In this document: in pieces, positions 1-52,511 of the stretch
Position numbering within the stretch: position 1 is the stretch's first letter
How the letters are laid out: each line of letters opens with the position of its first letter
Source of the DNA: an uncultured Lachnospiraceae bacterium
Lineage (GTDB): Bacteria; Bacillota; Clostridia; Lachnospirales; Lachnospiraceae
Assembly: GCA_947650005.1 (NCBI GenBank)
Contig: CANSTU010000016.1
Coordinates: forward strand, 1-52,511
DNA length: 52,511 nucleotides
Direction: 5' to 3'
The notes under the pieces: model-generated
What the model saw: only the letters and a program-made list of their open reading frames with translations
What the model was told of the DNA's origin: nothing
Database searches by the model: none
Translations under genes and position numbers: made by a program

Positions 1-100
1 CTTCCCAGTCGGGCAATGGCCCTCCAGGGAAGCAGGTCTCATCTCCATGGCGCGAGATGCGGGTGGAAACATGGGACGGCTTGCGCGGCTCCTCCCGGGG
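1..100 (+). repeat. Interspersed hairpin repeat, copy R1 (cut by window edge)
   Basis: The first bases carry an inverted pair, CTTCCCAG and CTGGGAAGC-like CAGGGAAGC, followed by AGGTCTCATCTCCATGGC and CGAGATG. The same words recur in the loop of the large inverted repeat near 31.4 kb and, more divergently, just after the M18 gene (1554-1640). The copy starts outside the window. No reading frame is conserved between copies, so this is a structured DNA or RNA element rather than a gene fragment. Confidence 0.6.
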
Positions 101-145
101 CGCTTCTCTCCTGGCCGTTTATGTGTTTGTCCTGCCCAAAGCGGT

Positions 146-159
146 TATAATGATTGACA
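146..159 (+). promoter_or_regulatory. Possible promoter elements before the M18 gene
   Basis: A TATAAT hexamer (146-151) is followed directly by TTGACA (154-159). Neither has a good partner at 16-18 nt: the -35 candidate for the TATAAT is weak, and only a poor TAAGCT follows the TTGACA at 17 nt. A GC-rich hairpin (GCCGCC/GGGCGGC, about 204-220) sits in the leader. Treat as a candidate only. Confidence 0.3.
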
Positions 160-235
160 AGGGATATGAGATCAAATAAGCTTTTAAAGGAACGTACATT
201 GAAGGCCGCCTGCGGGCGGCAGAATGAGAGGAGAA

Positions 236-1543
236 ATGGATACGGAAAAGATTACGGAGGAGCTTTTGGATTTTATCGCACATTCTCCCACGGCCTTCCA
301 TGCCGTGGAGAATGTGCGCAGGCGGCTGGAGGAAGCAGGTTTTGAGAGAGCAGGGGAAAGGGCCGTTGATACGAAACAGACTGGCGGAAAATATTATATG
401 ACCAGAAACGATTCGTCCCTGATCGCATTCTACCTTCCGGAATGCGGGAAGGAGGGGCTTTCCGGTCTGCGGATCGTGGCTTCCCACAGTGATTCTCCCT
501 GCTTCAAAATAAAGGAAAATCCGGAAATGGATGTGGAAGGCCGCGCTGTGAAACTGAATACGGAGGCCTATGGCGGGACGATCCTGTCCTCCTGGCTGGA
601 TCGTCCCCTGTCCATAGCGGGCCGGCTGATCGTGGAGGAAGAAAGCGGAATGGCGGCACGGCTGATTGATTTTGACCGGGATCTATGCGTGATCCCCAAT
701 GTGGCCATTCATTTTAACCGGGAAATTAACAAGGGCTATGCCTATAATCCACAGGTGGACATGCTTCCTCTGTTTTCGACAAAGGAAGAGGGGACGGATG
801 CGTTTCGTCTGAAAAGCCTGTGTGCCAAAGAGGCCGGGGTGGAGGAAGAACGGATTCTGGCGTCGGATCTGTATCTGTATAGCAGGGAAAAAGGAAGGCG
901 GATGGGAGCGGCAGGAGAATTCATCGGTTCTCCCAGACTGGACGATCTGCAATGCGCCTTCGGTTCCCTGAAGGGATTTCTGGCCTCGCAGGAGGGCGGA
1001 GAGGAATCGAACTATGGAGCTGTTTATGCTCTGTTCGACAATGAGGAAATCGGCAGCGGGACGAAACAGGGGGCGGATTCTACCTTTCTTTCCGATACTG
1101 TTGATTGGATCTGTGATTTTCTGGGGCTTTTTGGAGGAGAAAAAAGAGCGTTGTTAGCGGGAAGCTTTCTGATATCCGCGGATAATGCCCATGCCGTCCA
1201 TCCTAATCATCCGGAAAAATCGGATCCCACAAACCGCCCCTTTATGAATGGAGGTATCGTGCTGAAATTCCAGGGAAGCCAGAAGTATACCACAGATGCC
1301 TGGTCTGCGGCGGTGGTTCGGGGGCTGTGCAGGAAGGAAGGGATTCCCTGCCAGAACTTTGCCAACAGGGCAGACGTGCCGGGCGGCTCGACTTTGGGAA
1401 ACCTATCTGCCCGCCATGTGGCCGTGCCTGCGGCCGATATCGGGTTGGCCCAGTTGGCCATGCATTCCGCGTTTGAAACGGCGGGAGAGAAGGATACGGC
1501 ATATCTCGTTTCCTTCTGCCGGGCTTTTTTTGCAGGACGCTAG
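236..1543 (+). CDS. apeB: M18 family aminopeptidase
   Basis: Cytosolic zinc aminopeptidase of the M18 (aspartyl aminopeptidase) family, which removes N-terminal residues, often acidic ones, from peptides. Visible family motifs are HSDSP in the first third (metal-binding His-x-Asp), a central DNEEIGSGTKQGADS block with the catalytic and metal-binding acidic residues, and SADNAHAVHPNHPEK before the C-terminal domain. About 435 residues matches the family. There is no signal peptide or membrane segment. An in-frame ATG at 224 lacks a ribosome site. The ATG at 236 follows AGAGGAG, although that spacing is short; its product starts MDTEKITEEL, as usual for clostridial members. It appears monocistronic, and a hairpin repeat follows the stop codon. 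Confidence 0.93.
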   Translation: MDTEKITEELLDFIAHSPTAFHAVENVRRRLEEAGFERAGERAVDTKQTGGKYYMTRNDSSLIAFYLPECGKEGLSGLRIVASHSDSPCFKIKENPEMDVEGRAVKLNTEAYGGTILSSWLDRPLSIAGRLIVEEESGMAARLIDFDRDLCVIPNVAIHFNREINKGYAYNPQVDMLPLFSTKEEGTDAFRLKSLCAKEAGVEEERILASDLYLYSREKGRRMGAAGEFIGSPRLDDLQCAFGSLKGFLASQEGGEESNYGAVYALFDNEEIGSGTKQGADSTFLSDTVDWICDFLGLFGGEKRALLAGSFLISADNAHAVHPNHPEKSDPTNRPFMNGGIVLKFQGSQKYTTDAWSAAVVRGLCRKEGIPCQNFANRADVPGGSTLGNLSARHVAVPAADIGLAQLAMHSAFETAGEKDTAYLVSFCRAFFAGR

Positions 1544-1549
1544 GACAGC

Positions 1550-1645
1550 CTTACATTCCGACGAGCCCTGGATGTTTCCCGGCTGGTGCGTATCCCCCCC
1601 CTGGGAAGCAGGTCTTGTGTGTCTATAGGGCATGCTTCTGCGCTG
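1550..1645 (+). repeat. Interspersed hairpin repeat, copy R2
   Basis: Beginning about 10 nt after the M18 stop, this segment shares with the 31.4-kb copy the order ACATTCCGAYGAGCCCTGGATG, then a TTCCC(A/G)G arm, a variable loop, and CTGGGAAGCAGGTCT. The inner stem is preserved although the loop has changed, which suggests selection for, or copying of, a folded element. It may end M18 transcription, but no T-run follows. Confidence 0.55.
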
Positions 1646-1769
1646 GCATGAGAAGCGCCTGGATGTATGACTGCAAAGCTTAGAAAAAACGAAGGCTATG
1701 GAAATCCACAAAAAGAGAGATGAGAAATTGTGCGAAATGCCCATAGTTATAAGATTTGCATGGAAAAAG

Positions 1770-1798
1770 TTGTAAAAATTCCTGAAAACCGCTATAAT
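1770..1798 (+). promoter_or_regulatory. Sigma-A promoter for the PRTase gene
   Basis: TTGTAA (1770-1775) and TATAAT (1793-1798) are separated by exactly 17 nt. The gene starts about 80 nt downstream. Confidence 0.75.
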
Positions 1799-1886
1799 AG
1801 AAGCAGGCTGCAGCGCAAAGCTGCAAAAATGTGAGGGCGTGGGTGCATGTTTGGGGAAATGTGTATCCGGGCGGGAAGGAGACGAT

Positions 1887-2528
1887 ATGGAAAATAAGGT
1901 GATGAAGTTTTACTCGAGGGCCGGGGCCAACATTATACTGAGGGCAATTCCGGGGCATTTTGCGACAAGTCACTCCCATATCAATTATTACGTGGATATG
2001 ACCGGGCTGAAAACGAGACGTTCGGAGGCTGCGGCGGTGGGAAAGGCATTTGTCCAGAGGCTTCCCGTGGATACCGTAGTGGATACCATCGTCTGCCTGG
2101 ACGGCTGTGAAGTAATCGGCGCCTATGTGGCGGAAGAGCTGGAGAGGGGAAATTTCCCTTCCATGAACCAGCACCAGACGGTCTATGTGGTGACGCCGGA
2201 GTTCAACATGAATAACCAGATGATTTTTAGGGACAACCTGACCGGTGCGATTCAGAATAAGAATATCGTGCTCCTGCTTGCCACCGCCACGACGGGGATG
2301 ACGCTGCACCGAAGTCTGAATTGTATCCAATATTACGGGGGGAACGTCCAGGCGATCTTTTCCGTATTCAGCGCGGTAAAATCCATCCAGGGAATCAACG
2401 TGGAATCTATGTTCGATACCAGCGACGTCCCAGGATATCAAGCCTATGAGCCCTATAACTGCCCGCTGTGCAAGGGAAAACAGAGACTGGATGCCATGGT
2501 AAACGGATACGGATATTCCAAACTGTAA
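1887..2528 (+). CDS. Phosphoribosyltransferase-fold protein (orotate PRTase-like)
   Basis: About 213 residues, resembling proteins annotated as orotate phosphoribosyltransferase-like in Lachnospiraceae. The type I PRTase pattern is visible: a segment around residues 63-85 (VDTVVDTIVCLDGCEVIGAY) for the first half of the fold, and IVLLLATATTGMTL (127-140) where the PRPP loop should be. In active enzymes that loop has two acidic residues before the small-residue turn (DD-x-x-TTG type); here they are Ala-Thr, so catalysis is doubtful. The C-terminus has a CPLC pair (192-195). The ATG at 1887 follows AAGGAG at 5 nt and is preferred over one at 1839. It has its own promoter and terminator. It may be a PRPP- or nucleotide-sensing protein rather than an enzyme. 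Confidence 0.72.
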   Translation: MENKVMKFYSRAGANIILRAIPGHFATSHSHINYYVDMTGLKTRRSEAAAVGKAFVQRLPVDTVVDTIVCLDGCEVIGAYVAEELERGNFPSMNQHQTVYVVTPEFNMNNQMIFRDNLTGAIQNKNIVLLLATATTGMTLHRSLNCIQYYGGNVQAIFSVFSAVKSIQGINVESMFDTSDVPGYQAYEPYNCPLCKGKQRLDAMVNGYGYSKL

Positions 2529-2538
2529 GAAAAGGCCA

Positions 2539-2580
2539 AAGAAGGGTCCGGCGCACTGGAACGTGCACCGGGCCCTTCTT
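2539..2580 (+). terminator. Terminator-like hairpin after PRTase gene
   Basis: Arms of 17 nt (2539-2555 and 2564-2580, AAGAAGGGTCCGG... pairing with ...CCGGGCCCTTCTT) with two mismatches or wobble pairs and an 8-nt loop. The T-tract is short, and the 11 nt before the arm hold only the tail after the stop codon. Confidence 0.7.
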
Positions 2581-2709
2581 CATTGGGCTTGGTATACAAA
2601 CGAAAGGAGGAACCGGCGCTGAGCGCTCCCGCCGGCGCATCCATGGCGCCTGGCAGCGTACGCAGGGGCCAAGAGGGCTAGATCATCCCAATGGCTGCCA
2701 TTTCTGGAT

Positions 2710-3960
2710 CTAACATGCAGTTTCCTTCATGGAGGTGACCTTCATGAACAGGAAGAATCCAATAAGAAAGGTGAAGATGAGTACGCCGATGCCGGTATTC
2801 ACGCTTCCTGTGGCCTGGCTGACCACGCCGATTAAGAAGGTTCCCAGGAAGGAAGCGCCTTTGCCGCAGATATCCAGGATGCCGAAGTACTCGCCGGATT
2901 TTTCAGCGGGGATGATCTTGGCAAAATAGGAGCGGGAGAGCGCCTGGATGCCGCCCTGGAACATGCCCACGCAGACGGCCAGGATCCAGAAGTGGAGCTG
3001 GCTGGACATGAACATGGCGAAAATGGTAATTCCCAGATAGGCGAAGATGCACACCCGAATCAGTTTTTCAGGGGAAATCTTTCCAGCTAGCCTGCCAAAC
3101 AAAATGGAGAAGGGGAAGGCCACGATTTGCGTTACCAAAAGAGCGATGAGCAGGCCGGTGGTGTCAAGTCCCAGAGCGGTGCCGTAGGCGGTGGCCATAT
3201 CGATGATGGTGTAGACGCCGTCAATGTAGAAGAAGAAGGAGAGGAGGAACAGGAAGGTCTTCTTTTCTTTCTTAATATTGCGAAACGTGCTGCCCAGGCG
3301 GCGGAAACTGTCGGCGATCATGGAAACGCCATGCTTGTTCTCGGCAAAGTGCCGCTGCCTGTAGTTTTTCAGGAGGGGCAGGGTTACCAGGACCCACCAG
3401 GCGGAGGTGATCAGGAAAGAGAACATCATGGCGGTGGGAAGGGAAAGGCCAAAGGCATCCGCACCCAGAACCAGGATCAGACAGAGAGCGAAGGGGATGC
3501 AGCTTCCGATATATCCCAGGCCATAGCCATAGGAGGATACCTGATCCATGCGTTCTTCGCTGGAAACGTCGATGAGCATGGAATCATAGAAGATCAGGCT
3601 GATGGAATAGCCTACTTTGGCCACGATATAGACCACCAGGAAAACCATCCAATGGCTGACGAAACCCAGAAGGGCACAACAGAATGCGCCCAGACAGAGG
3701 GCGGCGCAAAACAGGCGTTTCTTATAATTTTTATTGTCCGCCAGCGTTCCCAGAACCGGTCCGGAGACGGCAACAACGAGGGTTGCGATGGATGCCGCGT
3801 ATCCCCAGCTGGCCAGATAATCCACGGAGGAAACGCCTGCCAGATCTGCCAGATAATTAAAGTAGATGGGGATAATGGTGGATACCATGAGTATAAAAGC
3901 GGAATTCCCGATATCGTACAGGATCCAGCTCTTTTCCAGGGGGGTCAGTTTGAATTTCAT
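2710..3960 (-). CDS. UMF1-type MFS transporter
   Basis: Integral membrane protein of about 416 residues with twelve predicted hydrophobic segments. The N-terminus, KSWILYDIGNSAFILMVST, is typical of the UMF1/Atg22-like branch of the major facilitator superfamily (COG2270), whose substrates are mostly unknown; amino-acid or drug efflux is suggested for some members. An internal DNKNYKKR loop fits the cytoplasmic loop between TM2 and TM3. An upstream ATG would add 19 basic residues. The ATG at 3960 has an AGGAGG site and begins MKFKLTPLEKSW, so it is preferred. It lies 91 nt after the phospholipase-like gene on the same strand, perhaps as one transcript. Confidence 0.85.
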   Translation of the reverse strand: MKFKLTPLEKSWILYDIGNSAFILMVSTIIPIYFNYLADLAGVSSVDYLASWGYAASIATLVVAVSGPVLGTLADNKNYKKRLFCAALCLGAFCCALLGFVSHWMVFLVVYIVAKVGYSISLIFYDSMLIDVSSEERMDQVSSYGYGLGYIGSCIPFALCLILVLGADAFGLSLPTAMMFSFLITSAWWVLVTLPLLKNYRQRHFAENKHGVSMIADSFRRLGSTFRNIKKEKKTFLFLLSFFFYIDGVYTIIDMATAYGTALGLDTTGLLIALLVTQIVAFPFSILFGRLAGKISPEKLIRVCIFAYLGITIFAMFMSSQLHFWILAVCVGMFQGGIQALSRSYFAKIIPAEKSGEYFGILDICGKGASFLGTFLIGVVSQATGSVNTGIGVLIFTFLIGFFLFMKVTSMKETAC

Positions 3961-3998
3961 AAAATTCCTCCTTTTTTCGCGACGCTTGAAAATGGGGT

Positions 3999-4042
3999 CC
4001 CCTGCATGTTGCGGCACAAACGAAGACGTCCGGCCGCAGGGG
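3999..4042 (-). terminator. Weak hairpin between the two minus-strand genes
   Basis: CCCCTGC (3999-4005) pairs with GCAGGGG (4036-4042), and GCGGC/GCCGC lie inside. There is no T-run on the minus strand. It may attenuate read-through from the phospholipase-like gene into the MFS gene. Confidence 0.3.
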
Positions 4043-4051
4043 CTATTGGCT

Positions 4052-4843
4052 TTAGTTAAAACTACGCCTCAGGCAGTCTGCCAGCTGTTCCTGGCCGACG
4101 TCTCCTTCCTGGCAGGATTGGATGAGAAAACGGGCCAGGGGCAGAGCCTTGCGATAACAGCATAGCAGCTGCCGGTTACTTTCCCGGGCAGCGGGGACGG
4201 CATGGCGGCTGATGAGCAGCCCATGCAGGGATTCGGTATTCCCGCTCAGGGCGAGAGCGGTATGGATCAAGGCGCGTTTGGGCAGATGGGGAGCGATGAG
4301 AAGGCGGCTGCAGATGCGCATGGAGCGCAGGCACGTTAGCAGTTCCCCGGGGGAACGCGATGGAAAAAAGGCGGAGATGATCTCTGCGTTTCTTCTGGAT
4401 GGGTGGATGTGGCCTGCCGGAAAATGGGTGAGCGGGTTACGGCCGTCGTGGATCATCAGCTGACGGTCGAATTCCGATTCGATTTCCAGATGAGTAAGGC
4501 CGATTTCTCCGACCGCTTCTTCCACATAGGGATGGCAGGAAGCATCCAACGCAAAGTGGCACAGAAAACCGTACAGATAGGCACGGCCTTCTTCGGGATG
4601 GGCCAAATAGGGAAGAAGGCTCAAAGACGGCAGAAAAAAATCCTTGGCAGGCAGGCTGTGCATCCTGTGGCCAAGGCGGCTGACCCGGCTCTTTCCCAGC
4701 GGGTTATGGTAAAAAAAGAGGTCCGGTCCGTGCAGGCCGATATCGAACAGCTCACGGCAGGCAGATATGGTGCGTTGCTGGCTGGGATGCAGCTGTGAAA
4801 GGACATCCTGGCCGAAACGGTAATGGGCATAAGCGGCTGGCAT
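4052..4843 (-). CDS. Zinc-dependent phospholipase C family protein
   Basis: About 263 residues, similar to the N-terminal alpha-helical catalytic domain of zinc-dependent phospholipases C (Zn_dep_PLPC; alpha-toxin and PC-PLC). Histidines and acids occur in the expected order: AHYRFG at the N-terminus, HGPDLFFYH near residues 38-46, GHRMH, CHFALDASCHPYVEE in the middle, and THLEIESEFDR. These are candidate ligands of the three-zinc site. There is no export signal, so this resembles the widespread cytosolic clostridial members of unknown substrate, not a secreted toxin. The ATG at 4843 has an AAGGAG site; the longer frame to 4888 has none. Confidence 0.8.
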   Translation of the reverse strand: MPAAYAHYRFGQDVLSQLHPSQQRTISACRELFDIGLHGPDLFFYHNPLGKSRVSRLGHRMHSLPAKDFFLPSLSLLPYLAHPEEGRAYLYGFLCHFALDASCHPYVEEAVGEIGLTHLEIESEFDRQLMIHDGRNPLTHFPAGHIHPSRRNAEIISAFFPSRSPGELLTCLRSMRICSRLLIAPHLPKRALIHTALALSGNTESLHGLLISRHAVPAARESNRQLLCCYRKALPLARFLIQSCQEGDVGQEQLADCLRRSFN

Positions 4844-5178
4844 GGAAAAACTCCTTATCAGGTGTATTCGGGCAGTGCCGACGAGCAACGCGGGAAACTG
4901 ACCGGTATGGACTTAACGTGTACGCTATTAACATTATGCCATAGATCGCGGGAAAAAAACAGGGAAACCGTAATCTTTTTTCTTAAGAGATACAACACGC
5001 CTCACGGCCGAGCACAGAAAGACGTTTCAGATAGCAAAAACAGTGAGCCATTCAGAATGGGCGGCTCTTTTTGTGATTGCGTAATGATTGAACTTACGGT
5101 AAAATATTTTTAGTTCTAGGAAGTCCTGGTTTAGTCATAGAATTTAGTCATAGAATGAGGAAAGGCGGGCATGGCAGC
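4844..5178. other. Divergent intergenic region with terminator-like hairpin and small tandem duplication
   Basis: This separates the phospholipase-like gene from the island. GAGCC (5045-5049) pairs with GGCTC (5063-5067), followed by TTTTT, which resembles an orphan rho-independent terminator on the plus strand. The 13-mer TTTAGTCATAGAA is tandemly duplicated at 5130-5142 and 5143-5155. No convincing -35/-10 pair was found. The sudden change from GC-rich to AT-rich sequence near 5075 marks the likely edge of transferred DNA. Confidence 0.5.
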
Positions 5179-6846
5179 ATGATTTACACAGATGCGCAAC
5201 TGAAAGAAAAAATTGCTGAACTGATGGATTCTTTTGAAAATGAAGTGGTTGAATTCAAAGAAGCTAGAAGTAATTTTTCATTCAATGACATAGGAAAATA
5301 TTTCTCAGCCTTGAGTAATGAGGCGAATTTGCGTGGTTTGCCAGAGGCATGGTTGATTTTGGGGATATCGAATAGCAGAGAGTTTGTGGGAACAGAGTTT
5401 AGGAGGCAAGGTGGGCTTCAAAATTTGAAGAGGGAGCTTGTGAATGGTACAAATGAGAGATTGACGTTTATGGAAATCTATGAGATATCTATGAACGCAA
5501 GCAGAGTCATTGCATTCCAGATTCCGCCAGCAATACGGGGAATTCCAACTACATGGCAGGGAGCCGCTTATGCCAGAGAGCATGAATCGATTTCGCCGCT
5601 GCCAATGAATAAAGTGGACTCAATCAGAAGCCAGATTGGAATGGATTGGTCCAAGGAGATCGTGGAGGGCGCCACTCTGGATGACTTGGATTGGGAAGCT
5701 GTGAAACGGGCAAGAGAACTGTTTTCAAAACGGCAGAGTGACCGCAAAAAGGCACAGGAGATTTTGAATAAGCTGTCAGATGTGGAGGTATTGAATAAAG
5801 CAGGGATTACAATAAAGGGCAACATTACAAGAACAGCCCTCCTCCTTTTGGGAAAAAGTGAATCTCATTATTTTTTTGACGGTTTTATCCCGAGAATAAC
5901 ATGGTCGCTTTATAATGCGGACAATTCGGTAAAGACTTATGAGCATTTTGATATGCCGCTTTTATTAGCTGTTGACAAGGTTTATTCTAGAATTCGAAAT
6001 GTAAAGTACCGCTATATAGCGGGGCAGCAAACCTTGTTTCCGGATGAAGTTGATCAATATGAGCCGGAAATGATTAAAGAGATTCTTAATAATTGTATTG
6101 CGCATCAGGATTATCGGTTGAGAGGAAAAATAAACGTAGAGGAATTTGAGGACAAGCTTGTTTTTATCAATGAAGGTGGATTCATCCCAGAAACAATTGA
6201 GCAAGCGTTAGAACCTGGATATAAACCACCTTACTACCGCAATGTATTTCTGTGCAATGCTATGGTAAATTTGTATATGATTGATACAAATTCTATGGGA
6301 ATCCCCATGATGTACCAGATTCAAAGGGATAAGTGTTTTCCGCTGCCCACATATGATCTAGATACCATTAACAGGGTAAAAGTGACGGTGTATGGAAAAA
6401 TATTGGATAAAAATTATACACAGCTATTGTATTCTAATGGAGAGCTTGATATACCAACAGTATTTTTATTGGATAAGGTTCAAAAGAAAGAGACGATTCC
6501 TAAAGAGAGCTTTAAAGTTTTAAGGAAACAAGGATTAGTGGAGGGAAGATATCCAAATTTGTTTGTGGCTTTTAAGGTGGCAGATACCGTGGGGCAAAAG
6601 GCAGATTACATTCGGAATAAGGGATTGGATGATGATATATGTAAACAGTTGATTGTTAAAGCATTGGAGAAGATGGGAGAAGCAAGCAAACAGGATTTGA
6701 TGGAGATATTGGAAAAGGCGTTGCCGGAGGTGCTAACTGAGAACCAGAAATCAAAGAAGGTATCCAATCTTTTGCAGGCAATGAAAAAGGATGGGGTTAT
6801 TGCGGCAAAAGGGACAAATCGGTATGCGAAATGGTATTTAGTGTAA
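5179..6846 (+). CDS. AlbA_2 (Schlafen-like) / HATPase_c_4 domain regulator
   Basis: About 555 residues. The N-terminal part (VVEFKEARSNFSF, then SALSNEANLRG and WLILGIS) is an AlbA_2, or Schlafen-type, nucleic-acid-binding domain. The middle has the signature of HATPase_c_4 proteins (EILNNCIAHQDYRL, then EEFEDKLVFINEGGF), a GHKL-like ATP-binding fold. The end resembles a winged helix (KVSNLLQAMKKDGVIAAKG). Such proteins are usually called ATP-binding or transcriptional regulators, and many occur in defence loci. It is AT-rich and sits just upstream of the type I RM genes on the same strand, so it could regulate them. The ATG at 5179 gives MIYTDAQL after a weak AAAGG; an ATG at 5155 has no ribosome site. 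Confidence 0.8.
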   Translation: MIYTDAQLKEKIAELMDSFENEVVEFKEARSNFSFNDIGKYFSALSNEANLRGLPEAWLILGISNSREFVGTEFRRQGGLQNLKRELVNGTNERLTFMEIYEISMNASRVIAFQIPPAIRGIPTTWQGAAYAREHESISPLPMNKVDSIRSQIGMDWSKEIVEGATLDDLDWEAVKRARELFSKRQSDRKKAQEILNKLSDVEVLNKAGITIKGNITRTALLLLGKSESHYFFDGFIPRITWSLYNADNSVKTYEHFDMPLLLAVDKVYSRIRNVKYRYIAGQQTLFPDEVDQYEPEMIKEILNNCIAHQDYRLRGKINVEEFEDKLVFINEGGFIPETIEQALEPGYKPPYYRNVFLCNAMVNLYMIDTNSMGIPMMYQIQRDKCFPLPTYDLDTINRVKVTVYGKILDKNYTQLLYSNGELDIPTVFLLDKVQKKETIPKESFKVLRKQGLVEGRYPNLFVAFKVADTVGQKADYIRNKGLDDDICKQLIVKALEKMGEASKQDLMEILEKALPEVLTENQKSKKVSNLLQAMKKDGVIAAKGTNRYAKWYLV

Positions 6847-6885
6847 TCTTACATTAATACAGACAATTTAAATAAAGGCGGCCAG

Positions 6886-7134
6886 TTGGAGAACATTATC
6901 CAAAAGACAGTCCAAGGCACTGTGGAACTTACTCCTGTCCGGGATATGACCAACGAGCAGTTAAAGAAAATTATTCAGGAAATCAAGGTAAACAAGGACG
7001 GAAACGCAAATATTTACCTGCGTTTGTTCGGAGATTTCGGTTTAGATGTAAACGTTTTAATTTGTGACGACGAAACATATAGACTTTTTGAACGTCCGAT
7101 AAAACGGCTGATGGGAGTAGGAAGAAAACGATGA
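6886..7134 (+). CDS. Small protein of unknown function, TTG start, coupled to hsdM
   Basis: 82 residues with no domain recognised. The start is a TTG preceded by AAAGG at 7 nt, and no in-frame ATG exists near the beginning. The stop overlaps the hsdM start (ATGA), so translational coupling is likely. The sequence has an amphipathic region (MTNEQLKKIIQEIKVNK) followed by a strand-rich part with NIYLRLFGDFGLDVNVLIC. It could be a small regulator of the RM genes, or the C-terminal remnant of a longer protein such as a recombinase whose 5' part is gone. The tight coupling argues for a gene that is really translated. Confidence 0.55.
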   Translation: MENIIQKTVQGTVELTPVRDMTNEQLKKIIQEIKVNKDGNANIYLRLFGDFGLDVNVLICDDETYRLFERPIKRLMGVGRKR

Positions 7135-8594
7135 TTACAGGCTCGTTAAAAAACCAAATCGACAAAATATGGGATGACATGTATTCCTATGGGATTGCGA
7201 ATCCCTTGGTGGTGATTGAACAGCTTACCTATCTGTTTTTCATTAAATCTTTGGACGATGTTGAGACTGTGAATGAAAAAAGGGATGCCATGCTGGGCGT
7301 CTTTAGCGAACGCATCTTTCCGCAGGATGAGGAGGGACAGAAGCTTCGATGGAGTAAGTTTTGTAACCTGAAGGCGGAGGAAATATTTGATACGCTTAAT
7401 ACAAGGGTATTTCCGTTTATCAAAAAGCTGAAAACCGGCAAAAAGAGTGCGTATGCCCGTTATATGAAAGATGCTGCCTTTGCCCTGCCGAATGCATTGA
7501 TTACGGAAAAAGTGGTTACCGCCATCTCCGCGCTTCCGCTGAACGACCGCGATCTGAAAGGCGATCTGTATGAGTATATGATTTCCAAGCTGCAGTCCGC
7601 CGGCCGTATCGGGCAGTTCCGCACGCCGAGACACATCATTCAAATGATGGTACGTTTGATGGATCCCCAAATTACGGACTCCATTGTGGATCCGGCATGC
7701 GGAACGGGCGGCTTCCTTGTGGTTTCCGGGCAATACGTCCGTGAGCATAACGAGAAGACATTGCGTCTCGATAAGAAGGCGCTGGCACATTATCAGAACA
7801 CGATGTTCACCGGGTACGATACCGACCAGACCATGCTGCGCATTACCGCGATGAACACGACGCTTCACGGTATGGATAATGCGGATATTCGTTTCAACGA
7901 TTCGCTTTCAAAGAGCAATATGGACGAGGATAAATTTACGCTTGTGCTTGCGAACCCGCCCTTTAAGGGATCATTGGACGCAGATGCCATATCTACGAGC
8001 CTGACGAATGTCGTAAAGACGACCAAAACGGAATTATTGTTCCTGGCATTATTCCTCAGAATGCTGGATGCCGGCGGCCGCTGTGCATGTATCGTGCCTG
8101 ACGGCGTTTTGTTCGGGTCATCAAAGGCACATATAGCGATCCGCAGGGAGCTGATCGATAAGAATATACTTCAGGCAGTGCTTTCCATGCCTTCAGGTGT
8201 GTTTAAACCATACGCGGGAGTATCCACGGCTGTCCTGATTTTCACCAAAACAGGAACCGGCGGAACAGATCATGTTTGGTTTTACGATATGAAGTCCGAC
8301 GGATTCAGCCTGGATGATAAGCGGGAAGACCTGGGCGATGGCGGCGATATTGAGGATATCGTGGAACGTTTCCATCATCTGGATGCGGAATTAAGCCGTG
8401 AGCGCTCGGAGCAGAGTTTTATGATTCCTGCGGAGGAGATAAGAAAGAACAACTACGATCTTTCCATAAACAAATATAAAAAGATAGAGTATACGGCAAA
8501 GAAATATGCTCCCTCTTACGAGATCATGTCGGAGCTTTCCCATTTATATGAGGAGTTGGGGAAGGCGCTTTCGGAATTGGAGGGGCGATTATGA
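7131..8594 (+). CDS. hsdM: Type I restriction-modification system, N6-adenine methyltransferase subunit
   Basis: 487-residue modification subunit that methylates adenine in the bipartite site chosen by HsdS. AdoMet-binding motif I, DPACGTGGF, lies at residues 187-195, and catalytic motif IV, NPPF, at 275-278. The N-terminal region is the helical HsdM N domain that contacts HsdS. Length is normal. It overlaps the small upstream gene and hsdS by 4 nt each (ATGA in both cases), giving a coupled operon. Within the HsdM2-HsdS core it methylates host DNA; with HsdR the complex cuts unmodified DNA. All key motifs are intact, so activity is expected. Confidence 0.95.
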   Translation: MITGSLKNQIDKIWDDMYSYGIANPLVVIEQLTYLFFIKSLDDVETVNEKRDAMLGVFSERIFPQDEEGQKLRWSKFCNLKAEEIFDTLNTRVFPFIKKLKTGKKSAYARYMKDAAFALPNALITEKVVTAISALPLNDRDLKGDLYEYMISKLQSAGRIGQFRTPRHIIQMMVRLMDPQITDSIVDPACGTGGFLVVSGQYVREHNEKTLRLDKKALAHYQNTMFTGYDTDQTMLRITAMNTTLHGMDNADIRFNDSLSKSNMDEDKFTLVLANPPFKGSLDADAISTSLTNVVKTTKTELLFLALFLRMLDAGGRCACIVPDGVLFGSSKAHIAIRRELIDKNILQAVLSMPSGVFKPYAGVSTAVLIFTKTGTGGTDHVWFYDMKSDGFSLDDKREDLGDGGDIEDIVERFHHLDAELSRERSEQSFMIPAEEIRKNNYDLSINKYKKIEYTAKKYAPSYEIMSELSHLYEELGKALSELEGRL

Positions 8595-9733
8595 GGAAAT
8601 ATGCATTCACTGACTGCGTTGATCTTGTGGGATCCGCGGTTGGTAAATTTGAGGGGATGAAAAAATATGTAAGTACAGGAGCTTTAGATTACGATCGGAT
8701 TGACTTTTCTCAAGTAGAGGATGTGGATTACGAGAGTAAACCATCTCGTGCGAATTTATCGGTAAATGCAGGAGATATTCTGTTTGCCAAAATGCAAGGC
8801 ACAAAAAAGACGCTAGTATTAGATCTCAAGACGCAGGAATATGTGTACTCGACGGGCTTCTGCGCAGTTAGGGCGAAGGAAAATATAATTAATCGTCGTT
8901 GCCTTTATCACCTTATTACAGGCAAAGATTTTCTTGCCCAGAAGGATAAGAATTGTTCAGGCGCAACGCAAAGGGCAATAACCAATAAAGGCCTTGAAAA
9001 AATTGTTGTTTCCATTCCAAAGATAAGCGAACAGAAAGAGATTGCAAAACGCCTTGATCTTGCTGATGGAGCAGCCTTGAAATGCCAGCAGATTTTAAGA
9101 AAATTGGATGAACTGGTCAGAGCGCGGTTTGTGGAGATGTTTGGCGATCCTATAGAAAACCCTATGGGATGGGATAAGTCCCCTTTGGGGAAACGCTGTA
9201 ATATTATTACTGGCAACACACCGCCTCGGGCGGATGCCGAGAATTATGGGACTTTTCTTGAATGGATAAAATCCGACAATATCAATACCCCGGATACATA
9301 TCTTACGGTTGCAGAAGAATATTTATCCCAAAAAGGGTTTGAGAAATGCAGGTATGTTGAGTCAGGAAGCGTGTTAATGACCTGTATAGCGGGCAGTATC
9401 GGATGCATTGGAAATGTTGCCGTTGCTGACAGGCGCGTAGCATTCAATCAACAGATTAATGCCATTGTCCCATCAAATGACGAAACATTGTATATTTTTT
9501 GGCTCATGCAGCTGTCGAAGCCATATATTCAAAGCATGATCAATATGGCTTTAAAAGGTATTCTGAGTAAGGGGCAGTTATCTGCTTTGGAGTTTCCTTT
9601 TCCTCCGCTGCCAAGACAGACAGAGTTTGCTAACTTCGTCCGGGACATGGACAAATCGAAATTGGCTGCAAAAAAATGCCTTGAAAAAGCCGAATATCTC
9701 AAAGACGCATTGATGCAGGAATATTTTGGATAA
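8591..9733 (+). CDS. hsdS: Type I restriction-modification system, specificity subunit
   Basis: 380 residues with two target-recognition regions (about 1-150 and 190-340), each followed by a conserved helical spacer: KISEQKEIAKRLDLADG, then LRKLDELVRARFVEMFGDP, and PPLPRQTEFANFVRDMDKSK near the C-terminus. This is the normal two-TRD layout that reads a bipartite DNA site. Codon use in the TRDs is more AT-rich than in hsdM, as expected when TRDs are exchanged. A single complete hsdS is present, with no inverted partial copies or invertase nearby, so phase-variable shuffling is not indicated here. Confidence 0.93.
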   Translation: MRKYAFTDCVDLVGSAVGKFEGMKKYVSTGALDYDRIDFSQVEDVDYESKPSRANLSVNAGDILFAKMQGTKKTLVLDLKTQEYVYSTGFCAVRAKENIINRRCLYHLITGKDFLAQKDKNCSGATQRAITNKGLEKIVVSIPKISEQKEIAKRLDLADGAALKCQQILRKLDELVRARFVEMFGDPIENPMGWDKSPLGKRCNIITGNTPPRADAENYGTFLEWIKSDNINTPDTYLTVAEEYLSQKGFEKCRYVESGSVLMTCIAGSIGCIGNVAVADRRVAFNQQINAIVPSNDETLYIFWLMQLSKPYIQSMINMALKGILSKGQLSALEFPFPPLPRQTEFANFVRDMDKSKLAAKKCLEKAEYLKDALMQEYFG

Positions 9734-9763
9734 CTTCGGCGACACAGGAAAGGAGGCGGCTGC

Positions 9764-12700
9764 ATGACGAACTTTGATTTTCTGCTAAAAGAAAGCCGGT
9801 TTGAGGCGTTTGCGGATGCTTGTATTGAGGCCGAGCGTTCGATGGTAATAAGCCCGGCTCTATGCGCTTTCGGCGTACGCAAAAGTGCGGAACTTGCGGT
9901 AAAGTGGCTCTATTCTATAGACCCGTCTTTACGCACGCCCTACAGGGGCAATTTCTCCGCATTGGTCTTTAACCCAACATTTACGGACTCTGTGGACGAG
10001 GATATTTTGAATCGCCTTCGATTCATCATCAAGCTGGGGAATTTTGCCGCCCACACGGGTCGGCAGGTCACCTACAGGGAAGCAGCGCTGGCGCTCTCCA
10101 ACCTTTTCGACTTTGTCCTGTTTATCGATTACTGCTACGGTTCGAACTACGAAGAGCGGATCTTTGATGAGTCGCTTTTGGCAGCCAATCAGAATCAGAG
10201 CGTTTCTGCAAAGGAATTTGAAAAGCGCAAGGCCGAGCTGGATGTGCGTTCCAAGGAACGTGAGGAGATGGCCGAAGAGGTGAAAAAGCTCCGCGGCGAG
10301 ATGGCGGCCATGCGTCATGAAAATCAGCGGAAGCGTAATTATTCCATAGACCGCAGGAGCGAGGCGGATACCCGAAAGAGCATCATCGATGTGGATATCA
10401 AGTCGATGGGATGGGTATTCAAAAAGGACTGCAGGGAGGAGTATCCTGTTGTCGGAATGCCGAATGACTCCGGTACGGGAAGCGTGGACTATGTCCTTCT
10501 CGGAGACAACGGGAAGCCTCTCGCCGTCGTGGAAGCAAAGCGGACCGCGGTTGATCCGAAGGTCGGCCAGCATCAGGCGTACTTATATGCGGATTGCCTG
10601 GAACAGATGACCGGCCAACGCCCGCTGATTTTCTATACAAACGGTTATACCACATGGCTTTGGGACGATACCAACTATCCGGAGCGGAAGGTATATTCTG
10701 TATTTTCTAAGCAGGATCTGCAGCGGATCGTTGACCGCAGGAAGCTTGCAAAGGAGTTTGGCCAGCTTAACATTAATCCGGACATTACGGACCGGGATTA
10801 TCAGAAAATTGCCATACAGCGTGTATGCGGAGAATTTTCAAAGAAACGCAGGAAAGCGCTCCTTGTCATGGCTACGGGAACCGGAAAGACCAGGACGGCC
10901 GTGTCCCTTGTGGATGTGCTGTCCGACCACCGTTTTATCACCAATATTCTCTTTCTGGCGGATCGGAAGGAACTGGTGAAGCAGGCGAAAGAAGCTTTTG
11001 CCAAACATATGCCGCATCTGTCCACCTGCAACCTGGCCGCCCGCGGTGATGATAAACCTACGGACCGGGCCATTTTCTCAACATATCCTGCGATTATGAA
11101 TGCCATCAATGAGGAGAAGACGCAGGACGGTCTGAAGCTGTTTACGCCAGGCCATTTTGATCTGATCATCATTGACGAGGCACACCGGAGTATTTTTAAA
11201 AAATACCGGGCCATTTTTGAATACTTCGATGCGCTTCTTGTGGGCTTGACCGCCACGCCAAAGAGCGACGTCGGGCATAATACCTATGAATTTTTCGATC
11301 TCGAAGAAGACATGCCGACTTATGCTTATGAGTACGATCAGGCGTTGAAAGAGAAGCATCTGGCGGATTATCATTGCATAGAAAAGCTGTATAAAATTCC
11401 GACCCAGGGACTGCATTATGACGATTTGACGCCGGAGCAGAAACAGGCCTATGAGGAGGCTTTTGAAGAAGAGGACGAAATGCCAGAGTTTATCAGCGGA
11501 CCGTCCGTTGATCGTATTTATTTCAATGAAGACACGACCAGAAAGATCCTTACGGAATTGATGGAGAAAGGGCTCAAGGTGGAGGGCGGCGATAAGCTCA
11601 GTAAAACCATCATTTTTGCCCGCCAGCATAGCCATGCCCAATTTATAGAGAAGCAGTTTAATATCCTATATCCGCAATACGGCGGCAAATTTGCCAGGGT
11701 GATCGATCATCGGGAAAAATATCATGAGGATCTTTTGAGGGCTTTCAAGGACAAGAACCGCTATCCACAGATCGCGATATCCGTGGATATGCTGGATACC
11801 GGTATCGATGTGCCGGAAATTCTGAATCTCGTGTTCTATAAACAGGTATTTTCAAAGTCCAAATTCTGGCAGATGTTCGGGCGGGGCACCCGCCTCTGCG
11901 CGGATCTGTTCGGGGCAGGTGAGGATAAGACGGAATTTTATATTTTTGATTATCTGGGGAATTTCGTATTTTTTGAACAAAATCCGAAGGGAAAAGATCC
12001 GGCTGCCCCCGTTTCACTGTCCGAAAGAATTTTTTCGCTGAAGGTACGTATCGTCAGGGAATTACAGGACTTAAAATTTCAGACAGAGGAGTTGATTCCA
12101 TTTAGAGAAGCGATGGTGTCGGAATTGGCAAATTCCATAGCTAAGCTGAATACAGAGCAGTTCCAGGTGCGTCAGAACCTCGCCTATGTGGAAAGATATG
12201 CAAAGGCCGAAGCCTTCCAGGCACTCGGCCTTGTCGAGACGGAAACCATGATAGCGCACCTGGCCGGACTGATCCCTCCGGTAGATGAAAACGAAGCGGC
12301 AAAGCGTCTCGACGTGCTGATGTTCTGCATGATGCTTGCCAGAGCGGAGGGGAACGATCAGTCCTATCGGACGACGACAAGAAAAGTGCAAAAAGTCGCG
12401 GTGAGCCTTTCCCAAAAGGGAACCATACCGGAGATTCGGGAAGCGAAGCAGACGCTGGATAAAATACGGACGGATGGATTCTGGCTGTCTGCCGCGATCC
12501 CGGAAATCGATGCGGTCAGGGAGGAAATCCGCGGCCTGATGCACTTCCTGAAAAAAGAAATAAAGACCAAGGTCATAAATATTACGGATGATGTCCTGTT
12601 TGAACGGGAAGGCGAACGGTTCACCGCTGAGAATGATTTGGAAGGCTACTATGAGCGGGCGGCCCGGTATGTGATGGAAAACGAGGACAATCCCGTCCTT

Positions 12701-13111
12701 TACAGGCTGAAAAATAATATTCCGCTCACGAAGGGAGACTGGGATGACCTGGAACGGATTTTCTGGCAGGAAGTCGGAACTGCCGATGAATATAAAACAG
12801 CGACTCGGGAGGAAGTCCCGTTGGGAAAGTTTGTCCGCAGTCTGACCGGGCTGTCTCCTGAAGCCGCTCATGACGCGTTCTCGGAATTTCTGGATGAAGC
12901 GTTGTTTAGCGAGCCTCAGATTCATTTCGTGAGATGTATCATGGATTGGATGATCGAATATGGCACGCTCGATAAGGAAAACCTGAGCGACAATGAATTT
13001 GCCGGAGGTGCGGATATTGTAGAGATATTTGGCGATGATATCGCAGGCTTCCAGAAGATTATGGCTGTTGTGGCGAGCATCAATCAGAACGCGATGAAGG
13101 AGGCCGCATAA
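9764..13111 (+). CDS. hsdR: Type I restriction endonuclease subunit R
   Basis: 1115-residue translocase-nuclease that pumps DNA and cuts remote from unmethylated sites. Domain order: a DUF4145-like N-terminus (1-120), a short coiled coil (about 150-200, KREEMAEEVKKLRGEMAAMRHE type), a PD-(D/E)xK nuclease (D242, then E257-A-K259 in VVEAK), a superfamily 2 helicase with Walker A ATGTGKT near 370-376, DEAH at 471-474, LTATP, and motif VI QMFGRGTRLC, then a helical C-terminus contacting HsdM/S. The ATG follows AAGGAGG at 7 nt and lies 30 nt after hsdS. All catalytic motifs are intact. The DUF4145 fusion places it in the EcoEI-like group. Confidence 0.95.
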   Translation: MTNFDFLLKESRFEAFADACIEAERSMVISPALCAFGVRKSAELAVKWLYSIDPSLRTPYRGNFSALVFNPTFTDSVDEDILNRLRFIIKLGNFAAHTGRQVTYREAALALSNLFDFVLFIDYCYGSNYEERIFDESLLAANQNQSVSAKEFEKRKAELDVRSKEREEMAEEVKKLRGEMAAMRHENQRKRNYSIDRRSEADTRKSIIDVDIKSMGWVFKKDCREEYPVVGMPNDSGTGSVDYVLLGDNGKPLAVVEAKRTAVDPKVGQHQAYLYADCLEQMTGQRPLIFYTNGYTTWLWDDTNYPERKVYSVFSKQDLQRIVDRRKLAKEFGQLNINPDITDRDYQKIAIQRVCGEFSKKRRKALLVMATGTGKTRTAVSLVDVLSDHRFITNILFLADRKELVKQAKEAFAKHMPHLSTCNLAARGDDKPTDRAIFSTYPAIMNAINEEKTQDGLKLFTPGHFDLIIIDEAHRSIFKKYRAIFEYFDALLVGLTATPKSDVGHNTYEFFDLEEDMPTYAYEYDQALKEKHLADYHCIEKLYKIPTQGLHYDDLTPEQKQAYEEAFEEEDEMPEFISGPSVDRIYFNEDTTRKILTELMEKGLKVEGGDKLSKTIIFARQHSHAQFIEKQFNILYPQYGGKFARVIDHREKYHEDLLRAFKDKNRYPQIAISVDMLDTGIDVPEILNLVFYKQVFSKSKFWQMFGRGTRLCADLFGAGEDKTEFYIFDYLGNFVFFEQNPKGKDPAAPVSLSERIFSLKVRIVRELQDLKFQTEELIPFREAMVSELANSIAKLNTEQFQVRQNLAYVERYAKAEAFQALGLVETETMIAHLAGLIPPVDENEAAKRLDVLMFCMMLARAEGNDQSYRTTTRKVQKVAVSLSQKGTIPEIREAKQTLDKIRTDGFWLSAAIPEIDAVREEIRGLMHFLKKEIKTKVINITDDVLFEREGERFTAENDLEGYYERAARYVMENEDNPVLYRLKNNIPLTKGDWDDLERIFWQEVGTADEYKTATREEVPLGKFVRSLTGLSPEAAHDAFSEFLDEALFSEPQIHFVRCIMDWMIEYGTLDKENLSDNEFAGGADIVEIFGDDIAGFQKIMAVVASINQNAMKEAA

Positions 13112-13144
13112 AAAACGCCTCCCTGGATTTTACCCATATAAGTC

Positions 13145-13173
13145 TTGCAAGCGAAAGATACAATGTGTACAAT
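13145..13173 (+). promoter_or_regulatory. Promoter of the five-gene SWIM-MoxR-vWA cassette
   Basis: TTGCAA (13145-13150) and TACAAT (13168-13173) are 17 nt apart, about 38 nt before the chosen SWIM start. It lies between the hsdR stop and the SWIM gene, so the cassette can be transcribed separately from the RM operon. Confidence 0.65.
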
Positions 13174-13210
13174 CATCATAGAAAGAAAAACGAGAGGCAG
13201 GGATCGATTT

Positions 13211-14713
13211 ATGCGGCAGATCACCGAAGCGCAGATCCTGGCGCTGGCGCCCAATCCAGCGGCGGCAGGAAATGGGAAAAAGATTTCACAGAAAGGAGGA
13301 TTCGTACGGCTGGAACGGTCTGCGGACGAATCCTTTTATCTGGGAGAGTGCCAGGGGAGCGGAAAAAGCAACTATATTACCACGGCGGATTTTATCGAAC
13401 CAGACGCGCCGGTATTCCGCTGTTCCTGCCCCAGCAGGCAGTTTCCATGTAAACACAGTTTGGCGCTGCTCTATGAGATGATGGCGCAGAAAGCCTTTCA
13501 AACCTGTGAAATCCCGGAGGATATTTTGAAAAAGCGGGAGAAAAAACAGGCCAAGGCTGCCAAAAGCAGGGAAGCGGAGGCGGAAGGCGGCCAGGACAAT
13601 TCCGGAGAAAACGCGGCTGGCGGCGAAGGAGTTTCAAAGGAAGGGGGAGCGAAGGGAAAGAAGGCCTCGTCGGCGGGAAAGGCGGCCAGGACGCGGAAGA
13701 GGAAGAAGCAGCTGGAAGGGTTGGATCTGGCTGAACGGATGCTCGGGGAGCTGATGGCCGCCGGTTTGGGCGCCATGGGAGGGACGGCGCTTGCCTCCTA
13801 TCGTCAGCTTTCCAAACAGCTGGGGGATTATTACCTGCCAGGGCCGCAGCGCATTCTGAACCGCCTGATCCTTGAAATGGAAGCCAGCCAGAAAGATCAG
13901 GAGGAATTCCACTATGATAATGCGTTGGAGGAGCTGGAGAAGCTTCGGGCGCTGATAAAAAAATCCCGTCTGTATTTACGTGAAAAGGTGGAAAACGGGG
14001 AGGACGGGCCGGACAACAGCCCGCTTTATGAGGAGCTGGGGGGCGTCTGGAGGCTGTCTGAGCTGGAGGAGGCTGGAAATTGCAGCAGGGATGTGCGTCT
14101 TGTACAGCTTTCCTTCCATGTGGAATATGATGAGGCGAGGCGTGAATACATAGATATAGGATGCTGGGCTGACGTATCCAGTGGGGAGATCAGCCTGACC
14201 TGTAATTACAGGCCGGTGAAGGCGCTGAAGTATGTGAAGAGTGAGGACAGCATCTTCGGTGCGGCACAGGTGGGGGCGGCGATGCGTTATCCCGGGGAGG
14301 GAAACCGCAGGATACGCTGGGACCATGCGGCTATTACGCAGGTGACAAAGGAGGATCGGAGGGCGCTGCGTGCCTTGGCGTCCCGTTCCGTCGCTGCAGA
14401 AGCGAAGGCGGCGAAGAATCTGCTAAAGGATGCGCTTGCAGATCCAGTCTATTATCGCCTGATCGCCTTTGAACGGATCGGACGGACGGACGCAGGCCTG
14501 GTGCTGCAGGATGAAAAGAAGGATACCATCCTGCTGGGGGATTTCCTGGAAAAGGAGCGGACAACGGATCGGCTCGCTCTCTTGCCGGACGGGAGATTCC
14601 TGGAGGGGCAGGTGCTTTTGGGCGGTTTTTATTATGATAGAAAGGCGAGGCGTCTTATGCTCTGGCCACACAGTATTGTGGCGGAGGAAGGGATCATACG
14701 GCTGTTGTATTGA
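13211..14713 (+). CDS. SWIM zinc finger protein (first gene of MoxR-vWA cassette)
   Basis: About 500 residues. A canonical SWIM zinc finger (CxC-x6-CxH) lies at C71, C73, C80 and H82, in CSCPSRQFPCKH. SWIM fingers bind DNA or proteins. Residues about 110-180 form a low-complexity linker rich in Lys, Ala, Glu and Gly, probably disordered. The remaining C-terminal part is not recognised. Starts at a TTG (13145) or ATG (13163) are possible, but these overlap the promoter. The ATG at 13211 after GAGGCAGGG begins MRQITEAQILALAPN, the usual SWIM protein start. It is the first of five same-strand genes and probably acts as an adaptor recognising the target. Confidence 0.85.
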   Translation: MRQITEAQILALAPNPAAAGNGKKISQKGGFVRLERSADESFYLGECQGSGKSNYITTADFIEPDAPVFRCSCPSRQFPCKHSLALLYEMMAQKAFQTCEIPEDILKKREKKQAKAAKSREAEAEGGQDNSGENAAGGEGVSKEGGAKGKKASSAGKAARTRKRKKQLEGLDLAERMLGELMAAGLGAMGGTALASYRQLSKQLGDYYLPGPQRILNRLILEMEASQKDQEEFHYDNALEELEKLRALIKKSRLYLREKVENGEDGPDNSPLYEELGGVWRLSELEEAGNCSRDVRLVQLSFHVEYDEARREYIDIGCWADVSSGEISLTCNYRPVKALKYVKSEDSIFGAAQVGAAMRYPGEGNRRIRWDHAAITQVTKEDRRALRALASRSVAAEAKAAKNLLKDALADPVYYRLIAFERIGRTDAGLVLQDEKKDTILLGDFLEKERTTDRLALLPDGRFLEGQVLLGGFYYDRKARRLMLWPHSIVAEEGIIRLLY

Positions 14714-14765
14714 CCATGATGTGGACGCGTCGCAGGTAAAGCTTGCGATATGCAGGGAGATAGCT

Positions 14766-16697
14766 ATGGATATATCACCAGTATATGAACTGAGGGAACG
14801 GCTCAAGGCGGGAGCCATTGCAGGAACTGGGCTGCTTGCGGAGGATTTCCGGCTGAAAAGGGCTATTGACGGGATGGCTCCCCTGGAAAAGGCTTCCCCG
14901 GTCTTTGCCAGGATTACGCAGCTCGCCAGGCAGTCGGTGGAAGAGGCGTGTGAGGATCGGGCCGGAGCCCTGCTGGATGCGCTTACCTTAACGGACGCCC
15001 TGTTATGTACCCAGGGCGCGGTGGGCGTGGAAGGCGAGATCAGGCCGCTTTCGAAGGAGCGCCGAAAGATGGAGGAGACGGATGCCCTGATGGCGGAGGT
15101 TCCCTATTCCGTGCTTTCCGCGCTTCTGGATGCGCTGTGCCATTCTGGAAACGGAAGGTACGGCTATGTGGTGGAACTGCGTGGGGAACAGCCTGCGCTT
15201 TTTGGGGATTACCGCGTGCAGGCGGCTATGGTGGATGGGCTGGGAGCCTCCTATGCGGAATTGGCGGAGTCGGTGACGGGATGGCTGATCGAGGACGGAC
15301 GGAAGAGCCATGGCGGCTGCGGCATTCTTTCCCTGCTTCAGAAAGGGTTTGACGGAAAGGGAAAGAAGGAGATGGTGCGCCGGGTCTGGGTGATGGAGGC
15401 TATAGCCGGGCAGGCGGCCAATTCCTTCTATGTGGAGCAGCTGCCGCAAGCGGAAAAAGAGGTGCGGGGCGCGCTGATCTATGCGCTGCGCCACTGCCAG
15501 GAAAATGAGGGGCTTTTGCTGGAGCTGGTTCGGAAGGAACGGGGAAACAACCGGAAGATGGCGTGTTATGCCCTAGCCGAAATGGGCGGTAAGGGAGCCT
15601 GGGACTATTTTCGTACCCTCGTGGCTAAGAAGCCGGAGGAAGCGATGGAATATCTGGAGCAGTCAGAACGGCCGGAGGCCGCCGGACTGGCGGCGGAAAT
15701 TCTGATGCGGCTGCTGAGTGGCCTGAAGGAGAGCGGGAAAAAGCCGGAAAAAGAGGAAGCGGCCCTGCTGACGTTATGTTTGCGTTCACTTCCGGGAAAG
15801 AGCGGGGAGGAGATCTGCGCCTGTTATCGACAGGCAGCTTCCTTTGGGAGCGCGTTGGATGGTTCGGTTGAGGGAAAACAGGAAAAGCTGCTTTTCGTTC
15901 CGCCCAATCGGAATTTCAGAGAGGGCGTCCCGTTTAGCCGGATGATCCCAGCCCTGCTCCAGCATGGTCTGCTTGTGCATCCTGCTAAGGAATTGGCCGA
16001 TGTGGCGCAGGAGCTGTACGCGTCCTATGGAGAGGCCTATTTTCCGGCGGCTATGACCGCCTGCCTGCTCACCAAAACAGGCGGCGAGTGTCTGGATTTC
16101 CTGAAAGGATTTGTGGAGAAAAAAGGCCTTTTAGGGAAACGGCTGATGCGGGACCGCGCCCCCTTTGTGGAGCAGGCATTCGCACCCGTGCGCGTGGATG
16201 AGAGGACGGGGGAGTATAGGGCTATCGCCGTTTCCCTGCATCCTGCCAGACAACGGCCCGAAAATCATGTCCGTCCGGTCACTGCGGTGATTCCTGAAAT
16301 GTATGAGGTGCTGATGGATCTGGAAAGCCGGGGAACGGATCAGGTTCTTTTTTCCTGGATTCGGACATCGGATCGGGAAATGTGCGGCCGGCTGGCGGCG
16401 TATTTTCACGGCCGGGCCCTGAAAACAGGGGATAACCGGCTCTACCTGGATCCGCTGCGGCGCTGCGGCGCCGAGGACTGCCGCGGCCTGGCGGTCGCCT
16501 ATTTCAGGGCAAAGGGGAAAGTTGCCAGCTGGGAGATCCTGTATTATCTGAATCAGCTGCCCGGTAGCGCGGCCTCCAGGGAGGCGGAAGCCAGGAGCGT
16601 GCTCAATCTGCTCAAAAGAGGGGATATCAAAACCGCGAACAACGCGATCCCCGTCCTGGAAACGTTTATAAAAGAACAGTTTGCAGGGAAAGCGTGA
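14766..16697 (+). CDS. HEAT-repeat-like protein of the MoxR-vWA cassette
   Basis: About 643 residues, almost wholly alpha-helical with repeated hydrophobic helix pairs. Examples are VRGALIYALRHCQENEGLL and MACYALAEMGGKGAWDYF, as in HEAT/ARM scaffolds. There are no transmembrane segments and no catalytic motif is seen. The ATG at 14766 has AGGGAG upstream; the open frame continues upstream to 14469 only as an overlap with the SWIM gene. It lies 52 nt after the SWIM gene and 80 nt before the MoxR gene. Its place suggests a scaffold linking the SWIM protein to the ATPase, but the function is inferred only from gene order. Confidence 0.75.
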   Translation: MDISPVYELRERLKAGAIAGTGLLAEDFRLKRAIDGMAPLEKASPVFARITQLARQSVEEACEDRAGALLDALTLTDALLCTQGAVGVEGEIRPLSKERRKMEETDALMAEVPYSVLSALLDALCHSGNGRYGYVVELRGEQPALFGDYRVQAAMVDGLGASYAELAESVTGWLIEDGRKSHGGCGILSLLQKGFDGKGKKEMVRRVWVMEAIAGQAANSFYVEQLPQAEKEVRGALIYALRHCQENEGLLLELVRKERGNNRKMACYALAEMGGKGAWDYFRTLVAKKPEEAMEYLEQSERPEAAGLAAEILMRLLSGLKESGKKPEKEEAALLTLCLRSLPGKSGEEICACYRQAASFGSALDGSVEGKQEKLLFVPPNRNFREGVPFSRMIPALLQHGLLVHPAKELADVAQELYASYGEAYFPAAMTACLLTKTGGECLDFLKGFVEKKGLLGKRLMRDRAPFVEQAFAPVRVDERTGEYRAIAVSLHPARQRPENHVRPVTAVIPEMYEVLMDLESRGTDQVLFSWIRTSDREMCGRLAAYFHGRALKTGDNRLYLDPLRRCGAEDCRGLAVAYFRAKGKVASWEILYYLNQLPGSAASREAEARSVLNLLKRGDIKTANNAIPVLETFIKEQFAGKA

Positions 16698-16698
16698 A

Positions 16699-16726
16699 AA
16701 AACCCGCTCCCCCAAAGCGGCGTTTT
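16699..16726 (+). terminator. Intra-operon hairpin, possible attenuator
   Basis: AAAAC-C-CCGCT pairs with AGCGG-C-GTTTT across a short loop, directly after the HEAT gene stop, and ends in TTTT. It could lower transcription of the MoxR, DUF5682 and vWA genes relative to SWIM and HEAT, or protect a processed 3' end. Confidence 0.4.
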
Positions 16727-16777
16727 CTCGCACAGGTGTTTTTGGGGATTGCGAAGTGTAGAAACGGAGAGGTAGAG

Positions 16778-17866
16778 ATGGAACAGACGAATGTACAGAG
16801 ACTGCCGGCGGAGCAGCTTTTTGCAAAAGAGATTGAGGCATTGATCGCAGCGGAGACGGATCCCATCCCCACGGGATGGAGGATGTCTCCCCGGTCGGTG
16901 CGGACTTATATCTGCGGAGGCAGGGCAGGGGAGATGGAAATTACGCCCAAATATATCGGCCAGGAACGGCTGGTGGAAATCGCCATCGCCACGCTGGTGA
17001 CGGATCGGGCGCTCCTTCTGATCGGGGAGCCCGGAACGGCCAAAAGCTGGCTTTCGGAGCATTTAACGGCGGCCATTAACGGGGATTCCACCCGGGTGAT
17101 CCAGGGAACAGCGGGAACTACGGAGGAACAGATCCGTTACTCCTGGAATTATGCCATGCTGATCTCCCAGGGGCCTTCCCTGTCCGCCATGCTCAAAAGT
17201 CCTGTGCTGTCCGCCATGGAGACTGGCACCATCGCCCGGGTGGAGGAGATCTCCCGCTGCGCCAGCGAGGTACAGGACGCGCTGATTTCGATCCTATCCG
17301 AAAAAAGGATCTCCGTTCCGGAGCTGGGAATGGAGGTTCCCGCACAAAAGGGATTTTCTGTGATCGCCACGGCAAATACACGAGATAAAGGGGTGAACGA
17401 AATGTCCGCGGCCCTGAAACGCCGCTTTAATATCGTGGTACTTCCTGCGCCTGCGGATCTGGAGGCGGAGATGGAAATCGTGCGCACCCGGGTGGAACAG
17501 CAGGCGGCAAGCCTGGATTTGAACGCCAGGCTGCCGGAACGGGAAGTGGTGGAGAGAGTATGTACCATTTTCCGGGAGCTGCGCAGCGGGGAAACCCTGG
17601 ATCGCAGCCAAAAGGTGAAAGCCACAACAGGCGTGTTGTCCACTGCGGAAGCCATTTCCCTGCTGTGCAACAGCATGGCTTTGGCTGGGAGCTTCGGAAA
17701 CGGCATCATTACGGATCACGACCTAGCGGCCGGACTGCAGGGCGCGGTGGTGAAGGAAGAGGAGAAGGATGGCCTGGCCTGGAAGGAATATCTGGATCAT
17801 ATTATGAAAAAGAGGGGATCCGCCTGGGCGGGATTATACCGGGCCTGTAAGGAGCTGAACGAATGA
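16778..17866 (+). CDS. MoxR-family AAA+ ATPase
   Basis: 362-residue MoxR-type AAA+ ATPase. Walker A is GEPGTAKS (83-90). The Walker B region is diverged (TIARVEEISR near 151-160, where FxDE is usual, still with paired acids). Sensor 1 is ATANTRDKG (197-205) and an ALKRRF arginine-finger region is near 212-217. MoxR ATPases work with vWA-domain partners as chaperone-like machines that remodel or activate a target. One such partner is encoded two genes downstream. The ATG at 16778 has GGAGAGG at 5 nt; the extra upstream codons overlap the hairpin. The stop overlaps the next start (ATGA), so it is coupled to the DUF5682 gene. Confidence 0.92.
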   Translation: MEQTNVQRLPAEQLFAKEIEALIAAETDPIPTGWRMSPRSVRTYICGGRAGEMEITPKYIGQERLVEIAIATLVTDRALLLIGEPGTAKSWLSEHLTAAINGDSTRVIQGTAGTTEEQIRYSWNYAMLISQGPSLSAMLKSPVLSAMETGTIARVEEISRCASEVQDALISILSEKRISVPELGMEVPAQKGFSVIATANTRDKGVNEMSAALKRRFNIVVLPAPADLEAEMEIVRTRVEQQAASLDLNARLPEREVVERVCTIFRELRSGETLDRSQKVKATTGVLSTAEAISLLCNSMALAGSFGNGIITDHDLAAGLQGAVVKEEEKDGLAWKEYLDHIMKKRGSAWAGLYRACKELNE

Positions 17867-20127
17867 GAAGGGAACCTTTCTTTTTTGGAATCAGGCATCT
17901 TTCTCCGGCGGGGGCCTGGCATCTGCGGCATTTTCTGGAGGAAAAACGCCCCCGTCTGGTGCTGGTGGAAGGGCCTTGCGATCTGGGAGACGAGATGAAC
18001 CATATGTGCGATCCCAGGACCCGGGCTCCCTTTGCGGTGCTATCTTATACCCAAGAGACGCCTGTGCGCACGCTCCTATATCCTTTTTCTGAATATTCCC
18101 CGGAGTATCAGGCGGTTTTATGGTGCGCGCAAAATGCGTCCGAGTGCCGGTTCATGGATCTGCCCAGCGATGTATTCCTGGCGCTTCCCTCCGTCCACAG
18201 GGCGGAGGAAGGGGAAGAGGGACGATTGGGCGTCTATCGGGCATTGGATGAGCGTCTCGGCGGGGACGGACATGAAACCTTCTGGGAACGCACGCTGGAA
18301 CAGGCGGAAACGGCGGAGGGGTATCATCAGGGAGCCAATCTGTTCGGGAAAAGCCTGCGGGATCTGACGCAGGAAAAGGATGAGGACTGGGAAGAAATCC
18401 TGCTGCGTGAGGCTTGGATGCGCAGGCAGATCAGGGAGGCCGTTTCGTCAGGAATCCTACCGGAAGAAATGGTGGTGGTGACCGGGGCGTACCATGTGGA
18501 GGGCTTGAGGAACTGGGAGGAAGCGCCTTCGAAGGAAGAGACAAAGGCGCTGGACGGCCTGCCGCGGACAGAAGCCAGCCATACGCTGATGCCCTATTCC
18601 GATTATCGTCTCTCCTCCCGTTCCGGTTACGGTGCTGGCAATAAGGCGCCCGCCTATTACGGGCTAATCTGGGAGGCTTTGCGCGCAGGGGAACCCATGC
18701 GGGCGGCCTATGGCTATTTGGCCAGGATCGCCGGCTACCAGAGGGGGCATGGTTCTCCCGTGTCTTCGGCTGAAGTGATCGAAGGGGTGCGCTTGGCCTG
18801 TGAGCTGGCAAGGCTGCGGGGCGGGCAGGTTCCGGCGCTTCGGGATCTGCGGGACGCGGCGACAACCTGCCTAGGAGGCGGCAGCATGGCTGCCATCAGC
18901 CTGGCGGTTGCGGATACGGAGATCGGAACCGGCATCGGCAGCCTCCCGGAAGGCGTGAGCCGAACCAGTATCCAGGAAGATTTCTACCGTCAGATGAAGG
19001 AACTGAAGCTGGAAAAATACCGGGATATCGCGGCGCAGGATCTGTCCCTGGATCTGCGGGAAAACCGGAACGTGAAATCCGAAAAATCGGCTTTCCTGGA
19101 TCTGAGCCGTTCTTTTTTCCTTCATCGGCTGCGCGTGCTGGGGGTGCATTTTGCCACGGTAAAGGACAATAGGCAGGAGAACGCAACCTGGGCGGAGCAA
19201 TGGGTGGCCCGTTGGACGCCGGAAGCGGAAATCGAACTGGTGGAGTCGGCGCTAAAGGGGGATACCATCATCCAGGCCGCTTCCTTTGCCATGAAAGAGC
19301 GCGCGGAGGGAGCCGGGGACATGGGCGGAATCGCTCAAGTGATTGAAGATGCTTTCCTGTGCGGTATGGCGGCAGCGGCCGGGTATGCCACGGATATCCT
19401 GGCAGGTAAGGCGGTGGATGCGGTTTCTATTTTGGAGCTGGCAGGGACTGCGGAACGGCTTTCCCTGGTCATCCGCTATGGGAGCATCCGGCGGGTGGAC
19501 GAAAAACCTCTGGAGCCGATCCTTGTCCGGATTTTTTACCGCGCCTGCCTTCTGTTGCCCGGCGCCTGTTCCTGCGATGAATCCGCGACGGACGGGATGG
19601 TCACGGCCATGGATCAGCTGAACAAGGCGGCGCTGGCCCATGAGTTCCTGGATACGCAGGAGTGGATTACGGCGCTTTCCCAAACGGCGCAGAGGGATGA
19701 TCTGAATACCAAGTTGTCCGGGTTTGCGGCCGCCATCCTGTTGGAGAGGGGCTTGATGGACGCCAAGCAGCTGCAGCAGGAAGTGAGCCGCAGGCTGTCC
19801 GCAGGGACGCCGGCGGATCTAGGGGCCGGATGGTTTGAAGGGCTGGCCATGAAAAACCGATATGCCCTGATCGCCAGGCTGTCTTTGTGGGAAAGCCTGG
19901 ATGCCTACCTGGATGCGCTGGACGATGAGGAGTTTAAGCGGGCGCTGGTGTTCCTGCGCCGGGCCTTTTCGGACTTTTCCGCCAGGGAGAAGGATGAAAT
20001 CGCAGAAAATCTGGGCGAGCTGTGGGGATTGAACGCCGCGGCGGTCAGTGAAGCCGTGAATGCGCCCTTGGAGTCGTCGTCGGAAGAGCTGATAGAAAGC
20101 CTGGAAGAGTTCGACTTTGATCTTTGA
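17863..20127 (+). CDS. DUF5682 family protein
   Basis: 754 residues, matching the DUF5682 family found beside MoxR, SWIM and vWA genes. The N-terminal third has spaced motifs, FGIRHLSPAG (about 6-15), LVLVEGPCD (about 26-34) and VVVTGAYHVEGL (about 205-216). These resemble the Gx(x)H, E-x-P and GAxH motifs of the TraB/ChaN/EreA (Tiki-like) hydrolase superfamily, so a metal-dependent or esterase-like activity is possible; this is inference. The remaining two thirds are helical and rich in Ala, Leu and Glu. There is no signal peptide. It overlaps the MoxR stop by 4 nt. In a conflict system it would be the effector or the ATPase substrate. Confidence 0.85.
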   Translation: MRREPFFFGIRHLSPAGAWHLRHFLEEKRPRLVLVEGPCDLGDEMNHMCDPRTRAPFAVLSYTQETPVRTLLYPFSEYSPEYQAVLWCAQNASECRFMDLPSDVFLALPSVHRAEEGEEGRLGVYRALDERLGGDGHETFWERTLEQAETAEGYHQGANLFGKSLRDLTQEKDEDWEEILLREAWMRRQIREAVSSGILPEEMVVVTGAYHVEGLRNWEEAPSKEETKALDGLPRTEASHTLMPYSDYRLSSRSGYGAGNKAPAYYGLIWEALRAGEPMRAAYGYLARIAGYQRGHGSPVSSAEVIEGVRLACELARLRGGQVPALRDLRDAATTCLGGGSMAAISLAVADTEIGTGIGSLPEGVSRTSIQEDFYRQMKELKLEKYRDIAAQDLSLDLRENRNVKSEKSAFLDLSRSFFLHRLRVLGVHFATVKDNRQENATWAEQWVARWTPEAEIELVESALKGDTIIQAASFAMKERAEGAGDMGGIAQVIEDAFLCGMAAAAGYATDILAGKAVDAVSILELAGTAERLSLVIRYGSIRRVDEKPLEPILVRIFYRACLLLPGACSCDESATDGMVTAMDQLNKAALAHEFLDTQEWITALSQTAQRDDLNTKLSGFAAAILLERGLMDAKQLQQEVSRRLSAGTPADLGAGWFEGLAMKNRYALIARLSLWESLDAYLDALDDEEFKRALVFLRRAFSDFSAREKDEIAENLGELWGLNAAAVSEAVNAPLESSSEELIESLEEFDFDL

Positions 20128-20207
20128 CGGGAGAAAGCGGGCAGATGGGATGAAGCTTGGAAGTAAACTTCCAAACTTTCTATTGGCGGCATATCGCAAG
20201 CTTTGCT

Positions 20208-20284
20208 TGCGCTGCTGTGGGGGTATAAGATTGAAAATTTTAATTTTCAATCTCCCTGATTTGTATGTCCGCTAAAGCGGGCAG
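20208..20284 (+). repeat. Two-hairpin leader repeat, single copy before the vWA gene
   Basis: Order: GGGGGTATAAG, a hairpin with 11-nt arms (GATTGAAAATT and AATTTTCAATC around TT), CTCCCTGATTTGTATG, a second hairpin (CCGCT-AA-AGCGG), then GCAGATGGG next to the start codon. The same order recurs before the sulfatase gene at 41828. Related two-hairpin units occur before genes at 45767 and 49679. The rest of the DUF5682-vWA gap (20128-20207) holds two more small hairpins (GGAAGT/ACTTCC and CGCAAGC/GCTTGCG). Confidence 0.7.
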
Positions 20285-20296
20285 ATGGGTGTAAAA

Positions 20297-21481
20297 ATGG
20301 AAGAAAAAGACAAGATTCGCAGATGGCGGCTTATTTTGGGATTGGAGAGCCAGAATCGATTTGGGCAGATGGGGGATACTGGGCTCACGCAGGAACAGGA
20401 TCTGATGGATCGGGCGCTGGCCGCCATCTATAATCGGACGGAGAGCGGAGGATTTGCATCTTTTGGTTCCGGCGCAGGACAGGGCCCCTCCAACCCGCAG
20501 ATCACCCGTTGGCTGGGAGACGTGCGCAGCCTGTTCGGGCAGGATCTGGTCACGGTGATCCAGGCGGACGCGGTGAACCGGTGCGGGTTGAAACAGCTTC
20601 TGTTTGAGCCGGAACTTCTGGATCATCTGGAGCCGGATGTGAACTTGGCTGCCACGATCATGATCTTAAAGGAGCAGATACCGAAGCGCTCCAAGGAAAG
20701 CGTGCGCAGATTCATCCGGAAAATCGTGGAAGAGATTAACCGGCTTCTGGAACAGGATATCCGCAGGGCGGTGGCGGCCTCGATCAATAAAAGGAGGCAT
20801 TCTCCCATCCCTTCAGCGGCGGCGCTGGACTTTAAAACCACCATTGCCCGGAACCTGAAGAATTATAACCCCGCGCTGGGAACCATCGTTCCGGAACATT
20901 ATTATTTTTTTGACAGGACCAGCACTACGGCTGCCAACAAATGGACGGTAATCCTGGATATCGATCAGAGCGGATCCATGGGGCAGTCGGTGATCTATTC
21001 CTCCGTGATGAGCTGTATTCTGGCCAGCATGGCCAGCCTGCGCACCCGGGTGGTGGCCTTTGATACGAATATTGTGGATCTGACGGAGAAATGTGAGGAT
21101 CCGGTGGATCTATTGTTCGGATTTCAGCTGGGCGGCGGAACCAACATCGAACAGTCAGTGGCCTATTGTGAAAAGTACGTGGAAAACCCGGCGAAGACAT
21201 TGTTTTTCCTAATTTCCGACCTGGAGGAGGGAGGCAACCGGGCGGGCCTGCTGCGCCGTCTGGAAGAGATGAAGGGTTCCGGCGTGACTGTGATCTGTCT
21301 TTTGGCGCTGGCAGACGGGGGGAAACCCTATTACGACGGACAGATGGCCCAGCGGATTGCCGGGCTGGGAATTCCTTGTTTTGCCTGCAATCCTCAAATG
21401 CTGCCCCAGCTTCTGGAACGGGCCTTCTCCGGGCAGGATCTGGGTGCGTTTGCGAAGGAGTTTGAGAAGAGGAAAACTTAA
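20297..21481 (+). CDS. CoxE-like vWA domain protein, partner of MoxR ATPase
   Basis: 394 residues with a C-terminal von Willebrand A domain. The metal-ion site is DQSGSM (D223, S225, S227), followed by GGGTN near 286 and ISDLEEGG. The N-terminal half (to about 200) is a helical region seen in VWA_CoxE-type proteins that partner MoxR ATPases. It is probably cytosolic, binding Mg-dependent ligands and recruiting the ATPase to its target. An ATG at 20285 lies inside the leader repeat's conserved GCAGATGGG. The one at 20297 (MEEKDKIRR) keeps GGG at ribosome-site distance and is preferred. The 170-nt gap from DUF5682, with hairpins, is the loosest joint of the cassette. Confidence 0.9.
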   Translation: MEEKDKIRRWRLILGLESQNRFGQMGDTGLTQEQDLMDRALAAIYNRTESGGFASFGSGAGQGPSNPQITRWLGDVRSLFGQDLVTVIQADAVNRCGLKQLLFEPELLDHLEPDVNLAATIMILKEQIPKRSKESVRRFIRKIVEEINRLLEQDIRRAVAASINKRRHSPIPSAAALDFKTTIARNLKNYNPALGTIVPEHYYFFDRTSTTAANKWTVILDIDQSGSMGQSVIYSSVMSCILASMASLRTRVVAFDTNIVDLTEKCEDPVDLLFGFQLGGGTNIEQSVAYCEKYVENPAKTLFFLISDLEEGGNRAGLLRRLEEMKGSGVTVICLLALADGGKPYYDGQMAQRIAGLGIPCFACNPQMLPQLLERAFSGQDLGAFAKEFEKRKT

Positions 21482-21829
21482 AATTTTTAACCGTCTGTAG
21501 AGCCTGGCTACCGTTTTTACTTTCAAGCCATTGGCATTTTGGGTTTGGGCGATCAGGCGATAGGGTTCTGTCAGCTTATTCAGGAGGTATTTTCCGTCTC
21601 TTTCGTCCACACATAGACGTGGCGTTGGAAAAGCGGATTCGGACTGACAGCTAGGAAATATTTTGGGCGGGAAAAGGTTTTGCACAGGTTCGAGCTCGCG
21701 TGTATCTGTGTGCATATATTATAAAGAAAAAGATGAAGGGGCTGTTGTGAAATGGTGAGGCCGTATGTCGAGGATCCGCCATGTTTGCGACAGCCTCTGC
21801 GCGCTCATGATATGCGGAGGAAACAGCCA
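21482..21829. other. Intergenic region, possible remnant of a minus-strand gene
   Basis: No gene is called. On the minus strand, 21616 down to 21482 reads a protein-like stretch with GKYLLNKLTEPYRLIAQTQ and VKTVARLYRRLKI, ending at the vWA stop. It has no matching start or terminator and may be a decayed gene or chance. On the plus strand, TTGCAC (21680) and TATATTATAAAG (about 21715) are AT-rich promoter-like words without good spacing. GGAGG before the S8 start is at 21816-21820. Confidence 0.3.
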
Positions 21830-23650
21830 ATGAATTCTCAGAAACTAGAGAACCTATTGAACTTGAGCCTGGAGTCCACGCAGGAGGAACGGGAGAAGTC
21901 CCGGATCCTGGAGGTGGGATTTGACAGAGAAGAGCGAAGCTGGGAACTGATCGTGAAATTCCATGGGGATATCAGCCGCCTGGCTGATGAAAACATCGGC
22001 GTGGAAGTACTCCTGGCAGGATATGCCATTGTAACCCTTCCGGAGAGCCTGATCCCGGCGCTCGTGGCCCTGGAGGAAATCGAGTTTGTGGAGAAACCCA
22101 AGGAACTGATTTATGATGTATATGCGGCGAAGGAACAGTCCTGTTTTCCTCCGTTGGGAGATTTTTCCGGCGGTTCGCAGATCGGGGAGCCAAGGGAAGG
22201 GGCCTTTTATCTTCCGGAGGGAGGGAGCGGGCGGGACGGTTTGACGGGACAGGGGTGTATCGTGGCCATATTTGATTCAGGGATTGACTATACGCTTCCC
22301 GATTTCCGCAACAGGTCGGGCAGCAGGATTCTCTATCTGTGGGATCAGTCCCTTACGCCGGATGTGGAGAGGGGGTTTTATCCGCCGGAGGGATTTACCA
22401 CCGGTGTAGAATTCGATAGGGAAGCCATCGATAGGGCTTTGGAGGCGCCGGATACGGAACGGTTTTCTCTGATCCCCAGTATAGACGGATCAGGGCACGG
22501 AACGGCGGTGGCTGCCATTGCAGCGGGGAGCAATACGGACGCACGCTATACCGGGGCGGCGCCCGGCGCCTGGCTGCTCATCGTTAAACTGGGGCAGGCG
22601 GGAGGCAGTCCTTATCCCAGAACCACTCAGTTGATGCGGGCCATGACCTATGCCTTGAATAAGGCCCAGGCATTGGGGATGCCTTTGGCGGTGAATTTAA
22701 GCTTTGGAAACAGCTACGGGGCCCATGATGGTTCTTCTCTGCTGGAACGGTTTCTGGACAATGCCTCGGAGGTGTGGAAGAATGTGATCTGTGTGGGCAG
22801 CGGGAATGAAGGGGCGGCTGCCGGCCATGCATCGGGGAAACTGACGGAGGGAATCAATCAGAGGATTGAGCTGGCTGTGGGAAATTTTGAATCCACCGTC
22901 AGCGTGCAGCTGTGGAAGAACTTTGCAGATACTTTCCGGGTGAGTTTGCAAACCCCTTCCGGGCGGGTGATTCCTGTTCTCACGGATCAGATCGGGCGGC
23001 AGGAAATCCGGACAGAGGATACGCAGATCCTGATATTTATCGGAGAGCCGGCGCCCTATTCCGTGAACCAGGAATTTTTCTTTGACCTGATACCGACAGG
23101 GGATTATATCGCGTCCGGGATCTGGTCTTTTTTGTTGGAGCCTGTCCATATTTTGACAGGGGAATATCAGATGTATCTGCCGGGACAGTCGGTGCGTTCC
23201 GCGGATACCCGTTTCTATGCGCCTACGCCTGAACTGACGCTGACGATTCCGTCCACGGCCGGAAAGGTAATTACGGTGGGCGCGATACAGGGGAATCTGG
23301 GTGCGTATGCAGACTTCTCGGGAAGGGGTGTGAGAGGGCAGGAGGAGCTGCCGGGATTTCCCAATACGAAGCCGGATCTGGCGGCGCCCGGCGTGAACAT
23401 TGTGGCGGCCAGGGCTGGTGGAGGATATGAACCGTATACGGGGACGTCTTTTGCCACGCCGCTCGTGACCGGGGCCGCAGCGCTCATGATGGAGTGGGGA
23501 GTTGTGAGGGGGAATGATGCTTATCTGTATGGGGAGAAGGTGAAGGCGTTTCTGCAGAGGGGGGCGAGGAGCGTGAGGGGAGAGGGGCGGTATCCGAATG
23601 ATCGGGTGGGGTATGGGGCGTTGTGTGTAGCCTCAAGCCTTCCGGTTTGA
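21830..23650 (+). CDS. S8 family serine protease, Csp-like
   Basis: 606-residue subtilisin-type protease. The triad is intact: Asp149 in VAIFDSGIDYT, His223 in GSGHGTAVAA and Ser540 in GTSFATPLVTGAA. A prodomain-like region precedes it (about 1-110), and there is a long insert between His and Ser. This matches clostridial Csp-type subtilases (CspA/B/C), which in spore formers process the germination protease SleC. No secretion signal is visible, as is common in this group. The ATG at 21830 has CGGAGG at 9 nt; earlier ATGs have none. Its role here, germination or something linked to the neighbouring cassette, is open. Its 3' end is partly duplicated at 25.4 kb. Confidence 0.9.
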   Translation: MNSQKLENLLNLSLESTQEEREKSRILEVGFDREERSWELIVKFHGDISRLADENIGVEVLLAGYAIVTLPESLIPALVALEEIEFVEKPKELIYDVYAAKEQSCFPPLGDFSGGSQIGEPREGAFYLPEGGSGRDGLTGQGCIVAIFDSGIDYTLPDFRNRSGSRILYLWDQSLTPDVERGFYPPEGFTTGVEFDREAIDRALEAPDTERFSLIPSIDGSGHGTAVAAIAAGSNTDARYTGAAPGAWLLIVKLGQAGGSPYPRTTQLMRAMTYALNKAQALGMPLAVNLSFGNSYGAHDGSSLLERFLDNASEVWKNVICVGSGNEGAAAGHASGKLTEGINQRIELAVGNFESTVSVQLWKNFADTFRVSLQTPSGRVIPVLTDQIGRQEIRTEDTQILIFIGEPAPYSVNQEFFFDLIPTGDYIASGIWSFLLEPVHILTGEYQMYLPGQSVRSADTRFYAPTPELTLTIPSTAGKVITVGAIQGNLGAYADFSGRGVRGQEELPGFPNTKPDLAAPGVNIVAARAGGGYEPYTGTSFATPLVTGAAALMMEWGVVRGNDAYLYGEKVKAFLQRGARSVRGEGRYPNDRVGYGALCVASSLPV

Positions 23651-23740
23651 GGCGGGGAGTCTGCCGGGGTAGAATGAGGGGGATTTTGGGATAATAAGCA
23701 CTTTTTTTGTGGTACATTGTGTCGAATAAAGTGCTTTTAT
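23607..23740 (+). repeat. Direct repeat copy A: S8 gene 3' end plus terminator
   Basis: The last codons of the S8 gene (GYGALCVASSLPV) and about 90 nt beyond are repeated, with substitutions, at 25384-25504. Both copies end in an AAGCACTTT/AAAGTGCTT hairpin. The two copies bracket the AlbA_2 gene. Confidence 0.75.
23693..23740 (+). terminator. Terminator of the S8 gene
   Basis: AAGCACTTT (23696-23704) pairs with AAAGTGCTT (23728-23736), followed by TTAT. The loop is 23 nt. Confidence 0.65.
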
Positions 23741-23877
23741 GATATATTTTTGCTATTGTGACTTGTACCTTTGGTTCTTTTAGATTGTTATAAATATTTA
23801 AGCATAAAGTGTCAACTAAATGTGCGCAATATCATAAAGAAAATTGACTTACTTTCTTGCAAAAAATCATATTCTAC

Positions 23878-23905
23878 TTGTAAATAATAAAAAAATGATT
23901 ATAAT
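23878..23905 (+). promoter_or_regulatory. Promoter of the second AlbA_2 gene
   Basis: TTGTAA (23878-23883) and TATAAT (23900-23905) are 16 nt apart. An alternative pair, TTGACT (23844) and CATATT (23868), is 18 nt apart. The whole segment 23740-23950 is very AT-rich compared with the S8 gene. Confidence 0.55.
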
Positions 23906-23950
23906 AATTATTAGATTTAAATATGATTAGAATTGGTTGGAGGATATTTT

Positions 23951-25285
23951 GTGTTCGCAGAAAATAAAACAACTGAATTCAAGCGAGAATATGTTGAGGA
24001 TATAAAAAATACGATTGTTGCATTTGCAAACTGTGATGGTGGTACACTTTATATCGGAGTGAACGATGATGGAACAGCTTGTGGTGTCGATAATGTTGAT
24101 GATACTATGTTGCGTGTAACCAATGCAATCAGAGATGCTGTGCGGCCAGATGTTACTATGTTTGTGGAATGCCGTAATGATGTAATGGACGAAAAGGCAA
24201 TTGTATGTATAATTGTCCAGCGCGGTACGGCAAGACCGTATTATCTGCAAGGAAAAGGAATTCGCCCGGAGGGTGTTTATGTTCGTCAGGGAGCATCGAC
24301 AGTTCCGGCAACAGATACCGCTATCCTGAATATGATCAAGGATACCAGTGGTGACAGCTATGAGGCGGCTCGCTCTCTCGATCAGCATCTTACTTTTAAC
24401 AAAGCTGTCGATTTCTTTAGTAAACGGAAAGTAGAGTTTGGAAGAACTCAGATGCGTTCACTTCACCTGATTGGCGAAGATGGTATGTACACGAATTTGG
24501 CATTTTTGCTGTCTGAACAGTGTACACATATGATCAAACTGGCTGTTTTTGAGGGGAGTAAGAAATCTATATTCAGGGATCGACAGGAATTGTCAGGTTC
24601 CCTTTTAAATCAGATGGAGGAAGCTTTCAATTATATTGAACGTTACAATCGTACCCGTGCAGAATTCTCAGGACTGGACCGGTTAGACATGAGAGATTAT
24701 CCCACGGAAGCAATCCGTGAGGCACTACTGAATGCAATCGTCCATCGAGACTATTCTTTTAGCGGTGCTACGCTTATCAGTATTTTTGAAGACCGAATTG
24801 AATTTGTAACCATTGGTGGTTTGGTGAAAGGTATTGCATTGGATGACGTGATGCTGGGAGTGTCCGCGTTGCGCAATCAGCATTTAGCGAATATTTTCTA
24901 TCGTCTGAGATTGATTGAAGCATATGGCACAGGGATTCTTAAGATCAATGAATGTTACGATAATTATGTTGTGAAACCTGTGATCGAAACAACAAGTAAT
25001 GCTTTTAAGATTACGCTTCCCAATACAAACTTCCATGCAGAAGAACAAAAAGTTCAAAATATCCTTAGAACGGGTGGAACTACCAGTGCGACAAAAAAGG
25101 AAGAACGAATTAATACTGTTTTGGAACTGTGTCGCTGTAAAGGTTTTATTGTTCGTAGTGATGTGGAAATGGAACTTGGTGTGTCCCAATCTACGGCAAT
25201 CCTGCTTTTGCGAGAACTAACTGATGAGGGCGTGCTGATTAAAAAAGGAAGGACTAAAAACCTGCGATACTACGAGAATAAATAA
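23951..25285 (+). CDS. AlbA_2 / HATPase_c_4 / winged-helix regulator
   Basis: About 444 residues. An N-terminal AlbA_2 domain (TTEFKREYVEDIKNTIVAFANC, GGTLYIGVNDDG) is followed by a HATPase_c_4-like part (EAIREALLNAIVHRDYSF, then IFEDRIEFVTIGGL) and a C-terminal winged helix (SDVEMELGVSQSTAILLLREL). It is a predicted ATP-binding DNA regulator, a distant relative of the protein at 5179. The start is a GTG at 23951 with TTGGAGG at 7 nt; the upstream in-frame TTG at 23933 lacks a site. It is AT-rich, has its own promoter, and sits between two copies of the S8 3' end, so it looks inserted. Confidence 0.82.
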   Translation: MFAENKTTEFKREYVEDIKNTIVAFANCDGGTLYIGVNDDGTACGVDNVDDTMLRVTNAIRDAVRPDVTMFVECRNDVMDEKAIVCIIVQRGTARPYYLQGKGIRPEGVYVRQGASTVPATDTAILNMIKDTSGDSYEAARSLDQHLTFNKAVDFFSKRKVEFGRTQMRSLHLIGEDGMYTNLAFLLSEQCTHMIKLAVFEGSKKSIFRDRQELSGSLLNQMEEAFNYIERYNRTRAEFSGLDRLDMRDYPTEAIREALLNAIVHRDYSFSGATLISIFEDRIEFVTIGGLVKGIALDDVMLGVSALRNQHLANIFYRLRLIEAYGTGILKINECYDNYVVKPVIETTSNAFKITLPNTNFHAEEQKVQNILRTGGTTSATKKEERINTVLELCRCKGFIVRSDVEMELGVSQSTAILLLRELTDEGVLIKKGRTKNLRYYENK

Positions 25286-25383
25286 AGGAACGGTTGAAAT
25301 TATGCCATTCAAATATGAGTGTGAAATTAACCAGTTTTCAATCAAAAAAAATGAAAAAAGTTTGTGACAATAACTTGACATAC

Positions 25384-25504
25384 GCGGGGTATGTGGCATT
25401 GTGTGTAACCTCAAGTTTTCCGACTTAAGGGGTAGTAAGGAGGAGGGTTTTGAGATAATAAGCACTTTGTTTTATGGCATACGGTGTCAGATAAAGTGCT
25501 TATT
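25384..25504 (+). pseudogene. Remnant of an S8 protease gene 3' end with its terminator (repeat copy B)
   Basis: Reading GGGTATGTGGCATTG onward gives GYVALCVTSSFPT and a stop, against GYGALCVASSLPV at the true S8 gene. Several differences are silent or conservative, which suggests a diverged paralogue rather than a fresh copy. The following hairpin (AATAAGCACTTT at 25457-25468, AAAGTGCTTATT at 25493-25504) matches the S8 terminator. Nothing of the S8 gene is recognisable upstream of about 25375. Confidence 0.65.
25457..25504 (+). terminator. Terminator-like hairpin (copy of the S8 terminator)
   Basis: Perfect 12-nt arms AATAAGCACTTT (25457-25468) and AAAGTGCTTATT (25493-25504) with a 24-nt loop. 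It probably ends transcripts of the AlbA_2 gene in either direction. Confidence 0.65.
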
Positions 25505-25826
25505 ATGCGTTAATTTAGAATAAGCGGGCTTAATTTGCTTATAGTTCTTAGGCTTTTATGAACAATTTTTGCTGAAAATGACGAAATCTTTTTGCAGCGT
25601 ATTTCTGGCTTATTCAGGTTATGGATGGGAAACAGGAAAATGGTTTATTTTAAAAGCATTTTCCTGATTTTATATATACATTAATATTATTGATAGAAGT
25701 GGTTTATATACAATAACATAATAGTTGTTTAATGGATGTATAAAAACAAAAGGATCCCAATAATTATGCAGATACTGGCGTTTTGCAAACGTCTAAGTAT
25801 AATTTATGGTATGAGGAGGAAAACAA
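25505..25826. other. AT-rich leader of the FokI-like gene
   Basis: No gene is seen. A clear TATAAT lies at 25798-25803 with only a weak TGGCGT 16 nt upstream; TTGCAA at 25783 is too close. GAGGAGGA precedes the ATG. A 5' end only a few nt before the ribosome site would follow from this -10. Confidence 0.45.
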
Positions 25827-27845
25827 ATGGCAATTTCACCTGAACAATATCCTCAATGTCTTCCATGGGACGAAAAGGTATTTTCAATGCCTAATATACC
25901 CAGAGGGTCCGAGGGGCTTATATATGTTCTACGTAATATTTTGGAAAAGGTGAGAGACCATAGGAATCCAAGAGATAAGCTCAGCTTTACCGGAAGCGAT
26001 GCTAAAATTACATTGAATGAGGCTTGTATTCGGTTGCGGCCAATGCGGTTGGTTTTAAAAACATTAAATGGCTGGGAGTTGTCAGAGGAATCTGAAATTT
26101 GGCTTGATTCTGGTGATAATCTTTATTTAGCAGCAACTTTGTGCGCAAATATTCGTTTTCTAGCAGAAGTACTTTACTTTTTAGATACGCCTAGAAAATC
26201 GGCTGAATTGAAAGAGATTGCCGTACAGGAATATGGACTTGGGTGGAAGACTATTTCAGATATTAATAGCCGCCTTGTTTGGCTGCGGCAGTTTGGGTTG
26301 GTTGACTTTCAGGAATTTTCTTTGTTGTATTCGATCACGGAAGTAGGCAGAGAGTTTTTGAAAAATATTTGTGTCATTGAGCCAAGCCAAATATCCGAAC
26401 AAGAGGATGAAACTTTGAAAGAAGAGACTCTTGTAATTCAAAAGTGGGCAATAGATTATTGCACGATAAGCCAAAATGATTTATGCCTACGTCGCCAGTC
26501 AATAGGTTATATTCCGGGAAATGCATCTGATTTCAAGGATACAATCGTAGAGTTTATGCATTTGATTCAAAGTGGCGGCGATTACGATACGATAAAAAAA
26601 TATGCTGTGGAGAAATATGGTATTGCGTTATCTTCCATAAGATCGTTTATGAGTACGTTAACTCATATGGACTTGATAAAGCGCCAGACAGATACCATTT
26701 TTGTATTGACAGATACAGCAGAAATGTGGATGGAAACCGGTACAATAATAGAGTTTGCATGCTGTATGCAGAGAAATTTTTTGTTTGTTTTTGAATTGCT
26801 GAACGGATTGGATGGAAAAGCTTTGAGCCTTAAGGAGTTGGCGGCAATCGGAAGGGTGTCCTATGGTTTAGATAAGGTAAATATGGAAGAGATAAGAAAG
26901 CGTATTGCTATCTTGAAAAGCGCAAAGCTTGTCCGCAATGCATCCCTTGATCAACTTGTGATTACAAAACGAGGACAATTATTATTGGCGCAGTTTGATA
27001 TCCAGGAACGTAAATTAAAAGATAACGAGGATAGGGACGGAAAATATGTACAATTACCAAAATATGATGATCTTTGTACAGAATTAAGATTGTCCTCTAA
27101 AGATTCTATGAATCCTGACCGGTTTGAATGGGCGATTCAATCGGCATTTGAGGTGCTTGGATTTAAGGCGGTAAGGATAGGAGGTTCTGGAAAGACGGAT
27201 GTATTAATACATACGCCAGGTTCTTCGAAGATATCTTTTTCCGCAGCAGTTGATGCAAAATCGACTGCATCAGGAAGTGTTCTGGACTCACAGGTTGATT
27301 TTGATACATTAGAAGAACATAGAAAGAAGCATAATGCAGATTACAGCATGGTAGTTGGCTGTGCGTTCCAGAATGAACGGTTAATTAAGCGGGCAAAAGA
27401 GCATGGAGTGGTTTTGCTTAGTGTAGACGATTTTGAGATGTTAATCAGGCAGCATTTAGAGGTTCCAATCAAATTAATGCTGTACAGGAAAATATTTGAA
27501 AAGCCAGGAATTGCAGATATTTCTTTGGTAAATGATGACCGGCAGGATATTGTTTCTTTTGGTAAGTTGATGCGTGCAGTCATGCGCTGCCTTATTGCGG
27601 AAAGTGAAGATCCTGAGACAGAAGGATTTTTATTTGAACGTGATATTTATCGTTCTTTACGGGATAGGAAAGAACTCAATCATCCGCCCACAATGGAAGC
27701 GATATCCAATATGTTAGAATTCCTTGCCTCACCGTTAGTTGGGTGTGTTGAAAAAACGAAGGACGGTTATTATGCGGCAGGATCATTGCCGGATGCGGCA
27801 CGAAAGTTCGCGTTTTATTCCAGGATTTGCTTCGATGATCAATAA
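25827..27845 (+). CDS. FokI-like restriction endonuclease domain protein with winged-helix repeats
   Basis: 672 residues. The C-terminal third contains a PD-(D/E)xK nuclease of FokI cleavage-domain type: an IGGSGKTDVLI segment with D458, and AAVDAKSTASG with D476 and K478, then a QVDFDTLEEHRKKHNADYSMVV helix-strand. FokI itself has D450, D467 and K469 in the same order. The first two thirds look like several winged-helix units (repeated LKEIAVQEYG..W and ITKRGQLLL patterns), as in the FokI recognition region. A small helical domain ends the protein. It is AT-rich and monocistronic, with GAGGAGGA before the ATG. No cognate methylase is adjacent, so it may be a methylation-independent defence nuclease. 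Confidence 0.8.
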   Translation: MAISPEQYPQCLPWDEKVFSMPNIPRGSEGLIYVLRNILEKVRDHRNPRDKLSFTGSDAKITLNEACIRLRPMRLVLKTLNGWELSEESEIWLDSGDNLYLAATLCANIRFLAEVLYFLDTPRKSAELKEIAVQEYGLGWKTISDINSRLVWLRQFGLVDFQEFSLLYSITEVGREFLKNICVIEPSQISEQEDETLKEETLVIQKWAIDYCTISQNDLCLRRQSIGYIPGNASDFKDTIVEFMHLIQSGGDYDTIKKYAVEKYGIALSSIRSFMSTLTHMDLIKRQTDTIFVLTDTAEMWMETGTIIEFACCMQRNFLFVFELLNGLDGKALSLKELAAIGRVSYGLDKVNMEEIRKRIAILKSAKLVRNASLDQLVITKRGQLLLAQFDIQERKLKDNEDRDGKYVQLPKYDDLCTELRLSSKDSMNPDRFEWAIQSAFEVLGFKAVRIGGSGKTDVLIHTPGSSKISFSAAVDAKSTASGSVLDSQVDFDTLEEHRKKHNADYSMVVGCAFQNERLIKRAKEHGVVLLSVDDFEMLIRQHLEVPIKLMLYRKIFEKPGIADISLVNDDRQDIVSFGKLMRAVMRCLIAESEDPETEGFLFERDIYRSLRDRKELNHPPTMEAISNMLEFLASPLVGCVEKTKDGYYAAGSLPDAARKFAFYSRICFDDQ

Positions 27846-27861
27846 TCAATAAGAGGCAACT

Positions 27862-27984
27862 TAAAAGAAGCTTGGTTGCAAGAGAAAGAGGCAACTAGAT
27901 TTCTTAAAAGTATATATAGAAAATTTTAGACTGCTAATGGACTATGACGAAGATTTTGATGAGGAGTCAGAAATCTTTTTTTAA
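27862..27984 (+). pseudogene. Possible C-terminal gene remnant
   Basis: One frame after the FokI-like stop reads about 40 codons with coding-like content (RQLDFLKVYIENFRLLM and MDYDEDFDEESEIFF) before a stop. It has no good start or ribosome site except the ATG at 27937, which would give 15 residues. It is either a decayed gene end or a chance open frame. Confidence 0.25.
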
Positions 27985-27995
27985 ACGGAGGGCAT

Positions 27996-29300
27996 ATGAA
28001 ATATATCAGTAAAAAAGCTCCTATGGGATGGAACAGCTACGATTATTATGATACCACGGTGACAGAAGAGGAAGTCAAGGCAAATGCCGCTTTCATGGCT
28101 ACGCATTTAAAACAGTCCGGCTGGGAATATATTGTAGTGGATATTGAATGGTATTCCAGGGATGCGGGTACGAAACGTGAGCAATACCAATATATCCCTT
28201 TTGGGGATATTGAGATGGATGAATATGGAAGGCTCCAGCCTGCAGTGAACCGGTTCCCTTCATCTGCCGATGGAAAAGGGTTTAAACCCCTTGCGGAATA
28301 CATACACGGGCTTGGACTGAAATTCGGGATACATATGATGAGGGGCATACCCAGAGAGGCGGCGCATAGGCATCTTCCGATTCTGGGGACCATGTATTGC
28401 GCGAACGAAATTGCTGACCCCTCGTCTATCTGCAAATGGAATCCGGATATGTATGGGGTGAGGAAGACCGCTCCGGGAGCGCAGGAGTATTATGATTCCG
28501 TTATCGGTATGTACGCGGAATGGGGCGTGGATTTCATCAAGTGTGATGATATATGCAATACGAACCTATATGTGGAGAATCCCTATTCTGCAGCGCATGA
28601 GATTGAAATGCTGCACAAAGCGATTGAGAAAACGGGAAGGGATATTGTACTTTCCCTTTCTCCCGGCCCGGCGCTTCTGGAAAAGGCATGGCATTATGAA
28701 AAGTATGCAAATATGTGGCGTATCACGGATGATTTCTGGGATAGGTGGGACTTGCTTCTGGACATGTTCCAACGTTGTGAACTGTGGCAGAACCATGTGG
28801 AGGAAGGATCCTATCCGGATTGCGACATGCTGCCTCTTGGAAAGCTGCATAAGGGGTTCGGAGAGGAAAGAGACACATATCTTACAAAAGAGGAACAGAA
28901 AACCATGCTGACGCTATGGTGCATGTTCGGTTCACCGTTGATGCTTGGGGCGGAGCTGACGAAGTTGGATGAATGGACGCTTTCCTTGCTGCAGAAAACA
29001 GAGATTTTAAAGCTGGTGGACAATGCATATCACGGGAGGCAGGAAACTCGGGATGAATGCTGCGCCATTTGGAGCTGCGTGAATGCAGATACAAAGGAGA
29101 AATATCTCGCTTTCTTTAATTTTAACCAGGAGCTGCAGGAGATCTCCTGCGACTTATCAGAGGTGGAGCAGTTTCGGGAAATGTCTTTTCACAACGCGAA
29201 GGCAGAGGAACTGTGGGAAGGGGAACAGACGGAACTTACGGAGGGGATTCTGACAGCGCAGATTCCAGCGCATGGAGTGAAACTTTTTCGTATCATTTGA
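27996..29300 (+). CDS. GH27 family alpha-galactosidase
   Basis: 434 residues, a glycoside hydrolase family 27 (beta/alpha)8 barrel that releases terminal alpha-galactose (some members act on alpha-N-acetylgalactosamine or beta-arabinopyranose). Family hallmarks: APMGWNSYD at residues 8-16, VVDIEWY (48-54), the nucleophile Asp184 in IKCDD, and a probable acid/base Asp246 in WRITDDFWD. A C-terminal beta domain follows (from about 340). There is no signal peptide, so it acts on imported oligosaccharides. The ATG has GGAGGG at 4 nt or more. GC content rises back to chromosome-like level here, marking the right edge of the AT-rich island. Confidence 0.9.
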   Translation: MKYISKKAPMGWNSYDYYDTTVTEEEVKANAAFMATHLKQSGWEYIVVDIEWYSRDAGTKREQYQYIPFGDIEMDEYGRLQPAVNRFPSSADGKGFKPLAEYIHGLGLKFGIHMMRGIPREAAHRHLPILGTMYCANEIADPSSICKWNPDMYGVRKTAPGAQEYYDSVIGMYAEWGVDFIKCDDICNTNLYVENPYSAAHEIEMLHKAIEKTGRDIVLSLSPGPALLEKAWHYEKYANMWRITDDFWDRWDLLLDMFQRCELWQNHVEEGSYPDCDMLPLGKLHKGFGEERDTYLTKEEQKTMLTLWCMFGSPLMLGAELTKLDEWTLSLLQKTEILKLVDNAYHGRQETRDECCAIWSCVNADTKEKYLAFFNFNQELQEISCDLSEVEQFREMSFHNAKAEELWEGEQTELTEGILTAQIPAHGVKLFRII

Positions 29301-29515
29301 TAAAAGGTGGCGGTTCAGGCAGGTCTGTGCTTTTACTGCGCTGACTGTGCGAAAGCGTGACGGTGGTCATACATCGGAAAACCCGGCTTCAATTTCCATG
29401 TCCGGATGCGTAACGGTTCAGGCTCGTCCGAACTGATATAATAAGAGCGGCATTAGACAAAGAAAAGGGTTCATCAATACGGATATGCGCAGAACCTTGT
29501 CAGGAGAGGGGACAA
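29301..29515. promoter_or_regulatory. Intergenic region with extended -10 promoter for the AEC gene
   Basis: TGATATAAT (29434-29442) is an extended -10 sequence about 75 nt before the AEC start. The -35 region (CGGTTC, about 29414) is weak. CGGTTCAGGC occurs twice (29310s and 29415s) with no evident function. Confidence 0.5.
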
Positions 29516-30457
29516 ATGCATTATTTTATCATTTCTTTTCAGATCATCTTTCCGATTCTGTTTTACATGGCGCTGGGCGTCCTGATCAGGCAGGCCAGGC
29601 TGATCGGGGAGGAGACTTTTACCCAGATCAACAGGCTGGTATTTCGGGTGTTTCTGCCCATCAAGTTATTTCTGGAGATCTATCAGTCCGATTTTGGCAA
29701 GGCGCTTCAACCGAAGCTGATCCTGTATGGGGTTCTCTGTGTCCTTATCATTTATGTGCTGGCCTGGGCAGTGGTATGCCGCTTTGTGAAGGACAGGCGG
29801 GATGCGCCCACGCTGATACAGATGATTTACCGGAGCAATTATGTGCTGTTCGGGCTGTCGATAGCGGAGAATATGTATCCTGATGAAAATCTAAGCCTGG
29901 TTTCCGTGTTGGCAGCTTTTGTGGTGCCGGTATTCAATATCCTTGCGGTAGTGCTCTTTGAAGTATTCCGGGGCAAGGAGAAGCTTTCCATCCCTCATCT
30001 GTTAAAGGGGATTATGCGAAATCCGCTGGTGCTGGGGAGCGCGTTGGGACTGCTGATAAAGGGAGCGGACCTGGAAATTCCGACCTTGCTGCAAAAACCG
30101 CTTACAGAGCTGGGAGCCATTGCAACACCGTTGGCAATTTTGTGTGTGGGCGCCACGCTGACGGTTGGATCCCTGAAAAAATACCGGAGATATTTGGTAT
30201 GGGCCACGCTGGGCCGCCTCGTGATCGTGCCGGGAATTTTTCTGGGGATGTTCCTGGCTCTAGGGCTGCGGGGGATTGAACTGGTTGGTCTGTTCCTGAT
30301 CTGTGCAACTCCGGTGGCCAGTTCTTCCTATCCCATGGCCAAAGAGCTCGACGGAAATGGAGAACTGGCGGGACTGGGAGTTGCCGTAAGTAACGTAGCC
30401 TGTTTGTTCACTTTGTTTTTGTGGATTACGCTGCTAAAGTTTTGGGCGCTGTGTTAA
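29516..30457 (+). CDS. AEC family transporter (auxin efflux carrier-like)
   Basis: 313-residue membrane protein with about ten hydrophobic segments in the two-times-five helix arrangement of the auxin efflux carrier family. The start MHYFIISFQIIFPILFYMA and the internal LRQ/RQARL after TM1 are typical. The family exports or symports small carboxylates such as malate or malonate in bacteria; the substrate cannot be told here. The ATG has GGAGAGG upstream. It is convergent with the flavin reductase gene 62 nt away and appears to be a single-gene unit. Confidence 0.85.
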   Translation: MHYFIISFQIIFPILFYMALGVLIRQARLIGEETFTQINRLVFRVFLPIKLFLEIYQSDFGKALQPKLILYGVLCVLIIYVLAWAVVCRFVKDRRDAPTLIQMIYRSNYVLFGLSIAENMYPDENLSLVSVLAAFVVPVFNILAVVLFEVFRGKEKLSIPHLLKGIMRNPLVLGSALGLLIKGADLEIPTLLQKPLTELGAIATPLAILCVGATLTVGSLKKYRRYLVWATLGRLVIVPGIFLGMFLALGLRGIELVGLFLICATPVASSSYPMAKELDGNGELAGLGVAVSNVACLFTLFLWITLLKFWALC

Positions 30458-30519
30458 AGAGAGGGAGAAAGATTGTTACTGTTTCCGCCCGCAGGCATTT
30501 GCTTGGAACGCCTTTCAAT

Positions 30520-31110
30520 TTAGAGGGTTTTCTTTACAGGCTCAAAAGTTTCCTTCGGGCTGCCCCATTTGCCAAGACTCTGCCCTTCCCAGGAGAAGTA
30601 AGTGGAGCAGGTGGTGTGTATGGGAGCGATTTGACGGATCCGTTCTTCTACGCTTTTGTCTGTGTCGAGGAGACATTCTTCCATAAGGACGTTTCGGACT
30701 TTACACAGGAAAACTTCTCCCTCTTCGCAAGGATAGGACTGAGCAACTTCCAGTTCGAAGACGACAGGGCTGCAGGCCAGAGTGGGTACATTCAGCACAG
30801 AGCCTTTCTGGGTCTCCAATTCAAAATTCATTTTAGCGTCATCATAGCCGTTCGTGTTGCCAAGGTAATCCGCCAGAGGAAGCATCTGCTGCGTGACTAA
30901 ATTCGCAGAAAAGATTCGTGTCTGGCGGATCCTGTCTCTTGTCAGCTTATCTCCACCGATACACATCATGACACCCATTTCGGTATCCCAATAATAGCTG
31001 AACCAGCAGAAGAGGCCAAAGTTCGGCGTGTTATCTTCTTTATAGGTGCCATACAGAAAAAGGGTCTGGGGGCAGAAATTGTTTGTTGGCGGTATCGATC
31101 GTTTACTCAT
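30520..31110 (-). CDS. Flavin reductase family protein
   Basis: 196 residues of the flavin reductase-like FMN-binding split-barrel family. The core pattern is an N-terminal strand pair (NFGLFCWFSYYWDTEMGV), a loop with GGDKLTRDRIRQTRIFSANL in the flavin-contact region, and a C-terminal dimer strand region (CSPVVFELEV, then EVFLCKVRNVLMEE). Members bind FMN and may reduce flavins, or act as FMN-dependent oxidoreductases. AAGGAGG precedes the ATG. Its promoter lies in a palindrome shared with the divergent marR gene, which suggests control by that regulator. Confidence 0.82.
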   Translation of the reverse strand: MSKRSIPPTNNFCPQTLFLYGTYKEDNTPNFGLFCWFSYYWDTEMGVMMCIGGDKLTRDRIRQTRIFSANLVTQQMLPLADYLGNTNGYDDAKMNFELETQKGSVLNVPTLACSPVVFELEVAQSYPCEEGEVFLCKVRNVLMEECLLDTDKSVEERIRQIAPIHTTCSTYFSWEGQSLGKWGSPKETFEPVKKTL

Positions 31111-31162
31111 AGCAAAATCCTCCTTAGTTTAATATAAAGTTGCTCTTATGCCCTAGGACGTC

Positions 31163-31199
31163 TTGAGGAAATAGTACTATATAGTACTATTTGCGTCAA
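31163..31199. promoter_or_regulatory. Palindromic divergent promoter/operator between flavin reductase and marR
   Basis: A perfect 24-bp palindrome (half-site AAATAGTACTAT) spans 31169-31192. On the minus strand it forms TTGACG-17-TACTAT (31199 down to 31171) towards the flavin reductase. On the plus strand it forms TTGAGG-16-TACTAT (31163-31190) towards marR. The outer bases CTTGA/TCAAG also pair. A third similar half (GATAGTGCTATTT, 31204-31216) follows. A MarR dimer bound here would block both promoters. Confidence 0.7.
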
Positions 31200-31220
31200 G
31201 AGGGATAGTGCTATTTCGAA

Positions 31221-31567
31221 CGACAAACATACGAGCGATCCAGCGGTTCCTGCATTCCCCACTCCGGCTGCTTCCTGTACCCGACAAGCCCTGTCCCAAG
31301 ATGCGCGTTCCAGATGGGATGTGGCGGCCGTTCCATGTTTTTGGACACCATCGTGCCAAACATTCCGATGAGCCCTGGATGCTTCCCAGTCGGAATGCGC
31401 TCCTCCTGGGAAGCAGGTCTCATCTCCATGGCACGAGATGTGTCCAAAAACATGGAACGGCCGCCACATCCCATCTGGAACGCGCATCTTGGGACAGGGC
31501 TTGTCGGGTACAGGAAGCAGCCGGGGTGGGGAATGCAGGAACCGCTGGATCGCTCGTATGTTTGTCG
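31221..31567. repeat. 347-bp inverted repeat element with 128-bp arms, enclosing hairpin repeat R3
   Basis: Left arm 31221-31348 and right arm 31440-31567 are reverse complements with a single mismatch (CCACTCCGG against CCACCCCGG). The 91-nt loop extends the stem further (CGTGCCA/TGGCACG, GATGAG/CTCATC) and contains the R3 hairpin (GCTTCCCAG/CTGGGAAGC). Open frames on both strands are mirror images and not genes. No transposase is present. It could be a MITE-like element or a gene for a very long hairpin RNA. It lies between the divergent promoter and marR. Confidence 0.85.
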
Positions 31568-31603
31568 TTTGACATTTCAGGGGATGGATTTCGGCCGGAA
31601 TTG

Positions 31604-31612
31604 TGATATGAT
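31604..31612 (+). promoter_or_regulatory. Extended -10 promoter proximal to marR
   Basis: TGATATGAT (31604-31612) is an extended -10 sequence 21 nt before the GTG start. The -35 is weak; TTGACA at 31569 is 32 nt away and so is not its partner. This may give marR a short transcript that avoids the large hairpin. Confidence 0.45.
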
Positions 31613-31633
31613 GTCTAAATGGAGGGCAGAAAT

Positions 31634-32083
31634 GTGATCGAAACAAGAGGCGGTTTTTTAATTTCGCAGATCAAACAGATTCAGGGACGGATTTTCGGCC
31701 GGATGCTGGTCAGTGCGGGAATTGAGGAATTCAACGGCGCACAGGGACGGATCCTGTATGTTCTATGGCAGGAGGATAATTTACCCATCGTTGAACTGGC
31801 GAGAAGGACAGGGCTGGCGAAGACGACTTTGACCGGTATGCTTGACCGGATGGAGCAGCAGGGGCACATCACAAAGGAATTTGATCCTGAAGACCGGCGG
31901 CAGATCCGCATCCGTCTTACGCAAAATTCCCGTAGCCTGGAAAAAAGATACGATCAGGTTTCAGAGGAAATGAGTATTCTGTTTTATAAAGGCTTTTCGG
32001 ATGAGGAGATCATAAATCTGGAGACAGGGCTTGAAAAAATTCTGAAAAATCTGAAGACGGAGGAGCAGGCCATCAAAAACTGA
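31634..32083 (+). CDS. MarR family transcriptional regulator
   Basis: About 149 residues with the MarR winged helix: an N-terminal dimer helix (FLISQIKQIQGRIFGRML), LARRTGLAKTTLTGMLDRMEQQG as recognition helix, and the wing DPEDRRQIRIRLT. A C-terminal dimer helix follows. MarR proteins are usually repressors released by small aromatic or oxidising ligands. A GTG at 31634 with GGAGGG at 8 nt gives the typical MIETRGG start; the ATG at 31619 overlaps that ribosome site and is less likely. It is divergent from the flavin reductase and followed by a small membrane protein gene. The palindrome at 31169-31192 is the probable binding site. Confidence 0.88.
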   Translation: MIETRGGFLISQIKQIQGRIFGRMLVSAGIEEFNGAQGRILYVLWQEDNLPIVELARRTGLAKTTLTGMLDRMEQQGHITKEFDPEDRRQIRIRLTQNSRSLEKRYDQVSEEMSILFYKGFSDEEIINLETGLEKILKNLKTEEQAIKN

Positions 32084-32146
32084 TCTGTGGCCGCTGAAAA
32101 GTGAGTAATGAAACCATCAACAAACCAGGGTGAAAGGGGATTTTTT

Positions 32147-32371
32147 ATGAAGAATCTATTTTGCTATGCAGACAGGTATTTACACAAAAGCAGCTGGAAA
32201 GAGATGGCTATGCTGAAATTCTGTCTTTTTTCCATGGGAATTCTGGCAGGGATGCAGATACCGCCAAAGAATAAAAAGAAGGCCGGAATCCTCGCAGTCT
32301 TCGTCTTCCTGATCACTTATATTCCTCTCATGAAAAAATTTGTCGAGGTTGTGACGGAAACAGATGAATGA
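32147..32371 (+). CDS. Small membrane protein following marR
   Basis: 74 residues with one or two hydrophobic segments (MLKFCLFSMGILAGMQI and AGILAVFVFLITYIPLM) separated by a basic PPKNKKK loop, so probably a helical hairpin in the membrane. It resembles short clostridial proteins loosely annotated as phosphate ABC transporter permease, but it has no permease motif. The ATG at 32147 has AAAGGGGA upstream; an earlier ATG at 32108 has no site. It lies 63 nt after marR and is probably co-transcribed. Confidence 0.65.
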   Translation: MKNLFCYADRYLHKSSWKEMAMLKFCLFSMGILAGMQIPPKNKKKAGILAVFVFLITYIPLMKKFVEVVTETDE

Positions 32372-32450
32372 GACATCATGACCTAATGTGGCCAACCTGA
32401 GGCAATAGCGGTTTCTTGCCGGGGCCCTTCCTGTGCCACGGGCGAAGCCA

Positions 32451-32518
32451 ACAATCTAACAGAGTCACAAGATATCCTGTATTCCTGGGCTGGATATCTT
32501 GTGACTCTGTTAGATTGT
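32451..32518. terminator. Perfect 27-bp inverted repeat between convergent genes
   Basis: Arms 32451-32477 and 32492-32518 (ACAATCTAACAGAGTC... and its exact complement) are identical over 27 bp with a 14-nt loop. It lies between the small membrane gene and the chemoreceptor gene, which converge, and may stop transcription in both directions, although it lacks T-runs. Its length is unusual for a terminator. Confidence 0.65.
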
Positions 32519-32545
32519 AGCAGCCGTTGTCTCTCTATGCGGCGT

Positions 32546-34573
32546 TTATTTGATACGGAACTGGCCGATCAGCTGATTCAACGTCCTTGCTTGATTGGAC
32601 AATTCGCTGGAGATCGCCGCGCTCTCTTCTGCGGAAGCGGAGTTGGCCTGTATAACTCTGGAAACTTCTTGGACTCTGTTTTCCACGGAAACAATCATTT
32701 CTGATTGCTGGACGCTGGCATATGAGATTTCATCCATCAGCGTTTTAATCGACTGGATACATTCATTGATATCCTGCATTGCGGAAATGGCCAGGCTCGT
32801 GGACTCCGTACCCGTTTTTACATCCTGAATGGAACGGCTGATCAATGTGCCCGTATTTTCTGCGGCTTGGGCGGACTTGGCGGCAAGATTTCTGACCTCG
32901 TCGGATACGACTGCAAACCCTTTCCCTGCCGATCCGGCCCGGGAGGCTTCAACTGCAGCGTTCAGGGCGAGAAGATTCGTCTGGAAAGCGATATCTTCAA
33001 TGGTTTTTACAATACTGCCAATCCGTGCAGAGGACTGATCGATGTTTTTGGTTGCAGTAAACAGCTGTTCCATTTTTGTATCGGCCTCTGCCGCGTAACC
33101 GGTAGCTTTGTCCACTAAATCACTGGCGTTACCACAGCGGACGGTGCTGTTTTGGATTTGCGCAGTGATATCCGTGATGTTGGATGCCAGTCCATTGATG
33201 GAATCCTTCTGTTGCATGGCTCCCTGGGACAATGCCTGGGCGCCGGCGGATACCTGGTTCGCGCCGCTGTCCACTTGATTTGCAATATAGGAAATATTGC
33301 GCATTACATCTGTTAGATGAGTGCGGATACTTTTCAGGCTTTCAGACAGGACTTTGAAATCCCCGATATAATATCCCTCGTTCCTTTCCACATCCACTGA
33401 AATATTGCCGTCGGCCATTTCCCCTAAGATTCGACCGATATCATCGATCGTCTTTCGAAGGCAGTCGCATACGTGGTGAATCGTCTGCGCAATCATGCCG
33501 ATTTCGTCCGTTCTGCCATAAAATGATTCCAATTCCCGGTCCACGGACAGTTCCAGATTGCCGAGGCGGCTTATAGCCTTTTCCACGACCATAAGCTCCT
33601 TACCTTCCCGGTGTAGGATAAACAATGTGACGAGTATAATGACTGCCGTTACCACCGCACATAGAATACCTACCGTAATGCGAACAGTTACCACTTCTCC
33701 ATAGACTTCTGCAGCATTATCGCGGACCATGAAAACCCAATTTCGATCTTTCAGATATTTATATACGACCAACTGATTGACTCCATTTTCATCCCGGTAG
33801 GAATAGGTTCCAGCCTGTGTGCTGCCATCCTCTTTAATGCGTTGAAGGATTTCCAGATAACCGCTGTCAGCCGTTTGTGTATTTAACAGAGCCTCGTCCT
33901 GGTGATAAAGATACATTCCGGTTTCTGCGTTTAAAAATACGTATTCGCTGTTGGGCAGGCCCTGAATATCCAAACCCAGCAATACATCCATCAAACGGCT
34001 GGCATACACGCCGGCGCCCACATAGCCAATGCAATTCTGGCCGTCAAAAATCGGATAATACATGGAAAGAATCATACTTCCGGTTCCCGGAGACTTCATG
34101 ATTCCCAGATTGGTCAGCTGCGGCTGGGCCAGGATCGTATTGCGGAACGTATCCAATGATTCGCCGCTCCGGGTGGTTATACCGATCGCTCCCTGGGAAG
34201 TATGTGTTAGGACATATGTATCGGGAGTACTGATATACAATCCCTCAAAAATACCCTTGACGGCAGCAAAATCTTCCGTGTATTGCTGGCCGTTTTGCAA
34301 TAGAACGGGATCCTCCGGATTGGCAAGCAGGTCACGAACTTCGCTACTCAGTGCAAAGGCCTTCATATATTCCTCTGCAGCAGCCACATAATCGTTTATA
34401 ATGGAAGCTCTGGATTCTACGGCGTCGATCATTTGATTGGTAATGTTATTTTCAACCATAGAGGCAACTCGGCTCGATACAATGAACCAGAGCAACAGCA
34501 TTCCCACAAAGGTAATCGCTGTAGTAATAATACTGATACGTGTGGCAAGTTTTTGATTGACTAGAGATTTCAT
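32546..34573 (-). CDS. Methyl-accepting chemotaxis protein with dCache sensor
   Basis: 675-residue membrane chemoreceptor. TM1 is about residues 13-32, the extracellular sensor (about 35-298) is a double-Cache domain with paired PAS-like halves, TM2 is about 299-321, a HAMP domain follows, then a long coiled coil. The signalling tip is [20 protein letters not shown]. It would sense a small ligand outside the cell and control CheA kinase. No flagellar or che genes are in the window, and no C-terminal CheR-binding pentapeptide is seen. The terminal TLNQLIGQF helix is usual in clostridial members. Its position next to a sugar ABC operon may indicate sensing of a related nutrient. Confidence 0.92.
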
Positions 34574-34610
34574 AATGCGCCCCCTGTGATAAAGAATTAT
34601 TGCAGAAATT

Positions 34611-34652
34611 ATTTTAACATGGCTTAATACGTTTTACAAGTTAGGTACTTGT
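34611..34652 (-). promoter_or_regulatory. Promoter of the chemoreceptor gene with inverted repeat at -35
   Basis: On the minus strand TTGTAA (34639 down to 34634) and TAAAAT (34616 down to 34611) are 17 nt apart, with TGT before the -10 (extended). An inverted repeat, ACAAGT (34636-34641) and ACTTGT (34647-34652), overlaps the -35 and could be an operator. Confidence 0.6.
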
Positions 34653-34759
34653 GTAAATTTTTATGCATCTGGAGGCATATTACTTTTACATACATGCCAA
34701 GAACTCGCCCGTGAAAAGTGACGTTGCCATAGCCTTGTCTGAGGCAAGCACAGGAATGA

Positions 34760-34788
34760 TTGACATACCATCCATTTTTTACTATAAT
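34760..34788 (+). promoter_or_regulatory. Consensus promoter of the ABC sugar operon
   Basis: TTGACA (34760-34765) and TATAAT (34783-34788) are separated by exactly 17 nt, a perfect sigma-A consensus. It gives a leader of about 255 nt before the binding-protein gene. The leader is AT-rich and contains the operator-like repeat at 34966-34984. Confidence 0.8.
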
Positions 34789-34965
34789 AAATAACAGTCA
34801 ATAATCTATATAATAAATCTATAAATAATAAATATGACGAAGATTATAGTACTATGTCTTGGTCGTAATGTTTATTTAAGTTGACACAATGTCTATAAGA
34901 ATCGTCAAAATAGAAGGACGAAAAAGAGCATTTGGGGACAAAAAGTGTCAAATGAAAGCGGTATT

Positions 34966-34984
34966 GATACAATTATATTGTATT
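34966..34984. promoter_or_regulatory. Operator-like inverted repeat, GATACA-N7-TGTATT
   Basis: GATACA (34966-34971), 7 nt, then TGTATT (34979-34984); the core ATACAAT/ATTGTAT is a perfect palindrome. The octamer GTATTGAT flanks it on one side and is repeated at the other. The same half-sites and spacing occur at 41577-41595 beside the ArsR-type regulator gene. It lies about 70 nt before the binding-protein start, downstream of the consensus promoter, where a bound repressor could act as a roadblock. Confidence 0.5.
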
Positions 34985-35052
34985 GATCAAAATCAGGATG
35001 CAGGATTCTCAGGAAGGGTTTTGCATCGAACATCAAAAAGGAGGAGATTTGT

Positions 35053-36447
35053 ATGAAGAGGAAGATTGTTGCTCTTGTCATGGCTGCAGTGCTTGCATCG
35101 TCTCTTGCGGCTTGTGGAGGAAATTCCAGTTCTTCTGGTTCTTCTGAGTCACAGGCGCCGGCGGAGTCCGAAGCAGTATCTGAAGCTAGTGAAGAGGAGG
35201 CTCCCGTTGAAAATGAGGAGGGGGGGGATAATGAGGAAGCATCCAGTGATGTGGCAGGAGCTACCCTGGAGATCGCTGTTACATATACCGGCGACCAACT
35301 TGCGACTTTCAACGGACTGGTGGATAAGTTCGAAGCGGAAAGCGGTGTGACCGTGAACGTAGCGGAGTATGGCGATGATTACGAAGCTACCCTGAAGACC
35401 CGTATGGCGGCCAATGAGATGCCTGATATCTGGCAGACACATGGCTGGTCCATCCTTCGTTACAAAGAATATCTGATGGATCTGAGGAATGAGTCTTGGG
35501 TGGCGGATCTGGACGAATCCGCGCTGGGCGTTATTCAGGATTCTGACGGTTCTATCTATGTCATGATGATATCCGAGCTGATTAACGCGACTCTGGTAAA
35601 CCTGGATGTCTGCGAAGCCGCAGGGGTAGATCCTTATACGATTAATACATATGACGATCTGACCGCTGCCTGTGAGAAGATCAAAGCTGCTGGATATACT
35701 CCTTTCGGTATGAATTCCAATCCTGGTCTGATGACCAACTATGCAGGAACCTTCGTGACCTATAAAGGAGAGATGGCAGAAGACGGTGCGGCTCAGCTGG
35801 ACGGCACTTGGGATTGGGAGTCCTATAAGAACTCTCTAATCAAGACCATGGCTGACTGGATCAACAAAGGCTACTTCTATGAAGATATCCTGACCATGGA
35901 TGCAAATGCATTGGCCGAGAGATTTGCAGACGGCAAGTCCGCTTTCATCCTGGGCAATGACCCTGGCATCATCGTTACCGCACAGACCCTGAATCCCGAT
36001 GTGAAGATGGCATTCCTTCCTTCCTTTGCTTCCACCGAAAACGGTGTGCAGCACGTGGCAGTGGGTGAAGGCGATGCTTTCGGTATCTGGAAGGACACTT
36101 CCAACGAAGCCGCTGCAAAGGCGTTCCTTGCATTCTTCGCTAAAGCCGAGATTGCAAATGAGATGAACCAGGCTACCGGTAAGGTTGCTGCTCTGAAATC
36201 CTGCATGGAGATCGATGATGGCATGGGCCAGCAGACCTTCCAGGAAATGAAAGATAAGTGCGCGGATCGCGAGATTTTCTATGATAACTTCTGGGATAGG
36301 AAGTATATGCCTTCCGGAATGTGGCCGATCGCCGGCAATGCCTCCAACATGCTGTTTGAGGATGCCAGTGAAGCGGGACAGGAAGCCACCGTGGAGTACA
36401 TGAAAGAGAACTATGTGGATCTTTACGAAGCGGCACAGGAAGGTTGA
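35053..36447 (+). CDS. Sugar ABC transporter substrate-binding lipoprotein
   Basis: 464 residues. The N-terminus is a type II signal peptide (MKRKIVALVMAAVLASSL) with lipobox LAAC and Cys21, so a lipid-anchored binding protein on the outer face of the membrane. A Ser/Glu-rich linker (22-70) is followed by a bacterial extracellular solute-binding domain of family 1, the type used for oligosaccharides. AAGGAGG lies before the ATG. It is the first gene of an operon with two permeases and a GH43 enzyme. No ATPase gene is in the cluster; such importers usually share an MsmK-like ATPase encoded elsewhere. Confidence 0.93.
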   Translation: MKRKIVALVMAAVLASSLAACGGNSSSSGSSESQAPAESEAVSEASEEEAPVENEEGGDNEEASSDVAGATLEIAVTYTGDQLATFNGLVDKFEAESGVTVNVAEYGDDYEATLKTRMAANEMPDIWQTHGWSILRYKEYLMDLRNESWVADLDESALGVIQDSDGSIYVMMISELINATLVNLDVCEAAGVDPYTINTYDDLTAACEKIKAAGYTPFGMNSNPGLMTNYAGTFVTYKGEMAEDGAAQLDGTWDWESYKNSLIKTMADWINKGYFYEDILTMDANALAERFADGKSAFILGNDPGIIVTAQTLNPDVKMAFLPSFASTENGVQHVAVGEGDAFGIWKDTSNEAAAKAFLAFFAKAEIANEMNQATGKVAALKSCMEIDDGMGQQTFQEMKDKCADREIFYDNFWDRKYMPSGMWPIAGNASNMLFEDASEAGQEATVEYMKENYVDLYEAAQEG

Positions 36448-36465
36448 GTATATTCTTTCGTGATC

Positions 36466-36504
36466 AAAAAGAGGTGGGGTGGCTTCGCCGCCTCACCTCT
36501 TTTC
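36466..36504 (+). terminator. Attenuator hairpin between binding protein and permease genes
   Basis: AAAGAGGTGGGGTGGC pairs with GCCGCCTCACCTCTTTT (wobble or mismatch at two positions) around a CTTCG-type loop, ending in TTTT. Such hairpins let the binding protein be made in excess of the permeases. Confidence 0.75.
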
Positions 36505-36598
36505 TATCATGGGAAGATAGGGCGGCACGGCCTGTCCGGGCTGTAAGAAGGATTTTTATGGGGCTTAATAAATATATTTGAGATAAGGGGGTACTGAT

Positions 36599-37468
36599 TT
36601 GAAGAAAAGAAAGAGGATATATCTTGCTCTGACTGTTCCTGCAATCATACTGATGCTTTGGTTCATCGGTGCTCCGCTGGCAAACGGTCTGAGGTTATCG
36701 TTCTTCAAATGGAATGGTTATTCACAGAAGATGAAGTTCATTGGGATAGATAACTTTACCAAAATGTTTTCCGATGATGTATTCTGGAGTTCTACCAGAA
36801 ATACAATGATTTACGGCTTTGGTTCTACCCTGCTGCAGAATATCCTGGGTCTTTCCACGGCGTTGTTCCTTAATAAGGTCTTCAAAGGCAGGAACGGCGT
36901 ACGGGTGATCCTTTACATGCCTATCATGATATCTGGATTTATCATGGGCCAGATCCTGCGTTTCTTCGTGGATCTGGACAACGGCGTATTTAACGAGATC
37001 CTGGGCTGGTTTGGGGTCTCTCCGATCTACTGGATGGAGACCGGACTTTCCGCAACAATTATCATCACGCTGGCAAATTCCTGGCAGTATATGGGACTGT
37101 GTATGCTGATCTATTTGGCGGGCCTGCAGAATATTCCGGCCATGTATAAGGAAGCGGCCAGGCTGGATGGAGCCAACCGTTGGCAGGAATTTATGCGTGT
37201 CACGATTCCGCTGCTGATCCCTTCTATCACAACAGCTGTTGTGACCAATCTGATCGGTGGTTTTAAGATGTACGAGGTGATCGTGGCTATGTCCGGCGGT
37301 GGGCCTAACAGGAGGTCCATGTCCCTGTCCTATTATATCCAGATGCTGTATTTCAACGATGAGAAGGCCGGATATGCATCCGCGGTGGGCGTTATTATGT
37401 TCTTTATGATTATGATCATCACGCTGCCGATCAATGCATGGCTCAGAAAGAGGGAGGTGGAGTATTAA
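36599..37468 (+). CDS. Sugar ABC transporter permease (MalF-like)
   Basis: 289-residue inner-membrane permease with six hydrophobic segments. The EAA loop that docks the ATPase reads EAARLDGANRWQEFMRVTIP near residues 185-204. It belongs to the MalF/UgpA (CUT1) branch that handles oligosaccharides. Translation probably starts at a TTG (36599) with AAGGGGG at 8 nt; there is no early in-frame ATG. The stop codon overlaps the next gene's ATG by one base (TAATG), so the two permeases are translationally coupled. Confidence 0.92.
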   Translation: MKKRKRIYLALTVPAIILMLWFIGAPLANGLRLSFFKWNGYSQKMKFIGIDNFTKMFSDDVFWSSTRNTMIYGFGSTLLQNILGLSTALFLNKVFKGRNGVRVILYMPIMISGFIMGQILRFFVDLDNGVFNEILGWFGVSPIYWMETGLSATIIITLANSWQYMGLCMLIYLAGLQNIPAMYKEAARLDGANRWQEFMRVTIPLLIPSITTAVVTNLIGGFKMYEVIVAMSGGGPNRRSMSLSYYIQMLYFNDEKAGYASAVGVIMFFMIMIITLPINAWLRKREVEY

Positions 37469-38316
37469 TGGAAAAGGTCAAAACGAGCAAAGGCCCCAAT
37501 ACCCATTCCACCTGGTGGTGTTATATCGTGGCGGCAGTACTGGTGCTGGTCTATATGCTGCCCATTTATATCATGCTGATTCGTTCTTTTAAGACTCTGC
37601 AGGATTTTGCCCACAACCTCGCGTTTCCTGAAGTATGGTATTTTGGTAATTACCAGAATGTGTTTGCAGCAGGAGATATATGGATCGGTTTCAAGAATTC
37701 ATTGATCCTGTGCGTGGAAACCGTAGTTTTAGAGATTATTGTGGCGGCAATGGCCGCTTATGGTGTCGCCAGGAGTAGTGGCGCAGTGAACAATGCGATC
37801 CGTAAGATCAACATGTTGGTCATGATGATTCCTGGTATCGCCCTGTTGGTGGGTACTTATTCCCTGATGGTTAAGATGGGATTGAGCAATACCCTGACCG
37901 GCCTGGCCCTGCTGTCTGCGGCGGGCGGTATCCCGGCTACCATGTTCATGTATGTGAACTTCATCATCTCCATTCCGGTGGCCCTGGATGAGGCGGCTGC
38001 AATCGACGGCGCTGGCGTGATACGCACCTTCCTGACGATCATCATGCCGCAGTTGAAGGCAGTAACGGTAACTCGTATCATCATGGCGGCAACGGGTTCC
38101 TGGAACAACTACCTGATGCCCATGTTTTTACTACAGGATAAATCCAAATTCACCATTATCCTGGTGATCAAAGCGGCATTCAGCCGCGGCAACAGTGCAG
38201 GAGATATGCCAAAGGCCTGCGCAACCTGTGCTCTAGGCCTGCTTCCGGTTATTGTGATGTATCTATTCCTACAGAGGTATATCATCGAAGGCCAAATCGA
38301 TAGTTCCGTAAAATAG
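37468..38316 (+). CDS. Sugar ABC transporter permease (MalG-like)
   Basis: 282 residues with six membrane segments and an EAA loop, DEAAAIDGAGVIRTFLTIIM, typical of MalG/UgpE permeases. With the preceding MalF-like gene it forms the heterodimeric channel. The ATG at 37468 has GGGAGGTGG at 7 nt; an upstream in-frame ATG (37438) lies inside the first permease gene. The gap to the GH43 gene is about 108 nt with no clear terminator, so co-transcription is likely. Confidence 0.92.
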   Translation: MEKVKTSKGPNTHSTWWCYIVAAVLVLVYMLPIYIMLIRSFKTLQDFAHNLAFPEVWYFGNYQNVFAAGDIWIGFKNSLILCVETVVLEIIVAAMAAYGVARSSGAVNNAIRKINMLVMMIPGIALLVGTYSLMVKMGLSNTLTGLALLSAAGGIPATMFMYVNFIISIPVALDEAAAIDGAGVIRTFLTIIMPQLKAVTVTRIIMAATGSWNNYLMPMFLLQDKSKFTIILVIKAAFSRGNSAGDMPKACATCALGLLPVIVMYLFLQRYIIEGQIDSSVK

Positions 38317-38424
38317 GCGGAATCTGCGAAAGTTATGTTATGCAAGCATAGAAAGACTATTGCAGAAAGTATGCTGACAGCAGGGTAAAAAGAAATTTAT
38401 AATTATTAGAGGGGATCAAGACAC

Positions 38425-39360
38425 ATGAAACTGTATAAACGTAAACCGAATGATACAGCTCCGCTCGGTCAGGCGGATCCGTATATGATCAAGGCGGACG
38501 ATGGAAGATACTATATCTATGCCACCGGATCCAATGGGCCTTCGCTCTTTTCCAGCGACAGTTTGTTAGACGGTTGGGAATATGAGGGGATCTGTCTCGA
38601 TATGACCGGCCAGAAAAACTGCTGGGCTCCTTGTGTGATCCAGATGGACGGTAAATACTATATGTATTATTCCAGCAGGGATCTGGATTCAGAGGATGAA
38701 CATGGACATACCATGCGCGTTGCTGTGGCGGATTCGCCTCATGGACCTTTCAAGACGATCAAGAAGCTGATGCCGCCCTTTTCCATTGATCCTCATGTTG
38801 TGGTGAATGGTTCCGGGATCTATCATTTCTATTGTCAGAATATCTATGAAGCAGAGCGTGTGGGCACTCATATTTACTGCGACAGGATGACGGATCCTCT
38901 TACCATGGAAGGAAAGCCGGTCTGTGTGGTACGTCCCACTTTGGATGAAGAAATCTATATGCGGGATCGCTTTAAAGAAGGGGAAGACTGGCATACGGTG
39001 GAAGGAGCATTTTATTTCCACGTGGGCCAGACCCATTTCCTGATGTTCTCCGGCGCCAACCATACGAATCCTACGTATTTCATCGGGTACTGTGTGGCCC
39101 ACGGCCCGGAGGATGCGGATCTGCGGACGTTGGATTGGAAGAAATATCCGGATGAGAATACCTATGCTCCTCTGCTGTGCAATACAGACTGGATCGAGGG
39201 GATGGGACATAACAGTGTGATCTTTGACGGAGGCAAGTGTTATATTGTCTATCATGGAAGGGATATGGGAGATGTAAATCTATCCGAAGATGCCCGTTCC
39301 GCTAGAATTGACGAGATGATGATAGACGGGGATGTGCTGAAGGTAGAACTTACGAAATAA
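38425..39360 (+). CDS. GH43 family glycoside hydrolase
   Basis: 311-residue five-bladed beta-propeller of family 43 (beta-xylosidases, alpha-L-arabinofuranosidases, exo-galactanases). The three catalytic acids are visible: base Asp18 in QADPYM, pKa modulator Asp122 in SIDPHV, and acid Glu193 in TVEGAFYF. It has no signal peptide and no C-terminal sandwich domain, so it probably acts in the cytoplasm on short imported oligosaccharides. Position after the ABC permeases supports this. Substrate specificity cannot be read from sequence alone. Confidence 0.88.
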   Translation: MKLYKRKPNDTAPLGQADPYMIKADDGRYYIYATGSNGPSLFSSDSLLDGWEYEGICLDMTGQKNCWAPCVIQMDGKYYMYYSSRDLDSEDEHGHTMRVAVADSPHGPFKTIKKLMPPFSIDPHVVVNGSGIYHFYCQNIYEAERVGTHIYCDRMTDPLTMEGKPVCVVRPTLDEEIYMRDRFKEGEDWHTVEGAFYFHVGQTHFLMFSGANHTNPTYFIGYCVAHGPEDADLRTLDWKKYPDENTYAPLLCNTDWIEGMGHNSVIFDGGKCYIVYHGRDMGDVNLSEDARSARIDEMMIDGDVLKVELTK

Positions 39361-39450
39361 AGGAAAAGGGATTCTATGAATCGCCTTGAGGATTCAACAA
39401 ATCGCCTTAAGGATTTGATCATCCTATCGGGGATCTGTTGATTCTCTATA

Positions 39451-39506
39451 AAAAAAGAAGGGTTGTCATCGTCGCCAGGTTAACAGATGATGAACCCTTC
39501 TTTCTT
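39451..39506. terminator. Bidirectional terminator between GH43 and DUF624 genes
   Basis: AAAGAAGGGTT-GTCATC (39455-39470) pairs with GATGATG-AACCCTTCTTT (39486-39504), with an A-run before and T-rich sequence after. Upstream (39375-39420) the segment AATCGCCTTRAGGATT occurs twice in tandem, each able to fold; its role is unknown. Confidence 0.75.
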
Positions 39507-39545
39507 ATATTTCTGTCGGGATAGGTGTATCAGTTTTCTGCCGCT

Positions 39546-40223
39546 TCAGGAGTTCTCTTCTTGTTTGGCACCCTTTCCGGAAAAGGGAAGGTCTTCCCGA
39601 TGAAGCACGTCTGTATTCCAGTCATCCTCAAACCGGATATATCGGGAAAACAGGGGCTCTTGGATCAGTGAGCCAAAGAAGGAGAAACCGGAAGGGAGGA
39701 TGAACAGGAGGGGAAGATAGTACATCGCTGCCTCCATTGCAAAGAGGAGCATACATAGGAGAAGGATATTGCGGAAGAGATGACGGAAGCTGAGCCGGCT
39801 GACGACGGTGAACAGTTCCCGCCTGCTTAAGTTGAATCGGCCGACCAGGGCAAAGGTATGGAGGAACGCAACCGCAGACAGCAGGAGCAAGATCATGGAA
39901 AGCATCACATAAGATGATGCCAAGATGCTGTCAGTATCTTCCCAGAACACAAGACAGGCGGCGCCCAAAGCGCCGAAGACGGCAAGATAGAGAAGGGTCG
40001 GCGCCAGGGTTTGCTTCAGGTTGGAGCGAAAAGACGCAGTAAAGGTGGAAAAGGCATAGCCCCTGTCCTGTCGGATTACCTTGACGATGGTGTGATATAA
40101 AGCTGCGCTGGAAGCGCCGATGGTGATGAGGGGCAGGCTGCAGACGCACCAGAGGACGCTGAGGATTACCATATCGGCGATTCGGTTGACGATGGAAACA
40201 AACGTACCTTCTTGTCGGAACAT
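39546..40223 (-). CDS. DUF624 (YesL-like) membrane protein
   Basis: 225 residues with five hydrophobic segments and the YesL/DUF624 pattern: VNRIADMVILSVLWCVCSLP at the N-terminus and RGYAFSTFTASFRSNLKQTL after TM2. YesL-type genes are almost always beside ABC importers for plant or host glycans in Bacillota. Their role is unproven, probably assisting the transporter or its regulation. The ATG at 40223 has AAAGGA at about 6 nt. It converges with the GH43 gene and lies downstream of the ArsR-type gene on the same strand, 278 nt away. Confidence 0.85.
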   Translation of the reverse strand: MFRQEGTFVSIVNRIADMVILSVLWCVCSLPLITIGASSAALYHTIVKVIRQDRGYAFSTFTASFRSNLKQTLAPTLLYLAVFGALGAACLVFWEDTDSILASSYVMLSMILLLLSAVAFLHTFALVGRFNLSRRELFTVVSRLSFRHLFRNILLLCMLLFAMEAAMYYLPLLFILPSGFSFFGSLIQEPLFSRYIRFEDDWNTDVLHREDLPFSGKGAKQEENS

Positions 40224-40500
40224 GTGGGATCCTTTCTAAGCGCTAGGCGCTTTAACTATTTGTTTGATTGCTCAGCATATATAGATCGCTAAGCGCTATC
40301 TGTAACGCGCTGTGCAGTATGTCGGATGCGGATTACGTAACGAGTTATGCAGCGCGCCAGTATGACGGATATGGATGATGCAACAAGGTATACGGCGTGC
40401 CTACCGTGTATCGGATGCGGATTACACCGAGGTACGCAATCCGCTCTGCTTGTGCGTCAAACGGCGCAAGGAAGACGCCGCATGGCAGGCATGCAGGAAG
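40224..40500. repeat. Region of degenerate short tandem repeats
   Basis: No gene is seen. Three imperfect units begin near 40315, 40358 and about 40405, each like GTATGWCGGATGCGGATTAC...GCAGCG (43-48 nt). Upstream, AAGCGCTAGGCGCTT (about 40239) and TCGCTAAGCGCTAT (about 40287) are small palindromes. GGCGCAAGGAAGACGCC (about 40464) forms another hairpin. The purpose is unknown; it lies between two minus-strand genes. Confidence 0.5.
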
Positions 40501-41457
40501 TTAAGCGCCAGTATTTTCATATTCTACCTTCATGACAATATCCTGGGCAAAGTCGCCGAAATGCTTTCCAAACAGATTGATACCGCCCACATGTTGGCTG
40601 TCCGGATTCACCCGGAGGATGAAAGAAAAGAAGTAATCATCCAGAAGCCTCAGGCTGTCGATGGTCTCTTCGGATATCTGCTGATTATCCATGAAGCATC
40701 CGTTGTGGGTGACGAGAATTTTCTTATATTCGCCGAATTGAGTAAGGGAATCGCTCCACCAAGAAGGATTGTAGATCCCCTTTCTTCCGCCATAATCTCC
40801 CTTGATGCGGAAGGTGGTGATATGCTTATGGTTTAGCTCAAACGTAATATCGGATGGCCAGTTATTATTATAACCAGGGGCCTCGGAGCATACCTCAAAG
40901 GAAAACTCAATCTGGGCGACCTGATCCTGCTGCAGGGTATAGTTGGAAAACTGATATTCCAGATAACCGCTGGTGAACCACAGAAGAGAGGCGTCCGTCC
41001 TGTCCTGGGAATAGAAGCCGTATGGTGTATCTTCTTGATACAGATAGGAGTCGGCTGAAGCGATGCCACAGGGTGGATGTACCTCACAGTTGCTATAGTG
41101 GCCTATGGGCATATTGACAAAGACTGGAGGCTTGTGTACGATTTTACTCATATGGGAAAAAAGATCCAGATTAATGCGGGATGTCTTGATTCCGCAGAGC
41201 TTCTGGGAGCCTCGGATCCCGGGTTTGGGTACTACGGAAATCAGATCGGCTTCCCGGAGTGTCTTGATGTGCAGGCACATGGAGGACATGGGCAGATAGA
41301 ACTGCTCCGCAAGCTCACTGATGGTCATGGCTTTGGAGACCAGGCACCGCAGGATCTCAAGCCTGGTTTCGGAGGACAGGGCTTTGCAGATGTGGGCCGT
41401 GTTCTCGATGTCGGACAGATCGAGTGTGATCTGTTGTTTTATTTTGTCATTATCCAA
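40501..41457 (-). CDS. ArsR-type winged-helix regulator with large sensor domain
   Basis: 318 residues. Residues about 18-85 form an ArsR-like winged helix (ICKALSSETRLEILRCL, then MTISELAEQFYLPMSSMCLHIKTL). No metal-binding CxC motif is seen in the alpha3 helix. The remaining 220 residues are beta-rich and probably sense a ligand, perhaps a sugar; this larger type is common in gut Clostridia near glycan genes. The start is a TTG at 41457 with GGGAGG upstream. Its own promoter and an operator-like repeat lie directly upstream. It probably controls the flanking ABC and sulfatase operons. Confidence 0.8.
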   Translation of the reverse strand: MDNDKIKQQITLDLSDIENTAHICKALSSETRLEILRCLVSKAMTISELAEQFYLPMSSMCLHIKTLREADLISVVPKPGIRGSQKLCGIKTSRINLDLFSHMSKIVHKPPVFVNMPIGHYSNCEVHPPCGIASADSYLYQEDTPYGFYSQDRTDASLLWFTSGYLEYQFSNYTLQQDQVAQIEFSFEVCSEAPGYNNNWPSDITFELNHKHITTFRIKGDYGGRKGIYNPSWWSDSLTQFGEYKKILVTHNGCFMDNQQISEETIDSLRLLDDYFFSFILRVNPDSQHVGGINLFGKHFGDFAQDIVMKVEYENTGA

Positions 41458-41541
41458 GTCCTTTGCCTCCCTTCACGGATCGATGCAGTCCGCGTGCACA
41501 TCAACTTTGGCAGAGAACGGTTCGTTCCCTGCATTACTGAG

Positions 41542-41595
41542 ATTATAGGATGGAAAGCAGATAAATGCAAGATAGTAATACATAAAAATTGTATT
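41542..41595 (-). promoter_or_regulatory. Promoter of the ArsR-type gene and adjacent operator motif
   Basis: On the minus strand TTGCAT (41570 down to 41565) and TATAAT (41547 down to 41542) are 17 nt apart. Directly upstream of the -35 is AATACA (41577-41582)-N7-TGTATT (41590-41595), matching the motif before the ABC operon in half-sites and spacing. Confidence 0.65.
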
Positions 41596-41640
41596 AAGAT
41601 TGGAGATGGCATACAAAATGCATATCATTTATTGAAATGA

Positions 41641-41668
41641 TTGAAAAAAATTAGGTAGATCATATAAT
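41641..41668 (+). promoter_or_regulatory. Promoter of the sulfatase-aldolase-kinase operon
   Basis: TTGAAA (41641-41646) and TATAAT (41663-41668) are 16 nt apart. The transcript leader is about 150 nt and includes the two-hairpin repeat. The operator motif lies 45 nt upstream of the -35. Confidence 0.65.
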
Positions 41669-41734
41669 GACCTTAAGGACAGGTACAGCGTATCTGGATG
41701 GAGAGGTGCGGGTATGGGCGGAGGTGCCGCGCTG

Positions 41735-41819
41735 CTTGCGATATACAGGGGGATATGGCTGAAAGAAGTGCGCTTTCAGTCCCTGTGACTTTGTATGCGC
41801 GCTAAAGCGTGCAGATGGG
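41735..41819 (+). repeat. Two-hairpin leader repeat, single copy before first sulfatase
   Basis: Same order as at 20208-20284: GCTTGCGATAT, GGGGGATAT, a hairpin (CTGAAAG/CTTTCAG), TCCCTGTGACTTTGTATG, a hairpin (GCGCT-AA-AGCGT with GC ends), then GCAGATGGGA. The final GGGAG is the ribosome site of the sulfatase gene (6 nt before ATG). Confidence 0.7.
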
Positions 41820-41827
41820 AGCCTAGG

Positions 41828-43288
41828 ATGAACATATTATGGATATGCACGGATCAACAGCGGTACGATACGCTGGGGTGTTATGGGAATGGATGGGTAC
41901 ATACTCCTAACCTGGACCGACTGGCAGAAGAGGGGATCCTTTTTGAACGGGCTTATTGTCAAAGTCCCGTGTGTGCGCCCAGTCGGGGAAGTTTCCTCAC
42001 AGGACGCTATCCCAGGACCTGCGGTCCCAGGCAGAACGGACAGGATATTGACGGGAAAGAGCGACTCTTTCCGAAGATGCTGGCAGACGAAGGATATTTC
42101 TGCGGACTTTCCGGAAAGCTGCACCTGTCATCATGTCACGATGAAACGGGCAGGTTGGCTGAGCCTAGAATAGACGATGGCTATCATTTTTTCAGCTGGT
42201 CCCATCATCCTCAGCCCCATGGGGGAACGAACTGGCCGACCAACGGGTATCAGCAGTTTCTGATCGGGAAGGGGAAGGACTATGTGACTCCGGATCGGGA
42301 GGACTGTCGCTATGTACAGACCGGGATGGAGGAACCGTATCATCAGACGGCCTGGTGTGTGGACGAAGCGATCCGTTTCATCGATACGGCCAGGGTATTT
42401 GGGAAGGACTGGATGTTTTCGCTCAACTGCTTTGACCCCCATCATCCCTTCGATCCGCCAAAGGAGTATCTACAGCCCTATCTGGATCGATTGGATGAGA
42501 TCCCTCTGCCTGAGTATGAGGAGGGAGAACTGAGTGATAAACCCATCTTCCAGCAGAAGGATCACGAAGGAGCCTATGATACCAAGGGATATCTGGCCTA
42601 TACCGAGATGGACGACCATGACAGGCGCATGATCAAGGCAGCCTATTGGGCCATGGTGGATCTGATCGATCATCAGGTGGGAAGGATTCTGGATTATTTG
42701 GAGAAAACGGGACTGAGGAAGGATACGCTCATCCTGTTCCATTCGGATCACGGAGAGAACCTGGGAGATCACGGCATGTATCTCAAAGGGCCATATTTCT
42801 ATGAAAATAACGTTCATGTGCCGCTGATCATGAGCTGGCCCGGGGTGATACCGGCAGGCAGGCGCAGCAGGGCATTGGTAGAACTTACGGATCTGGTGCC
42901 TACGTTGTGCGAGGCGGCCGGGATCGCCTGCTATGAAGGGGTTCAGGGCAAATCTTTCTGGAAGCTGTTAACTGGAGAGGCAGCGCTTCATGCCCATCGG
43001 GACAGCGTCTATTGCGAATACTACAACAGTAACATTAACCACCGGGAGCCTTTGGCTTTTGCCACTATGGTGAGCGACGGAAGGTATAAGCTGGTGAAGG
43101 TGCATAAGCAGCCGGGAGAGGAAGGCTGTGAAGGAGAGCTGTACGATTTGACGCAGGAGCCCTTAGAGAGAATAAACCACTACAGGGAGGAAGGCTGGAA
43201 GGATGTGAAGCTGCGCCTTTTAGAGATCATGTGTGACCGCATGGCCCAGACCTGCGACCCGCTTCCGGTGCGCAGGGCTTGCTGGTAG
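41828..43288 (+). CDS. Sulfatase (formylglycine-dependent, Cys type)
   Basis: 486-residue arylsulfatase-family enzyme that removes sulfate esters, probably from a sugar. The core signature CAPSR starts at Cys49, which must be oxidised to formylglycine by an anaerobic sulfatase-maturating enzyme; no such gene lies in the window. Metal-binding Asp-Gln (TDQQRYD, residues 8-14) and the later FHSDHGENLGDH block complete the active site. There is no signal peptide, so it acts in the cytosol on imported sulfated sugar. The ATG at 41828 has GGGAG at 6 nt supplied by the leader repeat. It heads the operon with aldolase, kinase, isomerase and MFS genes. Confidence 0.92.
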   Translation: MNILWICTDQQRYDTLGCYGNGWVHTPNLDRLAEEGILFERAYCQSPVCAPSRGSFLTGRYPRTCGPRQNGQDIDGKERLFPKMLADEGYFCGLSGKLHLSSCHDETGRLAEPRIDDGYHFFSWSHHPQPHGGTNWPTNGYQQFLIGKGKDYVTPDREDCRYVQTGMEEPYHQTAWCVDEAIRFIDTARVFGKDWMFSLNCFDPHHPFDPPKEYLQPYLDRLDEIPLPEYEEGELSDKPIFQQKDHEGAYDTKGYLAYTEMDDHDRRMIKAAYWAMVDLIDHQVGRILDYLEKTGLRKDTLILFHSDHGENLGDHGMYLKGPYFYENNVHVPLIMSWPGVIPAGRRSRALVELTDLVPTLCEAAGIACYEGVQGKSFWKLLTGEAALHAHRDSVYCEYYNSNINHREPLAFATMVSDGRYKLVKVHKQPGEEGCEGELYDLTQEPLERINHYREEGWKDVKLRLLEIMCDRMAQTCDPLPVRRACW

Positions 43289-43398
43289 AGCATGGATGTG
43301 ACGAAGCGTGTTTCCACGGGATAGGTCGGACGAAAAAGGCCGATGCCTGATAAGATTATGATGAGGAGTGCCGAAGACGGCAGAAAGGAAGGTATGAT

Positions 43399-44244
43399 AT
43401 GGGATCCATGAAAGTGAGGGATATCCTCAAGATGGCGGATGAGAACCGCTTTGCAGTGGCTGCAATCGATGTCTTCGACTATCAGTCCGCAGCGTGGGTG
43501 GTAAAAGCGGCAGAAAGGGAGAAGATGCCGGTATTGCTGATGTTCTACCCGGACATGAGCCACTTCATCCCCTTCACCACTATGGCGGCTATCGCTATGG
43601 ATTTAGCAAAGAATGCATCCGTGCCTGTGGGCGTGCATTTGGATCATGGCAAGGCCTATGAGGTAGCAGTGGGAGGGATAGCCGCCGGTTTTCCTTCCGT
43701 CATGTACGACGGCTCTGCCAAGCCCTATGAAGAGAATTTGGCAGTGACGGCTGCGGTGACGAAATGCGCCCATGTGTTGGGCGTGGATGTGGAGGCAGAG
43801 CTTGGGACCGTGGGACAGGGGAGCCGGAAAGAAGATTTCTGTAATGCCGAATTGTATACCAGGCCGGAGCAGGCAAAGGATTTCGTTGAAAAGACGGGAG
43901 TGGACGCTTTGGCTGTGGCGATCGGGAACAGCCACGGCCACTATGTGTGCGAACCCCATCTGGACATAAAGAGGTTGGACGAGATCAATCGGACGATTTC
44001 CACGCCCCTAGTGCTGCACGGCGGCTCAGGAATCCCTGCGGAGCAGATGATTGAGTCTGTGAAGTACGGCATCAACAAGGTGAACATAGGCACGGAATTC
44101 TTCGAGCAGTGCAAGAAGAGTGTGGCAGCGCATATGGGCAAAGACGGCTTTGTGCTGGATCATTATAAGGAAGCGGGAGAAGAGGTCATCGATTTCGTTC
44201 GCGGCAGGATTGCAAGGATTAATCCAGGGCATTTCAGTCTGTAA
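43399..44244 (+). CDS. Class II fructose/tagatose-bisphosphate-type aldolase
   Basis: 281-residue zinc-dependent class II aldolase of the Fba/GatY/KbaY family, which cleaves ketose phosphates to dihydroxyacetone phosphate and an aldehyde. Seen motifs: VHLDHGK with H80, D82 and H83 (metal and catalytic), DVEAELGTVG, GNSHGHY, LHGGSGIP for phosphate binding, and KVNIGTE near the C-terminus. Length fits GatY-like members. GGAAGG lies 7 nt before the ATG. With the next kinase and the isomerase it would complete an isomerise-phosphorylate-split route for the released sugar. Confidence 0.92.
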   Translation: MGSMKVRDILKMADENRFAVAAIDVFDYQSAAWVVKAAEREKMPVLLMFYPDMSHFIPFTTMAAIAMDLAKNASVPVGVHLDHGKAYEVAVGGIAAGFPSVMYDGSAKPYEENLAVTAAVTKCAHVLGVDVEAELGTVGQGSRKEDFCNAELYTRPEQAKDFVEKTGVDALAVAIGNSHGHYVCEPHLDIKRLDEINRTISTPLVLHGGSGIPAEQMIESVKYGINKVNIGTEFFEQCKKSVAAHMGKDGFVLDHYKEAGEEVIDFVRGRIARINPGHFSL

Positions 44245-44474
44245 AAGGATGGCCGGGCAGGCGTTCGGGCTGCGGGCAGACCAAAAAGGGACATGGATGT
44301 GAGAATGGCAATGTCGATCGAAATGATATTGCTTTGTAAAGAAGCCTTGGGCGATACCGTTCGCTTTGGGCAGAATAGTTGATAAAATGAAGGAAGAGCA
44401 TTTTAAGCTTATGGATCCGGGCCTATTCCCGTTTGGGGAAGAGCGCCCAAAACAGGAAAGGCGTGGGTATAGAC

Positions 44475-45425
44475 ATGGATGTAGTGGGGATTGGAGTTCC
44501 CATATATGATATGGTGATGAACGTGAGCCGTATGCCGGAACTGGATGGTGCGGCCACGGCGAATGAGGCCTTCTATCAGGGAGGCGGCAAGGTGGCCACG
44601 GCAATGGTAGCCGTGGCAAGGCTTGGCCGGAGCGCCGGAATGATAGCTAAGGTGGGAGAGAACCATAGAGGAAGGTTCGTGACAGAGGATCTTAGGTACA
44701 ATGGGGTGGATACCTCGGCTCTGGTGGTGGGGGAAAAGGGAACCTCCAGCCCTTTCTGCCTTTCCCTGTCGGAGGAGGAGCACAAGACGAGGATTTTCAT
44801 CGGAAGGCCGGGAACGGCCGGAGAACTTCTGCCGGAGGAGATCGATTATGCCTATTTGAAGAAGGCGCGTTACCTGCATCTGGAGAACGGAAATGCGGCC
44901 AGCGCAGCGGCTGCCGCTTTTGCCCGGGAGAACGGGATCGTTACCGTGATGGATGCGGATCACTACCAGGAAGGGATCGTGAAGCTTCTGCCCTTCCTGG
45001 ATGTATTCATCGCTTCAGAATTTTTTTACCGGGATATGCTCGGGGAATTGGACTATGAGGAAGGCTGCAGAAGGCTGTTGGCGGCGGGCCCTTCCACTGT
45101 GATCATTACTCTGGGCAGCAAGGGCAGCGTGGGGATGACCGCAGAGGATGGTTTTTTCACAACTGCGTGCTATCCGGTACAGGTGAGGGATACCACAGGA
45201 GCAGGAGACGTGTTTCACGGGGCCTATATCGTGGGGCTGTTGGAGGGGATGGGCGCACCGGAATGTGCCAGGTTTGCCAGTGCGGTATCCGCGATCAAAT
45301 GCACCTGCATTGGAGGACGGACAGGCATTCCGGATCGGGAGACGGTGCGCATATTCATGGAGACCGGAAGGATCGATGACAGGCAGGCCATGGAGAGGCT
45401 AGCATATTACCGGAACAACCTTTAG
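44475..45425 (+). CDS. PfkB family carbohydrate kinase
   Basis: About 316 residues with the ribokinase/PfkB fold. The C-terminal signature DTTGAGD (residues 239-245) includes the catalytic base Asp245 and the anion hole, and the N-terminal GG motif region (FYQGGGKVATAMVAVARLG) contacts sugar. It would phosphorylate a ketose produced by the isomerase so the class II aldolase can split it. The ATG at 44475 begins MDVVGIGVPIYD; AGGAAAGG is somewhat far, and the upstream GTG (44463) is an alternative. The 230-nt gap before it contains a hairpin near 44423-44455 but no convincing promoter. Confidence 0.9.
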   Translation: MDVVGIGVPIYDMVMNVSRMPELDGAATANEAFYQGGGKVATAMVAVARLGRSAGMIAKVGENHRGRFVTEDLRYNGVDTSALVVGEKGTSSPFCLSLSEEEHKTRIFIGRPGTAGELLPEEIDYAYLKKARYLHLENGNAASAAAAAFARENGIVTVMDADHYQEGIVKLLPFLDVFIASEFFYRDMLGELDYEEGCRRLLAAGPSTVIITLGSKGSVGMTAEDGFFTTACYPVQVRDTTGAGDVFHGAYIVGLLEGMGAPECARFASAVSAIKCTCIGGRTGIPDRETVRIFMETGRIDDRQAMERLAYYRNNL

Positions 45426-45462
45426 AAGCGGAAGTTGAAAGAGGAGCTCTTCCGGCAGATCG

Positions 45463-45766
45463 GAATAGAACGTCTGCCTAAGCAGGCAAAGGGAAGAAAG
45501 CCGAAAGAAGAACGCTATCGGCAGTCTTGAATAGAATGCCTGCTAAGGCAAGCAGAGGGAAGAAAGCCGAAAGAAGAACGTTATCGGCAGTTGAATAGAA
45601 CGCCTGCCTAAGCAGGCAAAGGGAAGAAAGCCGAAAGAAGAACGTTATCGGCAGTTGAATAGAACGCCTGCCTAAGCAGGCAGAGGAAAGAAAGCCGAAA
45701 GAAGAACGCTATCGGCAGACCTGAATAGAATGCCTGCCTAAGCAGGCAGAGGGGAGTAAAACGACA
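45463..45766 (+). repeat. Tandem array of about 64-nt two-hairpin units before the isomerase gene
   Basis: GAATAGAAYG words start at 45463, 45529, 45593, 45657 and 45723, giving periods of 66, 64, 64 and 66 nt: four full units and a partial fifth that ends at the isomerase ribosome site. Each unit holds GCCTGC-CTAA-GCAGGC and GCCGA...TCGGC hairpins, then GGGAAGAAA. A half unit precedes (45432-45462). The units are nearly identical, which suggests recent amplification. The frames on both strands translate to low-complexity peptides and are not genes. Confidence 0.85.
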
Positions 45767-47161
45767 ATGAAAAATCGTGAAAAACGGCTGAGGATCGGGC
45801 TGGTTCCGACTAGGAGAGAGGCATTTAGGAATGAGATTACCACCAAACAGAAGGAAGCGGTGGTAAAGAGATTTTATGAGTTGGCTCAGCAACTCGACTT
45901 TGATATCGTGGGGATCGAGGATATTAATGAAGAGGGCATGCTCATGCACTATCGTGACGTGAAGGCTGCCTATGAGAAGCTGACGGCAGCAGGGGTGGAT
46001 GCCCTGATCGTGCCTCACTGCAATTTCGGGCAGGAGGAAGCGGTGGGAAGGCTTGCCAAGGACATGGGGCTCCCGGTGTTGATCTGGGGTCCCAGGGACG
46101 GCTATCCCAATGGGCTGGAGTGGAGACCCACCGACAGCCAGTGCGGAATGTTTGCCACCACCAAGCTGCTGATGCACTACGGTGTGAAGTTCTCTTATAT
46201 TGAGAATTGCGCATTGGACAGTGATATCCTGGTACACGGGCTTCAGGATTTCCTAGCCGCAGCAAACGTGGTCAAGGCCTTCCGGGCGCTTCGGATCGCA
46301 AGGATCAGCAGCCGTCCGAAGGAGTTTTTGAGCGTGATGGTCAATGAATCGGAGCTTTTGGAAAAGTACGATATCGAGATTGTACCTGGAGAGCCCACCG
46401 TTATCTTGGATATGGTGGATCAGATCCTTGCCGGTGAGAAAGACCGGATGGAGGCATTGCTCCAGGATCTAGTGGATGCAGGGCTGGACATCAGCCGGCT
46501 GGGGGAAAAGCGCTATCCTTTGGCTGCCATCGAATTGGCTTTGATGGATTTTGCCGAAGACAATTGCTGCAATGCCATTTCCTGCGAGTGCTGGAATCTG
46601 TTCCGCGTAAAATACGGGGTATCGCCTTGCTTCATCCTGGGTGATCTGAACGACAGAGGGATTCCGGCGGCCTGCGAGAATGATGTGCATGCGGCGATCA
46701 CTTCTGTTATGGCGGTTGCAGCTTCCAGATATACCACCCCTTCCTTTGTGGCAGATCTTACCATCCGCCATCCGGAGAACGACAATGCGGAGCTGCTCTG
46801 GCACTGTGGTTCCTTTGCGAAGCGCCTGAAGAAAAAAGGAGTTGAAGGGTATATCATCGAACAGGGTAAAGGTTTCTATGAGCTGGAGGGCGGTAAGGTC
46901 ACGGTACTGCGCTTCGACGGTATTGACGGAAAATACTATATGTTCGCCGGAGAGGCAAAGGGAGTGGACGGTCCTATCACCAACGGGAACTATCTCTGGG
47001 TCGAGACGGACGACTGGGTGAAGTGGGAGAAGAAGTTTATCTTTGGCCCCTACATCCACCATGTGGTGGGAATCCATGGAAGCTATACACAGATTATTCA
47101 GGAGGCTTGCCGTTATCTGGATATCCAGATCGACCTGCCCGATATGCCTAATATCTACTAA
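45767..47161 (+). CDS. L-fucose/L-arabinose isomerase family protein
   Basis: 464 residues related to L-fucose and L-arabinose isomerases, which convert aldoses to ketoses with Mn or another divalent metal. The N-terminal domain resembles FucI-type Rossmann domains (VPHCNFGQEEAVGRL, LPVLIWGPRD), and the C-terminal domain has GKYYMFAGEAKG and IHHVVGIHG blocks; exact metal ligands were not assigned. It is shorter than classic FucI, so the substrate may differ. GGGGAG before the ATG abuts the last unit of the repeat array. The stop is 12 nt before the MFS gene, so co-translation is likely. It is the probable first step of the sugar route. Confidence 0.85.
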   Translation: MKNREKRLRIGLVPTRREAFRNEITTKQKEAVVKRFYELAQQLDFDIVGIEDINEEGMLMHYRDVKAAYEKLTAAGVDALIVPHCNFGQEEAVGRLAKDMGLPVLIWGPRDGYPNGLEWRPTDSQCGMFATTKLLMHYGVKFSYIENCALDSDILVHGLQDFLAAANVVKAFRALRIARISSRPKEFLSVMVNESELLEKYDIEIVPGEPTVILDMVDQILAGEKDRMEALLQDLVDAGLDISRLGEKRYPLAAIELALMDFAEDNCCNAISCECWNLFRVKYGVSPCFILGDLNDRGIPAACENDVHAAITSVMAVAASRYTTPSFVADLTIRHPENDNAELLWHCGSFAKRLKKKGVEGYIIEQGKGFYELEGGKVTVLRFDGIDGKYYMFAGEAKGVDGPITNGNYLWVETDDWVKWEKKFIFGPYIHHVVGIHGSYTQIIQEACRYLDIQIDLPDMPNIY

Positions 47162-47173
47162 GGGGAGGTTCCC

Positions 47174-48343
47174 ATGCGCAGCGACAAAAAGGCGGTCCGT
47201 ATCTTCTGGATTCTGTTTACGTTCAACGCATTGTTCTATATACCGGGCGCCACTTTTGGCGCCTATATCGGGGTCTATTACAGATCCCAGGGGATGAGCG
47301 TGAGCCAGATCGGGATGCTGTCCGCGATAGGCCCTATGCTGGCCCTGGTGATGCAGCCGATGTGGGGAATCCTTTCCGATAGGACAGGACGGCATATGCG
47401 TGTGCTGCGCTTTGCGCTCCTGGGCTCCATGGGTGCCGTATTGTGCTATTATGGAGCCCATACCTTCCCCATGTTTGCAGGTTGTGTGTTCCTCTACAGC
47501 CTATTCAACTGTGCCATCGGCCCCATCGGGGATTCAATGGTGGTGGACATGGCCATGGAGCATGGCTTACAGTTCTCCAGCATCCGGCTAGGAGGAACGC
47601 TGGCTTACTCGGTAGCGGTCATCTTCGCCGGAATGTATCTGAAAAATGCGCCCACGGCTTCTTTTAAAATCACTTCCCTGGCCTGGGGCGCTATGTTCTG
47701 TATTACCTTCCTTTTGAACGGTGGGCAAAGAAAAGAGGGAGGAAAAAAGGAGAAGGTGAATGTGTGGTCCATCTTCCGCTCCCGGAAGATCGTGTTCATC
47801 CTGTTTTATGCCTGCATTTTCCAGATCGTCCTGGGCTGCTATGGTTCCTTCCTGGGCCTAGTAGTCACTGACATGGGGTATGATAACGGAACCATCGGAA
47901 AGTTGATGTGTGTCTCCGCCCTGAGTGAGGTTCCTGTTCTTTTAGGTATCCAGTACTTGTCCAGAAAAGTGCGGATCGAGTATCTTCTCCTTATCGCAGG
48001 AGGGGCAATGTCGGTACGGATCTGGCTTCCCCTTACTGGGAGCATAGCGGGTATTTTTCTGGGGCAGTCTTTGCAGGGGATGAGCTATATGATTATGTAT
48101 TACAGCTGCGTTATGTTTATGAACCAGAACCTGCCTAAGGAGCTCCACGGGACCGGGCAGTCCCTGTTCTATATGGTACAGACCGGGATCGCGTGCACCT
48201 TCAGCAACATCGTGGGAGGCTGGCTTGGGGATCGGATTGGGCTGCTGGGAACCTATTTTCTCTATGGCCTGGTACTCCTGCTGGTGACAGGGGGGTGCGC
48301 AGTGGCGCTGCATTCCCATTTTTCCATGCATAAAAAAGAGTAG
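47174..48343 (+). CDS. MFS transporter (LacY-like sugar symporter)
   Basis: 389 residues, twelve membrane segments, MFS_1-like/LacY-type. The loop between TM2 and TM3 reads GILSDRTGRHMRVLR, the conserved MFS motif A. The central cytoplasmic loop (NGGQRKEGGKKEKVN) is basic. It would import a monosaccharide or short sugar by proton symport. AAGGGGAGG precedes the ATG, 12 nt after the isomerase stop. A strong hairpin follows. Confidence 0.88.
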   Translation: MRSDKKAVRIFWILFTFNALFYIPGATFGAYIGVYYRSQGMSVSQIGMLSAIGPMLALVMQPMWGILSDRTGRHMRVLRFALLGSMGAVLCYYGAHTFPMFAGCVFLYSLFNCAIGPIGDSMVVDMAMEHGLQFSSIRLGGTLAYSVAVIFAGMYLKNAPTASFKITSLAWGAMFCITFLLNGGQRKEGGKKEKVNVWSIFRSRKIVFILFYACIFQIVLGCYGSFLGLVVTDMGYDNGTIGKLMCVSALSEVPVLLGIQYLSRKVRIEYLLLIAGGAMSVRIWLPLTGSIAGIFLGQSLQGMSYMIMYYSCVMFMNQNLPKELHGTGQSLFYMVQTGIACTFSNIVGGWLGDRIGLLGTYFLYGLVLLLVTGGCAVALHSHFSMHKKE

Positions 48344-48354
48344 ACAAGAGGGAG

Positions 48355-48391
48355 GTTCCGGCCGTCCGGCGATTCGCCGGACGGCCGGAAC
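48355..48391. terminator. 17-bp perfect hairpin between convergent genes
   Basis: GTTCCGGCCGTCCGGCG (48355-48371) pairs exactly with 48375-48391 around an ATT loop. It has no T-run on either side. It probably ends the MFS operon, or acts as a stable 3' end for both transcripts. Confidence 0.7.
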
Positions 48392-48474
48392 AATACAGTC
48401 AGAAAGAAGCCGATTTGAGAAGATAGAAGAGCTGCTTCATGGGCCAGACTCAGCAGGAGCATGGCAGAAGGAAG

Positions 48475-49389
48475 CTATGGACGAAAGACCGGTACTGCCT
48501 GGGGTTTTGTGGTGGGGCCGTCCACTACCAGGATGTCCGGCCCGCTCTGCTGTGGTTCGAAATGAAGCGTGTCCACGCACAGACGGCGGGGGTTCATTTT
48601 GGTCAAATCGTAATGTCTATGATAGATAATGAACATCTGTTTGCCATCCGGTGAGCTAGTGATGCAGTGATGGCCCACGCCGTGTACCCTGTCATTGGAA
48701 CGTAGGATGGGGTTACCTTCATACTTAGTGAAAGGTCCGAGGGGCGAATCTGAGACCGCGTATCCGGACCCATAATTGGAAAGGCAGTGGCTTCCTGAAT
48801 AGGTGAGATAATATAGGTCATTATGATAGATCATATAGGGGGCTTCGTTTACCGGCCATTGGTTGCATTCCCAGGGAGTATCCGGGATCAGGAGCTGGGT
48901 TAAGGTCTCTTCCCGTATCCCCATTCTATCTTCCGTCATCTGCGCTCCCCAGATCTGATTGGACTCAAAGAAACGGACGAAATACAGATACCATGTCCCG
49001 TCTTTATCCTGAAAAAAGTGACTGTCGATCTCTTTGACGTCCTCATGGAGGGGCTTCTTCTCCTTCTGCACGAAGGGGCCGAGAGGCGAAGCGCTGGTGG
49101 CTATGCACAAGTGCTCCTCCACAGAATAGGAGAGATAGAACAGGCCATCCACATAGACGATATCCGGGGCCCAGAACTGATCTTCTCCCCAGGAGTCTGC
49201 TGCCCGTAACGCCATTCCTCTGTCCGTCCAGTGCACCAGATCCGTTGAGCTGTACACCTTAAAGCCTTTTTCCTGGTCTTCCTTTCTGTCTGTGTTGGTG
49301 GCATACAGATAACAGACGCCATCGTGCCAGATTACATCTGGATCGGCACAACCGTCCAGGATGGGGTTGGTAAACATTTCTTGCTGCAT
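48475..49389 (-). CDS. GH43 family glycoside hydrolase (second)
   Basis: 304-residue family 43 propeller enzyme. Catalytic acids are Asp16 in CADPDV, Asp122 in EIDSHFF and Glu182 in VNEAPYM. It differs clearly from the 38.4-kb enzyme, so a different linkage or sugar is likely. There is no signal peptide. AGGAGG lies 6 nt before the ATG. It is divergent from the second sulfatase gene and convergent with the MFS gene, so it is a separate transcript. Its promoter must lie in the 49.39-49.54 kb gap. Confidence 0.88.
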   Translation of the reverse strand: MQQEMFTNPILDGCADPDVIWHDGVCYLYATNTDRKEDQEKGFKVYSSTDLVHWTDRGMALRAADSWGEDQFWAPDIVYVDGLFYLSYSVEEHLCIATSASPLGPFVQKEKKPLHEDVKEIDSHFFQDKDGTWYLYFVRFFESNQIWGAQMTEDRMGIREETLTQLLIPDTPWECNQWPVNEAPYMIYHNDLYYLTYSGSHCLSNYGSGYAVSDSPLGPFTKYEGNPILRSNDRVHGVGHHCITSSPDGKQMFIIYHRHYDLTKMNPRRLCVDTLHFEPQQSGPDILVVDGPTTKPQAVPVFRP

Positions 49390-49539
49390 AGGTCTCCTCC
49401 TTTTGTGCGTTAATCTTCCTTATTCCTATATTCTATCAGACGAGGAAGAATCCTGGAATCCTTTTGGAGGACTCCATGATTCTTGTATGGTACGAAGAAA
49501 AAAGGTACAAAAAAAGAGAACCGGAGTTTTGTGACGCGC
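49390..49539. promoter_or_regulatory. Divergent promoter region between GH43 and second sulfatase
   Basis: An AT-rich stretch of about 150 nt containing AAAAAAGGTACAAAAAAAGA and small inverted words, but no clear -35/-10 pair on either strand. No gene is seen. Confidence 0.3.
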
Positions 49540-49678
49540 GGCCGGGAGTTAACATGAAATCTCAGCTTTTGCGATCTTGAATAGTATGCCAGCTGAAGCT
49601 GGCGGCCGGGAGTTAACGTGAAATCTCCGATTTCACGATCCTGAATTATAGCCTGCTGAAGCAGGCAGGAGGGTTATA
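49540..49678 (+). repeat. Two-unit array of the leader repeat before second sulfatase
   Basis: GGCCGGGAGTTAACRTGAAATCTC starts at 49540 and 49604, a 64-nt period. Each unit ends TGAATWRTA-GCC(A/T)GCTGAAGC(T/A)GGC, a hairpin with a GAA-type loop. The last hairpin is followed by AGGAGGGTTATAATG, where AGGAGG is the sulfatase ribosome site. Same period and layout as the 45.46-kb array, but with a different first hairpin. Confidence 0.8.
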
Positions 49679-51184
49679 ATGAGAGAAAATAAGAAATGGA
49701 ATATCCTTTGGATCATGTTGGATCATGTTACGTTCCGGCATTATAAGAAAACAGAGGGGGCAAGGCCGATCCTGCCCGCTTATGAGAGATTGGCCCGGGA
49801 GGGAATGGAATTTACCAACTGCCATTCCGTCCATCCGTTGTGCCTGCCCGCAAGAGCCTCCATGCTGACGGGAGTCTATGCCCATCATCATGGAAAGCTG
49901 GATAATGGGGAATTTGCAGATTCGGGCCTTCCCTTCTATACAGATTACCTGCAACAGGCGGGATACCGGACAGGGCATTTTGGGAAAAATCATAGCGGGT
50001 ATGAGAACTTTGCGGAAAAAGGGATAGAGGGCTTCTATCCGGAGGGCTACGGAAATCCGTATCATACACCGGAATACAAGAAGTACCTTCAGAAAAACGG
50101 TTATGGGAATCCGATTTTTCAACAGAAATGGGGTATGGCTACCGGTTTCGGCCTGAAAGAAGGGAATGTGGCCAGCGAGAAGAGGTATGAGAACGGAGAA
50201 TACGATCTGACAGAGACGGATAACTTCAACATGTACGCTGGCGGCATCTTAAAGGACACAGGGAGAGTGCACGAATCGGATTTCTTAACGTCCGCCGCGC
50301 TTGAGTGGATGGAAGAATGTGCGGCCGAAGGCCAGCCCTTTGCAGTACGTGTGGACATGTGGGGCCCGCATCATGCATATCAGGTTCCCTGGGAAATGAA
50401 GGATCTGATCGATGAAAAGGAAATCCTGGAATATCCCTCTTTCCAGGAACCGCCAACCGAAAAAGCGGGGATGGTACAGGATTTCCAGAAAAGAATCTGG
50501 GAGAAAAATCCGCTCCATTCCTGGGAAGACTGGCAGATGCTGATGAAATATGCCTATGAGCAGTATTCCTATATCGATACGGCTGTGGGAAGACTGCTGG
50601 ATGAGTTGGAGAAAAAGGGGCTGGCGGAGAATACGATCGTCATCTATACGGCGGATCATGGTGATGCGCTGGCCAGCCATGGAGGGCTCGTGGACAAGGC
50701 GGGGGACATGATGGAGGAGGTCATGCATATCCCGCTGGTGATCCGTTGGCCTGGGATGGAAGCTGGCAGATCCTGTGGTGAACTGGTGAGCAATCTGGAC
50801 CTTACCCCCACCGTGCTGCAGGCAGCAGGGATTACGATACCGGATTATATGGACGGAAAGAGCCTGGCGGGATTGCTGCGGGGTGAAAACGCTGGTTTCA
50901 GGGAAGATCTCCTGGCAGAGCATTTCGGACACTTTGGGATTCGGGCAGCACAGCGGGTCCTATATTATGAGAACTGGAAATATATCGCGACGGAAGGGGA
51001 CGTGCACGAGCTATATGATCTGGAGGAAGATCCCTTTGAACGGCAGAATTTGATCCGCCTGCCCCAATATGCCGGGATACGCGATGAGATGCGCTGCCGG
51101 CTTGTGGCCAGGATGGACGCCCTCGGCGATGACTCGGAACATGTCAGGGATATCCGTGCAAAGCTGCAGCATAGCGGTTCCTGA
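49679..51184 (+). CDS. Sulfatase (formylglycine-dependent, Cys type; second)
   Basis: 501 residues. The maturation motif is CLPAR starting at Cys55. Active-site metal binding is shown by MLDHVTF near residue 13, where the usual Asp-Asp or Asp-Gln is Asp-His, and by YTADHGDALASHGG in the second half. That altered residue near the N-terminus makes the exact hydrolase type uncertain (sulfatase or phosphonate-ester hydrolase). There is no signal peptide. AGGAGG 6 nt before the ATG comes directly from the leader repeat. It seems to be transcribed separately from the first sulfatase operon, and a T-tailed terminator follows. Confidence 0.88.
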   Translation: MRENKKWNILWIMLDHVTFRHYKKTEGARPILPAYERLAREGMEFTNCHSVHPLCLPARASMLTGVYAHHHGKLDNGEFADSGLPFYTDYLQQAGYRTGHFGKNHSGYENFAEKGIEGFYPEGYGNPYHTPEYKKYLQKNGYGNPIFQQKWGMATGFGLKEGNVASEKRYENGEYDLTETDNFNMYAGGILKDTGRVHESDFLTSAALEWMEECAAEGQPFAVRVDMWGPHHAYQVPWEMKDLIDEKEILEYPSFQEPPTEKAGMVQDFQKRIWEKNPLHSWEDWQMLMKYAYEQYSYIDTAVGRLLDELEKKGLAENTIVIYTADHGDALASHGGLVDKAGDMMEEVMHIPLVIRWPGMEAGRSCGELVSNLDLTPTVLQAAGITIPDYMDGKSLAGLLRGENAGFREDLLAEHFGHFGIRAAQRVLYYENWKYIATEGDVHELYDLEEDPFERQNLIRLPQYAGIRDEMRCRLVARMDALGDDSEHVRDIRAKLQHSGS

Positions 51185-51248
51185 GGAATGACCGATATGG
51201 GCAGCCGGAAGCGGACGTCCTGGAACAAAAACCAGAAATAGAAACGTG

Positions 51249-51287
51249 GGGTCAGAAATCTGTTTTTAGATTTCTGACCCTATTTTT
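51249..51287. terminator. Rho-independent terminator
   Basis: Perfect 13-bp stem, GGGTCAGAAATCT (51249-51261) and AGATTTCTGACCC (51268-51280), followed by TATTTTT. It lies between the second sulfatase and the convergent VanY gene. Confidence 0.9.
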
Positions 51288-51294
51288 ACAAACT

Positions 51295-52134
51295 TCATTT
51301 CTGCGGAATTTGTGTGCCGAAGATTTGATCCTGTGAGTCTTCCAGATATTCTTCCAGGCAGATTCCACGTTCGTAAATCTCGGCTGCGGCCTCTTTCCCC
51401 ACATAGCGATAGTGCCATACCTCCTCTGCCGTGCCGGTAATGTGGGTTTTATTGCCTGGATAACGGAATATAAAGCCGTATTGATAGCTGTTTTCTTGGA
51501 GCCAGAGATAAATATCATAGGTGGCTCCATTGATATCCACGGCAAGGCCTAACTGGTGTTCGCTGGTTCCGGGTATGGCTACCCATTGCTGTGCCAGCTG
51601 TACAGCCTCCTCTTCAGAATAACCCTGATTCCGATACTTTCTGATCTTTTCGTCATATAGACTTTGCTGTTTTTCCTGGGTTCGGTAGCCGGAAACGATG
51701 ATCGGCCCTAATTCTTCTGCGGCATCCATCATCTCCATGAGCGGGCCATAGATCCGTTCATCCACTTTTTCGCCGCCAGGTACATCCACCAGATGAACTG
51801 TATCATTCCAACTATTTTCCGGGAGTGGGTTCTGACGATTTACCAGTGTGAGATACCACGGAGTATCGGCGCCTTCTATTTCCGTTGGCGTTTTATCGTT
51901 TGGAGGATCGTTCATCTTGGCCAGAGGACTTTCCAATCCTGTTATATTAGAGATGGTTCCATTGGGATCGATTTCACCGGAAACGCTTTTCTGATAAAAT
52001 GCGCTGCCGGTAATGGATAAAATAACTGTAAGACATACGGTCAATAGAACAATATGGGGAAGCAGGCGAAGCCATATCCGACGTTTCCTGCGCCGCCTTC
52101 GCCTGTGAACAGATGGCCTTTTTCGTTCTTTCAT
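51295..52134 (-). CDS. VanY-type D-alanyl-D-alanine carboxypeptidase (M15B)
   Basis: 279 residues. A very basic N-terminus (HRRRRRRKRR) precedes one membrane segment (about 22-42), so the enzyme is anchored with its catalytic domain outside. M15B motifs: IVSGYRT, GTSEHQLGLAVDI with metal-binding His and Asp, and EVWHYRYVG with the catalytic Glu and metal-binding His. It trims D-Ala from peptidoglycan stem peptides. It stands alone with no vanS, vanR or vanH genes, so it is a house-keeping cell-wall enzyme and not a resistance cluster. AAGGAG lies about 13 nt before the ATG, an unusually long spacing. Confidence 0.92.
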   Translation of the reverse strand: MKERKRPSVHRRRRRRKRRIWLRLLPHIVLLTVCLTVILSITGSAFYQKSVSGEIDPNGTISNITGLESPLAKMNDPPNDKTPTEIEGADTPWYLTLVNRQNPLPENSWNDTVHLVDVPGGEKVDERIYGPLMEMMDAAEELGPIIVSGYRTQEKQQSLYDEKIRKYRNQGYSEEEAVQLAQQWVAIPGTSEHQLGLAVDINGATYDIYLWLQENSYQYGFIFRYPGNKTHITGTAEEVWHYRYVGKEAAAEIYERGICLEEYLEDSQDQIFGTQIPQK

Positions 52135-52462
52135 AGCAATGAAACAACTCCTTTCCCAGAGCGCATCATAAGAGCTCTTGTCTGGTCATTATTCTACCGG
52201 ATAAAGGCTTTCCAAATTTGAATTCTAGCTTGTACTTTTCTTAAAAAAATATGAAGATATTATATTTTTTACAACCGACAATTTCATGATAAAAGTTCCG
52301 ACAGAAAAGATGAAATTTCCCCCTTGTCAAACAGGTATATTTATGATAATATATATCCCGTCAGGTCACCACTCAGGATATAAGCGCTATAGACTATGCT
52401 TTGCCATGAGGAGATTGGGGACAGGAAAGGGAAGACCGAAGCGGGAAGCCCTGTAAAGAGAC
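52135..52462. promoter_or_regulatory. Intergenic region with promoter for the tRNA-Glu transcript
   Basis: TTGTCA (52324-52329) and TAATAT (52347-52352) are 17 nt apart, with TGA before the -10 (extended). The tRNA begins about 110 nt downstream. The rest (52135-52320) is AT-rich and holds no gene. Confidence 0.5.
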
Positions 52463-52511
52463 GGCTCCGTGGTCAAGCGGTTAAGACATCGCCCTTTCAC
52501 GGCGGTAACAC
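52463..52511 (+). tRNA. tRNA-Glu(TTC), 5' part, cut by the window end
   Basis: Starts GGCTCCGTGGTC, with the D-loop GCGGTTAAGAC, then a CGCCCTTTCACGGCG anticodon arm with TTC in the loop, and the start of the variable region. The T-arm and 3' acceptor strand are outside the window. Anticodon TTC reads GAA/GAG glutamate codons. Confidence 0.9.

Follow-up and report, generated by a model that had tools for sequence, protein, structure and literature searches.

A candidate ddrTUVWX-type MoxR-VWA operon in an uncultured Lachnospiraceae bacterium and its counterpart in Escherichia coli

Five adjacent genes for SWIM, HEAT, MoxR, DUF5682 and VWA proteins in an uncultured Lachnospiraceae bacterium (assembly GCA_947650005.1, contig CANSTU010000016.1, positions 1-52,511, forward strand; this whole stretch of 52,511 nt is called the window below) are, as judged by sequence homology, an operon of the ddrTUVWX type. 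A preliminary description had presented them as an undescribed cassette, but the operon already bears this name in Deinococcus and also has an E. coli counterpart. Another part of that description is supported, a conserved multi-gene MoxR-VWA unit that is plausibly a stress machine. The evidence as a whole points more to stress-response machinery than to anti-viral defence.

Organization of the operon

All five open reading frames are present on the forward strand at the places first assigned to them, in the order SWIM, HEAT, MoxR, DUF5682, VWA. The first gene encodes a 500-aa SWIM zinc-finger protein (13211-14713; Pfam SWIM, E 5e-5) and is followed by the genes for a 643-aa HEAT-repeat protein (from the ATG at 14766 to 16697), a 362-aa MoxR AAA+ ATPase (16778-17866; AAA_5, E 3.3e-37), a 754-aa DUF5682 protein (17863-20127; PF18934, E 2.2e-145) and a 398-aa CoxE-like VWA protein (20285-21481; VWA_CoxE, E 2.8e-43). 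These Pfam matches exceed their cut-offs; the HEAT_2 match in the second protein stays below. The reported ATGA overlap of the MoxR and DUF5682 genes is real, the former ending at 17866 and the latter beginning at 17863. The 157-nt spacer between the DUF5682 and VWA genes (20128-20284, forward strand) is one copy of a palindromic repeat that is dispersed over its own genome, with 88 matches there (itself and opposite-strand sub-matches counted), and lies outside the conserved unit; the respective spacer of L036, a locus from the same genus, is shorter and alike only in part. The operon had also been credited with its own promoter. This claim is not borne out: a scan of positions 12900-22000 yielded three promoter-like sites, and shuffled sequences gave 3.8 on average; one weak site, TTGCAA-17-TACAAT (13145-13173), precedes the SWIM gene.

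Conservation of gene order and distribution

Scanning of contigs revealed at least 576 relatives, the best 80 of which were examined together with the window (81 loci), and the counts of order and conservation given here apply to the window's nearest relatives and not to the family at large. All five genes were found in 65 loci; in the remaining 16, a contig end lies within 220 bases of the first cassette gene found. The order SWIM-HEAT-MoxR-DUF5682-VWA is kept in 62 of the 65 complete loci (runs of HEAT genes counted once), and thus the five-gene arrangement is far beyond chance. The exceptions have HEAT before SWIM (two loci) or VWA first (one locus). Identity to the window decreases from MoxR through VWA, DUF5682 and SWIM to HEAT, for example 91, 87, 75, 68 and 55%, respectively, in L047 and 83, 78, 63, 57 and 36% in L069. 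Two or three HEAT genes, with successive copies 43-79% identical, occur in 7 of the 65 complete loci; within the operon, HEAT is the part that evolves fast and is sometimes duplicated. Gaps of at least 400 nt interrupt the operon in 12 of 94 loci. Some of them are filled by foreign-looking genes, which by eye are PIN-, HEPN-, HsdR_N- or AAA-like.

The presence of DUF5682 is patchy (21 of 200 sampled genomes of the family; 8 of 398 genomes of the phylum above the curated cut-off, 11 at E <= 0.001), which fits poorly with a housekeeping role. In a quick tree of DUF5682 proteins, two rows from Desulfovibrio metagenome-assembled genomes fall among the clostridial ones, a placement that suggests transfer or binning error. 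Matches were detected in 36 of 72,556 plasmid records. Among viral contigs there were 12 pattern matches, none of which encodes a relative, and a single one of 50,697 phage records, the UNVERIFIED 14-kb fecal scaffold MT835988.1, carries MoxR, DUF5682 and VWA genes; we think that it is a bacterial contig.

Relation to the ddrTUVWX operon of Deinococcus

The operon of D. taeanensis TS293 (locus L156) has the same order, and four of its five proteins match those of the window: SWIM (30% identity, E 6e-20), MoxR (55%), DUF5682 (29%, E 5e-75) and VWA (43%). The window SWIM protein is the counterpart of DdrT. In an excerpt of the D. taeanensis species paper, the operon is called ddrTUVWX and contains an extra 78-aa ORF between ddrV and ddrW, which we also see in L156. 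Both D. taeanensis and D. deserti share with the window the succession of SWIM, slot protein, MoxR, DUF5682 and VWA. They differ from it in the second slot, filled by DUF5691 instead of HEAT; D. taeanensis also differs by the extra ORF, and the window by the lack of an RDRM before the operon.

DUF5691 holds the HEAT slot in four plasmid records with annotation, from Rhizobium, D. taeanensis, Methylosinus and Hymenobacter, where it precedes the AAA and DUF5682 genes. In D. taeanensis and Methylosinus it is the first gene that the SWIM profile matches; in Hymenobacter the match falls on the DUF5691 gene itself, and in Rhizobium on a frame that overlaps a gene with the annotation 'hypothetical'. 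The VWA stretch of Methylosinus is broken into three ORFs. No similarity was detectable between the window HEAT protein and DUF5691 (BLAST E 6.2 against D. taeanensis; hhalign probability 0.3, the profile comprising just four sequences). Neither DUF5682 nor DUF5691 was found mentioned in the literature searched.

According to passages of the published work on D. deserti, the operon Deide_18730 to Deide_18690 is preceded by an RDRM, and four of the five ddrTUVWX genes appear in a table of the most radiation-induced, IrrE-regulated genes (PMC5552922); the operon is radiation-induced under IrrE/DdrO (PMC5552922; PMC8072749), and a restriction enzyme belongs to the same radiation regulon. As stated in part of this literature, D. 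radiodurans and D. geothermalis lack ddrTUVWX, so the operon is not needed for radiation resistance. In L156, an RDRM-like site lies 21 nt before the SWIM gene. The number of such sites in this locus, three against 1.8 expected, is at chance level, and its place alone favours the site. In the window, the RDRM, a Deinococcus type of control, has no match near the operon start, and the pattern occurs 10 times against 3.6 expected.

The second form of the operon in E. coli

The genes yehL-yehM-yehP-yehQ of E. coli K-12 represent a second form of the operon. Their MoxR, DUF5682 and VWA products are homologous to those of the window (YehL 38%, YehM 25%, YehP 35% identity), and a SWIM protein, YehQ, is present. 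In contrast to the window, the SWIM gene comes last, no HEAT gene is called, yehI (DUF4132) is located nearby, and YehM branches elsewhere in the DUF5682 tree. Regions resembling the second form also occur in the family of the window. Among 20 regions retrieved there, 13 have the window form, whereas seven (L040-L046) contain MoxR-DUF5682-VWA without matches to the SWIM and HEAT profiles; a yehQ-like gene was found in six of the seven (weakly, 25-37 bits) and a yehI-like gene in four, and the seventh region is cut by a contig end. Four regions from the phylum sample (L164-L167) look the same. In E. coli itself, yehM matches were identified in 5284 of 5426 complete genomes, covering at least 80% of the length in 5166, with 5289 chromosomal and two plasmid places.

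The yehF gene, which we take to be part of molR, lies upstream of yehL-yehQ on the same strand, and a LexA-like CTG-N10-CAG starts 25 nt before it; presumably, the genes from yehF to yehQ might be co-transcribed. Papers seen in excerpt list molR as LexA-regulated. No LexA-like box was found before yehI, yehK or yehL, and yehK and yehL are 306 nt apart, so LexA control of yehL-yehQ stays a possibility only. The window operon has no LexA-type box upstream, and the only LexA core of the window lies within the VWA gene; allowing up to two mismatches, such boxes were detected in 6 of 77 type-A upstream regions, four of them inside a gene. Excerpts of other E. coli studies report yehQ among the mutated genes tested in butanol-tolerant strains, yehM mutations, among others, arising in copper-exposed cells, and a 1.8-fold decrease of yehP in simulated microgravity.

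Component proteins

The MoxR and VWA motifs had been described as intact. This holds for the Walker A, sensor 1 and arginine-finger motifs, which are kept in 95 MoxR rows, and MIDAS-type motifs are present in the window VWA protein (DIDQSGSM, GGGTNIEQ and LISDLEEGG; the commonest variants were compiled for 93 rows), but Walker B reads x-E-E in all 95 MoxR rows, E. coli YehL included, and is not canonical. When two subfamilies are compared, the window MoxR is by sequence score closer to YehL (237 bits) than to RavA (23.5 bits). RavA-ViaA of E. coli is a MoxR and VWA pair too. YehL represents one of seven MoxR subfamilies in the available text of PMC3893208.

In the window VWA protein, VWA_CoxE covers residues 157-373 of 398 with no further domain, and no PDB match was obtained at 0.001. 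The SWIM pattern is present in 75 of 75 SWIM rows. For the window HEAT protein, HEAT_2 scores 21.4 bits against a cut-off of 27.7 (E 3.1e-4); at E <= 0.01 the same model matches 29 of the 44 aligned HEAT proteins, that of the window among them, the best at 4.2e-11.

The structure model of the DUF5682 protein (mean pLDDT 86.6) consists of an N-terminal alpha/beta part and a C-terminal helical solenoid. A Foldseek search with it returned nothing at E <= 0.001, the matches being mostly helical solenoids; no TraB or ChaN structure stands among the matches listed, which carries no weight either way. The sequence profile search of PDB gave a single match at 0.064. TraB_PrgY_gumN matches 4 of 46 DUF5682 members (best 0.0054) and ChaN/Tiki matches three (best 6.4e-4), as does the unrelated Psu (best 0.035); the window protein itself has no TraB, ChaN or Tiki profile match. 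These are weak hints that DUF5682 may be related to the TraB/ChaN/Tiki superfamily.

Flanking genes and the defence hypothesis

The operon had been placed in a defence island, given its neighbours on the same strand: a SLFN_AlbA_2 protein (5155-6846) and type I restriction-modification (RM) genes for HsdM, HsdS and HsdR (7131-13111), identified by both Pfam and PADLOC and lying outside the unit. The GC content of this block is 0.40-0.49, versus about 0.53-0.60 over the cassette. In L036, genes matching window positions 224-4888 and 21752-23650 (the gene at 21752 encodes a subtilase) directly surround the cassette, and no SLFN, HsdM, HsdS or HsdR relative was found. Probes for the same four proteins matched in none of 93 fetched loci of varying flank length at E <= 1e-5. 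The RM system beside the cassette is particular to the window genome.

Enrichment near known defence genes was looked for with PADLOC models (E <= 1e-15) and was not found. The flank set, the two nearest ORFs of at least 150 aa per side in 69 dereplicated loci, comprised 127 of 229 candidate proteins; the control set of 119 out of 258 candidates came from 18 stretches in 11 genomes, included two kinds of operon and was not paired one-to-one. The window was dropped as a near-copy of L090, its own RM genes thus staying outside the flank count. Tallied as members per family and not as proteins with any match, the flanks gave 12 families (mad3 in four members; ShosA, PDC-S70, RdrB, PsyrA and QatD in one each) and the controls 22 (mad3 in six; DruE, PDC, BrxH, DpdJ, DrmA and others in one each). 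None of the five cassette proteins matches a PADLOC model significantly, the best match being MoxR to mad8 (0.0044). The defence island was rejected on the L036 synteny and these scans.

If the operon were a conflict system, directed against phages or otherwise, and akin to the MoxR-vWA ternary systems, the MoxR and VWA core would be common to both, and the bpMoxR Pfam model does exceed its cut-off on part of the window MoxR (31.1 versus 27 bits). The adjoining RM genes in the window genome, the patchy presence outside E. coli, the intra-operon gaps with their PIN-, HEPN-, HsdR_N- or AAA-like genes and the restriction enzyme of the D. deserti regulon are all in line with such a system. However, the third component of the ternary systems described in the available part of PMC7159879 (VMAP, iSTAND, FtsH or beta-propeller) is not among the Pfam matches of the five proteins, and the text of that paper names neither SWIM nor DUF5682. 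The VWA proteins there also bear variable C-terminal effector domains, whereas VWA ORFs outside E. coli have no long effector extension (n=96, counting partial ones; median 396 aa, longest 479 aa). Considering also the PADLOC result, the near-universal yehM in E. coli, the viral contigs devoid of relatives and the missing RM block in L036, we regard a conflict system as quite improbable.

A survey of 817 flanking ORFs from 92 loci (912 kb), with clusters read by eye, detected a different set of neighbours. ClpS directly follows VWA in eight loci and is itself followed by a ClpA-like gene (eight) and Aat (seven); Hsp33 comes after the cassette in three loci, and Hsp20 lies within 12 kb in three. 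One representative of each was confirmed by Pfam, the ClpA-like protein there being a Clp-type ATPase. In total, 14 of the 92 loci have proteostasis neighbours, to which L079 adds a distant, partial Clp-like ORF on the opposite strand, and the same five probes matched in none of 18 control regions. The Clp, Hsp33 and L091/L092 groups each fit one origin on the DUF5682 tree, counted against other groups only, and both the Clp and the Hsp33 clade also contain rows that lack the link. Given the single origins of the Clp, Hsp33 and Hsp20 links, the unlinked rows, and control DNA of 360 kb against 912 kb of flanks, the association is suggestive at most and not significant by clade count. The remaining neighbours appeared diverse by eye.

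Synteny with a metabolic pathway, which would speak for a role such as cofactor insertion, was not seen: the most widespread flank cluster listed occurs in 10 of the 92 loci, and by eye no recurrent metalloenzyme is among the listed clusters. This weighs against a metal- or cofactor-insertion chaperone similar to NorQD/CoxDE that would serve one dedicated enzyme, and we know of no SWIM or HEAT parts in NorQD or CoxDE. Such a chaperone would account for the CoxE-type VWA protein. Metal insertion by NorQD, a cited passage on CoxD, the naming of MolR after molybdate use and the yehM mutations under copper, each taken from a part of its source, agree with it too, but the radiation induction in D. 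deserti does not, and we consider this explanation unlikely.

Possible function

We give an even chance to the reading of the operon as YehL-type MoxR-VWA machinery for remodelling in the stress response. MoxR would form an ATP-driven ring, which the VWA protein would join to the substrate, and the HEAT and SWIM proteins may be adaptors facing clients or nucleic acid. Under stress, for instance DNA damage, a protein complex, either DUF5682 itself or a client held by it, would be remodelled or activated. That the operon encodes a DNA-repair complex, with direct DNA binding by the SWIM protein, seems to us distinctly improbable.

The stress-response reading draws on the kept gene order, the D. 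taeanensis homology, the induction in D. deserti and the RDRM-like site of L156, as well as on the LexA-like box before yehF, the near-universal yehM and the proteostasis neighbours. Against it stand the absence from two Deinococcus species, the chance-level RDRM count in L156 and the lack of an RDRM or LexA box at the window operon, together with the dissimilarity of HEAT and DUF5691, the clade counts for Clp and Hsp genes and the patchy presence. A bolder version, which we consider quite improbable, is that DUF5682 could be an intracellular metal-dependent hydrolase or protease of the Tiki/TraB fold, switched or loaded by the MoxR-VWA ATPase once genotoxic or proteotoxic stress has occurred. 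The HEAT proteins would then be client adaptors that change fast and become duplicated, and yehLMPQ and ddrTUVWX would follow the same logic.

What was supposed to be a new defence cassette thus joins a widespread family of operons, for which a tie to a stress regulon has been published. The family has a nearly universal counterpart in E. coli, and its function is testable in E. coli K-12.

Genomic context of the cassette

A CspB-type subtilase with a prodomain (positions 21752-23650) adjoins the cassette in the window and likewise in the same-genus relative (L036, and L090, a near-copy of the window); this adjacency was observed in none of the 93 probed loci other than these two. On the 5' side, a low-GC segment (5155-13111) encodes an SLFN_AlbA_2 protein and a type I restriction-modification block, which were not found in the locus of the same-genus relative, and this segment has either been inserted in the window genome or been lost from the relative.

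The spacer between the DUF5682 and VWA genes (20128-20284) is one copy of a dispersed palindromic repeat with 88 matches in its own genome, a count that includes the spacer itself and sub-matches on the opposite strand; in places the copies are in tandem. Among the related loci, extra genes, by eye PIN-, HsdR_N-, AAA-, and HEPN-like in appearance, lie within the operon in L066, L076, L077, L106, and L119. The MoxR-DUF5682-VWA genes are also present in L160 (MT835988.1), a 14-kb fecal scaffold labeled "Bacteriophage sp." and UNVERIFIED, which is probably a bacterial contig.

Directly 3' of the cassette, eight loci (L056, L058, L059, L061, L062, L071, L089, and L119) carry clpS and a clpA-like gene, accompanied in seven of them by aat, all of which are genes of the N-degron pathway.
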